A stretch of DNA of 64,000 bases from Terebella lapidaria (Eukaryota > Annelida > Polychaeta > Terebellida > Terebellidae), in the NCBI GenBank assembly GCA_949152475.1, contig OX424564.1, positions 32,424,165 through 32,488,164 on the forward strand, in the 5' to 3' direction. Below, piece after piece: positions 1 to 64,000 of the stretch. Every line of letters begins with the position of its first letter. Position 1 is the stretch's first letter. The translations under genes were made by a program, and so were the position numbers. The notes beneath the pieces were generated by a model. The model saw only the letters and a list, made by a program, of their open reading frames with translations. It was not told where the DNA came from and searched no databases.

Positions 1-39
1 AAAATGCCATAATTTTGCAAATATTCTGTCTTGTTTCAG

Positions 40-411
40 CGTGGTGGTGTCAAGGTGGGCGATTTTATCATCGGCGTTGGTTCGGAAGACACTCGCTGGC
101 ACAAACACGAAGACACAGTGACGCTCATACGCCGTGCGGGCAGCCACCTCATCCTAAACCTCATCACACCATTGGATAGGAGCTACTTGGAAGGCGACCA
201 ATCACAGAGCCCGAATGCGTCGTCACACCCGCCCACTCCGAGCATGTCCCAGCGCGCACAGTCCGCGACCCGTGAGAAGAAATCGCACAAGAAAACCGGG
301 TCAGGCTCGTCGGGATCTGGTTGGACGCTTCGGCGGAAACGCAGCAGTTCTAAGGACAAGGGAGGACATCACTTAGTGGAGAACGGTGCAAGCGAGATTC
401 ACGCGAGATAG
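40..411 (+). CDS. Last coding exon of a rhophilin-like PDZ protein (partial)
   Basis: The exon opens after a ttgtttcag acceptor ending at 39 and reads about 123 residues to a TAG at 409-411. The first ~45 residues are the C-terminal half of a PDZ domain (GGVKVGDFIIGVGSEDTRW, then KHEDTVTLIRRAG, then LILNLITP). The order GDFI, a Trp-Lys-His stretch, a helix, and a final strand followed by a Ser/Lys-rich basic tail resembles the C-terminus of rhophilin-1/2, Rho-GTP-binding scaffold proteins with HR1, BRO1 and PDZ domains. The tail (about residues 50-123) is low in complexity and rich in Ser, Lys and Arg. No upstream exon is in the window, so the family call rests on half a domain; another PDZ scaffold remains possible. 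Seen: exon, PDZ half, stop. Inferred: rhophilin. Confidence 0.6.
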   Translation, partial: RGGVKVGDFIIGVGSEDTRWHKHEDTVTLIRRAGSHLILNLITPLDRSYLEGDQSQSPNASSHPPTPSMSQRAQSATREKKSHKKTGSGSSGSGWTLRRKRSSSKDKGGHHLVENGASEIHAR

Positions 412-1910
412 TGGCTTGGGGTGAATGGGGGAGGGGGGAGGGGGGCGATTTGGAGAAGAATGAGTTATTTGGACAGTTGTGCTTTTTTGACGATATTTTT
501 TTGTGCGTAATGGCCAGAAACTTGCACTACTAGTTTTGCGGTGCTTTTAATTTTCATTGCGAAAAAAAGGCAAGACTTTGTTATTGTTACTATTTATCCA
601 TTTAATGTGTTATAAAAGAAATGTTACTGTATTTACATGTGTTTTTTAATACTATTTTTTTACTCATATTTGCTGGACGAAATATTTTATTGTCTGCAAA
701 AAATGTGCATGTTCTTATAATCACACTGCTAAAGTGTGCAACATAGCCATAAATTGTGCATAATATGGCAACATGACATACCTTTTATTAACCCACAAAT
801 ATCATGAATATTGTGGTTATATCTAATATAGACACCAGTTTCAGTGTGATTGTGATAGTTGAAGTTTTCCGTATGACTTATATCGATGCATTTGTCTGTA
901 AAATGTTGTTGTGTGATTTTGTACATTTTGGACTATCCTCGTTCTAACAATATATAGTTCCATATCCTTCCCGCAAATATACATATACCAGTTTATGTGT
1001 AATGTATAAGTAACACTTGCATGTAAATGACTGGGAGTGTTGTGAATGATGGTTTTGATTCATTGCTGAATATTCTCCGTCTTTTAAAATCTACTTGCGA
1101 AGGAAATGCAAGCTTTGTGTGGAATGATGATATTGAGTGCAATAAAATTATTTATCACACTGATGATGTATTTTATAATAATATTTCACATGACCAGTAT
1201 TATTTGTGAAATGCACTGCATACTTTGTGAACTAATATAAGACACAACACTGTGAATAGGCGATGGGGAAAAAAAATAGAAACAGTTAAATCAGTTACTC
1301 TAATTCACTCACACATGCTGAAATAATGACAGTTAATGTGAACTCTACTATAGCCCATAGCTATTGCCCCAAAATTCTGTGTCTGGAACAAATCGTAAAA
1401 TTTTTAGATCTTTTCATTGTTCCTTCTGATTGATTTGATTTGGTTGATTGATTTATTGATTGATTTTATTCACTGAAATTTTCAAATACAAGGATGGCAG
1501 AAGAAAGTGAATTGAAACACTTGTTTCCAATCTGGTCCTTTGAATTTAACAATTGATAAGAACAATTGTAAAAGACTTTTATCTGTCGTACACCATGGCT
1601 GACTATTTAATTTCATTGAACAAATTTCTCGAATTGGTTCAAAACATGTAATATCTTGATTTTGGTCCATATGTGATGTCATATGTGCATCCATTAGAAG
1701 AAGTTACTCAATGGATCTTGGAAAGAATGACCATCAAAGTCCCATTTTTTAAAAAAAGTATTTTGTACAAACAATTTCATGAAAATTTGACTGTAAGCAT
1801 TAAAGATAAAAATGTGGAAGATTGATGAGGACATAATTATGTAATGCCTTACTCATATTATGTGATAATAAGAGGAACAGTAAACTAAACGTAAATATTG
1901 TAAATATACA
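412..1910 (+). other. 3' UTR of the PDZ gene and AT-rich intergenic DNA
   Basis: No convincing exon follows the stop at 411. A G-rich run (425-446) opens the stretch and an AATAAA lies at 1141-1146, a plausible polyadenylation signal for the PDZ gene. The rest up to the start of the segmental duplication at about 1911 is AT-rich without a coding pattern. Confidence 0.4.
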
Positions 1911-2338
1911 GCTGATCAAGCAACTACTTTTCTCTCTTCTAAATCCTGAAATAGAAGTTTGACGTTTGGTAGGAATATGCCAAGTTATAACACCTGACCG
2001 AGTATACATACTTGCCTGACGGAGTTGGCATCATCTGCTGTTAATTACGTTCATGTTGTCATGTTTGAAAAGATGTCATATTGTTAGATTCTGCAGTATT
2101 TGTTAGCAGTTCATTAGAGGAAATTTAGTCACAGATTAAAACTCAAACAATCACAGAACTTCGGTGAATAACATTATCATTGATACCTGCTGTAGCCTGT
2201 GTCCTGAACGAATAATTTCACATTCTTCAATCTTCTCCCAGGTCTCTGCAGTTTACATATTTGTGGACCAGCTGTACTCGACGGAATTCACTAGGAATAC
2301 ACATAAAACTTTGGAATCATCCGCATCTTTGGCGACCA

Positions 2339-3651
2339 ATGGCAGACAACCCGACACATCAGAATCACCAACAGGTCTGGTGTCAAAAGTTTTGTGCTGA
2401 CATGTAACTTAATTTTGAATCTTTGAATCAATCTTGATATATTGCATATATTGTCATTTCACAGTCTAGCTTTGATAAATTTACTGGAATCAAAATTGCT
2501 CAATTCATGGTGGTGGATCTAGGGTTTGACTGAATCACTTTAGTTCAATGGGCTGAATGTGTGGCTGCATGGGCCCGTATGATTTTAGGTTCTGTGATAT
2601 TTATTAGTTCATTTTCAGGACTCAATCTTGGAAAGAATAGGCCTAGCTGTGAAAATCTTGAGACCCTCAAAGTGCTCAAGTTTTGATCGCTCGTGCATTT
2701 ATTGGACCCTATCCATAACTAGCCCCTCGGTTCGAAATAAATCAATTGACAATCTGATTGGTAATAAACAAAATGCTGAATATCAGATTGTCAGTTGGTT
2801 GTTTTCAGTCCGAGGGACTTTCCAAAACAAAGTTTCCATAACTAGGTCACCACCAACTCATTGTCTTTTTCACTGTCCATTCAGCAAAATGTTTATTCAC
2901 CAATGTGTATGTAATATGTACATTGTGTCTATGTTCATTGCAGTCCACAGCCTTGGCTCGATCTAGTGCCGTACAAAACCCACCGAGGCATCCACATGTA
3001 GATCCAGAAAAACGCAAGTTGATCCAACAACAGCTTGTTCTACTCCTGCATGCCGACAAGTTGCCAAAGGCGTGAGCAAACTGAAAATCGAGTTTGCAAT
3101 CTCCCCCATTGTCGAACATTCAAAAATGTCTTGAATCATATGACAACTTGCAGTGATGGGAGGTCCTGTGCAGGTGAGTGAAGCTGTTCTAGTCTCTGCA
3201 GTGCCAAGGTGTCTATTGGTATTACAAACCGATTCATCCTCCATTCTTTGATAAAATTTTAAATGATGGATGTACAACTAGGTGATTTTTTTTTCTGTCC
3301 TTAGTGGAACATTGTGTGTCTTCTAATCAAATCATTACGCACTGGAAAAACTGCACGCGACCTTCCTGTCCAGTTTGTTCACCTTTGAGATACCCTGTTG
3401 TTGACGGCCCCAGCAACCGACCTGACGGTAAGTGTTGAGTTCATGTTGCAAGATTTACTGGGGACACATGATTTTTAACATGTAATTATTCCAATGAGCA
3501 ATTCATCAACATTATGCAGATGTGAACGTGTGAAAATATAGTTGTGTCCCACGAACAAAATGATAATGATGCGCTCTTGTGTTGTACTCATGTATTTCTA
3601 TTGCTTACACTTGAAGTATAATATTTGTCCCCAGAAATAAATGAGGAATGA
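2339..3651 (+). pseudogene. TAZ1-only gene, copy A (frameshifted)
   Basis: Four exons match those of copy B: 2339-2374 ([12 protein letters not shown]), 2944-3173, 3305-3427 and 3635-3651. Exon 2 begins with a canonical CBP/p300 TAZ1 lead ([19 protein letters not shown]), closer to vertebrate CBP than copy B is. It then loses the first zinc-binding Cys and shifts frame by a 1-base insertion at about 3060-3070, reaching a TGA at once. Compared with copy B the exon also lacks three bases further on, so the frame is not restored. Exon 3 still has the third zinc site (HCVSS, HWKNC, CPVC) and exon 4 keeps the conserved short end, EE then TGA. Splice borders are intact. It is most likely a dead copy, although a truncated peptide could still be made. 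Confidence 0.75.
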
Positions 3652-5392
3652 TTTATACCAACATCAATCGTGCCTGTGGACATTCTTTCGTGGACATCTC
3701 CTTTCCCGGTGCTTATATCCTCAATGGCTGTGGCAGCTTCAAGAAAGAGCATGATCAAACTACAGCTTTGGATATCCTGTGTATGCAATGACACATTACT
3801 CATTCACTTTTTACTGTCAGTTTTGTCAAGTATACTGCACAATAGAAGTGTAAGCACTGTGTCGTGTTTTAGTTTGTACATCTATATAATTATCAAGTTG
3901 TCTCTGGGCAAGAATAGATCGCCTTCGTCATGCTTATGCCACCTTTATCACTTTCATATAGACTTCAAAGACTTTGTATTTACTCCATATAGACATTCAT
4001 ATAGACTTATGAATATAATGGAGAAATTTTGTTTCTCGTGAAGAAAAATTCACATACATGTAATTATAGAATATTGAACCTCAACAGCATTGGAAATTCG
4101 TTAGAAATCAACACCGTTGGAAATTCATCATAGTGCCTACGTAGTACTTACGGGGTATTATTAAACAGTACTTCAAGAGGTGTCAAAGCAGAACTGGCAT
4201 AAAGAACATCGTGCTAACCCCAAAATGTGAGGACTCTGAATGTATGAAAGCCATGAGAGTTTGATTGTTATATGATATACGAGTACATGTACATGTATGA
4301 CTGGAGCAGCATGTGGCATTGTCAAGACTGAGTGTCAGGTCAAACGAGTCCAATTCTTAGACGTTTGTATTGAAGAATAGTTTATCTAGTTTTTTTCCAG
4401 TGTGTTCACTGGTCATTTTCCGTGATTTCATTTGTATTGCTATGAAGGATAAGTTGATTTACACAACTATTTTTTTATGGGAGCACAGAACTGAGTCAGG
4501 GAATTTAGCAATCTAAGGGTCCTCATTTTCAAGTTTTATGGCAAGAACATCTCATTTTCATGTTCGAGTGTGGAAGCAATTATATCTGTCTGTCCGGTTT
4601 GTGCAATACATGTACTAGTGTCATCGAAGGATCTGTTATGACTATATCAAGGAGACTGTAGTATACATGTAGCTATTATAAGAATTTGTTATACTTATTG
4701 GCGACGTAGTACCTACATGTAATGTAGCCACTTCCTGACTAGAACATCTCACACCTATACTACACATATACTATACATATTTATACATATACATGTCACA
4801 TTAGCAATAGCATATATCTCAGTCCTATGAATTATACGTTTGTATTGTATGAATTTTTAACAAGGCAATACAATTCTCGATGAAATCTCATAGCAGTTCA
4901 AGCTAACAATACAATGTGGTTGATTTAACACATAGAAACAGGTATTACAGTTTTCTGGAAATATCTGGAAATAAAAAAGCAGCAAAAATATGTTGGTTTT
5001 TTTTGGCAAAATATATTTATCTCGGTATACAAATCTATATTTTACAGAGACAACAGTGGCTCGCAGCATACATAATATGTAGCACATGTAATTTTATTGA
5101 ACACTATTGCATGTGAACATGATAATGATACATTAATTGTACCTTATCTGAGTTTGTATGACAAAATGACGAATATAGCATAACATCTTAATTGGAACCC
5201 AGTCTCTTATTAGCTTTTCTCTGGGTTACAAATAATTAATTATAAACTGTATAAATATGCAAGAAATTCAATTCTTAAAATTCTTGATTTTTGTATCTTG
5301 TTTTGTTGTTGAAGAGATCTTGTATAACAAGGAGTATGATATACTCATTACAAATTATGTGATATATACGATGCATGTTCTTGTATTCACAC

Positions 5393-5398
5393 AATAAA
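5393..5398 (+). terminator. Possible polyadenylation signal, TAZ1 copy A
   Basis: AATAAA about 1.74 kb after the TAZ1 copy A stop. The same signal stands at 17585 in copy B, at a comparable distance once the DIRS element is subtracted. Conservation in both copies supports a role, but no transcript evidence is available. Confidence 0.35.
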
Positions 5399-5606
5399 TG
5401 CGTTATAAATAATCATCAGGGAAGTTTTGTGAATTTTATATGAACCGTACAATCAGCATCAAAACGAACAACAATAACCTGTATACATGTACATCCCAAA
5501 ACAATCAACAAATATCTTCAACGATACATGACGAAAATATATAGATTTTCTTCTGTCAAATTTATTTTTGCTAGGCCTCTTGTCTTTTTTCCACCGTTTT
5601 GACAAT

Positions 5607-7321
5607 GAATTGTGGACATATATAGGAAATGATCTGATGAATATTCTCGTCACCTCAAATTGGACCAGTGACGTTATTCTCAAGAACACGGGACAAAATG
5701 GCTAATATCCAAAATATAAAACACACTGTCCGGTAAATTTTTTAGTCTGGGCTAATTGTTTTTCTAATTCTGAACAATAAAATGGTGACCTTGATTTGAA
5801 TGGGTGGAAATTCATAAAATGAAGTCCGAGAATGAAAATCGAGAAATTGGCCAATATATATACCTAACTAGACATAAAAGCTGAGAGACTTTGTGGCATC
5901 CTCCAATTTTTCTTTTCTAGTTGTGAAACCAGACTAAATTAAACAGTACATATACCAGATTAGATTTAACAGTACATATACATACTCGTTGATATTGCAA
6001 CGAGCAATTGCTCGCTGGACAAAATTTAATGCCCACACTCTGATATTTGCCACCAGAGTGTATTTATTCAGTGTTTTTGGCTCCCATGATATTCTTCAGG
6101 TACTGTTTTCCAAATGTAGAATAACACCTTTTAGAGAATCCCCTATCATGGTAATGGTCTCATGGGTAACAAACCATGGAATTTCCAAGCCACTACAATC
6201 ACTTCATACCTTGGTACATGTACATGTATAATCGTAAATCTCGAATTTGATAGCAATGATTGATATCAAACACATCAAGTTGAGAGTACACTGTTAAATA
6301 TACATTTTCTGTTCATCGTATTTCAAGGCACATCTCAATAAGTATTAAACGTCATATACAGACATGACAGATACATGTTCAATTGCAAATTCCTACATCC
6401 ATAATTCAACCAGGCAATCACAGTGCTTTTTTTTTTTAGCTAAATGCAATTGACTGGCAAACCTCGGATGACCTTGAGTGTAAATCTACAGATAGACCTT
6501 GTATTACGTATTACGTACATACAAGTATTACATTTTTACTATAGATACAAAAAGAATCTTGTATGTGGTCGATCTGTTGGTGACCTTGAACTTGACCTCA
6601 AAATACCTCTATTGTTAAGTCGCAATATCATGTACGGTCTGAGTTTATCGTTCAGCTACAGCGCCCTTGGTGCTATATTTTCGTATTTTGATCAGAATTT
6701 CAGAAGAAAAATCAACTAAAATTCGGGAAATGTTATCTGACCCCAGAAGGACGGTAACCTAAAGAGACAGTAGAAATGGCTCGAAATGTGATATTGTGAA
6801 AGTAATTATAATGATTATACGTAATTATAAATGATGTAAATGAAAGTTGGAAATGAGAATGCTACATGGCACGAATAAAAAAAATTATAATTATTATAAC
6901 TGCCTAACTATATAGTGTTTATACTTGCAGCCTAGATAATGAAATTTATTTGTATGGATATTTCAATTAACATATATTTTGAAATGAAAAAACCTCCAGA
7001 CAGTATTAAAGACATGATGTACCTCATACAAATTTGATTTGATGCACTAGATTATCCCTTTGCACGCAGTGATATATACAGAAACAAATTACATATTACA
7101 TACAACAAGCAAGTATTTGTTCTCGGTGTCGTTCAGATTTATATACGAGTGATTATACTTGTACTAGTATCAGTCTGCCCCCCCCCCCCCCCCCCCCGAG
7201 ACCGTGTGACTGCCGCACTCCAATAAAGAATTTACAATGACTTTTCGGCAGGTAAAACCACGCGGGATTTCACAAAACCACGAGTTTGTTTGTAAACATC
7301 AGAGTTTGCTTCCCAGAAAGG
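5607..7321. other. Intergenic stretch between duplication copies
   Basis: AT-rich DNA without a supported gene. It contains a decayed fragment (about 6430-6620) of the TGACCTTGA-bearing element found at 29.4 and 42.2 kb, and a run of about 20 C at 7178-7197. Confidence 0.4.
6430..6620 (+). repeat. Decayed fragment of the TGACCTTGA element
   Basis: Two stretches, GATGACCTTGAGTGTAAAT near 6470 and GGTGACCTTGAACTTGACCT near 6580, match the internal part of the elements at 29401-30552 (near 30168 and 30302) in the same order. The ends are not recognisable, so this is an old partial copy. Confidence 0.5.
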
Positions 7322-7508
7322 GCTGATCAAGCAACTATCTTTCATTTCTCGCGATGGAAGTTTGAAAATTGGTGGAAAATTGCCGTTTAACTCACAGCCT
7401 CACAGGTGATGTATGCAAAGTAATAACCCGATAGGCCTAGCGGGAATCAAGCAAGGCCTACCATATCTGACTTGTTTGATCCCGCCCAACGGGACAGCGT
7501 CTGACCAT

Positions 7509-7662
7509 TTAGCCCACAGGCATTTATCTCTAATTCCGCAGCGTAACAGATCTCAGAGATACGACTAATTTATCTCAAGAGAGGGCGCGGGGTGGCGTGA
7601 GGGTTTTTTTACCCCCAAGCCACCCCGCGCCCTCTCTTGAGATAAATGCCTGTGATTTAGCC
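7509..7662. mobile_element. Small nested palindromic element (foldback/MITE)
   Basis: The outer arms CACAGGCATTTATCTC (7515-7530) and its complement (7640-7655) enclose an inner hairpin with a near-perfect stem of about 30 bases (around 7568-7597 with 7619-7647) rich in GC (AGAGAGGGCGCGGGGTGGC). The whole can fold twice over. It has no counterpart in copy A of the duplication, in keeping with a later insertion. Confidence 0.6.
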
Positions 7663-8454
7663 TCGCTCAATAAATATAACAGTGGTGACTTTCAACACAA
7701 CCAGATTAATTTCCTAGTTGATATCTGGTGTTTATGCAACTAATGATATTTGATGTTTATCTGGTTTATACAACTTATTGATATCTACGGGTAATGTTTA
7801 TACAACTGAAATTTAATTGATAGATCTATCTGATGTTTACATCTGATTGATAGATCTATACATATGTACAACTAATTTATATCTGATATTTGCTGGTATG
7901 TTGTTGTGTCCCACATCCAATATAAATTTAAGTAGATGGTAATTACTCAAACTACATGTATGTTGAACAGTTGTCGATATTGATCAGTTCAACTGATTCA
8001 GTTCATTGTCATCTCTTGGCTCTCGGCTTGTAGATCTATACCAGCTTGACGAAGTTGCCATCTGCTGTCATGTTGTCATGTTGGAAAAGATATCAATTCA
8101 ACCTAAAACTAACTTCAATAGGGCCTACAATACATTATTAGATTATACAGTTTTGTTAGAGGAAACCAAGTTCATATTTTACAGAACATAAAATGGAATC
8201 TAGTTACTGATGTCTTTGTAAGTGGGAATCAACAAATTAACCTGAGCTCTGATGTTGAATTACCTTTATCAGTGTTACCTGCTTTACCATACCATGTTTA
8301 CCTGCTGAATAATAATTCCACATTCTTCACCCAGGTCTCAAAGACGGAGTATTCGCTCTTCGGAGTTTACATACTTGCGGGCCTGACCTCAAATTCACTG
8401 GGAATACAGATAGAACTTGGAATCATCCGCGCTTTCGGCTGGACGAGACGTCCA

Positions 8455-9317
8455 ATGGCAGACAACCCGACACATCAGAATCTTAACCAACAGGTCTGCT
8501 GCTTTCAAAAGTTATGTGCTGACATGAAACTTAGATTTGACTTTTTTAAATCAACTTCATCAAAGCACCTGTTGAATCTCCAATTTTGATGGGTTTTCAT
8601 ACCATCAGACATACATATTCCATTATTTTATGCCTGTGAACTGAGAAGGATACTATAAACTTGTGTTGTGCAGGATGTTCTATTACCCAGCTTAATGCTT
8701 ATGTAATGTATGTTCATTGCAGCCCGCAGTCTGGGCGCGACCTAGTGCCGTACAAAACCCAATGAGGCATCCAGATGCAGAAAAAGGCAGGTTGATACGA
8801 CAACAGCTTGTGCTTCTCGTGCATGCTGAGAAGTGTCGCAGGCGCGAGCAATCTGGTGACAATCGAGTCTGCAATCTCCCCCATTGTCAAACCATGAAAA
8901 ATGTCTTGAATCATATGGCGATTTGCCATGATGGGAGGTCCTGCACAGGTGAGTGAATCTGTTCTGTTCGAATTCATGCTTCATTCTTTGATAAGAGTTT
9001 AATCAGATGCATGTTAACGTTGAGCACGCATACAATTAATGTAGGTGATTTTCTTTCTGTCCACAGTGGTACATTGTGCGTCTTCTAGAAAAATTATCGC
9101 TCACTGGAGAAATTGCAGGCTTCGCCATTGTCCCGTTTGTTCACCATTGAGACCCCTCGGTGTTGACGGCCCCAGCAATCGACCTATTGGTAGGTTTAAA
9201 GTTCATGTTGCACTAGATTCACTAAGGATACATGACTGGTTAACATGATATAGGCACAATATGAAACACAATGAAATACCGGTATAATGTTTGTCTCCAG
9301 GAAAGCATGAGGAATGA
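8455..9317 (+). CDS. Free-standing TAZ1 zinc-finger protein (CBP/p300 TAZ1-like), 134 residues
   Basis: Exons 8455-8493, 8723-8948, 9067-9189 and 9301-9317 join in frame with GT-AG borders and encode 134 residues. After a 13-residue lead ([13 protein letters not shown]) and a linker, residues ~35-120 form a TAZ1 domain. All three HCCC zinc sites are present: HAEKC with C-NLPH-C; NHMAIC with GRSC and VVHC; HWRNC with CPVC. In CBP/p300, TAZ1 binds transactivation domains (HIF-1alpha, CITED2, STAT2, RelA). Here nothing follows but [12 protein letters not shown] and a stop, and copy A ends at the same place. KIX, bromodomain, HAT and TAZ2 are all absent. It could compete with CBP/p300 for activators (inference). 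An alternative is that it is a 5' or internal piece of a larger gene with an unseen exon 4 acceptor. The start ATG is the first in frame and is shared by both copies. Confidence 0.75.
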
Positions 9318-10225
9318 TTTATACCTACATCAACCATGCCCAGTGATTCAACATCATGGACATTCTTGCAAGGACATCTTTTTTCCAGTGATGATCCTCA
9401 AAGGCTGTGGCAGCTTCAAGAACATGTTCTTCATGATTTCCAGAAAGAGCATTATCAAACTGCAGATTCAAATATTCTCTTTGACATATACATGACATTG
9501 TATGCAATAACAGAACATTCATTCACTTCAAAATGTCAGGGTTATTTTTCAAGTACAATGAAAGCGGTGATGAAAGTGTATTCATTATATGCAACATATT
9601 TGCACATCAAGCACTGTAGTTGTGGGCCAGCATAGATCACAACATTCAAAGACTTTGTACTCACTCCATATAAACATCCTATATAGACTCATGAATTACA
9701 AAGAAACTTCGTTTTCCAAACAGATGAATTCACATTCAAAATAACAAACCTATCAAAAAAAACTTCTTGTTAAATAACGAAGTGATCTTATCAGATCGGA
9801 ACCACTTCAAGTGATGGATATCGATCATTGTTTCTACCAGTACTTATAAGAATTACTATACAGTACTTCAATAGATGTCGAAGCAGAACTGGTTAAAGCA
9901 CATTGTAATCAACTCCAAAATGTGAGAACTCTAAATGTATGAAAGCCATGACAGTTTTGTAAAATGATAAATAATATACTAGTACATGTATGATGTGGCA
10001 TTGTCCAGACTGAGTGTCAGGTCGAACGGAAATGTCTGAAGAGACAAGTACATAAGGAGTACACTCTATAAGCACTTGTACTGAAGAATAGTGAATCTAG
10101 TTTTTGTGTGTGTTCACAGTTTATTATCTGTGATTCCACTTGTATTGCTGCGAAGGATAAGTTGATTTACACAACTATCGTTTTGGGGAAGTACGGAACT
10201 GAATTAGTGAGGTTACCGAGCAAAG
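9318..10225 (+). other. Probable 3' UTR of the TAZ1 gene
   Basis: This stretch aligns with 3652-4500 in copy A but no reading frame is kept between the two copies. A 99-codon open frame starting at 9336 in this copy is disrupted in copy A. With an AATAAA conserved at 5393 and 17585, the stretch is best read as 3' UTR, cut by the DIRS insertion. Confidence 0.4.
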
Positions 10226-10227
10226 AG

Positions 10228-10477
10228 GAAGTTTTAACTTGTTTAAAACCAGTATTTATTACATACCTACCTCTATAATAAACTCTTTGGGTAATCTTAC
10301 CTTGGCATTCAAAGAAGAGGAGAGAGAAATGAATGTCACAAGAATTTTCTCAAAATTCCTGACATCCATCTCGAACTCGAAATTGAAGGAAATTACTCTC
10401 ACACATCTCAGATTCCCCGCGGTGTAGATGTGACGTCACACCGGTCATATGATTGACCTTAACCGCCATTAATTTGC
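10228..10477 (+). repeat. DIRS left inverted terminal repeat
   Basis: Matches the complement of 16566-16791 from CTCTATAATAAACTCTTTGG through CCATTAATTTG. The outermost bases (10228-10270) differ from those of the right end, as is usual in DIRS elements. Confidence 0.85.
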
Positions 10478-10519
10478 CCACCTGGTTAAGGCAGGGGAGG
10501 CGGGAGGGAGAATAATCGT

Positions 10520-10619
10520 GTTTATTATAGAGGTAGGTATGTAATAAATACTGGTTTTAAACAAGTTAAAACTTCCTATTTATTGCCATACCACTACCTC
10601 TATAATAAACTCTTTGGGT
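10520..10619. repeat. DIRS internal complementary region
   Basis: 10520-10575 is the reverse complement of the left outer end (10228-10283) and 10576-10619 is the reverse complement of the right outer end (about 16748-16791). In the DIRS family this region is thought to template joining of the ends into a circle. Confidence 0.85.
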
Positions 10620-10959
10620 TATATCAGAATAACCAAAGGAGGTGGGTTTAACCCTCTCCCGGGAATTTCATCACCGATGTGTGAGAGTAGGAAATATCCA
10701 TTGAAAGTAGTAAATATTGTGTTTTACTTTTAAATTATAATTTTAAGTCGAAAATACATATTTACAGGATATTTACAACTATACCATAATACACGCCTGA
10801 ATTACCTTCAGATGCATGGAGACGAGCAGGGGCTCTGCAGAGGTGACTTTCCTCTTGCAGAAGAACAAAAATTTCCCTCGCCAAAGAAGAGGAGCAACTC
10901 CCCTGGGAGTCGACCTCAGGTGCATCTGTACAGAGGCGTGCTGATCTATTTACAGGTAT

Positions 10960-11990
10960 CTACAGCTGGACTACACGCTCCGCCGCCACCAGTCGTCCAA
11001 GCTGGAGGCCGGAGTCATCCTCCCAAGCTAACTCCCTGAGATAGAAAGAAGTGAATGTGTTATGAGATTTCCAGGTACAGGCAGACATGACATCATTCAG
11101 AGACACTTTATTTGTAAAGGCAAGTGAAGCCGCGAGAGCCCTCACATCATGCGCTTTGACTCTGAAACCTGTGGATTTTTTCGCCTGTGACTTTTCATAG
11201 CAAAATCTAACACACTTCTTGATCCAAGATGAGATCGTAGCAGGACGGATATCATTTGGAAAATCCTTAAGATAGGACACGAAAAGCAAACGCTTGCCGA
11301 GATGCAGCTCACGCGTACGATTAACGTAGATGCGGAGGGCTCGCACGGGACAAAGCTTCGCGTCTTCCTCCAGGCCCGGCCCCAGAGAAGGAGTCAGGGC
11401 GGGAATGGAAAAGCTCAATAATGGCGTACCTGCTAATTGAGTTTTGGCCAGAAAGGAGGGAATGACTCCGAGGAGAACCGAGGAGCCATCCGACTTCCAC
11501 TTAACTTTGGAAAAGGACAGAGCGTGAAGCTCACTCCGTCGCTTCCCGGAAGCCAGAGCCAAAAGGAAGACCGTCTTAAACGTCAGCAACTTTAGTGAGG
11601 CCCGCTCAAGGGGTTCGAACGGATCTTTTCTTAAGACGTTGAGAACAAGCGATAGATCCCACTCAGGAACCGGGTTCCTAGCTTTCGGTCTTTCGATCTC
11701 GAAACTATTAATCAACGCAGTCAAACCTTGATCATGACCAAAATCGATCCCAAGTTTGGGTTTTAGAGTCTTCGCGATAGCCGTACGGTAACCCGCGATC
11801 GTGGATGGAGCTCGCCCTTCATTGAACTTTTCGAGAAGAAATTCGGAAATTAGGGGAGCATCGACTCTGAAAGGACTAACCTTCCGGCGACGACACCAAG
11901 CACAGAAGGAAGTCCACTTCGATTGGTAGACTGCCAAAGAAGATTTTCGATTTGATCGGGCGATCCTAGCGGACACCTCCCTTGAAAATC
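10960..11990 (-). CDS. DIRS tyrosine recombinase region
   Basis: The C-terminal part of the 10960-16317 open frame reads as a tyrosine recombinase: GKRRSELHAL (box I Arg), KAHDVRALAAS (H-x-x-R) and TSFYLREL with the candidate catalytic Tyr, in the right order. In DIRS elements this enzyme inserts the circular DNA copy in place of a DDE integrase. The limits given are approximate. Confidence 0.85.
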
Positions 11991-14126
11991 CCTTCTTTCG
12001 GAAACATCGCTCGACAATATCCAGGCATGAAGCTTCAGACTTGCGGGAGCCTGATGAAACATGCTGGAGCGAGGTTGTTTGAGGAGGTCCCACCGATCCG
12101 GAAGCTGACGAGGGAAGTCTACTATCAACTCCAGAAGGTCCGGGAACCACGACCTCTGCGGTAGACACGGAGCAATCAGCAGGAGGCGACACTGGTGAGT
12201 CCGAAACTTGGCGATCACCTTGTCCAACAACACCGCTGGGGGGTAAGCATACGCGTACATGCCCTCCCAGGACGTCGACATCGCATCCACTGACATGGCC
12301 GTGGGATCGGGAATGGGAGACACAAACGAAGGAAGTTTGTGGTTCCACCGGGTCGCAAACAAATCGACCATCGGCGTGCCCCATAGGCCGCAGAGAGATT
12401 GGAATACCCTGGGGGCAAGACTCCACTCCATGGCCTGGACCTGGCCCCTCCGGGAGAGGCGGTCCGCCCAAACATTCATATGACCAGGGATATGCCTCGC
12501 GAAAAGCGAAATACCCCGGTCGTGACACCAGAGCAGGAGGTCGATAGCGGCCTGGCACAGCGACTGGGACTTCGTACCGCCCTGCTTGTTGATGTAAGCG
12601 ACAACGGTGGAGTTGTCGGTGGCCACCAACACAGCCTGATTGAGGAAATGTGTTTCCCAATGCCTGAGAGCCAAGAACACGGCCTCCAGTTCCAACAGGT
12701 TTATGTGCCATTCCTGCTGAGACGAAGACCAGGTGCCCGAGACCTCGCTGTCGTCCCAGTGAGCGCCCCAGCCGTCCATACTGGCATCCGTAAATACGTG
12801 CCTGGATGGAAGCGGCCGGCGGAATGACGACCCTCGGAGCAGATTGACGGGATCCAGCCACCATTGCAGATGGGAAACGACTTCCGGAGAGACCTGCACG
12901 AGCTGGGATCTGTCTCCCGTGACCTGGGACCATTGAGAGTGTAGATGCCGCTGAATAGGCCGCATGTGCAGGCGGCCCAACGGAACTAACTTTTCCGTGG
13001 ACGCCAGCATCCCGAGAAGGGACTGCCAGCGTCTGGCCGTCTGTGGAATGCGACGAAGGAAGCCTTCTGACAGCACGGATAATTTTGACTGACGATCCAG
13101 CGTCGGCAACACAGTCTCTGAGGTAGTCTGATAACGATACCCCAAGAAGACGAAGTCTCGACGCGGTGACAAGTCGGACTTTTTTTGGTTGATTTTGAAC
13201 CCCATCCGTGAGCATAGATTTACCACAAACTGTGCTTGGACGATCAGCGTTTCGCGACAATGGTGCCGGATTAGCCAATCGTCGAGATATTGGTGGATAA
13301 AAATCCCCCGCTTGTGGGCGAGAATCTGGACTTCCCGAGCCACCATGGTGAAAATCCACGGCGCTGTCGATAATCCGAACGGGAGCGCCCGAAACTGCCA
13401 TACGCGGCCGAGATAGAGAAATCTCAGGTATTTGCGAACTGCAGGTTTCATTGGAATATGGAAATAGGCATCTTTGAGATCGATCGTTACCACCCACGAA
13501 TCGCGAGGCATGACTGAACGAACTTGCTCCGGCGTTTCCATGGAAAACGTCGGCACTATTAAGAACTTGTTCAACGGAGAAAGATCTATCACTGGTCTCC
13601 AACCCCCCGACGCTTTGGGAACCACAAACAACACGCTGTAGAACCCGGGAGTGTCCCCGGGAGCAGGTTCTATCGCTTGTTTCTCGATCATCGCCGTTAT
13701 CTCCTCGTGGAGAACACGGCGGCGTTCTGGATCGTTTGGAAGAGTGAAACCCCTTGGGACGGGCGATAACGGTGGCAATTTCTCGAATTTCAGGCCGAAT
13801 CCTCGACGGAGCGTCGAGACGACCCAGGGGCAAGCCCCGAGCCGCTCCCACTCTTTCCAAAACAGAATTAAACGAGCTCCTACGGGCTCGTCTGAGGAAG
13901 GAATATCGACCGAAACGAGCTGACCATGCAGCTCTTCTCGACACTCGAGCGAAGGATCCGGCCCGGAATCCGAAGCTATACGTACCCGGTTTCTTTTCCC
14001 CTGCGGGCTTGGGAGCCTCTCCGCGTCCTCGGCCTCGGCCACGACCACGGTCTCCTCGGGTGCTGCCGGCAGAGGCCCCGCGAAAGGGCAACCCTGAGGC
14101 CCTGCCTCTCGCTCTACCACGGCCAC
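11850..14126 (-). CDS. DIRS reverse transcriptase / RNase H
   Basis: A 758-codon open frame overlaps the other long frame of the element. Its central part carries reverse transcriptase motifs (VIDLSPLNKF, TIDLKDAYFHIPM, LPFGLSTAPWIF, QYLDDWLI), followed by RNase H-like motifs (VFTDASMDGWGAHW, LLELEAVFLAL, VATDNSTVVAYI). Overlapping frames for the polymerase and recombinase are typical of DIRS elements. Confidence 0.9.
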   Translation of the reverse strand: MAVVEREAGPQGCPFAGPLPAAPEETVVVAEAEDAERLPSPQGKRNRVRIASDSGPDPSLECREELHGQLVSVDIPSSDEPVGARLILFWKEWERLGACPWVVSTLRRGFGLKFEKLPPLSPVPRGFTLPNDPERRRVLHEEITAMIEKQAIEPAPGDTPGFYSVLFVVPKASGGWRPVIDLSPLNKFLIVPTFSMETPEQVRSVMPRDSWVVTIDLKDAYFHIPMKPAVRKYLRFLYLGRVWQFRALPFGLSTAPWIFTMVAREVQILAHKRGIFIHQYLDDWLIRHHCRETLIVQAQFVVNLCSRMGFKINQKKSDLSPRRDFVFLGYRYQTTSETVLPTLDRQSKLSVLSEGFLRRIPQTARRWQSLLGMLASTEKLVPLGRLHMRPIQRHLHSQWSQVTGDRSQLVQVSPEVVSHLQWWLDPVNLLRGSSFRRPLPSRHVFTDASMDGWGAHWDDSEVSGTWSSSQQEWHINLLELEAVFLALRHWETHFLNQAVLVATDNSTVVAYINKQGGTKSQSLCQAAIDLLLWCHDRGISLFARHIPGHMNVWADRLSRRGQVQAMEWSLAPRVFQSLCGLWGTPMVDLFATRWNHKLPSFVSPIPDPTAMSVDAMSTSWEGMYAYAYPPAVLLDKVIAKFRTHQCRLLLIAPCLPQRSWFPDLLELIVDFPRQLPDRWDLLKQPRSSMFHQAPASLKLHAWILSSDVSERRDFQGRCPLGSPDQIENLLWQSTNRSGLPSVLGVVAGRLVLSESMLP

Positions 14127-16317
14127 GAGTCGGCTGTTGCTGAGGCTGAGACTGCTGAACTGCAGACTGGGGCTTCTTAAAGGCCGAAACCATCTGTTGT
14201 GTGAGGCGTTCCAGAGACTTCGACTGGCTCAGGAGGGCATTGGAAGTAGAGGACTTCGCGGCCTTCTCGTCGGCCTCCTTCTTCACCTCCCGCAACTCCG
14301 CAGAACGGTCAGGGAGTAGAAGTGAAGTAGGGGCTCCGGAAGAGGGGATAACGGGGTGGAGAACTCTCATGTCTGTCATGAGCTGGTCCGGAACCTCGAA
14401 CTTGAGGGATGAGAGGAAGGCGTCACGCCGCCACAACTCGGACACCCAGAGTGAGTGGGAGTCCAGGGCCACCTTGTCACCCACACCTTTGCCAATGGAG
14501 GTGACCAATGAAGCGCAGCTCAATAAGGCTTCTGCCAAATCATCCCGGTCGACGTCAGGGTTGTCCAGGACCTGGTCACGGCACTGAAGAATGGCCCGTC
14601 TCGTAGCCATCGACAGCCAGTCCATGGCCGAATCCGTGGCCAGCCCCACTCGAAACGTGTGCTGCAGCTCCGCCAAGGCCGCCCATGGGATCTCCACGGC
14701 CTTAGGCTCCTTGAAAAAGGCGTAATGGGGGTGATGCCTCCTCAAAGCTGTAGGCTTGTCGTCCAACTCCGACGACGTATAGTAGTCGTTGACAGACGGG
14801 CGAGCAGGATACGCGCCAATCGCCGACTTGTTGGACCTGATGGTCTCGTCCATGCGCTCCTGCATGGAGCCGCGAACTCCCTGTGACAGAGGGAACCGTA
14901 AGGCGTCCTTCGACGGCCGGGGGTGCTCTATCTCAGAAGAGATCATCGAACGAGCCACCTTCTTGACTGGGGCCGGAGCATGCTCTTCGCGCCACAAACC
15001 CGGGAGGACCCTCTTCACAAAATCCAACTTCTCCCCCCAAGAGAGAGGGTCGTCGGACTCGGGCTGGTCCGCCTCCTGGTCCGGGTCCGCCTTACGCTTT
15101 CGCGGAAGCGTGAGGCCTGACGGGCCAGGTAACGGCTGGTCAGCCGACTGAGAGACCTGTAGGGAAGGTTCCTCATCTGAAGACGGCTCTTCCCTAGGCA
15201 GAGGGGAAGACGGGGGCGGTGGCGGCTGTGGAGGCGTGAACCTCGCCAGAAACTGCTGCCACTGGCCTAACATCTCTTCCCGAAAAGACTGAAGCTCGCC
15301 CCTAAGGCGCTGCTCTGACGTCGTGGAAGAGCTCCCCTGGACAGGAACACTGGACGGCTCCGACGCACGGGAAGACCCTTGGTCCGCCAACTGGGCGAAG
15401 GACAACATACCCTGGCTGGAGGCGACGAAACCGGAGGGCAGGGCCGTAAGCGGGGAATCGTCCTTGATATCCTCGGCGATCTGAAACACACAGGGCGAAT
15501 CAGAAAAAGGAAACTGTGGAAACCGTGGAGACATGGAAACTCCAGGAACCCATGGGTTTGGACGGCTCATGGCCCTTGGCTCCCGGCCCCTACTGGCCAC
15601 GGCTCCGGTAGCCACGGCCTGGGGTCCAGTAACCGACGGGAAATCGGGTGCCGGCGGCCGTATCACTGGCGACACGGGCCCGGACCGAAATCCGCCCTGG
15701 CTATGGGGTTGAAACCCAGCTCCGGGGGCAGGTGCCCGACCCGGAGGGGGAAACAACACTCTCTGTCCAGAGGGATCCCGGGCGCAGGGAACCGTCGTGA
15801 GCCCGACGGAACCGGCAGACCCCGAAACCACACTCGGACACTGAAACCCAGGTCGTTCAGCCAGAGAAGCATGAGAACGAGGGGCCAGTAGAGAGGGAGC
15901 CAAAAGTGAGCCACACAAACCCGTAGGTTGTGGGGAAGTTAGGGTGCCGAGAGCCGAACGCGCGGCTCCCGGGACCCGTACCTGGCTGAAAGAAAATGAC
16001 AATGATAAATCAAAACTTACAGCACAAACAGCATTGGTTAACTGCAAATCTAAACGCCGCTTGCGTTCCTCAGACGCCTTGGGACGCGGCCTGGCGCTAT
16101 CAGAATCTGACGGGGAAGGGGGAGTAGGGCAACCAGCAAACCTGCGGGCCTGAATCTCCCGTAAGCCTTGAAGACAGAGTTTCCACTCGTCGATGGACCA
16201 ATCCGCGCATAACTCACAGGTGGCTGAAGGACGGCAATAAACAGTGTCCCTACACTGCCAGCAGGCGTTATGAGCCTCCCACTTAGGAAGGTAGTGTTTG
16301 CAAACGATGCACTTCAT
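14000..16317 (-). CDS. DIRS gag-like region
   Basis: The N-terminal part of the 10960-16317 open frame begins with a Cys-rich zinc-binding-like cluster (CIVCKH, CWQC, CELC within the first 40 residues). A Pro/Ser-rich stretch, a mid-section of gag character and an Arg/Gly-rich tail near residue 720 follow. This fits the ORF1 protein of DIRS elements. The lower limit is approximate. Confidence 0.7.
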
Positions 16318-16565
16318 ATCTGAAACATATCAAACATCGAAGTACAAACGGGCGATAATGGGGGAAGGAAAGGGGCCTGGGGAGGCTTTACCATTTCCTC
16401 CCAAAAAAAATCGCAAATCACTAACTCTAAGCTAGTCTAACAACGAAAGAACGATCTACTGAAGAAAAGCTGTGCAAAGAACAGCCTAAAGACGATCGTA
16501 GACGTGAAGAAATTCGACTTTGAATGCCGAAAGCAAGACTTGCTGCACATCCAACAATGGAGGAG

Positions 16566-16791
16566 CAAATTAATGGCGGTTAAGGTCAATCATATGACCG
16601 GTGTGACGTCACATCTACACCGCGGGGAATCTGAGATGTGTGAGAGTAATTTCCTTCAATTTCGAGTTCGAGATGGATGTCAGGAATTTTGAGAAAATTC
16701 TTGTGACATTCATTTCTCTCTCCTCTTCTTTGAATGCCAAGGTAAGATTACCCAAAGAGTTTATTATAGAGGTAGTGGTATGGCAATAAAT
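16566..16791 (-). repeat. DIRS right inverted terminal repeat
   Basis: Reverse complement of most of the left terminal repeat. It ends GGCAATAAAT at 16791, directly before duplication copy B sequence resumes with GGTCATTTTAAG. Confidence 0.85.
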
Positions 16792-17584
16792 GGTCATTTT
16801 AAGATTTTCTGGCAAGAATACTAGTATTCTATTTTCATGTGTGCGTGTAGAAGCGATCATAACTGTGCTGTTTGTGCTGATTTTGGTATCATTAAAGGGC
16901 AGTAACCAAGCTTTCAATCAAAATGTACATGGATTTATGATTACTGGTATTATAAAAAGAGGTGATATAGCAATTATAAGAACTTGTTATACCCAGAACT
17001 TATTTGCTATTTCCAGATTTGAATATTTCATGTCTATGTACTGTACATGTTATATAATATCACAGTAGCGTATATCTCCGGCTTATGGAGTACATGCATG
17101 TTTGTATTTTATAAATTTTACATTAGGTGGTTTCGATGAAATTTCATCAATATGCCCTAACACTATAGTAGCAAACATAGAGGTTCTTTGCCAAAATATA
17201 TTTATTATGGTATATAATCTATATTTTACAAAGACACACATTTTTGCTTTGCAGCATACATATGTAGCACCTATGATTACGTTGAACACTATTGCATGTA
17301 ACAACTGGATATCCTACATTAAAATTGTGCCTTAGCTCAATTTGTCTGAAATTGTGACAAATGGAGCATAACATTTAACAATATTGACTAAAACCCACAG
17401 TCTCTTACGGGTTCTCTCTGGGTTACAAATCATAATGTATAAACTGTATAAACATGCAAGAAATTCTAAGTGTATATTGATTTTGTACCTTGTGTTGTTG
17501 TTGAACAGATCTAGTATGACAAGGAGTATGATATACTCATTATAAATTATGTGATATATTGAATGCATGTTCATGTCTTCACAC

Positions 17585-17590
17585 AATAAA
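17585..17590 (+). terminator. Possible polyadenylation signal, TAZ1 copy B
   Basis: AATAAA conserved with 5393 in copy A. If used, the transcript would have to cross the DIRS element. Confidence 0.3.
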
Positions 17591-17751
17591 TGCATTATAA
17601 ATAATCATCAGGTTTCGTACACAATTTAGTCGGATCAGTTTTGTGAATTGCATATGAACCATACAATTTAATAATAGCAAAACAACAAACAACAATAATC
17701 TGTATACATCCCAAAACAACAAACAAAATACATTATTCTATATGATACATG

Positions 17752-19286
17752 TCAAAAATATCTAGATTTCCCTCTGTCAGATTTATTTTTGCTAGGTCTT
17801 TTGTCTTTTTTCCACCGTTTTTGACTGTGAGGGCTTGGATCTTTTTCAGATGGTAGTTCTCCGTCCTCTAGGTCACCAACATTACTGTCGTCTTCATCAG
17901 CCTCGGCTGGTCTTCCCCGCTTCGTCGCAAATTTTTTCGCCATGGTTCCAACGAGTGTTGTGTACCTGAAATTTCATGCATTCATGAGAGTTTTTTCTTA
18001 TTCTCATTCACGCCACATTAATGTATTACATATTGACTTTATGCACTGTTGAATAAATTTGACTTGACTTGAGTTATCAAGTATATATTATAGTGAGGTT
18101 ATTGTTGAAGAACAATTAACATTATCAATTAGGTACTATGGAATAAAATCCAGTTTGTTTTGGTACTCTTGTGATAAATTTGACTTCCTTTCTAAATTTC
18201 AACCTCACATTCACTCATTTACAATACGAGACAAACATTTTTTGATTCAACATATTTTGAACCAGTACATATCAAAACATGTACGTACATTACATACAAG
18301 TTTATGTACAACTCTATAGAGTTGTGCATGGAGTTCTACTATGTGATAAATTTATCACATGGGAGTCTTCACTCGTCAAGGCTGCGAAAAAAAATGCGAT
18401 CAGAGTTTCCCAAACCCACCTTGCCGCCATCTCGTCATCATCCACACCGATTTCTTTTTCTCGTCGCTCTGCTTCCACCAAACTGGACTCTTGGTCTTGG
18501 GCAAGCATCAGTTTCTGTACAGAGAAATTCAACAAAAATTCTTATCTGCCAAAAAATCTGAGACATGGTGAAAATTGAATATAAATACAAATACAGGTTG
18601 TAATTTAATAATAAAAGTATAAATTGCTTTCCCAGAATATGACCAAACCTATTCTTTGCTTGTCTCATTATGTATTTATGGCTATAGGTACACAACAGAA
18701 TAGAGTAATGTGACTGATTATAGAACTCTTTATCATACCTGTTACCTGATGATCATGATGGTCTTACCTCTATTTCTGGATTGAATCCCTTGAAGGACAT
18801 TCGCCCAAACCGTAAACCTTCACAGAAAACATAACTAGGCTCTATCACAAATTTGCTCCTGCAGAAATAGAGATTAACACAACATGGCTCTGAGAACACG
18901 GCACACACACACATAACAAAATAATGTTTGGTCAGAATCAACATTACCACAAATAGAATAATGTAAGAATGGGAATTTGGGAACATATAACCATGTAGAT
19001 CTACACTATTAAAATGATATCATAATTTTCTCAACAAATATGTATATGTATGAATCAAAAAGGTAAATTCCATATTTCCATTAAGGAAACGTTTTATTCA
19101 ATACACGTTTTAATAACGTTTTATTTAATACACGTGTTAGGGTCTTGACGCTAGAGTCCGTCACTTAGCTTACTGTTTCTCTGCCAATTCTGGGACGTCT
19201 AGCTGCCAATGTTCATCGTCGATATGTCGTTTCTGCTCTGCAATATATTCCTCTTTCTGGACTCGCATGGCACTTCGCTGCATGAA
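17752..19286 (-). CDS. MPHOSPH6: M-phase phosphoprotein 6 (exosome cofactor), first exon not found
   Basis: Minus-strand exons 19174-19286, 18768-18858, 18420-18514 and 17752-17965 join in frame with GT-AG borders. They read FMQRSAMRVQKEEYI..EEH-like DDEHWQLDVPEL, then FVIEPSYVFCEGLRFGRMSF with KGFNPEIE, then KLMLAQDQES..EIGVDDDEMAAR, then YTTLVGTMAKKFATKR. Each block matches human MPP6 in order (FMQRG, EEHWYLDLPEL, CEDLLYGRMSFRGFNPEVEKLML, DEEMARRYETLVGTIGKKFARKR). MPP6 binds the nuclear exosome with RRP6 and MTR4 and helps 5.8S rRNA maturation. The C-terminus is acidic and then Lys-rich (KKDKRPSKNK). The short first exon, expected to encode about 17 residues with an LSKNLLRMK-like sequence, was not found upstream. 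The gene is convergent with the TAZ1 gene. Confidence 0.85.
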
Positions 19287-20176
19287 CTGTTTGTGTGAAT
19301 CAGATTTCGGAGATATTCAACAGACAACACTATTCCATTCCAATTACAATACTAGATAAAATACGTTATACGATTCTTCCCCCCTATGTGTGACTCGCAT
19401 GGCAGATGTAGCATGGATGACGGCCGCTGGCAGTCCGCGCAACTCGTTTTTTGTACCCCCAGTAAACCTGAAACTCGGCTACTTCCGATTTACCCGAGTT
19501 GGGTGGGTCTCTTTAACAGGGGATTTCAGCCAATCAGGGATGATCTTTATCAAAATAATGCCGGATAACATGGTATGTCAGTGTATGGTCTACATAGGTC
19601 AAAAATGTTTATATTTCTTGTTTATAGACATCCCAAGCTTCAATATGACACCTTACTTTTACATTTAGCACCAATAATAAAAAATGTGTCATCCATGCTA
19701 GCAGATGGTTGTTTTGTGTATTGCAGGCACGCCATTGTGGGCGATAATTGGATATTTTAACTATATTTCCAATAATAAAGTGGTGAATCGTCAGTGTAAT
19801 TTTCATGACAACTACGTAATCTTGTTCAATGTGGATTTCTTCTTCATTTTAGATTAGTGATAATAACCTTCATTTGCAGCAAGTGTTTAGACAAATTGTT
19901 TTTCGACTGTCGTGGCGTCTCCATGTTTATGTTCTCGAGCACGTGTTTTACACATGGTTGAATTGTAATTGCGGACTGAGAAATATGAATGCTTAAAACA
20001 TTATCGTACATGCATCTACTTGTATTTACATGAAAACTGCAATTGATGGCATCATGCCATACACTTTTGATAAAAGGACAATGGACAGATTATTGTAAAG
20101 TTTTACGCCCGCTATCCAAGGTCCTTGCGGATAGTCCGCTTTCTGTGGAATCACGGCGGGCGTATAGGTACTTTAA
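19287..20176. other. Upstream region of MPHOSPH6, no further exon recognised
   Basis: A CpG-bearing stretch around 19390-19460 may hold the MPHOSPH6 promoter and first exon, but no LSKNLLRMK-like coding sequence with a donor was seen on the minus strand. Short open frames on the plus strand here are not recognisable. Confidence 0.3.
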
Positions 20177-21342
20177 TAAGGGCCGGTCATTATTTATCAG
20201 GTGGGGGGTTGGGTAAAAACTGGGGGGGGGGGGGGGGTCACACTTTCATTTTCAACATTATCGGGGGGGGGGGGGGTCATACTTTTATTTTCGATGGGAC
20301 TGGGGGGGTCAGAGTTTGAAATTGAGTTATTTTGAGAAAATCTGAATAGTAAAATAGTTAAATAATTAGGTGGAAGCAATCCACTCAATATCAGTACATG
20401 GAATGATTGGAGTATGCGATGGAATTTCATAACGTTTTCAGTAGAACCATAATCTCACTGAAACCGGATCCCGCAGAGTACCATTCAGGAACACCAACAT
20501 CGAGAGATGCCGCAATCCGTGTGCATCAGGGCTCAAAATTTATAATTTTATCCAGGAGCCAAAGGCTCCTATTTCGCTCCTATTCAACGATTTATAGGAA
20601 CCAAATGGCTTTTAGAGACATATTTCAAATGAGGGCAAAACCAGACTCCTGAGATTTTAAGAAATTTTTGTTGTTATTAATGTGATTTTGAAGAATTTTG
20701 GGGTACAATGTACTGAGGGAACCTGAGATTTTAAGAAAATGTTGTTGTTATTAATGTGATTTTGAAGAATTTTGGGGTACAATGTACTGAGGGAACCTGA
20801 GATTTTAAGAAAATTTTGTTGTTATTAAGATGATTTTGAAGAATTTTGGGGTACATGTACATTATACTGAGGGAACCTGAGTGGGTCTGGTTTTGCCCTC
20901 AAACACCGGTCATAATTAAGTGCCCATATAGTATGCATACAAGTAATAATTGTTGTAATGACATTCACACTTGAAGCGAAGGAATGGTGGATACACGAAG
21001 ATCACAAATCATAAAATTCACTGACCTTATAGTATCATAAATTTGCGACAAAAGTCACAATTGTTTCAATAGAAATGTAAATAAAGTGTAAAAAGCATTC
21101 AAGTATCATATATATTATGATACTGGTGCGTTATAATTGTCATCAATTGTGAAGCATAGCCTTATATTCATACATGGGGATTGGGGGGGGGGGGGGGGGG
21201 TCATACTTTTATTTCGGATCTTGCTGGGGGGGTCATAGATTGGTTTTCGATATCGGTGGGGGGGGGGGGGTCAAACTTTGAAAACTCATTTCTCGGAAAA
21301 ACCATCCAACCCCCCCACCCAGTAAATAATGACTGGCCCCTC
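20177..21342. mobile_element. MITE-like element with poly-G blocks
   Basis: The left end AGGGCCGGTCATTATTTATC and the right end, whose complement reads GGGGCCAGTCATTATTTACT, are inverted repeats. Both continue into GGTGGGGGGTTGG and then into G-runs separated by TCATACTTTTATTT. Between them lie three ~80-base direct repeats (20650-20890). There is no transposase frame. The superfamily is not recognised. Confidence 0.6.
20650..20890 (+). repeat. Three ~80-bp tandem repeats
   Basis: The unit begins CCTGAGATTTTAAGAAA and ends GTACTGAGGGAA. It is repeated three times, the third with a small insertion. The repeats lie inside the MITE-like element. Confidence 0.75.
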
Positions 21343-21389
21343 AGAACCAGATAAACAGTCCGTCAACAAGTCCGACCGTCATACACCAC

Positions 21390-21780
21390 TCAGATATTGC
21401 ATCATCATCACAATGTAGCCCGTGGTGACGAGCCCGGAATGCCATGGGCGTGGCGAACGGTACCCACGCACGTGGGTGTGTTGCTGGCCTGCCTCACCGA
21501 CGGCACTGCCGAAGGGATAGAACCCCTGGATAACCCGACGGTCTACCAGACCATGTGTCGCCAGGGCGAGAGACTACTGTTCCAGGGGGCGTAAGCCCCC
21601 GGATCATATATCCCCCTCCTGGACCCCCAATTGGAAATCGCCCCCGGGGTCCTCACGGACCCGCTTTAGCCAGGAAAAGGGGACGTACAGCATATGGTCG
21701 TGCTCTCCGTCGTCCTCTCGTCTTGACAGCTCTGAGACATCTCCGAGTAAGCAAGACGGGCTAGCAGTATTCATATTGCC
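21390..21780 (+). other. GC-rich island with an unrecognised 65-codon frame
   Basis: The base composition is sharply higher in GC than in the flanks. An open frame at 21397-21594 reads GDEPGMPWAWRTVPTHVGVL, then LLACLTDGTAEGIEPLDN, ending LLFQGA. I do not recognise the family. It may be a remnant of a mobile element or of a processed gene. An AATAAA-like ATAATAAATA lies downstream at about 21927. Confidence 0.3.
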
Positions 21781-21954
21781 AGCACACGAGAGCGAGGGAT
21801 GATGTCAGGCCATGGATTATCAGGATTATTACGGTTCCTACTTTATGTCAGGACCTAGTTTCATACCTAGAGCATGGCGAAATTGTTCTGCTGCGGATAT
21901 TTGTACATGTTGCTTCGTGACCATGATAATAAATACAACTAAGGACATATCCAG

Positions 21955-22160
21955 CAGGGGAGAGGGAGATTGTCTCTCGTGGGAGAGGGAGAAGGGATCT
22001 GGCAGGGGAGAGGCAGATGCGTCTCTCAGGAGAGGGATAGACTGAGGGACATGACAAGGGAGAGGGGAAAGGACCTGGCAAGGGAGAGAAAGAGAGGGGC
22101 GTCTCTCGGGAGAGGGAGAGAGGGATCTCACAGGGGAGAGGGAGGGGCGTGTTCCCAGTG
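21955..22160 (+). repeat. Polypurine (GGGAGAGGGAGA) low-complexity tract
   Basis: About 200 bases of almost pure A/G built from GGGAGAGGGAGA-like units with TCTCTC interruptions. Open frames on both strands here are artefacts of the low complexity. Confidence 0.8.
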
Positions 22161-22389
22161 AAAAGAGACAAACGGCAGGGGGAGGGATAGAAATTTCCAA
22201 GATAAAAGTCGGAAATTTGGTGAATGGTAAAAAATAAGGTTTTTAAATTGATCCGACGATCCTAAACAAAGTTATGGCCAATAATCATTTGAGAGGTTTT
22301 GTTCTGAACTTGACTTCAGTTGCTTGTGATTCTTGGATTAACCCTGATTCCTAGTCCAGTAGATTTTGAAGGATCTACGACTATACTCT

Positions 22390-22650
22390 GATTTTTCTTA
22401 CTTGTTTACACCTTTTTCTTTCGATATTTCTGTGATGCTGAATGGTATCGTTGTATAACTTGGCATATCCGGTACTTCAGCTGGGATTCAAACGGCAATT
22501 CTATACCAAATGTCAGACTTCTGTTGCAAAAATTGAAGAAGTTGGCAATCTACCTCAATGTTAAATTTCAGCCCAAAGTGGGATCTCGAGAATCTGAGCA
22601 TATTCGAGGACTTGGTCCTGTTTTCATGTATCAGGATTCAAATTATAAGT
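22390..22650 (+). repeat. Fragment of the foldback family seen at 58875-60890
   Basis: The stretch with TTTCTTTCGATATTTCTGTG, GATTCAAACGGCAATTCTAT, AGAAGTTGGCAATCTACC and GGGATCTCGAGAATCTGAGC matches the inner arms of the foldback element in the TBRG1 intron. The termini are absent. Confidence 0.6.
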
Positions 22651-23264
22651 ATACTTCAATTTTTTACCAAAATACCTAATGTATTCTACACAAACATCTT
22701 GGCTTCGAAAGATTGTACCACTACAAAACCGAGCAAATGCACAAAATTGTGTGCAAAATTGTATCAGCAGAAAAAAATTAAACAGTGTAAACGAGCATAG
22801 GTCTAAGATGGGACAAGTTGCTGTATCAAGACCAAGCAGTTCATATTTTACAAAATTTGCGGTTGCACACATTTCACGTCAACTTGTGCAAAAAGCCGGC
22901 ATCAGTCGAAAATGACAGCATTCGAAGGTTATTATTGCAAATTCAGTTGTGAAAATTAATCAATTGTGTAAATATCGATATGTAAATCATTCACACATGT
23001 AAATTTCGACAACACGACAAAACTTGCCGACATTGCTTTTGTCACTGACTGAAGTTAGAACGTTATGATCATGCAATTTGCATAACGTGACGTGGGGTCT
23101 CCCGTGTGTATACTGTAAAGTTGTAATGTTGGGGAGCACATGCTTGTTTATGTAGGTTAGTGTTAGATCTAGCTAGGCAAAGTGAGGTGCAGCACATTAT
23201 AAACTACTAAAGTACTAAGGCCTGGACGAGTCGACAGGTACCCGAATTCGGGGCGGGTCATAAT

Positions 23265-23562
23265 TACCGTTTTGGTCCTAATAGTAGCACCTCGAGCCAA
23301 AGCAAGACCTTCTGCAGTAAGTGCGCGTGAAAATGAGGTCAAATTTGAGGTCAAATTTAAGAAAATCACCGAATAATATACCTTTAGCCTTCAATCCCCT
23401 TTATTATAATTCAAATAACATAAATATGTGGATTGGAACACTTCAAGACTTTATTAGAAAGATATGAAGTGAATTACAAGGGTACAAAAATCGAACATTT
23501 TTGGGGAAAAGAGGTCGCGCTCTATTATTAGGGCACGTGCCACTATTAGCACCAATACAGTA
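23265..23562. mobile_element. MITE, TTGGTCCTAATAGT family, copy 1
   Basis: The inverted ends are TACCGTTTTGGTCCTAATAG on the left and the complement of CTATTAGCACCAATACAGTA on the right. The element is about 300 bases with no coding frame. A TA at each outer edge fits Tc1/mariner-like target choice. A second copy in the same orientation lies at 23892-24198. Confidence 0.7.
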
Positions 23563-23891
23563 CCTGGGCGAGAATTTCATTACCTGTACCCGAGAACAAA
23601 TAAACATATATTTTTTGTCTTGAATATTTGGGATAAACAAAAGGCAAAATCACAAGAATGACAAGGAAACCATCGGAAAAAAATTGAAGTATAGTTTCAT
23701 GACATCTTACAAACTTGAAAATAAACACCGACAAAACAAATAATATGTGTCAAAGATCGATGACTGACGTTTATGTGTTACTAATTTAATTACTGAAAAT
23801 GTATTGTTGAAATTTTGATATATATTTGGACGGGTTACCCGGGGCGGGTCGGGTCAGACCACACGGGTGCCCGGGTCGGAAATTTTCTACT

Positions 23892-24198
23892 TATCGTATT
23901 GGTCCTAATAGTAGCACGACGAGCCAAAGCAAGACCGCCTGCAGCAGCGCGCGCAAAAATGAGGTCAAACTTGAGGTCAAATTTTGGGATATCACCGAAC
24001 AACATACCTATAACCTTCAATCCCCTTTATTATGATTCAAATAACATAAATGTGTGGATTGGAACATTCCAAGATCTTATTCATGTTAATAGAAAGATAT
24101 GAAGTGAATTATAAAGTCATAAAACTCAAACTTCTTTGGGGAAAAGAGGGGGGCGCTCTACTATTAGGGCATGTGCCACTATTAGGACCAATACGGTA
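23892..24198. mobile_element. MITE, TTGGTCCTAATAGT family, copy 2
   Basis: The ends CGTATTGGTCCTAATAGT and the matching complement ACTATTAGGACCAATACG are perfect over 18 bases apart from the G/A before GCAC. The interior agrees with copy 1 (GCCAAAGCAAGACC, CCTTCAATCCCCTTTATTAT, ATGTGGATTGGAAC). Both copies follow a GGACGxGTxxxCxGGTACCCG-like flank. Confidence 0.7.
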
Positions 24199-24567
24199 TC
24201 CGGGCCCCTATAGCACACAAGTTCCTACCATTCAAAAACGTTCAAAATGTATTACAAACGTTCAAAAACAGATTAGTGATTGGTCGTGTGACTTTTTTTG
24301 CCAAAAATAGTTCAATCAGAACATATTTCAGCAGTTGTTTGCTGTTCATTTCCCAACGACGACACACAATATCTTCCAGGATAAATTTGTGATAGAAAAC
24401 CAGTTTCTCGACAGCGAGGGGGTGAAAGTGCAAATTATTTGGAGAAAATAACATATAATTGTTGGGGTTTTTTTTCGTTTTTTTTTAATGATTTGTATCG
24501 ATATATATATTTCATTATCTGGACTTGTACCAATTACTATTAATAATGGGTCTGATGTTGTGTTACC

Positions 24568-26830
24568 ATGGTTACAGAACTGGGAGTTATGCCAGAGATT
24601 GGCCAAGCCGTGGAAGAGATGGATTGGACGTGAGCAAACTGCTAATATTTCATGCTATGAGCACTGCTTATTATCAGAAACATCTTGAATAAAGATGCAG
24701 TAAAAAAACTCTTTGAGATTGAGGAAGCCTAACACTACATGTATCTTACTGAAAAGTACTGTTACTCTAAATTATACACCAATATACTGTAAAACGACTA
24801 ATTCTGGCAGACAATTCTCTTGGCGGATTGGTGGTAGGGGAAAGACTGCCAAATTAAATCATCCGCCGAATTAACTAGAGATATGTTAAGAAATATAATT
24901 ATGTGGTTTTGAAATCGCCAAATTAAATCTCCGTCAAACAACGTGGAGCTCATAACTGCCAAATTTGATAGCCACCAAAATTAGTCTTTTTACAGTAGTA
25001 AGATGTAGACAGACCTTTGAATAATAGTTTATTATAAGAACCATTCTGTATTTGACAGTCTGCCGACGGACATCCAGGCAGAGGCCATTCCTATGATCCT
25101 CGGAGGCGGAGACGTCTTAATGGTCAGCTGAAAAAAAATAGTTTTAATTGTTGTTGCTCAAAAAAGCTCCAAATTGTTGTCGTTCAAAAAGTTAAAAATT
25201 GTTTTTGCTCAAAAAGCTTGGTTTAAAAATGGTTTTAGTTGTTGCTATTAAAATAATGTAAACATTTGTAACTGAACATTTTTCACTTTTCACAAAAGTG
25301 GTTTGTACAAAGTACCACATGTACGGATCTTTCTGAATTAATTTTTTTTTATAAATAATAGCCTTCATTTAGAGATCCTAAACATGCAAGAAAACTTGTA
25401 TTAATAATCTTATTTACATGTACATGTAGTATATATATCTTTCAGGCTGCTGAGACCGGAAGTGGAAAAACTGGGGTGAGATTACAGAATTTGCTACTAC
25501 AGTTATAAGCTATGGCTTTGACAGTGTTCAAGTTAGCAATGATCATGTCATCTTACCCCTGTTCGCAAATTCCGTCACGATCGGATCTTTATTCACAAAA
25601 GTTGTAAAACTTTTGTTTTCTTTCTAGGCGTTCTGCATCCCGATCATTCAGATTGTCTGTGAAACGCTCAAAGATCTACAAGAAGGAAAAGGCGCAAGGG
25701 GCAAGAAGGGTGGCGGGGGCGGGAAGGCCGTATGTAAGTAGTTGATATTTCAATCATGTTTGCCCTTTAAATTAATGATGCATGTGGTCTGCTTACTCTT
25801 GGGTCTCTAATTTCTAATTTCTCTAATTTCAGCCAGCAAAACATGGAAGATGAATGTATTTGACCGAGGAGATGCTATGGGTTAGTACCGGAGAGTTTGC
25901 ACATGTCGTTGGAATTTTGAACAGAAGTTTACGGAGGGAACTGCCTCTTGAAAAATTATATGACATTTTCATGCTCTTCGTTATTAAAAGTAGATCCATA
26001 GAATGCTCAAACTAAATTCAAATAGAGTGCAGCATTCAAATCTTATCACTGTTGTGTACCGGTATTCTGTTGCCATGGTTACAGCTATAGACACGGAGGA
26101 AGGCTTGCTCTGTCAGAGTCGAGACCCAAAAGGCTGGCACGGAACTAGGGCTAACAAGGGCGTCACCGGCGAAGGTCCGTGAATATTCATATCTTTATTG
26201 AATAATTAATGACTATTTGATATGCTATTCATGTGAAATATTGTGGCTTCATGGAAACAATTGAAAGTTTGAAATGTTAGCTGCTTCTTTGAGTTTATGA
26301 GAGAAATCGTTGAATTGATATATGAATTCATGATAAACTTCCCATAAACCTGTACAAAACTAGAATATGGTAAAAATCCAAATTTAATGGTCTAAATTTA
26401 TTAAATTCTCCCCCTCCCCCCCCCCCCCCCCCCCCCCCCCCCTACCAGGCAAGTACTATTACGAGGCGACCGTGACGGACGAGGGATTATGTCGTGTTGG
26501 TTGGTCAACACTGAATGCGACGCTAGATGTTGGCACGGACAAGGAAAGCTTTGGATTCGGCGGCACCGGGAAAAAATCCTACAACAAACAGTTTGACACG
26601 TATGGCGAGGTGAGTGTAGGGACCATAAAAAAAATCGAGATATTGCTGAAGATTATCGTCAGCCGTTTTAGAGGGATGGAGATCTTGAAATTGAACAAGA
26701 AACAATCACCGAATCAGCCGTTCAAATCAACAAATATGTAACGGTTCATATGACTTGTCAGTGCATTGTTCATGTTCAATTTGAACATTTGTTCATAACT
26801 ACAATTGAAATGCCCTTATGGTTTTGTCTG

Positions 26831-26871
<41 letters not shown>

Positions 26872-29800
26872 CCGTCGTTTTGGTTTCCGATCAATAACTC
26901 GGGAACGCCTGAACGGATCTTGTCCAAATTTACACCACTGGTCAGAAATATTACATGGAAGACCCCTATTGTTTTGGAGGCGGCTCCGGGGTCCGTGAGG
27001 TCCGTGAGGATGAAATCAAGGTTGATTTTGAGACTTGGTTTCCGATCGATAACTCAAAAAATATTCATGCAATGGCAAGTATTCTCTGCATGGGAGTTCA
27101 TATACCACCAAGGAAGAACCCTATTGATTTTGGGATCACTCCGTCGAACGACCTTTGACCTAGAGCTCGGAAGAATTTTTGCTGATTCATCCTTGAGGCT
27201 TTCTTGCATATCTCGGAAACGGTGTGTCGTAGAGCGAAACGGAGCTCAATTTCGGCCTCCTGGCACTAGACAAACTAGTCTAGGGGGTATCTTGGGTCGA
27301 AACGACCCCTGGTGTCGATTTTTTTCTTCGCCGACTCGGCACTTCCTGTTTGGCCGTATCTCGGAAACAGTATGTCGTAGAGCGAAACGGAGCTCAATTT
27401 CGGCCTCCTGGCACTAGACAAACTAATCTAGGGGGTATCTTGGGTCGAAACGACCCCTGGTGTCGATTTTTTTCTTCGCCGACTCGGCACTTCCTGTTTG
27501 GCCGTATCTCGGAAACGGTATCTCGTAGAGCGAAACGGAGCTCAATTTCGGCCTTTTGGCACTAGACAAACTAGTCTAGTGTGTATCTTGGGTCGAAACG
27601 ACCGGAACGACCCCTGGTGTCGATTTTTTTCTTCGCCGACTCGGCACTTCCTGTTTGGCCGTATCTCGGAAACGGTATCTCGTAGAGCGAAACGGAGCTC
27701 AATTTCGGCCTTTTGGCACTAGACAAACTAGTCTAGTGTGTATCTTGGGTCGAAACGACCCCTGGTGTCGATTTTTTTTTTCGCCGACTCGGCACTTCCT
27801 GTTTGGCCATATCTCGGAAACGGTATGTCGTAGAGCGAAACGGAGCTCAATTTCGGCCTCCTGGCACTAGACAAACTAGTCTAGTGTGTATCTTCGGTCG
27901 AGACGTCCCCTGGTGTCAATTTTTTTTTTCGCCGACTCGGCACTTCCTGTTTGGCCGTATCTCGGAAATGGTGCGTCGTAGAGCGAAACGGAGCTCAATT
28001 TCGGCCTTTTGGCACTAGACAAACTAGTCTAGTGTGTATCTGGGGTCGAGACAACCCCTGGTGTCGAATTTTTTTTTCGCCGACTCGGCACTTCCTGTTT
28101 GGCCGTATCTCGGAAACGGTACGTCGTAGAGCGAAACGGAGCTCAATTTCGGCCCTCTGGCACTAGACAAACTAGTCTAGGGGGTATCTTGGGTCGAAAC
28201 GACCCCTGGTGTCGAATTTTTTTTTCGCCGACTCGGCACTTCCTGTTTGGCCGTATCTCGGAAACGGTGCGTCGTAGAGCGAAACGGAGCTCAATTTCGG
28301 CCTCCTGGCACTAGACAAACTAGTCTAGTGTGTATCTTCGGTCGAGACGACCCCTGGTGTCGATTTTTTTTTTCGCCGACTCGGCACTTCCTGTTTGGCC
28401 GTATCTCAGAAACGGTGCGTCGTAGAGAGAAACGGAGCTCAATTTCGTCCTCCTGGCACTAGACAAACTAGTCTAGTGTGTATCTTGGGTCGAGACGACC
28501 CTGGTGTCGAATTTTTTTTCGACGACTCGGCACTTCCTGTTTGGCCGTATCTCAGAAACGGTGCGTCGTAGAGCGAAACGGAGCTCAATTCCGGCCTCCT
28601 GGCACTAGACAAACTAGTCTAGTGGGTATTTTGGGTCGAGACGACCCCTAGTGTCAAATTTATTTTCGCCGACTCGGCACTTCCTGTTTGGCAGTATCTC
28701 GGAAATGGTGCGTCGTAGAGCGAAACGGAGCTCAATTCCGGCCTCCTGGCACTAGACAAACTAGGCTTATGGGTATTTTGGGTCGAGACAACCCCTGGTG
28801 TCAATTTTTTTTTCGCTGAATCGGCACTTCCTGTTTGGCCGTATCTCGGAAACTGTGCGTCGTAGAGTGAAACGGAGCTCAATTTCGGCCTTTTGGCACT
28901 AGACAAACTAGTCTAGTGTGTATCTGGGGTCGAGACGACCCCTGGTGTCGAATTTTTTTTTCGCCGACTCGGCACTTCCTGTTTGGCCGTATCTCGGAAA
29001 CGGTGCGTCGTAGAGAGAAACGGAGCTCAGTTTCGGCCTCCTGGCACTAGACAAACTAGTCTAGTGTGTATCTTCGGTCGAGACGACCCCTGGTGTCGAA
29101 TTTTTTTTTCGCCAACTCGGCACTTCCTGTTTGGCCGTATCTCGGAAACGGTGCGTCGTAGAGTGAAACGGAGCTCAATTTCGGCCTTTTGGCACTAGAC
29201 AAACTAGTCTAGTGTGTATCTGGGGTCGAGACGACCCCTGGTGTCGAATTTTTTTTTCGCTGACTCGGCACTTCCTGTTTGGCCGTATCTCGGAAACGGT
29301 GCGTCGTAGAGAGAAACGGAGCTCAGTTTCGGCCTCCTGGCACTAGACAAACTAGTCTAGGGGGTATCTTGGGTCGAAACGACCCCTGGTGTCGATTTTT
29401 TAGGTTACCGGACCTATGGTCCGATAACCTATTGCCGTCGCGTTGCGTCCGTCGTCCGTCCGTCGTCCGTCCACATTTTTATCTTTAAATTTTACAGGCG
29501 GATTTTCCTGAAATTTTGCACAAAGTTGCCTAAAAATATTCCAAGAGGGGGTTATTTTTTAGTTTTTTGATTTTCGCATTTTTCTCAAAATGGCGGCCAT
29601 TTTTGACGAAAAATGGCCAATTTTGGACTTTGGTGGCCATTTTCTCAAAAACTGTCTGATCAGTTTTGAGATTTTTGTTTCAAAAGATTCCCCTTATGTA
29701 CCTTCATGATGTGTATAAGTTTTGTTGCCCTTGAATCGCCGGTCTCTGTGTGGCGGCCATTTTGAATTTTTGACGGGTCGGCGAAAAAAAATTTTTTTGT

Positions 29801-32800
29801 CCCAAATCGCGTTACTATCCATTTTGGGTCATTTCTAGACAAAAAAATTTTTTTCACCCTTTAAAAAAAGGGTTGGACTTTTTTCCTTCATAATGGGAGC
29901 TGCCAGGACTGTACTCATAGTTCGCTTGAAGATAGAGCTTAGATATTGGCACTTTCAAAGAGGAAGTCATATATAGCGAGTTGGGAGGTGACCTTGAATT
30001 TGACCTTTGATGACCTTGAAAGGTCAAAACAGCCATTTTTGGGTGAAAAAATGCCCAAATTTGCCTCTACAGATGAAATGCATGTAGATAGAGCTTCAGT
30101 TTGCATTATGAACATATAGGAAGTCATATATGGAACAACTAATGATGACCTTGATTTTGACCTTGAATGACCTTGAGTGCTAAATGTCTGACTTGAAATC
30201 TTGAAAATGGCCTCTGAAGCATAAACTTTTGCACATACAGGTTAGGATTGTGTATAAGCCTGTAAAAAAGTCATGTATACTAGTAAATGGCACATTTTTT
30301 GGTGACCTTGAACTTGACCTCAAAGACCTTGAAGGGCGAATCTCAAAATCTGAAATTGGCCTCTACACACGAAATACTTGTTGATAAAACTTATATGTTT
30401 GTATTATGAACATACGAAGTCGTATGCAGCATGCCTGATGGTGACATTGAGATTCACAAAGATGACCTTGACTGGTAAATCTCAAAATCATATGTCACCT
30501 ACAATGCTTGAAACCAAAATTGTCCGGTAACCTATCTTAGCCCTTGGGCTAATTTTTTTTCGGCGACTCAAGCACTTCCTGTTTGGCCGTATCTCGGAAA
30601 CGGTGCGTCGTAGAGCGAAACGGAGCTCAATTTCGGCCTCCTGGCACTAGACAAACTAGTGTGTATCTTCGGTCGAGACGACCCCTGGTGTCGAATTTTT
30701 TTTTCGCCGACTCGGCACTTCCTGTTTGGCCGTATCTCGGAAACGGTGCGTCGTAGAGCGAAACAGAGCTCAATTTCGGCCTTTCGGCACTAGACAAACT
30801 AGTCTAGTGTGTATCTTGGGTCGAGACGACCCCTGGTGTCGAATTTTTTTTTCGCCGACTCGGCACTTCCTGTTTGGCCGTATCTCAGAAACGGTGCGTC
30901 GTAGAGAGAAACGGAGCTCAATTTCGGCCTCCTGGCACTAGACAAACTAGTTAAGTGTGTATCTTGGGTCGAGACGACCCTGGTGTCGAATATTTTTTCG
31001 CCGACTCGGCACTTCCTGTTTGGCCGTATCTCAGAAACGGTGCGTCGTAGAGCGAAACGGAGCTCAATTCCGGCCTCCTGGCACTAGACAAACTAGTCTA
31101 GTGGGTATTTTGGGTCGAGACGACCCCTAGTGTCAAATTTATTTTCGCCGACTCGGCACTTCCTGTTTGGCAGTATCTCGGAAATGGTGCGTCGTAGAGC
31201 GAAACGGAGCTCAATTCCGGCCTCCTGGCACTAGACAAACTAGGCTTATGGGTATTTTGGGTCGAGACAACCCCTGGTGTCAATTTTTTTTTCGCTGAAT
31301 CGGCACTTCCTGTTTGGCCGTATCTCGGAAACTGTGCATCATACAGGGATACGGAGCTCAATTCCGGCCTTCTGGCACTAAACAAACTAGTCTAGTGGGT
31401 ATTTTGGGTCGAGACCACCCCTGGTGTCGAATTTATTTTCTCCGACTCGGCACTTCCTGTTTGGCCGTATCTCCGAAATGGTGAGTCGTAGAGCGAAACG
31501 GAGCTCAATTTCGGCCTCCTGGCATTAGACAAACTAGTCTAGGGGTATCTTGGGTCGAAACGACCCCTGTTTGGCCGTATCTCGGAAACGGTGCATCGTA
31601 GAGCGAAACGGAGTTCAATTTCGGCCTGCTGGCACTAGACAAACTAGTCTAGTGGGTATCTTGGGTCGAGACGACCCCTGGTGTCAATTTTTTTTTGGCC
31701 GACTCGGCACTTCCTGTTTGGCCTTATCTCGAAAACGGTGCGTCGTAGAGCGAAACGGAGCTCAATTCCGGCCTTGTGGCACTAGACAAACTAGTCTAGT
31801 GGGTATTTTCGGTCGAGACGACCCCTAGTGTCGAATTTATTTTCGCCGACTCCACACTTCCTGTTTGGCCGTATCTCGGAAATGGTGCGTCGTAGAGCGA
31901 AACGGAGCTCAATTCCGGCCTCCTGGCACTAGACTAACTAGTCTAGAGGGTATCTTACGTCGAGACGACTTCTGGTGTCGAATTTTTTTTTGCCGACTCA
32001 GCACTTCCTGTTTGCCATATCTCAGAAACGGTCCGTCGTAGAGCGAAACGCCAAAATGCCTAAGGACGGGGTATGTCACTTAAACTTTGACCACGGACAG
32101 ATTCAGAGTCATTATGGTTCTACGCGGTCTCTTAGGTAAATGTTAGGTAGGAATAGAACTCACACGAAATGCCCCAAGGCATCTTCAGGCCTTGACGTCT
32201 AGTTTAAATTATTTTAGTATTCTGAAATGTTGGGATCTCATGTTTTTGAGACAACTCAATGTTAGGGAAGATGATGGTCTTAAATGAAACGTCTTCTCTC
32301 AAAACATGATTATGTACTAGTACACATGGTATTTGATAGCAGGCTGTTTTGGACTAGAAAGGGTGATTTTCAATGGCATGTAGTCTTTAATCTGAAACAA
32401 AATGCTTTTGCATTTCAACATTTTATTTTGGACTGGTGCAAGATATGTGTGTAAATACTAGTAACAACAGACAAGTGCATAGTCCTAACTACTTCTTGTG
32501 AACGCAAACAAAGTTCAGTGGAACTCCTTCAAACTACCAAATCACAGATGTTTCTGCAGAAACATGACTAATGCCTACTCTGTAAAACAATAATATAGTA
32601 TTTACAAAACATACAAACAATATAGCATATAAACAGGCAGCAGATCAAACATTCATAAATGCCTTCATAATAAATAAATTAACATTACAGTGTTTTTTCA
32701 AGACAATGCTGTAATATATAACCACAGACATAGAACATACATGTAAAAGAGATCGACTGCCAACTCGCACTCAGTGACCTCGAGCTTTCGTCAAGAGAAA

Positions 32801-35800
32801 GATAGGTATTTCATTTCCAGTTTGGTGTTGTTGTGGAATATCAAAATGCGTCGAATACGGTACGCAACATCATTACTTGGAAAGTCGTCAAGATTGAACA
32901 ATGGCAAAACGATGACAACGGGAGTGAAACGCCCTTCTTCCTCTGACCTTTTGTGACCTAAAGCTCAATAACTACATACAGAGAGAGTTATATCAGAGTT
33001 GGCATACATCTTCACATATGTCTATGATATAACATAACATTACTTGTACCAAACATGCATCACACAAATTTGTACAGATAGTACGTGTATGTGCAGAACA
33101 ATGTAATAGTTTGTCATAAGTACATAAATAACTTTGAACACAATAATTTTCTCGGTTCTATTGCAAATAGTTCTGATGTATATATGTGATCAAAATAAAT
33201 TCATATATTGAGGTAATTGATGAACATTTCAAATGCATTGCATACCAGTATTACATATAGTAAGAAGTTCCTGAAACAGATGTACTCAAGTCAACCCAGT
33301 TTGCTATTGAAATTGTCTGATGAAGTTATCCCAATATGCACAGTAAAACCTCCCTTAGTCGCCGACCAGGAGACCGATCAAAAACGATTGGTTTAGGTAG
33401 GTGGTTGATTTATGGAATCCTGACATATCTTTATCGCTTAGTCTTCAAGTGAAACCCAACTGCTAATGTGTTTTTCAATGTAACAATTTAAATAGTAATA
33501 AAATAATGTTGTGTTTTCTTTTTATCTTTGTATGATGGAAATATTAACATGATGTAGATATATGTAATGCTTCTTCATATGCTTGCTTCATAATCCTGTT
33601 GCATTGCTATATGCATCATCTGAATCATCAACCACATTTTAGAATTCCATGATAATTCATAATGACACAGTGGCATCAAATTTCTATAGCATCTGTTGAG
33701 TTACCATGACAACCAGTCTCGTTGACTTGGACTCCTATCTCCATGGTTTCTCGACTCGTCTGTGTTGCCCGTTCAATCAGCTGCTTACCACACTCTGTAA
33801 CTATGGTAACACGCACCTCCATCCCTTCATCTGCATGCCCCTCTGTCTGCGTGTCCTGGTCGCGACTTGGAGGGCAACTTGCTTCGCTGTGGAAACTGAG
33901 CGATGGCGAAATATCGCTACTCTCGGCACTTTGACTTTGAATGCTTCCACTTCGCGACTTGGAAAAGTCTGTGACTTCTATGTGCGGCAAATGAGAGCCT
34001 TCGCTAAAGTGGCGCCGTCTAGGGGTGATGGCTGCAAGAAGTATGGTTCGGTGGAGGCTCGACATTGTGTGACTGTGTTTGCCGTTCTTTCAAGTTTTTT
34101 TGGCTCAAGGTTCCGTCAGAGGCTGGTTGGTTAGATCTGTAGATTGAACAGTGAAAACAATAAGTATCATAAACACTGATAAGCATTGATGTACGGAATT
34201 AAACATCATCTTGTTTAAAAGCCAGAGATTTTCAATATTATTATAACAGAGGAATTATCATGCATATTGAAAGCTCAAACCATGAAAAGGTACAGTTAGA
34301 ATCAAGTGTTAATGGTTCGATTTCTCTATACACATGATACATGCATGAACATATATGTACCTCCCACATGTGTGATATCACCAGGTGTATCCTGATGCCT
34401 GTGTGTTTCTGTTGCTGAAGTTGGATACCTCCTTCACAGAAGCAAGTTCTTATAGTGTGTATCGAACTTCACCTAAGACATTCAATCAATTTGTCTTTGA
34501 CATTATGAATCACTCCAAAGAGATGACTGTGTCTCACAAGTAAAATACAAAACTAAATCATTCTTTGCCAGGGTAAAAGTGGGATTCACAGAAGTGAAAC
34601 TTCAACTTGTAAGCCATGCATCCAAAATAACCACATAACCTTAGTCCTAAAACCACTAGGAATTACCATGGTCCATATGTGCATGGGTATGTGGTTTTAC
34701 CTGTATATATGGAACAGTACCCTCACGTGCTGAATGCTTTTTGTTGTTGTAAATACATACATTAGATAAGTGCATGTAACATGCTTAACTATTATGCTAG
34801 TATTTAACAGTTACTGTTATGTTTTAATGAATACGGTAGCAGTATTGTGGTTTGTCCCACAAATTAAATGTAAATGTATGCACTTACATCAACACTACAT
34901 CAACACTAACCCTCGCATGTAGGGTTTGTTCCTGGTGAAAGTGCATTAGTCATGTTGATAAGCAAATTATATTCAGCCCAAATCCAGTCATATATGTTTT
35001 GGTTGGGAAACCCGAAAGTATTGTACCCCAATAAAAATAGAAGGAAAAATATCTTCCCCTTTCAGCCTGTGGCAGTCAACAGGGCTCGATAAAATCACTG
35101 AAGTGTGCTAACCACATTCAATATGTCCTGTAAGGCTGCGGACGGTGAAACCCAGGCTATTTTAGGCCTTCCTGGGTCAATATATGCTTACAATGAGTCA
35201 TGCCACACTGTTATATGGCTGTGCATATTGTGCGGCGAGCCCGCGTAGCTCCTAGATCTCTGGGTAATAGCATGAATTTTTTATGAAAAATTATCTGAGA
35301 CTAGTGATGAAATCAGCTACATGGACCTAATAAGTTATCAGTTGATCTGTTACCATGGTTACCATGGTTAGAGGAGTTGTGTGAGGTTGGCTGGGTTGGG
35401 GGGAGGGGGGAGGGGGGGATCAGAAAAAAGGGGTGATAGTTTCAGTTTCACTAAGGTGCACATGGTACATTCCATAGGTGATGAATATAGTGAAGCATGG
35501 ATTGCATATAAAATTATAAAATTATTTGAGGATTTAATATATAAACTACAGTGGTCTCTGTAAGATAAGACATCACCTTTTGCGGAAAAAATGAGGTCTT
35601 ATCTTACAGGAAGTCTTATTTCACAGGTTCATTTGCATGTTAAATTGATCTTTGGGGAATACAAAAAAGTCTTTACAGACAGGGAAGTCTTATTTCGGAG
35701 GTGTCTTTTCTTACAGGGACCACTGTATACCGATGTTCAGTAGATATATATAATGTTATACATATTAGGGTTGCTTAGCCTCAACCTGGAAAAACTGACC

Positions 35801-38800
35801 TGTATATTGATGCCAACAGCCGTCATATCTCCCAGGAATTCCTTGTCCGTGTCAATTCCTATTTGTCAAATGCCTCTTGCTGAAATACCGGAATTATGTG
35901 AGATATCCGATACTATTAGTATGTGGGATATCCGATACATCCTGTTACATGTGATATTTGGCCTTTTGTTGGTTTTTACACAAAAGTTAATCAGTGTTAA
36001 TGGTATGAATTCAATATCATGGTTTGCATACTTGCTGTGAAGTCATATAGTGAGATGTACAGCGCATCGCAGATATTGCCATGATTATACGTTGTGTGTC
36101 ATTCAGGTCAGTCTCCAATATTATGATCATGCATTCATGTACTTTTAAAATCGAGAGAAAGTTGAGTGCTGCATGAAGCTTCAGCAACACACTGATTTGT
36201 CATCATGGCTTCAACTTTCTGTTCTGAAGATGAACACATTTCTTCCTTGACTTTCCCGTCCTTGGAGCCACGCTCATCATGCGTTTTCGGAGAGTTTGAA
36301 GGGGGACCACTACTCCGAAGGTCCAGCTGAAGACTTGTGTCGTTTGTGTCGCCAGTAGCTAAATCGTCACATTTCCTGTTGCCAGTTCCTACTTTGCTTT
36401 CATTACAAAGGCAACCAAGTTGTTTCGAAGCAGGACAATTTTTACAGCAATCTTTCAAGTAACAATCCGGTTTATGAGCATCACAGTTTCCACAGCAGTC
36501 ACTTCCGTTATCATCCATATCTTTGCCATGCCTACCATCTATTTTTTTAGCGTCATCATTGCCATGGTTACCATCTTGTTCTTTAGGATCGCCATCACTT
36601 CGCAAACTTAACACTAAGGAACTGCCCTCATCACTGCCTTGATCGCTTCCCAGTCTTTGCGAAAGAGATTGTTGCCTTGGTGATGAAGATTGTTGCCTTG
36701 GTGATGAGGATCGGTGCCTTGGTGGCAAAGATCTTTGCCTTGGAGACGAAGATGCTTGCCCTGGTGATAAGTACGTCTTTGGTGGAATTGGTATTTCCCG
36801 ACTCATTCCTGTCAACTGCTTGCCCTTGTCTTTGTTCATCTCATGATGCAACTTGCAGTTTGTTTACTTCGACTGGATTGCTTTGGTTGCATGTCAATGA
36901 GTAAGTAAACATATACCCGGTATGAAATGATCATGTGGAAGCATTCACACACATGGCACAAGACCACAAACTCTACATCAGCTTGTGCAAGTTGCCTACT
37001 GGTGGCTCCAGCTGATAACTTCCAGGAATTAGGCTCCTTTTGAAAGGTTGTGTGCTTTGCAACAAAACCCTAGATCACCAGTCAATAAATGTACTCCCAG
37101 CTCCGGCAGTCCCTTTTGCATACACAACTGCTGTGAGCCTGTGTCATTACCACTCGTTGGATATCTGTGATTTATGAAACCTCGTATCTTTCTATGGTAG
37201 CAGCTAGCCTAGCATCACAGCTGCTTTCAAAACCACATAACCATGCAAGTGAAAATCCCCATTTAAAACCTCCAGTGTGTAAGCCTACGTCACCAAGATG
37301 ATACATTGAGTGAAAGACATGAAAAGTAGGTACAAAAAATTTGGTGACTCAATCGGATTAATGGTGGATACTCCCAATGCGATTGATATACTACCATAGT
37401 CGCCTGAGGTGAAAAAAATATATATATATTAGTTACCTTATTTACTACATCATGTATTTAGGGAATGTATATAGATTTGATTTTAGTAACTATTTACACA
37501 GCATGTGTATTGCTGTTTTCACATTTGATGCAGTAGTCAATATCACATACCCTTGAACATGTTACATGATGTGGTGCGATTCCCAGCATCTTTAGTCTAA
37601 CTAAGCAAAAAGAAATCAATTTGGGCGATCACGAATGTAACCCAGAATGCAAATGAGCTGTTATCCTGTTCAAGGATCAATATTTTGCCATTTGTTTCTG
37701 CTGCTGAGTACTTTTCGGGAAATGCTGTAGGGATTTTCCAGAAAAAATGTTTCAATCCTTGAAGGCCAAAGTTATGTATGGAACATTTACTGTAGCAATA
37801 AAGTAGCCACACAGTAGATAATAGCTCAGACAATCACCCATCATATGACAGATGTGAACTTGAGAAGACATTTGCGATAAGAGCAGACCATGTTACTGGT
37901 AACTTTTTGAAGAAATAACAATACGCCCTAGAATTCAATAAGTCATGACCCAAGGTTTAGAGGAATGCGAAGGAACGATGAAAGAAACCGATACTTCGTC
38001 TGTTGAGCACTATTATATGAATATAGATCTAGTCTCCAGACAGTGATATTACATGTTCCTGACCAGTTCACTGCCAGCTAAGCACCTTCAGTCAACATGG
38101 TCAAGTGCAACACCCAATTTGAAAATTTACATTTTTCAACTAAAATTGCAAGTAAGAAAAAAATCATGTTACCAAGATGAAAAACTATAAACTTGGGCTA
38201 ACATTCACTAAAACTTGCAAACATATTTTATCATAAATACATTTTCACCCCTCGGATAATCATAGATATCATACCGGCACGAGTGTATGGAAATTATTCA
38301 TGTTTAATACTTGGCACATGCATAGTCTCGCAATATCTGATAGGACTTAGGGAGTCTAACACTGTTAGAAAATACAACAAAATCATGTCGCGACTATTGT
38401 GAATCTAGTCCATATAGATTATACTGTACATGTACATGTATTCAAGATCGGGTTTCCAAATATATTTGCAGTCGTATGGGATGTCTGATGTCATAGGTTG
38501 CTTCATCAACTTGGACAACATGACCATCAAATGGTCCAAGAACGGTCAGTACATTATATACAACATACAGTGAATTTATTCTTCACAATTCGCCAAAATT
38601 TCAATGTAGAGAGACTTTTGAATAGGGCTTTTTCTTCCTCTTATAAAAAATAAAGCGCTAGAGAACAAGACGTATTGAAATTGCGAATAAATTCTATGAA
38701 CTCCAGTCATCACCATTTGTTTCTTTCGAAATATATCCGTGTGAAAAATATATTGAAGGATATGTTTTCTTCCAGGTCAGGATTTGGGAAAGGCTTATGA

Positions 38801-41800
38801 CCTTGGTGCAAACCTCCGAAATGGAAAGTTCTTCCCTTCTGTGTGTTTAAAGGTGAATCACTAGGGAAGAAATGAAAATTTATATCTTAACGTCTGTAAC
38901 ATGTATGATACTAAGTTGTCGAGATTGTATAAACGTTATTTAAGAAAAAATTTTGATTTTATCGATTTCCTTTATTTGCAGAATGCTGAGTTGAGATTCA
39001 ACTTTGGAGACAGTCCTTTCGCCTACCCACCCCAGGTGAGTTTGACTGACAAACACGCTCATTTCATCAAACAGAGATAAATGATTGAAAAACATTTCAA
39101 TTCTAAAGCATAATAAACTCTGCATGTGTATTTCAGGGTGGCTACGTTGCAGTTAACCAAGCTCCAAAGGAATTTACATGTAACTCTACTGTCTCAGGTA
39201 AATGGAACCACATTACAATAAACTAAATGGATTTAATAATGCTGATATTTGGGTCTATATATTTATTTGCTGGACACACAAAGGAATGCATTTATTGGAT
39301 TTCCGCACCAGGTGGCAGTGCTGTGCAGTCAGCGACTCCGAAACCAAATGCTCCCTACGCAATCATCATTGAGGTTTGTTTCAGTAATTTTTGTAAGAAT
39401 AAAAAAAGTGTTGAATTGTGTTCATTGTTCAATCTAGAGTTTGCTTAAATAAAATAGTTTTTGCTTAAATAAGTTTGCTTAAATTAAATAGTTTTATTAG
39501 AGTTTGCTTAAATAAAATAGTTTTTGATACGTTAAAATTCATCACTAAGCCTGTTCATTTGGGCCATTCTTTCCAATCTGTTTATTCTAGAATTGCGTCT
39601 TATTGTTTGATTGGCTTTCGAATGTCATTCCGGAATTGACAGAGTGGTATTCTGCTATTCGGTCTTTTCAGCGGAATGAGCAGTTCGCAATTCTGGAATT
39701 AGCAAAACATTTCTAGAATTTGCAGTTCTATTTGATTATTATATGATTCTGGTTGAAATGCGCATGCGTATCCATTCCTGAATGTAATATTCAGAATACC
39801 CAATAGCCCCAAATGAACAGGGCTATTATATAAAACAGTCATGCTCGGATGTATTGAGTGTTTTGTTTATTTGTGTTGACAGCCCTCGAGGGAACTGGCG
39901 GACCAGGTAAATATTTCATCTCAATAATATTTGTAGTAACTTGATTGTTAGTTCACAATTATGAAATTTATGCTCTTTTTTTCCATGAATGTTGCAACAA
40001 AAATAAATATCTCACCAACAGACTCTGATGCAAATTCAGAAATTCAAGAAACACATTTCCAGTCCAAAAATCAAGTAAGTAAATTACCTATGTTCCCTGA
40101 ACTATATTGCTATTTGAAAACAACTTTTGTAATAGAATGGAATTTAATGTTTGATATGTTACCAATGTTGCATGATGTTCTAACCCCACACACAGTGAGT
40201 TGTTACTGATGGGGGGTACGGCTGCTAAAGACCAGATTGATGCGCTTATGAGAGGGGTAAATACTGAAAAACTGATGAAATGTGATATCCACAATTTTCC
40301 TCCTGGGTGTATGAGTTTATGCCTATAAATTCACTTTCATCACCAACAGGTTGAGATTATTGTCGGTACACCAGGGCGGTTGGAGGACCTGATCTCTACG
40401 TCAAAGTTACTTCTGTCCTCGTGTCGTTTCTTCGTTCTCGATGAGTGTGTGAGTGTGACAACTTGCTTGTGTGTACATGTATCTAAATATATCTGATTAT
40501 ATGTCACTCGTGAATCAAATATTTGCATGTATCAACACGTCAAAAACAAGTAGATTCTTCATGAAATTTATGTAATCCATTTGTGAAGTAAATTCAGAAA
40601 ATTTGTAAATGCATGCTTAAATCTCTCCCGATTCCAACAAATCCACTGATAAATGTTTCTTTTCTCTTACGGTTTCAAACATTAAGCATGTTGATGCAAA
40701 AACTCCCAATCATAAAAATGATTTGTTTTTCCCAAAAGGACGGCTTACTATCGGCTGGGTATGGGGACCTGATCACAAGAATTCACCAGCAGATCCCGAA
40801 AGTGACCTCGGACGGCAAGAGACTTCAGATGATCGTCTGTTCAGCCACGCTTCACTCCTTCGACGTCAAGAAAATGGCTGTATGTGTCTTTGTCTGTTAT
40901 TGTTCATGAAAGTTTATCAGTTTCAGTTCTTTCTTTTATGTACATGTATGTTTTGTTACATCTCCAAAGGCATGAAAAATGAAAAGTTGCTAAAAGAATA
41001 GTTTATGTGAAACGTAAATTAATTCAGAACTATGGTCATGATTCCTCTGTTGTGTAGTTCACATATTATTTGCCATACTCGAAGAAGTTAAAAGGTGAAA
41101 TCCTTTTCAATAATTTACAGGAGAGACTGATGCACTTTCCGACGTGGATCGACTTGAAAGGACAGGACAGTGTCCCTGAAACCGTTCACCATGTGGTATG
41201 TATCAGGGATGTATACATAGCCATGTACATGGACCTTTCATGGTTAACTTTCATTAGATGTTATGTACGGCTGCAAGTTTGAGATGCTATGATAAATTTG
41301 TGATATTATTCAACACCGTAAATTCTCAGTTACTGAGTTCCACATAGATTCACATTCTAAAAGTTTAAATCTTCCCCCCTGCTATAACAGTATAAGAGGG
41401 TTCTAAGTGCTATATATATTGCTAATACCAGGTGCTGCCTGTAGATCCTAAAGTCGACACCACATGGAAAGAGCTCAGGAATCACATTCAAACAGACGGC
41501 GTTCATAAGGAGGATCGACTCAATCCTTCCATAGAAACACCAGGTAACTCTCATGCAGAAAACTAAATTTGTTTGAATCATATATATGATATAAGTGTCT
41601 CTGATCCTGTCAGAAAATTATTCTTGCAGGTCAAACATTGTTTGAGTCTGAAAGTTTGCAAACTGCATTTGATTTGAAGTACTCCATAGTGACAGTCTGA
41701 TCGACTATTGTTTGAATACGGTATGTATTTAATTTGATGTTAACTCGCATTCAGTAATTGTTTGTCAACTTGGCAGAGATGTTGTCAGAAGCTGTGAAGA

Positions 41801-44800
41801 TACTGAAGGGTGAATACACGGTCCGTGCGATTCGTCAACATAACATGGACAAGGCCATCATCTTCTGTCGAACCAAGATAGACTGCGATAACATGGAGAA
41901 ATATCTCAACCAGCATGGCGGAGGTATGTCATTCTTAACCAGTCATAATTTGTAAGTGGCAAAGGAAATCTTCATCTACTATCCAATATTATTAGAGTTT
42001 TTATGCCCTTGAACCATGGCATTAAACATGTTAAGGTACATGGTACATGCTTCACTTTGGGGGTATTGAACTCTTAAATACCTTCAATGAATGTTTTTCA
42101 TCTTGAAACCGTAACGGATATTGTGAAAAAGACATATCGTAAATATGACTGGATATACTTGATTTTTAGGTTACCGGACCTTTGGTCCGATAACCTATTG
42201 GCATGGCGTTGCGTCCGTCCGTCCGTCCGTCCGTCCGTCCGTCCGTCCGTCCGTCCGTCCGTCCGTCCGTCCGTCCGTCCGTCCGTCCGGCGTTAACATT
42301 TTTATCTTTAAAGTTAACGATCGAATCTTTCTGAAATTTTGCACAAAAATGCCTAAAAATATTTTGAGAAGGAGGTATTTTTTTGTTTTTTGATTTTCGC
42401 ATTTTTTTCAAAATGGCGGCCGTTTTTGTCGAAAAACGCTCAATTTTGGACATTGACGGCCATTTTCTCAAAAACTGTCTGATCAGTTTTGAGTTTTTGG
42501 TTTCAAAAGATTCCCCTCATATACCTCTGTGATATGTATAAGTTTGGTTGCCCTAAATCTGCCGGTTTCTGTGTGGCGGCCATTTTGAATTTTTGGCGGG
42601 TCGGCGAAAAAAAATTTTTTCGCCCCAAATCGCATTACTATCCATTTTGGGCCATTTCTAGGGCAAAAAAAATTTTTCACCCTTTGAAAAAAATTTTGGA
42701 CTTAGAAAATTTTCGGCACTTTTTCCCTTCATAATGGGAGCTGTCCGGACTGTACTCATAGAACGCTTGAAGATAGAGCTTAGAAATTGGCACTTTCAAA
42801 TGGGAAGTCATATATGGCGACTTGTGTGGTGACCTTGAATTTGACCTTGGATGACCTTGAAAGGTCAAAACAGCCATTTTTGGGTCGAAAAACGCTCAAA
42901 TTTGCACCTGGTCTGTATTTTCTCAAAAACTGTCTGATCAGTTTTGAGATTTTTTCTTAAAAAGATTCCTCTTATATACCTCTGTGACGTGTATAAGTTT
43001 TGTTCCCCTTGAATCGCCGATCTCAGTGTGGCGGCCATTTTGAATTTTTGACGAGTCGGCGAAAAAAAAATTTTTCGCCCCAAATAACATTACTATCCAT
43101 TTTGGGCCATTTCTAGGCAAAAAAAAATTTTCACCCTTTGAAAAAAATTTTGGACTTGGAAAATTTTCGGCACTTTTTTCCTTCATAATGGGAGCTGTCA
43201 GGACTGTACTCATAGAACGCTTGAAGATAGAGCTTAGAAATTGGCACTTTCAAATGGGAAGTCATATATGGCGACTTGTGTGGTGACCTTGAATTTGACC
43301 TTCGATGACCTTGAAAGGTCAAAACAGCCATTTTGGGGTCAAAAAATGCCCAGATTTGCCTTTGTAGATGAAATGCTTGCAGATAGAGCTCATGTTTGCA
43401 TTATGAACATATAGGAAGACATATATGGCACAACTAATGATGACCTTGAACTTGACGTCAGATGACCTTGAGTGCCAAATGTCTGACTTGGAATGTGTAA
43501 ATTGACCTGAGCGGCCTAAACGATTCCACCCAACATATAGAATATCAAATGCCGCACACATACATGTAATGGTTACATCGAGGTTCATACGGATGACCTT
43601 GATTGGTAAATCCCAAGGTCATATGTTTACACTGCGAACCTTGATTGGTAAATCTCAAGGTCTGTTACCTGCCAATGCTGCCATGGCCAAACCAAAATTG
43701 TCCGGTAACCTATCTTAGCCTTTGGGCTAATTTTTTATTATAAAAAGCAAAGTAGTGTCCTGATTCTTAAATGTTTTAACAGTTTTATTGTCTGGGAGTT
43801 TGTGTAGTTTATGTTTAGTCATTATGCTAAAAAATAATCACAAATCTTACAGCAAATTTGTCGTCTGTATGACTGATGTTGAATAACATTTGCACATGAC
43901 AGGTCGTAACAAGAACAAGATGTTTTCATGTGTGTGTCTCCATGGTGACAGAAAGCCGCAGGAAAGGAAAGCCAACCTCGAGAGCTTCAAAGTTTGTACA
44001 ATTATAATGGCTATAAAAATTAATGATATTGAATTTAAAAAGGGTGATTTGACTAATCAGCTTGAAAGCCAGTGCATTGTACATATTTTGAATCTTTCTG
44101 CCAGCGTGGTGAAGTCAAATTCTTGATCTGCACGGACGTCGCAGCTCGTGGAATCGATGTAGCTGGCCTACCGTTTGGTTAGTGAACTAAACACATTCAT
44201 TGCTAGATTCTTACTAGCTTCGCATAAGTTCCTACTTTTTACTTGATGAAAGGTCAAGAATATATAATTTTATGGCCATATTTTCAGTGATAAATGTGAC
44301 GTTACCGGACGAGAAACAGAATTACGTCCACAGAATCGGTAGAGTCGGTCGCGCTGAGAGGTAAGTTTTGATGCAGCAAAAATTGTACTCGCGTATCAGT
44401 TTGTATAGTGAATATTTAGCACATTGTGTCCCCATTTAGTGCACAATCTCCTAATATATAACTCATCGTTTCGTACTGTAGGATGGGTCTTGCAGTCAGC
44501 TTCAGCTCAACAGTCAAAGAAAAGGCAAGTATAAACTTTAGTATCACGGTATAAATTGCATAATTTTCCCTGTAATGTATGGTTTTCATGTCTTGCCCTT
44601 GGCCGAATTTTCAGAAAAATAAAATCTTTAAAAATTTCATAAGACACAAGAATTGCCAACATCTTTAATATTTCATAGGATACAAAAATCAACTTCTCAC
44701 TGACATTCGGTGCCATCCTGTCTTTACTGTATTTAGAAAATACATTCTTTATTATGTTCTCGGACAGGTTTGGTATCACTCGAACTGCAGTAACCGAGGG

Positions 44801-45634
44801 AGAGGCTGCCACAACACTCGACTTACAGACCAGGGCGGCTGCTGTATCTGGTACAATGAACCTCAGGTCAGAAGATTAAAACAAGGAAATTCTACTTTGA
44901 GTTTACTGATATGAAATTCAATATTGTGCATTTTGAATTTTCTTGTTATTGAAACTCATTCTGTAATGAAACCGATTTGCGTATATGGACGATAATTTGC
45001 ATACAAATATCAATTTTGGTTTTGCGTGTATGGTGTAAAGTATTGTAACAATTTGTGCAATTATGTGTATCTTTGTGTACACACAGTATCTGGGAGACAT
45101 AGAGGAACACCTCGGTGTGACGATTGACCAGGTCGACACAAATCTCAAAGTCCAAGCTGACGAGTTTGATGGGAAGGTCACATACGGGCAGAAACGCAAA
45201 AATCTTGGTGAATATCACTGCGCACAGTCATGTATGATAATAATAATAATAATAATAATAATGATTGTAGTTTGTATATATAGCGCTTTTCTATGTTTAA
45301 CACGTGCATGGTCTTCACAATACAAAAAGTAGAACGCTATGTATAAGCGAGATGCATACTGCTATTTAAAACTTATTATCCATACAGTAGCGTAGAATGC
45401 TAGTGGAACGAAAGTTTCCAAAATTTGAACGATCAGGTTTAACACATGATATTGATAATCAATTAAATGGAATCAATGAAATAATCAATAACGTGTTGCT
45501 CACCAGGTTCCGGATATCAAGGCCACGTTGAAATGTTGGCGCCGACGGTCAAAGAACTCGGGCAGTTGGAGAAAAAGGCGCAGTCATCTTACATCAACCT
45601 TCTCTATAAGAAACCTTTTGCCAAGAAACTATAA
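24568..45634 (+). CDS. DDX1: ATP-dependent RNA helicase DDX1, complete, 27 exons, 741 residues
   Basis: Exons: 24568-24629, 25059-25122, 25446-25475, 25628-25733, 25833-25880, 26085-26174, 26449-26609, 38472-38544, 38776-38852, 38982-39035, 39137-39197, 39312-39373, 39883-39906, 40022-40074, 40196-40256, 40350-40448, 40739-40879, 41121-41195, 41432-41543, 41777-41923, 43903-43991, 44105-44177, 44288-44360, 44482-44524, 44768-44866, 45087-45207, 45507-45634. They sum to 741 codons plus stop; human DDX1 has 740. Seen: AETGSGKTG (Walker A); a SPRY domain (~residues 105-275) between motifs I and Ia; [37 protein letters not shown]. Motif II reads DECD across the exon 16/17 junction, where the family has DEAD. 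DDX1 acts in tRNA ligase complex function and RNA repair. The intron after 44524 has a GC donor, and the 11.9-kb seventh intron splits SPRY. Start: first ATG, giving [11 protein letters not shown]. Confidence 0.95.
24785..24997. mobile_element. Small MITE in DDX1 intron 1
   Basis: The ends TACTGTAAAACGACTAATTC and the complement of AATTAGTCTTTTTACAGTA bracket 213 bases with several GCCAAATT words. TA target choice is likely. There is no coding frame. Confidence 0.65.
26413..26443 (+). promoter_or_regulatory. C-homopolymer serving as polypyrimidine tract of DDX1 exon 7
   Basis: A run of about 30 C, broken only near its left edge, lies directly before the CTACCAG acceptor at 26442-26448. As the polypyrimidine tract of the first SPRY exon it is unusual in being almost pure C instead of T-rich. 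Its length is likely to vary between alleles. Confidence 0.6.
26828..26866 (+). repeat. Poly-T run
   Basis: About 39 T in a row at the left border of repeat DNA in DDX1 intron 7. Confidence 0.9.
26867..27204 (+). repeat. Diverged lead-in to the satellite
   Basis: Two weakly similar stretches (TTGGTTTCCGATCAATAACTC near 26880 and TTGGTTTCCGATCGATAACTC near 27035) precede the regular 148-bp array. They look like an unrelated or very old repeat unit. Confidence 0.4.
27205..29399 (+). repeat. 148-bp satellite array, left part
   Basis: Tandem units of 148 bases (one of 157 with a 9-base repeat insertion near 27600) contain CGGCACTTCCTGTTTGGCCG, TATCTCGGAAACGGTGCGTC, GAAACGGAGCTCAATTTCGG and ACAAACTAGTCTAG. 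There are about 15 units here. The unit keeps one plus-strand frame open for ~71 codons, so a ladder of open frames appears, but each ends at the same TAG and no protein family is seen. Confidence 0.95.
29401..30552 (+). mobile_element. TGACCTTGA element, copy 1, inserted in the satellite
   Basis: The left end has a palindrome (AGGTTACCGGACC, TAT, GGTCCGATAACCT). The right end has GTCCGGTAACCTATC and a second hairpin TTAGCCCTTGGGCTAA. The outer TAGGTTACCGGAC words of the two ends are inverted repeats. The flanks are runs of T that belong to the satellite unit. There is no coding frame. The interior carries at least seven exact TGACCTTGA words. A longer copy lies at 42167-43730. Class not determined: non-autonomous DNA transposon most likely. 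Confidence 0.75.
30553..32052 (+). repeat. 148-bp satellite array, right part
   Basis: About ten more units of the same satellite resume after the inserted element. The block around 30840-31330 is nearly identical to 28350-28840 on the other side, which shows a higher-order duplication of several units. The last units are more diverged and the array ends abruptly at about 32052. Confidence 0.95.
32053..32790. other. Intronic DNA, no feature recognised
   Basis: AT-rich DDX1 intron sequence between the satellite and the antisense exon. No repeat family or coding pattern was recognised. Confidence 0.35.
32791..34065 (-). CDS. Candidate antisense gene inside DDX1 intron 7, with TQT-type motifs
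   Basis: Two minus-strand exons, 33705-34065 and 32791-32957, join in frame (donor CATG|GTAACT, acceptor GAGCTTTAG|GTCACA; the split Gly codon fits) to give 175 residues ending in TGA. The family is not recognised. Residues 1-75 are Ser-rich and probably disordered. Between residues 75 and 118 come [18 protein letters not shown] and EIGVQVNET, three evenly spaced words of the T-Q-T / V-Q-V kind that dynein light chain LC8 binds. The second exon is more hydrophobic ([20 protein letters not shown], then RIRRILIF). A 5' untranslated exon or further coding exons may lie upstream, since an in-frame TGA stands 24 bases before the ATG. A spurious open frame remains possible. Confidence 0.45.
33345..33430. 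repeat. Possible DNA-transposon end
   Basis: CAGTAAAACCTCCCTTAGTC resembles the terminal CAGTxAAACCTC words of Tc1/mariner/pogo-type elements. The opposite end was not located. Confidence 0.3.
34141..35546. other. Intronic DNA, no feature recognised
   Basis: DDX1 intron 7 sequence with short repeats of TTACCATGG near 35350 and a G-rich run at 35397-35418. No supported gene or element was seen here. Confidence 0.35.
35547..35727. mobile_element. Small MITE, TACAGTGGTCYCTGTAAG family
   Basis: The ends TACAGTGGTCTCTGTAAGAT and the complement of TTCTTACAGGGACCACTGTA bracket 181 bases. Internal AGTCTTATTTC words repeat the theme. TA target duplication and the CAGTGG start fit a Tc1/mariner-like non-autonomous element. 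Confidence 0.7.
36135..36839 (-). CDS. Unrecognised Cys-rich, SPRQ-repeat protein frame inside DDX1 intron 7
   Basis: A 234-codon minus-strand frame runs from ATG ([20 protein letters not shown]) to a TGA at 36135. It is long for this AT-rich intron. Residues ~25-60 hold tandem SSPRQ/PPRH words ([20 protein letters not shown]), an acidic Asp/Gly stretch follows, then a Cys-rich segment near residues 115-150 with paired Cys ([29 protein letters not shown]). The tail is Ser/Lys/Glu-rich. A stop lies upstream in frame, so this is either a first coding exon or a single-exon gene. It may belong with the antisense gene at 32791-34065, but I saw no convincing splice link. Confidence 0.35.
   Translation of the reverse strand: MNKDKGKQLTGMSREIPIPPKTYLSPGQASSSPRQRSLPPRHRSSSPRQQSSSPRQQSLSQRLGSDQGSDEGSSLVLSLRSDGDPKEQDGNHGNDDAKKIDGRHGKDMDDNGSDCCGNCDAHKPDCYLKDCCKNCPASKQLGCLCNESKVGTGNRKCDDLATGDTNDTSLQLDLRSSGPPSNSPKTHDERGSKDGKVKEEMCSSSEQKVEAMMTNQCVAEASCSTQLSLDFKST
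36852..38471. other. Remaining DDX1 intron 7, no feature recognised
   Basis: AT-rich intron sequence leading to the acceptor TTTGCAG at 38465-38471. A 78-codon minus frame at 37597-37833 has no family signature. Confidence 0.35.
39547..39825. mobile_element. Small MITE in DDX1 intron 12, AGCCCTGTTCATTTGGGGC family
   Basis: AGCCTGTTCATTTGGGCC at the left and the complement of GCCCCAAATGAACAGGGCT at the right are inverted repeats around 279 bases. Internal TTCTAGAATT words are also palindromic. Confidence 0.7.
42167..43730 (+). mobile_element. TGACCTTGA element, copy 2, in DDX1 intron 20
   Basis: It has the same ends as copy 1 (TAGGTTACCGGACC palindrome; GTCCGGTAACCTATC and the GCCTTTGGGC hairpin). 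It is longer because a segment of about 455 bases is tandemly duplicated (starting near 42474 and 42929), and because a (GTCC)n run of about 19 units lies near the left end. It holds seven exact TGACCTTGA words. There is no coding frame. Confidence 0.75.
42213..42288 (+). repeat. (GTCC)n microsatellite
   Basis: About 19 uninterrupted GTCC units near the left end of the mobile element. In copy 1 the same place has only a few interrupted units, so the run has expanded here. Confidence 0.9.
45237..45263 (+). repeat. (ATA)n microsatellite
   Basis: About nine ATA units in DDX1 intron 26. Confidence 0.85.
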
Positions 45635-46103
45635 CAAACCGTGTCAATTTACTCATCATACTGTGTTCCAACAAAATGCTGTGCAGAGTTATCTCAGCCT
45701 ACTTACTTACATATATGGCATAGTCTACCTAACAGTGGCAATGATATATATAACTCACATCATACCGGTATGACATGTTTCATGTTCAATGTTCCAAAAC
45801 TACCTACGATTTGTGAGTTTTTGCTCATATATACTCCATATTACGCCAGTTGTACTACATGTGTTTATGTTTTTCTTGGGTTTTACATGTATATGCGAAC
45901 ATCTATCATTTAAAATCTGATGCTGAGTTCAGAATATAATGTACTGAGATGATTTGCCACTATAGTTAGCAAAAACAAGGGAGTTTGGAATACTTATTGC
46001 GTTCAGCGAGTTAAATCGGTCAGTACGTTGGTAAGTTTGAGTGATATACATGTATGTTTAAATCTTTTTTGTTGTTGATTCCCTGCTTGTTGAATGCAAC
46101 TGG

Positions 46104-46109
46104 AATAAA
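46104..46109 (+). terminator. Probable DDX1 polyadenylation signal
   Basis: AATAAA 470 bases after the DDX1 stop, before the convergent carboxypeptidase gene. Confidence 0.5.
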
Positions 46110-46263
46110 TCGCATTGTTGAGAGCTGTTTTGAATATTTTGACTCGCAAAAAAAAAATAAATAAAAACCAAATGAGGGCCTCATTCCTTATGGATATGTG
46201 TGCAAATAAAATGTCCCAAATGATGAAACTAGATGACAAAGAAATACTTAATTTTCGAGGTAG

Positions 46264-46269
46264 TTTATT
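46264..46269 (-). terminator. Probable polyadenylation signal of the minus-strand carboxypeptidase
   Basis: TTTATT on the plus strand, AATAAA on the minus strand, about 100 bases past the stop at 46372-46374. It lies just beyond the 77-base tandem duplication. Confidence 0.5.
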
Positions 46270-46270
46270 C

Positions 46271-46424
46271 GGTTGCGAATCGTTCACAAGTAGCTCAAGA
46301 GCTGTAAGGTTCATCGTTGAGGAATTTCTCAAAAATGATGTACCCTCGGTTGCGAATCGTTCACAAGTAGCTCAAGAGCTGTAAGGTTCATCGTTGAGGA
46401 ATTTCTCAAAAATGATGTACCCTC
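46271..46424. repeat. 77-bp tandem duplication of the carboxypeptidase gene end
   Basis: 46271-46347 and 46348-46424 are near-identical. The unit covers the last coding bases, the stop and the first bases of 3' UTR of the minus-strand gene. The inner copy is the one in frame; the outer copy has become 3' UTR. Confidence 0.85.
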
Positions 46425-49400
46425 GTTTCGGCGTGTCCGTTGGGACCATGTGACCAGATCCCTGAAAGAATACAAAATAATTGGAAAATCTATTGGTGAA
46501 TATGATTTCAAACAAAACATAGAAGAATTCATATTTACGATACCTTGACAGTGACAAACTTGAAGTTCTCCCACTCCTGTACGAAGCCAGCCACCTGCTG
46601 TGAGCCGTCTTGGGCATCATACAGCCACAACTGATAGTCCGTCAAAGGCTACAAGGACACTAATATTATGTATCTCGTATATAAATAGAATTGATATGTA
46701 ATGGATGAGGATAGTAATGTAAGTAGAAATGTTACCGGATGCTCCAATGATTCAGCAAACCATCGGCCCCCATGATGGTTACAAGCAATATCTGTGTCGC
46801 CATAGAATGCCAAAACTCTGTGACCCTAGAAAAATATTTCGGCAACCTGTAGGCCCTACATAATTTTGTAGGGAAAACACACTACTTTTTAATAATAGAG
46901 TCATCTGTCAAATGTACAGACATGAATGTTGAAATAAATCATGAAGGTTTCAACATACTGCATCGAGAACTTTATGGTAGGCATGTCGGACGTCAGTGTA
47001 ATCTCTGGTATACCTCAGCATGTCACTGTAAAGTAAACATTTTTTCATGTCTGTGTGAGAGATATTACCACACACCGGTCAGTTGAAGGTAACCGACAGG
47101 ACCATTGGACCTTTCGAGACACAGTCGCGATGTTAAATCAGACCACCAGAGCATTGCTTCATTTTCACCAGAGCATTGCTTCATTTTCCCAGCAGGACCG
47201 TTGGTACCAACTTGCCATTTCACGGTGTTAATTCAGAACACCACCACAACCAGGACATATCTGCAGGTATGATTTGGACCAGTGATCTTGCATTTACCTG
47301 CAGGCTTCCCACTCAGGGACGTATTCTGGCACGTGCAGTGCCTCTCTGACGTCCGCGCGCCGTAGGTAGTTTTCCCTGTCTGATGTGTCCGTACATGGAA
47401 TGCCAGAGTGTATGGTCTTTCCAGAGGCTTGGAGATCGTCCAACTCCTGGTGATAGTGATTCGTAACAAAAAAACCTTACTCAAGTAGAACATCAATAAG
47501 CTCTTGCTTCATAAAAAATTAATAATAAATGCTTTGATTTTGGGTGTTCTTTTTGTAACCTCGACTTTAACCTTCGATTGACTCAAAATAATACATCAAT
47601 TGATTATAGTTTGGATCCGAGTGGATGCCGAATAGAACAAATTGATCCCGCAAAATGATCCATCACTTAATCTCAACCTTGACAATCAGAATCATACCGA
47701 TCGCCAAACTTCTCAAAAATCACGGACGCTTGAAAAAGCCGACTTCTAAAATTTGCCTCAATTTAAAGGGAAATTTTTCGGCTCGCAGTAGGCCTACAAT
47801 GCATTGAGCCTACCATCTTTAATGACCCTCACCTGCTGGAAGTTGTCCCAGTCGTCTAGTGACATGGGAATCCCCTCTGGAAAGGCCACGCCCACGTCCC
47901 ACTCAGTCTCCCAAAGCACGCCGACGGACGACCTATTCCCCCGGTCAGGCACGCCGCCATAACATGGGGCGTACATGTCATAAGGGTTCATTCCAGATGC
48001 CCAAGCAATTACCTGTACTCTGGAATTCTAAAATAAAACAATTGGAAGGGCATACCTATACATATTTATGCCAGTAATTGTATTGTTAAGTGGGGTTGAT
48101 AATTCATTGGGAAAAAATTTAAAGTGAATTTTAATACTGATAAAATGTCATAGGCCCCTATATATAATAATATACACATTTTAACTAATTATTTCTTTGT
48201 AAGAAATCGTATAACATTCTTATTATTACCGCTGCCAGACAGCCTGCAGTCATGTTTTCCGCAAACATACAGTAGGTCGCATTGGCGTCCGGGCAGCATT
48301 CCGTGACAAGATCGTTGTATAAACTACAAAAAAATATATTAATGAACACTTCGCTGACGTCTATTCCTACTATGCACACATAGAAAAATAAATAGGACCA
48401 CAATCAATAGATCTGCTAAATTTAAAAGTGAGTCTACTCAGATCCGAAGGTGCCCCTCGCCCACAAAAAGTCCACGAGACCGCTGTTTTGTATGTTGTTG
48501 TCATTGACTCCATTGCCGATCGCCATGCCCTGAAGTACAGTGAAAACCCAAACAATTTTTTTTAATTATAGATGAGCTTTATAGACTTTGTTGAAATATC
48601 TCGCTGATGTCAGCTCCAACGACTGGAAATATGTCATGGATTATTTGCACTACTGAATCTACGATGAAACGACACAATATATTGATTACTTTGGAGAAGA
48701 AAATCAGTTATGGAGAATAGATGTAATTATATAAGGTTATTATGGGAAAGAACAAGGCTGAAGATGTTCAGTACATGTCAGTGGCAATTTTAACAACCTG
48801 GAAGTTGATCTCTGGGTCGTCGACGACTCTAGCCGAGAGCGTGGGCACGTAGACCCCCGCGTAACTCTCTCCAGTGATGTAGAACTCATTGGCAGCAAAC
48901 TCAGGGAAACCAGCGAAAAAATCTTTCAACGCCATGTGGTTGCCATAAGCCGCCTATACAATAGAACACTGAGATATTAAGCCTATGTGGGCACAGTTAA
49001 TGTTCGAAGCTGAACATAATGCCTGTTTCAGAGATGGTGATAATCTAAAGTAGTACAAGCAAATAAATTATTAGGAACCTCGTCATCTCCGGAGAAGCAG
49101 GTCCCAGGATCCGTGTAATTCTTCGAATATGAGAACCCAACACACTGGGGCGCATCCAGGAACAGTATGTTCGCAATCTGACGCATATTGTATTTATTAA
49201 ATGATATAAAAAATAAAATAGGTTTATAGTTGACTGCAATTGTGTTTTATGTGTGTCATGTTTTTGAAAATAATATCATTCAATGAACTGAACCCAATTT
49301 AAATGCCCCTTTCGAACCTTGTTCCATCGATACTCAAACCATGTCAAAGATCCATTGGGATGCGACTGTGAAGTGAAAGAAGTGTATAAATGAAAAGCGC

Positions 49401-50084
49401 ATGCGTTAATCCTTTCATATCAATACATGAGCATCGGTGATTCAAGAATTTCAAACTGAAAAAAGCTCGTACCCTCCATGGCCCGAGCTCGCTAAGTTTG
49501 CCGGTCATGGAGCTACAGCCGGGGCCGCCGTTCAACCACAGAACCACGGGGTCTGTAGCCGGGTCTCTCTCTGATTCCACAAACCTAGATCATAAAACAT
49601 GGATTTCTTTAATTCTTTTGATTCAAGTGATTCGAACTACAATTGTCCGAAGGCACTTGGAGCTTTGAAGCGTTGCTACACGACCGAGTATTCTGATTGC
49701 ACACCGTACATATGCATATCGACGGATTATGCGTTGCATGGAACCCAATGACCGTAACAGTGGCGTTGGCAGGAAACCGTCGGAATGTGCTTCAACATTT
49801 TCAATTTCCATTATCAAGTCGATAAGCTATTCACACTGAATTGAAACCAATTAGAACTATTGTGTTATACGTTCAAGCTATCCAGACGGGTATTCTTGCA
49901 CCGCTAACCAGTAGAAGAGCTGGTTGCCGTCCGTGGCGTTGAGGTACCCTGCCCAGTGTCGGAAGGTCGGTTGTGGAGTGAGGCCCGGCAGAAAAGTCAC
50001 TTCATCTTCGGGTCTGTCACCAGCCGTCAGCCCTAGCAACGCCAGGAACAACCCGAGCAAGAATGTGTTTGTGCTAGGCCGCAT
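46372..50084 (-). CDS. Cathepsin A-like lysosomal serine carboxypeptidase, copy 1 (490 residues)
   Basis: Thirteen minus-strand exons: 49909-50084, 49473-49584, 49318-49365, 49079-49177, 48798-48953, 48438-48529, 48230-48323, 47833-48027, 47298-47446, 46959-47025, 46736-46825, 46544-46648, 46372-46461. They sum to 490 codons plus stop. Signal peptide: residues ~1-21 ([16 protein letters not shown]). Peptidase S10 marks: [11 protein letters not shown] oxyanion region, [11 protein letters not shown] with the catalytic Ser, [10 protein letters not shown] with the catalytic Asp, GSGHMVPTD with the catalytic His. Paired Cys are in the expected places ([11 protein letters not shown]). The family removes C-terminal hydrophobic residues in lysosomes; in vertebrates CTSA also protects beta-galactosidase and neuraminidase. 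Exon lengths equal those of the divergent copy except exons 8 and 13. It ends tail to tail with DDX1. Confidence 0.92.
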
Positions 50085-51581
50085 ACTGACGGGGAAAACT
50101 GTATAGGGATTGATTGAACCGTTACTTCCAGCACAGACATTTTAATTTCTTTGGGAAAAGGGTATTGATATGTATAGAGTTCATGTTGTCAAATATTTGG
50201 ACAAGTTTCATTCGGTAACTTACCGATTCTATTCCAAGCTAAAAGGTCAGTAACAGCTTAATAATACCTGTATTCCAACCTGAGAATATGTATATCAGGT
50301 GTCAATAAAACTCTAAAAACATAATGGTTACTAATGGTGTCCTAATTACGTTTTGTAAAATGTACTCTCTTACCTGTTACCTAGCTGTCCAATCCTTGTA
50401 AACAACAAATATGAATCGTCGTATTGGTTTTCGACCACGAACGAAGAGAAAACATATTAGATATGAGAACCAGCATATTGCATATCATCTGGTAGATTGA
50501 TAAATATCTTGTTGATAAGGAGATTCACAAGTTCGTCAGAAGTCACCAATCATATGATGGGGAGAATCCACCTATTCGCTAGTGACTATGCCATGACGAT
50601 CATATTAGTATGTTCCAGAGCAGATCGTGTATATTCCTCCTGAAAATATTAGCTAATAATACAAGTGTTAACATTTTCCTAGCGCTGAGGACAATGTTGA
50701 AAACATTGGGCAAATACCGTAAATTGGCATAACATTTTGTGATACTTTGCATTAAATATATTATCGTAAATACATAACGATATATCTCTCGTTATTTTGC
50801 TGTCCTGATACTGTATGATACAACAATAATAAAACAAAATTCATCACAACCCGAATGAGTGTTAATCCATAACTCCCCATGCACATATTGTGTACATCCT
50901 AGATTAAAACTATCATCCTCAGTTCAGAACTCCGTTCTCAAAACATGAACTGCAATGAAGAGCTGTTGAATTAATAGCAATCGAAAATATATGGATCTTC
51001 AGGGATCTGTCCTGGTGAAATAATTATCTGGTACATGCGTTTAGTCACATTTTCGCTTAGGTCTTATTTTCGGGTTTCTATGACCAACTGGGTTTATTAA
51101 GAAAACAAGCACACAAGTGCACGAGTTCGATAAAGATAACAATTTTATCGTCAATATGTCACTTTCCCGTCAAATGGTGTACATTTCGAAAGTGTTATAT
51201 ATTTAAATGCAAAATAAAACGTTATACAATATTGAGCAATCTAAGGAATAGGCTGAAGTAAGTGACTGGGAATATCACATAGGCTGCCAAACTGACTAAT
51301 TCTGGCATTGTTTCAGTTTAAAGGTAGTATGTGTATGGCTCTACTATTCATTGATCACATGTAGATGCGTTGCCATCTAATTGAGGTATACATATCATAT
51401 TTTGGCAGGAAGTTTTGAGGAGAACTCACATCAGCCCATGTGTGGGCTTAATTCTCCAGCATTCTTACATAATTTGGCCTTGCCAGCACACGCCACACAG
51501 TAACGTGTTATTGTCTTACTGCGACGGATCGATGAATTTTGCAGTTCTCAACCGATCCTTATACACTTTTCTCCCACCAGC
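50085..51581. promoter_or_regulatory. Shared divergent upstream region of the two carboxypeptidases
   Basis: 1.5 kb separates the two start codons, which face away from each other. Both promoters must lie here unless 5' UTR introns exist. No clear TATA pair or CpG island was seen; the stretch is AT-rich. Confidence 0.5.
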
Positions 51582-54500
51582 ATGTGGCCCAGCGCACACA
51601 CGTTGTTGCTTGTGTTGTCCCTGGCGTTGCTAGGACTGACGGCTGCGGACAGGCCCGAAGATGAGGTGACCTTTTTGCCAGGCCTCACTCCACAGCCGAC
51701 CTTCCGGCACTGGGCAGGATACCTCAACGCCACAAATGATAGACGTCTCTGGTATTGGTAAGCTTCGCCGGAACAGTATACAAGCCTACTATATCCTTAT
51801 AATGGACCACTATTGTTTTCTACATCGGAAAAACGACTGTTCCGTCCGAATAGGATAGGCTCTGAGCACAGTTTTATTGTCTTTGTCCCAATAGGTTCGT
51901 GGAGTCAGAGAGGGACCCGGCTACAGACCCCGTGGTCCTGTGGTTGAACGGCGGCCCTGGCTGTAGCTCCATGACTGGCAAACTTAGCGAGCTCGGGCCA
52001 TGGAGGGTACACCCCAGCATCAATTGTTTGGATATAATGTAAATTAGTGCATAAAACATACTTTCACTTCTTCTCTCTCTTTTTCAGTCTCATTCGAACG
52101 GGTCTTTGACATGGTTTGAGTATCGTTGGAACAAGGTAAAGTAACTTATGACTCCACACTCACGAACCCATTTCCCCACAGATATACAGGGCTCGATTGT
52201 CAGACCATGCACTAGTACATATCTGTACACTTCTACTTGTAGATTGCCAACATCATATTCCTGGACTCACCGCAATGTGTGGGATTTTCATACACTGAGA
52301 ACTACAATGATCCTGGCCATTGCCAATCTGGAGATGATGAGGTAGATTACATGTACTAACGAATTCCCATCGACTACTTTCCAATTGCGATGCGTGAAAA
52401 TCTAGAGGACAATATACAGAATTAGGTTATATTTCTTCGAGATCCCTCTACAAAATTCATATGTACCAGGCATTTGTGTTACGGAAAATCGCACCTAGAA
52501 TATTCTTGTATAATTATTGGATTTTGAAGAAATATATAATGCTCGCAAAACTGTGAGAAATCTAAGTTCGTGGTGGACTCGAAATTGTCCTCAAGCTACA
52601 TGAAACATTTCTGTGAATTTCCTTATATCATTTTAAAATTCAGACAGCCCTGGATAACCACATGGCGTTGAAGGATTTTTTCGCGGGTTTCCCGGAGTTT
52701 GCGGGCAATGAGTTCTACATCACTGGTGAAAGTTACGCGGGGGTCTATGTGCCCACACTCTCGGCTAGAGTCGTCGACGACCCAGAGATCAATTTCAAGG
52801 TCAAACTTCTCAATTAGGCTACTGTATATCATGTACACCTATTAGGATTCAATTTTGCAATTATGTCCGTGTATTAGTAAGAGCTGTAGGCTAGTTTATG
52901 AAGGAGACTCAACATCGCAACGTTGAGTCGCTGTAGCGCCGTCAGTGTCAAATAGTGATGAGGGAATAACATGGGGCGTTTCACGCACGACATGTGGCAC
53001 CAAGCTTGATTTATGATGATAGAAATACAATCATGGTACAATAACCTTTAATTCCTCAATTCTTTCAGCATATTGATGACTACTGTTGTTATGGTATTTA
53101 GGGGATGGCGATCGGTAACGGAGTTAATGATAACAGTATCCAGGACAGTGGTCTCGTGGACTTCTTGTGGGCGAGGGGCACCTTCGGCTCGGAGTGAGTC
53201 AACAACACTTTATCTCTAATCTATTTAAAGGAATTTTACACAAAGTCACAATTCAAAAACGTTGTCTATTTGCTTCAAATGTTAAAAAAATGACTGTATT
53301 TGTTCATGCAGTTTGTACAACGACTTGGTAACGAACTGCTGTCCCGGAGCTAATGCTACCTATTGTTTGTTCGCTACGGACAACTCCCCTGCCTGTCTTT
53401 TAGCGGTATGAACAAGTCAACTTAATGTACAGTTATAATCTTCAAATACAATTTCTGTCACTTCAATAATTTTTTGCGGTACTTATATGACGTGGTACAG
53501 TTGTAGAATTAGGTTTAACGTCATTGAATCGCAATAGAGGGCGACCATAGAAAAACTATTCCGAGTCTATTTCCACGCTCATGCAGATGGCCGAAGTGAA
53601 CCAGATAGCCTGGAGTGTTGGTCTCAATCCGTATGACATGTACGCCCAGTGTTACCCTAATGCTCCCAACAAGACAGGCATCGTTTGGGAGACCGACTCA
53701 GCCATACAGATTGCGTATCCGGAGGGCCTGCCGCTCTCCAAACAACAGTGGGAGGCCTTCCAGCAGGTGTGTATTTAGAGACTTTTAGTCATTCTTGTCC
53801 ACGTGTGGTATATGTCAAATATATTTATTGGACCAATTTGTTGGACCAATATTTAGGGCTCGGTTAGACTGCATAAACCTCAAGATATATTGTGCATACA
53901 AACTTAAATATAGATATCGATATATATACATGATGGAAATACAGCCCTCATGCAGTCAAGCATCTTTCACATAATTTAGAAACTGGACACCCTGCAAGCC
54001 TCGGGAAAGACCATATACTCTGGGATCCCGTGCACTGATACATCTAACCGTGAGAATTACCTACGGCGCGCGGACGTCAGAGAGGCTCTACACGTGCCAG
54101 AATACGTCCCTGATTGGGAAGCTTGCAGGTAAATGCAGAACCAATGATCCTACTGGTAAATGGACCAACAACTGTATATATGACCTACTACTACTAGTAG
54201 GGCACATATATAGTCATATGTGAACATCGAAATGATGCTCTGGTATCATTATGAGCAAAACAGTAAAGACGTTTTGATGTCATTGTAAAATTTACGGATA
54301 TGGTTCTCGTTTGACTATGAGCTTGTTTTTTTAAATGAGAAATGTTGATAGTTAGCATATGTTCGACTCACATTGTGCATAGAATGTATTTATTGTGATG
54401 GAACAAATTCATTCCTTTGTTGTCTGTTGGATCCAGTGACATGTTGCGTTACACAAAGGAATATGACGACGTTCGCAATGAGTATGCCAAAGTATTGGAT

Positions 54501-55217
54501 GCGGTGAGCCTTATGTCCATCATCTTTAAAGAATTTTCTACTTTTAACAAACAATAGTTTCAAGTTAAAATTCAACTGTCGGAAACTGTACTGTAAATTC
54601 CAGTTCTGTCATGTTGTCCAGTCAGCAAATTAACAAATGATCATATTCATATATTGTCATCAATAGGGTCATCGGGTTGTCGCGTTTTACGGAGATACGG
54701 ATATTGCCTGTAACCACCACGGTGGTCGATGGTTTGCCGAGTCTCTCGGCCGTGTGGTGCGTACAAGCTCAATTATATTTCTGGCAAAGTTAACAGACAT
54801 GATGCTCTGAATACTTATTGATTATAAATGAGAAGAAATAACACAAACGGATAGCATATTTCTTATGCTTTCAATTTTTAAGCCTTCATTATTACAGTTA
54901 CTTATTCACTCAATCATTTTTGTTTTCATGTAGCCTCTGACGGACTATCAGTTGTGGCTCTATGATGCCCAAGACGGCTCACAGCAGGTGGCTGGCTTTG
55001 TACAGGAGTGGGAGAATTTCAAGTTTGTCACTGTCAAGGTATCGTGAAAGTTTGAAAGGTTTTCTTTTTCCATTGAGGCGACAGAGAACTAACATTTCAA
55101 TAAAAAAATCTTTTTCAGGGGTCTGGTCACATGGTGCCAACTGACACGCCGAAACGAGGTTACATCATTTTTGAGAAATTCATGAATGATGAACCATACA
55201 GCCTCCTGGAATTGTAA
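51582..55217 (+). CDS. Cathepsin A-like lysosomal serine carboxypeptidase, copy 2 (488 residues)
   Basis: Thirteen plus-strand exons: 51582-51757, 51895-52006, 52088-52135, 52243-52341, 52644-52799, 53102-53193, 53312-53405, 53587-53766, 53980-54128, 54437-54503, 54667-54756, 54934-55038, 55119-55217. They sum to 488 codons plus stop. The start ATG opens a signal peptide ([15 protein letters not shown]), followed by the same [20 protein letters not shown] lead as copy 1. Peptidase S10 marks are all present: [18 protein letters not shown] (Ser), [13 protein letters not shown] (Asp), GSGHMVPTD (His). Several exons (3, 10-13) are nearly the same as in copy 1, while exons 4, 7 and 8 differ more. 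Exon 8 is 15 bases shorter. It ends SLLEL against SS in copy 1. Both genes look functional. The pair arose by inverted duplication after the intron pattern was set. Confidence 0.92.
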
Positions 55218-56007
55218 ATTACTTTCAGGCAATAAACGTTTGTGACGCACTATTCACCAAATATCACAAATTCATCTAACAGAAATTGTATTCCAGACGA
55301 TAAAATATTCGGATAATCGGCTTTTCATTAACTGCATCTATACTGTATAATGGTGTATAGGAATATATATTTTTTTATATGAACACCATGAATTTATAAG
55401 TGTTAGGGGTTTAGTTCTTCTAGTCAGGGTTTGCTCAATTCTGCGACACAATTATTTGTGAATTCAATATAATTTTATCTATATAATCGAAGATTCAACA
55501 ATATGTTTCATATCAAGGTGGACATCCACACATCGATGTAATTGATTGGCACGTTATGATATGTGATTGTTACATTTATCACTTTTTAACTGCACCTGCA
55601 TTTGCAAATTCTATGTATATATATGCGCGTGTACATGTTGTGACGGCCCTTATATTATTAGGGCCGTAAACGTTTGGGACTCCGATATTTATATGATGCC
55701 ATTGTGATGTATTTTCTTTAAAGAAAAAAAGCCACCTATTAACACATATTCATCCGTCGAATAGACATAAATTATGACGCTTTTGTCAGTTTTAATGATA
55801 TGCTTCGGTGCACTGCACCTACCATGTAGGCCTATCATATAGAAGTGTGCTGGCGAGAAACTTATTCGGGGGGAGGAATCAACAAACCATAGTAAATCGG
55901 AGCAGATCACGTGATGTCGGATGGTACGAATGCCTTCATCAGTTCATGCACGTGCTGAATGGTGACGACAAAACTACGAATAGTCTCGTCCATATATTTC
56001 AGTTCGC
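55218..56007 (+). other. 3' UTR of carboxypeptidase copy 2 and intergenic DNA
   Basis: An AATAAA at 55231-55236, 14 bases after the stop, is the likely polyadenylation signal. No gene was recognised in the remainder. Confidence 0.45.
55231..55236 (+). terminator. Probable polyadenylation signal of carboxypeptidase copy 2
   Basis: AATAAA 14 bases beyond the stop, which would give a very short 3' UTR. Confidence 0.5.
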
Positions 56008-56752
56008 TTAAAGCAGCTGCCTTCGAAAACAGGCAATATTTTTTCAAAACTATATTTCATAATAAACATGTAGTTACGCGTCAATAAATTACGCGTCAAT
56101 ACAGGAGCTGTATCCATCACACGCAGATATAAACAAAGCATAAAAGTGCAAAATAGACTGACAATTCCACGCACACCATCGTATACCACCGATTATTTTC
56201 TCATAACTACGCTATATATGCAGATACAAACTGGAAAATGTGCTCGATTTGGACTTTTAAAGGCAATTTGGACATTTGTTCACATTCGGGCTTGATGGAT
56301 ACATCTCGTTTATTTATATACGAACCTGGCATAAAATGTGTGTTAAAACGGATGGAAAAACGACTTGGACGGGCTGTAATCGTCAAAATCAATGTGCATA
56401 TATTTTGTTATATTAGATGATTTAAAGTGAATTTAAACTGCTCGATTTGGACTTTTAAAGGCAATTTGGACATTTGTTTACATTCGGGCTTGATGGATAC
56501 ATCTCGTTTGTTTATATACAAACCTGGCTGGCCCTTTCAATAGGGGTGACACTATAATAAAGAAACACTTCACTTTACTTTACTTTACTTTACAAACCTG
56601 GCATAAAATGTGTGTTAAAACGGATGGAAAAACGACTTGGACGGGCTGTAATCGTCAAAATCAATGTGCATATGGTTTGTTATATTAGATGATTTAAACT
56701 GAAATTTAGTTTTGAAAAAAATATTGCATACATTCGAAGGCAGCTGCTTTAA
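56008..56752. mobile_element. TTAA-flanked MITE with internal duplication
   Basis: TTAA at both edges (56008-56011, 56749-56752) flanks inverted ends AGCAGCTGCCTTCGAA. The arms continue as GGCAATATTTTTTCAAAACT against a matching complement. Inside, a unit of about 190 bases (GATTTGGACTTTTAAAGGCA to TTTGTTATATTAGATGATTT) occurs twice, at about 56245 and 56441. The second copy is split by a stretch with CCTTTCAATAGGGGTGACAC and CTTTA repeats. The TTAA target duplication suggests a piggyBac-type non-autonomous element. Confidence 0.8.
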
Positions 56753-58722
56753 AAAAACCTAAAATCCATGTATAAAGTTGAGGAGCGTGCTTCAGTTTAT
56801 AAAACCTTATTTCAACTTTTTATCCACCAGCTGATGTCCACGTGTTTGTAAAAATGTATGCAGCTATAAATGATCGATGTGCACTAAACCCCCCAAATAC
56901 GATCCGATGTTGGCTATGGCCATTTTGGCTACAATCTATTAGTACATCTGTGAACATGCTTTAATGAACATCAATTAGATTTCGCTATGCCTCAATTGGG
57001 CATTTTCATAAATTCTATACCCTTAATTGAGTTAGAGTGTTTTGAAATTGGGGCTGGTTTATAGTTCGTCACAAGCCTTTGCCAGGGTATTTGACCTTGC
57101 ACACCGCACAAGACCTGTCGGAAAAATAAGATGTTTATATGAGTTTTGTACGTAGACGGAGGGGACGGAGGGGTGGTTTCAAGTAGGAATATCCTTTGAA
57201 ATTTTGAATGTTTTGTGTTTAGGTAGTTAGTTTTCATGTGATATTTTCTTACCCAACTCGATAGGTAAATGTTGTATTAAAACGATTAATTTCTATGTTT
57301 TGACAATTTTCGTGATCAGGAAGTTAAGATAAAAGCATGGAATAGTTTTTATAGGAATTATGTATTTAACTAAAAATGGACTTATCAGTCAATTTTTTGT
57401 GTTTAAATGTGTTTTAGTCATTTGAGCATGGTATACTCACACCATTCTGATGCTGGCGTTCAGGTTGGTAAAAGTTGGAGAGGGTGCTTTGAGCAATACT
57501 ATTCATTGGTTTTTGTAAAGAAACAATAATTTCTGACGATTTCTCTCCCGAGAAATTGAGTTACCTTTTATTGTTACGCACTGTGAAATTGTGAAACTTC
57601 GTGTGTGTGTGTGTGTGTGTGGAATGTGCACATAAAAAATATAAAATTATTGAAACAAAAACTTTTAAGGAATTGTCAATAGAGTTCCAGCACAAGTTTG
57701 TGTACAATTTACGGATACAACATAAATACATACATGCGTTTAATTTTCATTGTAAATACATGCATTATCAATTGCATTTTTTAGGTAGATTGTGTAGACT
57801 CTTACCAGATATGATGTTTTAGTTGACTCCAAAAAGACCATACCGCGCAAGGCAAAAGAGAATAATTCACAGTTTAGCAAACAGTTGTGTGTACCACGTT
57901 TAGTAAGGATGCAACCAGCACTCATTCCTACGTACTGTAACTAAAATAATTCAGTGAGCATTTCGTATCAAATTTTGGACGATATTTCGCCCGTATGCAA
58001 CAGGAGAAATGTCAAATCGTCAAACATTATTGTCCTAACTTCGCAAAGCGATGAAGTCAGTAAGTGTCACACTAAATCACAATGAGGGCCTTTAGTTATT
58101 AAGAATTTTTCACGATGGGTTTGTATTCAAATGTGGCCGCTCCTGATTTTATTTAATTTCTGAAACATCGCGTTTTATGGAGATAAATTGAATTGAAGAT
58201 GATGTTTCTGATATAGAGATTGTAAACTAGATTTTAAAATCAATTTATTTCAAGATCAAAAAACTTTCCCAGAATTTCAGACGGATGGTGGGAAGGGGGG
58301 GGGGGGGGGGGGCGGTGGGCTCGATCCCTTCAAAACACGCCCCTGTATCAGTTTGCATAATCGACCCGCGTACTTCGGTTACGGTAATCGGTGTCCGTGT
58401 CGTGGTTTTGCTTTTTATAGTGGCGCGCCCTGGGGAATGAAGGGGGAGGTAACCAAAGTTGTGTTTTTGTCATATCTTGTCTAAATCTACTCAAATATTA
58501 ATACTTTTATCACAATGATAAGCATTTTAGATGAATAAACATTTAGATCAATCATTGCTCGCGTACCGCACGTTTAACGTGCATCCTAACGTAGTTCGAG
58601 GCTTCGAGCAAGTCAAACCGGTGAGCGATAAAACCGGAATTTTGCCTCAAGTCTCACTCACTCTAACATTAGACTGTCAGAGCCAATCCAGTCTGCCTCT
58701 TCTGGCCATAAAACCAATCACT
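56753..58722. other. Intergenic DNA and 5' region of the TBRG1-like gene
   Basis: AT-rich with a (GT)n run at 57602-57620 and a G-run at 58288-58312. The last 400 bases (from about 58340) have more CpG and probably include the promoter and 5' UTR. An open frame upstream of 58723 (from 58531) is in frame with the gene but has no domain; it is treated as UTR. Confidence 0.4.
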
Positions 58723-61700
58723 ATGGAGGAGGAACTGTGGCTTCTGGCAGCACAGAAAGTCCTGGAGTTGGCTAAGAAACCGCTTCACTACACAGAAATC
58801 AAGCGGATCATTCTTGAGCGAGGCTTGCTCAATCCAGCGTGAGTATTTTATGTCTCACAGACACAGAGACAAATGTATGAAGCGGATTTACTGACAAAAA
58901 TACAGGTCGTGTCGTTTTAGTTTGGTTTCGTGTGATGTGTCCGTTCGTACGCTGTTTTACTTTGAAATCGCATCGTGTTGGTTCATGGTTACGTGCTTCA
59001 TTTTAACATAGGTTCGTGGGCGATGTCCTCTTTTCGTGAGTCACTTTGACACTAATTCGTAGGATATGTCATATCTTCATAGATCTAGTTGTCGTGAGAT
59101 ACATATAGGCCTAAATATGCCATCTTTTCATTCTATAAGTCACAATCTCGTAAGTCATTAAGACACTGATCACTGTTTCGTAAGCAATACCAATCTCCCG
59201 TGGTGCATGTCACTTCGTAACACTCTCTGTTCGTAAGCATGGTAAGCGATCTTATCTCGTGGGCTTTGATTTGAACGAAAATGGAACGTTCTTTGGGTCA
59301 TAATTCCCATTCCGTTTGCATTCACTGCTCTTAGATCCGTTATGTGCTGAGCTCTGCTCTATTGTGCAATATGGCTGGTCATTCATGCTTTATTAAATCG
59401 CGCTGCCTGATTTCTGAATAGTTCATAATTTGCCATTGTTAAAACACGTAGCACATTTCCAAATCAAGCTCCATTAAACTGGTAGGCCTACGTGATTTGA
59501 AAATTTTCAATTCGTGCAGCATCGCCCCCATTTGCAAATCACCCACATCACGCACACAGCAATAGCAGCGCCCATTGGTACCATAATCAGTGTGAAACCT
59601 TCTAATTGGTCAGACACATTGCATACGGGGTGGGGTTCTATGGCCAAGTTTTTATGGTGTAGGACTATTGCAGAGGAGTAGCAGGGGGGGGGGGGGGGTG
59701 GAGTGGTGTCATGCTACGTAACATAATTTGTTTGTCTGAAAAATACAATTAATCCCAAACTCGTACATGTATAAATCCAATCCATGTGCTGTAGAATTAT
59801 CTAATATTTGATAATACCGGTATTTGAATGGTACCTATACTATAATTTTTCTAACTCGTTTACACTGTTTTTCGTTGATATTTTTGTGATGCTAAATGGT
59901 ATCCTTCTATAATTTGGTATACTTCACCTGGGAGTCAAACGGCAATTTTATGCGAAATTTCAGACTTCTATCACGAAAATTGAAAAAGTTGGCACTCTAC
60001 CCAAATGTTAAATTTAGCCGTGTAATTTTTTTTCTGGGTCCTCATAAAATCTTGTACTTGGGCTCGTCTTTGTAGGGCTAAAAACGTTAGAAATCAACAT
60101 GTTTGTGTCGAACACACCCCACTCTGTCTTCTGGTCCAAAATTACAATAACATTTGAATTCTGATGGATGTAAACACGATTAAATCCTCGAATATGCTCA
60201 AATTCTCGAGATCCCGTTTTGGCCTGAAATTTGTCATTGGGGTAGATTGCCAACTTCTTAAATTTTTTATATAAAAGTCTGAAATTTGGCATAAAATTGC
60301 CGTTTGATTCATAGGTGAAGTATGTCAAATTATAGAAAGATGACATTTAACATCGCAAAAATATCGCCAAAAACTTGTGTAAACAAGTTAGAAAAAATTC
60401 ATTTTATAGTGCATTTTTCATGATTATATTATACCATTCATAAAGCCGATAAGCGTGAAAGACCAGACATATATTGCACAATGGAGCAGAGCTCAGCACA
60501 TAGCGAGAAATCTAAGAGCAATGAATGCAAATGGAATAGGAAATATGACCCAAAAAACATTCCATAATAAATCAAAGCCCACGAGATAAGATCGCTTACG
60601 AAGTGACATGCACCACGACATGCAGTGTCAAAGTAACTCACGAAAATATGACATCGCCCACGAACCTATGTTAAAATGAAGCACGTGACCATGAACCAAC
60701 ACGATGCGACTTCAAAGTAAAACAGCGTACGAAATGTCACATTACACGACAACATGACCCAACACAATACGGCTTTTCAAAAATAAGCACGATGCGACTT
60801 CAAAGTAAAACAGCGTACGAACTGACACAGCTCACGAAACCAGAATAAAACGATACGACCTGTATTTTTGTCACTGAATCCGCTTCATAGAAATGGCATG
60901 GTTTGTTCATGTTAGCATGGTTAGCAGGTTAGTGTCACATGCTCAAATATAGCATATATAAACCATTTAATAGGTGGGTACATGTAAAATACTATGTCAG
61001 TATGTATGAATACTGCAACGTGATCTATGAAATGTCTTATATTTAAATAGCTTGTTTGAGATTATACAGAAAAAAGTCTTAACATGCAGATTTTACAGTA
61101 TACAGGTGCCAGACCCATTACAGTGGTGTTCTATTACAGTGGATTGAATTTCACTGTCATTTTTCTCACACACAACTGCCGTAAATGGACAAAAACAATG
61201 AATAATTTATCAGAGGAACATGAAATCTTGATATTGAAGTCAATTTATTTCTAGAATTAAAATTTCTGTGAGAAAAATGACTGTGAAATTCAGTCCACTG
61301 TAATAGGACACCACTGTAATAGGTCTGGCACCTTATATATATCTGTACAAGATGCTTTATACATCATAATGAGCCAATATAGTCCTATCCCTAAATCTGG
61401 AAATGTTCATTTTGCAGGATGAAGACCACACTTGAAGAAGCTCTGTTCAAGGAGGTTGGTGTCCAAAAGTATAATAGTGATAGTATTTGAGTAATTTTTC
61501 AGCCTAGCCTACATCCAGAAAATTTTGTGGATTTGGAATAATACTGTGTAATGACCTATATTGTTTACAGATTCAAAAGGCTGAGCGAAGATTCCAGTCT
61601 ATTGCTGGTCAGCCAGGAGTCTTTGGGTTGGTCGAGGTACGTATATGAATGTTCCAGCTGGATGAATCACCATTTGTTGGTTGTCACCTGTTGAGTTGTA

Positions 61701-63788
61701 TATACCGGTATTCAGTAAAGTCTTAAATATATTCTATAAATTTGTTATCACTTGAAATGTAGAGAAAATGTGAAGATATTATCATGGCTAATTTTCTCAG
61801 GTTTAGAACCTAATATCTGTATTGTGTAGACAGATTAACTATAGAAGCTGATTAACTCACAATTCACAAGAGTAAACATGGAAAAAAAATTCACACTCAG
61901 GGGGTGAAAGTTAAGGAGGAACCAGTGGCAGAGGTGGTCCCGAAGCCACAGGTGACCACAACGGTGAACATCCAGAGTCGGCGGGTGGTCAAAGTCCGAC
62001 CTCCGAACCCGTCGATGAGTGCCATCTTGCAGGAGAGGTATCGGCTGAAATATAAGAGGCTACGCAAGCAAGTCAAGGACCTAATATTTGTGAGTGTGAG
62101 CTTTGAAATTATCAAATCAAATCTCTCCAGTGAATGCTGAAATACTAGTATCCGCCTTCGTGTAAAAATGATGATTGAAATTGTTGATAAAATATTCACA
62201 CATTACAGATAAATAGTGCTGTCTGTGATGAAGTCATCAGCATTGAAGATAAGATACAGAAGGTTAAAGATGAGCGACGGTGAGTCTCGATATAAACACT
62301 GAACTGTAGAAATCCAATTCATATAATATAATGCATGCTTTTCAATTTTTGTCACCATTTTCGCAACAATTTAGCTCTAGGGTATAATTCAGCTGGTGCT
62401 CACCATATCTCACACAGGTACCTCTTAGCGCGCCTGCTGCAGAATCGAACAGTAGCTGATTCTTTGCTCCCTCCTCCACCCATCACCACAACGTCACCTA
62501 GTGGCAGCACAAGCAAACACACGACACAGAGCATCGCACAGATTCTGGGGGAGGTCGATCGAAGAAAGCGAAAAGTGCAGCCGGGAGTCACAGCAGCTGG
62601 AGTGAAGAAGAAAAGTGCTACCAAAGATGGTGGAGGTTTGTTTGTTGTGGTTTTATGACAAGTCATTTTCATGAATTTTTGTTTAATAGAAAGTTTTCAG
62701 CGGCAAATCTTGCGCTTTGTTCCACATTGTGTTAAAATAAGCAGTATATCGAGGTAAAATGTGGAAAGCGTCATGTCACGTCTTGATAGCCTATTGGTAT
62801 CCTGAGTATTTATGTGGGAGATCACTTCAATAAAAAGAAAGTAGATATTTATATATGTATATAAAATACAATGTACATAAGATGGGTGCTATTTGCATTG
62901 GCACTTCACCAGTCACACATTACAAAATGTCTGTTTTCTATCCTTCAAAGAGGAGCGACCCAAACCGAAGAAAGCTAGAACTGGATCGAGCGGTCGTAGA
63001 TTAGTTCAGCCTCTGCCATTGGACAATCTCGGGCGACCAATGCTGCCTTTTGAACTTGGCAACCTGACTGTGTACTGCATAGGGGAGGTAGGTAAAAAAA
63101 TAACTGATAAAACTTGAATGATACGGGATGAAAGGATACACAAATCCTAATATCATGTTGATCTGAAGCCCGAGTCATTCACCGACACGCAAGATTTTTC
63201 ATTGATGCAAAAATGCAATCATATAATAGAGCACATCTGAGAAGACCGCGAAAGCCACTTGCTATAGGTTGGTTTTTTATCACGGTTTCCAACCAACAGA
63301 TCGTGTCCGACCGGTCAGGTTTCCACTCGTCCGACTGTATCTTCCCTGCTGGGTACTGCAGCACCCGGGAATACGTCAGCATCCGCAACCCGCTGGAACG
63401 CTGTCTCTATACGTGCAAGATCGTGGACACTGGAACTGGCCCAAAGGTCAGAGGTTAAAGCATATGGCAACCTGTTGCACAAGAATCAATTTGTGCTGTT
63501 TGGTGGCCATGACTGCTTGATGGCCTGTTTTTGGCAAAAAGGTTTCTTTGTAGTCAGCTACCAATTTTATCGTTATGAATTCATGCATTGTACAGTACGT
63601 TTTATCAAGAAATCCAGGTTATAAAACTCAATGGAAACCGTCATAAAGTCCTCGAGCATCTGGTTTATTTGACTTCTGCATTCTTTCCAGTTTGACATCT
63701 CGCCCGAGGATGCTCCCGAGATTGTTTTCTCGGGACACTCTGCCTCGGAATGTCACCTGAAACTCCTCAAAGCCATCAACCAGGGCAG
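58723..63788 (+). CDS. TBRG1: TBRG1-like FYRN/FYRC protein with an N-terminal HARE-HTH domain (3' part beyond window)
   Basis: Exons 58723-58838, 61418-61454, 61571-61636, 61901-62089, 62209-62279, 62418-62635, 62951-63087, 63300-63446, 63691-63788, all with GT-AG borders and fitting phases. Exons 1-3 (residues ~1-73) form a HARE-HTH winged helix: MEEELWLLAAQKVLELAKKP, LHYTEIKRIILERGLL, TLEEALFKEI, then RFQS with GVFGLVE. Exons 4-6 match TBRG1 (ERYRLKYKRLRKQVKDLIF, NSAVCDEVISIEDKI, RRYLLARLLQN), a coiled coil. Exons 7-9 form FYRN (LGRPMLPFELGNLTVYCIGE, then GYCSTREYVSIRNP) and FYRC (CLYTCKIVD, FDISPEDAPEIVF). Human TBRG1, a growth inhibitor acting with p14ARF/p53, is not known to me to have the HARE-HTH part. 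The gene may also start at 58531, 64 codons earlier. Confidence 0.85.
58875..60890. mobile_element. 2-kb foldback element in TBRG1 intron 1
   Basis: Long inverted arms: from TATGAAGCGG at about 58876 to about 59390, matching the complement of about 60440-60889 (words GCGTACGCTG-like TTCGTACGCTG, GGTTCGTGGGCGATGTC, GCGATCTTATCTCGTGGGCT, TGTGCTGAGCTCTGCTC). Inner arms (59820-60010 and 60200-60420) are also inverted. AAAT flanks both ends. No transposase frame is present. Confidence 0.75.
61101..61335. mobile_element. Small palindromic MITE in TBRG1 intron 1
   Basis: AGGTGCCAGACCCATTACAG with continuing GTGGTGTTCTATTACAGTGG on the left is mirrored by the complement on the right (CCACTGTAATAGG, ACACCACTGTAATAGGTCTG, GCACCT). 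TA lies at both borders. About 235 bases, almost wholly foldable. Confidence 0.75.
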
Positions 63789-64000
63789 GTAAGGTCTCAA
63801 GTGAGGTGATAGAATATTCAGTGGCAAAGTAGTCATTTTCAATGTGGTGTCAGTAATTGAGTAGCCTTAGCATTGAAGTTAGCAGTGGTAACCTATTTCC
63901 AATTCATAGTATTTGGGATCAAGTCTGATGTGTTGATTTGACTTGCATTGGTTTGGTTTGAATCGACTTCAAACCAAACCAAACATGGCTTAAATCCCAT

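Follow-up and report, generated by a model that had tools for sequence, protein, structure and literature searches.

A tandem pair of partial CBP duplicates in the annelid Terebella lapidaria includes a predicted gene for a TAZ1 domain alone

The window analyzed here, a 64,000-nucleotide stretch of the Terebella lapidaria genome, carries two tandem copies of a short TAZ1-coding segment on its plus strand, and the second of these (copy 2) holds an intact predicted gene. Its four predicted exons (8455-8493, 8723-8948, 9067-9189 and 9301-9317) splice to 405 bp running from ATG to TGA, or 134 codons plus the stop. Translation of this splice bore out the four-exon, one-frame, 134-residue chain proposed in a preliminary description of the DNA, and the span given there, 8455-9317, was exact. 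Exon 1 provides 13 codons from the ATG, and no CBP counterpart was found for it; exon 2 encodes a linker, the first zinc site and a portion of the second; exon 3 encodes the TAZ1 remainder (zinc sites 2 and 3) plus a brief tail; and exon 4 supplies the final codons and the TGA. Each of the three introns begins with GT and ends with AG; the donor of exon 1 (CAG|GTCTGC) is weak.

In a Pfam search of the 134-residue protein, zf-TAZ was the sole family to exceed its cut-off (65.7 bits against 25). A search of PDB returned 11 sequences at E <= 0.001, with the TAZ1 domains of p300 and CBP as the best matches (E 1.5e-36 for p300 TAZ1). All 12 zinc ligands are present (H47, C51, C63, C68, H77, C81, C87, C92, H101, C105, C110 and C113), in the ligand scheme of TAZ1 structures and in a register verified against the mouse CBP chain. 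The protein therefore possesses one feature of the KAT3 family, a TAZ1 with three HCCC sites, and by Pfam lacks the others, namely the HAT (KAT11), KIX, bromodomain and ZZ domains as well as TAZ2, its TAZ stretch being single. The earlier claim of all twelve TAZ1 ligands and nothing else thus agrees with both the Pfam search and the ligand check.

Next, we searched the 761.6 Mb assembly (438 contigs) for the source of this domain. A full-length CBP gene, whose presence elsewhere the preliminary description had proposed to check, lies on the minus strand of a different contig, C2, at about 11.272-11.287 Mb, and comprises start, TAZ1, KIX, HAT and TAZ2 exons. Both KIX matches and all four HAT_KAT11 matches in the genome fall on C2. 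Scoring of the best candidates gave no KIX or HAT match at E <= 0.001 on C11, the contig of the window, nor a second such locus. The genome-wide Pfam search for TAZ yielded three matches, including TAZ2 on C2 (11274338-11274553), and a protein search yielded 11, of which seven correspond to the two copies and CBP; the other four were weak (E 0.4-1.0) and were dropped as candidates for further TAZ genes.

The CBP TAZ1 is split over two C2 exons, 11283611-11283377 and 11283169-11283059, which match copy 2 exons 2 and 3, respectively. The boundary phases are common to CBP and the window copies, with a phase-0 boundary on the left and phase-1 boundaries in the middle and on the right; both boundaries of exon 3 are accordingly phase 1, as in its CBP counterpart. 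Because CBP introns and their phases are retained, the window gene is a DNA-level partial duplicate of CBP, and a retrocopy is ruled out on the same grounds. Compared with CBP/p300 (KAT3), copy 2 shares the 12 ligands and the intron phases but is without KIX, bromodomain, HAT, ZZ and TAZ2, and has a first exon unmatched in CBP. The annelid's own CBP agrees with mouse CBP at 80 of 89 TAZ1 positions, suggesting that most changes occurred on the side of the duplicates. Over the aligned TAZ1, residues equal to the own CBP number 60/88 in copy 2 and 72/86 in copy 1, with dN and dS to CBP of 0.18 and 1.44 for copy 2 and of 0.104 and 1.03 for copy 1.

The two terminal exons were compared with CBP separately. 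No homology to the CBP 5' region was detected for the exon 1 region of either copy, the best local alignment scoring 24 in both, when 100 shuffled versions of the copy 2 stretch averaged 22.9 and reached 30; we consequently rejected the proposal that exon 1 is a remnant of the CBP 5' part. The only genome matches of a 201-base stretch around exon 1 were the stretch itself and its tandem copy. Exon 4, at 17 bases a very short stretch for any comparison, agrees with the next CBP exon at 9/17 bases in copy 2 and 10/17 in copy 1, and 190 and 32 of 2000 shuffles, respectively, scored as well.

Copy 1 has equivalent exons at 2339-2374, 2944-3173, 3305-3427 and 3635-3651, delineated by joining and translation. 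A one-base length change near 3060 breaks the frame of its exon 2 and leads to a stop inside TAZ1. The earlier observation that the stop sits at the same place in a diverged second copy therefore holds in part: the equivalent exon 4 stop is there, but the frame of copy 1 ends earlier and never reaches it. The frameshift may be genuine or may reflect a misassembly. Chains of blastn matches place the tandem duplication unit, with approximate ends, at 2051-5600 for copy 1 and at 8068-17821 for copy 2, both on the plus strand, the latter being enlarged by a DIRS-like insertion. This retroelement, at about 10211-16793 (ends taken from the blastn breaks), has split the copy 2 unit in its 3' part and contains, on the minus strand, an open frame of 1789 residues (10960-16329), in which reverse-transcriptase-like and tyrosine-recombinase-like stretches were recognized by eye and no Pfam family matched at E 0.01. 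Immediately beyond the copy 1 unit lies a repeat of ~108 bp (5604-5709) with 27 matching places in the 50 kb around the CBP gene, some in arrays; it is possibly linked to the movement of the segment, or merely common. Elsewhere in the window are an exon with a PDZ match (13-411), an SPRY exon (26388-26741) resembling that of DDX1, and a frame at 58531-58842 with a borderline, ASXL-like HARE-HTH match (24.9 bits, cut-off 25.9).

We then evaluated the signs of selection on the reading frames by comparing the two copies, using as noncoding blocks the 5' flank, introns 2 and 3, and the 3' flank; intron 1 was excluded because its lengths differ greatly. Noncoding difference ranged from 17% at the loosest gap cost to 29% at the stiffest, compared with 16-17.5% for the exons, so that under loose gap costs exons and noncoding DNA differ overall to about the same extent. 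Frameshifting gaps behaved differently. Across five gap costs, the noncoding blocks contained 51, 37, 31, 27 and 20 such gaps in 1038-1091 aligned bases, and the exons contained 3 in 395 at the loosest cost and 1 in 399 at the other four (Fisher P for the exon deficit 3.4e-5, 7.0e-5, 4.3e-4, 1.4e-3 and 0.012, respectively). Since frameshifting gaps are rarer in the exons than in the flanks, the frames were protected against them over a large part of the period that followed the tandem duplication. Exon 1 is likewise conserved between the copies, with 36/36 aligned bases identical plus one 3-base gap (P about 0.001 against the 17% background difference). In simulations of neutral evolution of copy 2, an open frame with all 12 ligands was kept in fractions of 0.019, 0.003, 0.00025 and 0 of 4000 runs at 0.10, 0.15, 0.20 and 0.30 substitutions per site, respectively, the true branch length being not known.

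Codon-level evidence was less decisive. A three-sequence codon model over 88 TAZ1 codons gave omega values of 0.07 for the CBP-plus-stem branch, 0.38 for copy 2 and 0.82 for the short branch of copy 1. Fixing omega at 1 cost 2.97 for copy 2 (P 0.085), 0.01 for copy 1 (P 0.92) and 5.71 for both (P 0.057), and neutrality is thus not rejected at 0.05 in any of the three cases; the signal for constraint on copy 2 is suggestive. Between the copies, NG86 estimates in TAZ1 were dN 0.175 and dS 0.434, and this dN is close to the noncoding distance obtained with loose gaps (0.17; 0.21-0.29 with stiffer gaps). Our reading of these values is that the frames were probably maintained during most of the period after duplication, that amino-acid constraint probably relaxed after the tandem duplication, and that copy 1 either broke late or was misassembled. 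Taken as a whole, the comparison gives signs that selection has kept the gene intact.

The most serious alternative is that both partial duplicates are now pseudogenes, copy 1 having lost its frame and copy 2 being intact by luck or through a recent loss of function. It would account for the copy 1 frameshift, the proximity of the tandem dN to the loose-gap noncoding distance and the codon-test P values above 0.05, and it is consistent with the finding that no AATAAA or ATTAAA, the canonical poly-A signals, occurs from the copy 2 stop to 10240 (about 920 bases). Against it stand the exon deficit of frameshifting gaps, the conservation of exon 1, and a copy 2 that is without a nonsense codon and retains its full ligand set. 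Despite these points selection on copy 2 could have ended recently, and we regard a pseudogene pair as a rather unlikely but serious contender.

To relate copy 2 to known TAZ1 complexes, we compiled contact and core positions from the RelA-TAZ1 (PMC3760798) and HIF-TAZ1 (PMC6851107) papers, a residue numbered Lys366 in the source being taken as 365. On this partial, self-chosen list of 24 non-ligand positions, copy 2 keeps 19/24, compared with 29/53 other non-ligand positions (Fisher P 0.046), and copy 1 keeps 21/24, compared with 40/53 (P 0.36). In one deep pocket described in this literature, Ile353, Leu357, Ile414, His417, Trp418, Cys426 and Val428 are kept in copy 2 and Gln413 is replaced by Lys. 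The RelA paper (PMC3760798) also names a basic pair just past TAZ1, Lys438 and Arg439, which is missing in both copies; adding the pair changes the counts to 19/26 for copy 2 (P 0.145) and 21/26 for copy 1 (P 0.78), and the apparent enrichment of contact positions in copy 2 is correspondingly fragile. The count of Lys plus Arg is 16 in copy 2 and 14 in CBP. As for possible partners, the Pfam models for the HIF CTAD and CITED had no match in the genome, a result that does not show absence, and the HIF-1 model had one match below cut-off (E 0.08), where a motif scan found no HIF-like motif.

These comparisons also bear on the possibility that copy 2 encodes a functional TAZ1 that is not a decoy, either an adaptor bringing a new partner to activators or a domain that has shifted to other ligands. 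Copy 2 has its own N- and C-terminal tails, 24 of the 53 non-contact positions are changed or missing, and the basic pair past TAZ1 is lost, all of which would fit such a role; so would the limited effect of RNAi against C. elegans CBP-3, which is reported to affect only some of the CBP-1-responsive promoters (PMC10320766). However, both tails are short and without a Pfam match, and the listed groove positions are for the most part retained; we consider a non-decoy function unlikely. That the exons are part of a longer gene with unrecognized further exons is very improbable: the exon 1 frame of copy 2 is open for 112 codons upstream, and the gene ends given here are predictions from DNA that RNA is needed to fix, but four of the five inter-copy gaps immediately upstream have lengths not divisible by three, an in-frame stop occurs 42 codons upstream in copy 1, the exon 4 stop is equivalent in both copies, C11 carries no KIX or HAT match, and the sole upstream frame among nine scanned in the window is the PDZ exon ending at 411.

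We tentatively favor the explanation that the locus is an old partial duplicate of CBP whose copy 2 yields a free TAZ1 competing with CBP, which is the most likely of the readings considered and one that we hold with slightly less than even confidence. The two TAZ1 exons, intron boundaries included, would have been copied as a genomic segment from CBP to another large contig, where this segment would have acquired an initial exon carrying a start codon and come to end in a very short last exon; the tandem duplication of the TAZ1 segment would have followed later. Copy 2 would then give rise to a 134-residue free TAZ1 with a predicted fold around three zincs, whose ligands would be the same disordered acidic activation domains as those of the TAZ1 in CBP itself; HIF, STAT and CITED-type proteins are the candidate activators named in the preliminary description. 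Because copy 2 retains the greater part of the listed groove positions and a catalytic part is missing, it is plausible that the free domain binds such activation domains and competes with CBP, and a soluble TAZ1 without HAT, KIX and bromodomain might damp their activity. Expression, folding, binding and competition of the copy 2 product are steps that we infer from the sequence. A switch based on the CH1/TAZ1 of p300 is reported to respond to HIF-1alpha and CITED2 in E. coli (PMC4245239). Points that weigh against this explanation are the frameshift in copy 1, the codon-test P values above 0.05, the weak exon 1 donor, the missing poly-A signal and the negative HIF CTAD and CITED searches.

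Several known proteins invite comparison. The plant BTB-TAZ proteins (BT1-BT5) possess a TAZ domain without a HAT, plus a BTB domain, which by Pfam is absent from the 134-residue protein. Planarians have CBP paralogues. The name 'smed-cbp' occurs in PMC10212710. The closest parallel is C. elegans CBP-3, which is reported to contain the first zinc finger domain only, to have no HAT and to be a likely product of partial duplication (PMC10320766). There, cbp-2 and cbp-3 are described as partial duplicates of cbp-1 formerly named pseudogenes, and cbp-3 as a transcribed gene whose RNAi alters promoter activity (PMC10320766). The statement in the preliminary description that no stand-alone TAZ1 gene family was known to be described in animals is thus not supported: the kind is already known from C. 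elegans, and the annelid case is an addition to it. None of the literature titles and abstract openings among the matches listed names an annelid TAZ1-only gene.

As in the nematode, the annelid gene is a partial duplicate of the local CBP, and its predicted exon chain contains the first CBP zinc finger alone. In contrast to cbp-2 and cbp-3, which lie within 160 kb of cbp-1 (PMC10320766), the annelid copies are on another contig than CBP; and whereas the C. elegans genes are backed by RNA and RNAi evidence, the annelid gene is known here from DNA alone. In a comparison with the annelid's own CBP, the dS of the copies is only 1.0-1.4, less than would be expected had they split off before nematodes and annelids diverged, and an origin independent of the nematode case therefore appears probable. 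TAZ1 is a crowded docking hub at which activators and inhibitors such as CITED2 compete, and such competition would have a natural titrator in a gene that encodes just the hub. As a second case next to cbp-3, apparently of independent origin, the annelid gene would suggest that excision of TAZ1 from CBP can repeatedly give rise to a regulator; if silent, the gene would be an ordinary partial duplicate. It is conceivable, if doubtful, that a dedicated free-TAZ1 inhibitor of CBP-dependent transcription arose in annelids independently of nematodes, as a dominant-negative hub domain encoded in the genome, kept by selection and tuned at its surface.

Two other contigs of the assembly contained sequences of mitochondrial character. 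The 15,973 bp contig C438 resembles a mitochondrial genome, with protein genes identified by eye on one strand (ND4L, ND4, ND1, ND3, ND2, COX1, COX2, COX3, ND6, CYTB, ATP6 and ND5) in the usual annelid order; judged by COX1 conservation, table 5 gives a more sensible translation of its COX1 than table 9. An echinoderm origin of the DNA was rejected on this code and gene order. On contig C417, positions 44633-46450 hold another COX1-like sequence, which contains in-frame TGA codons and is possibly a mitochondrial insertion or the DNA of another organism.
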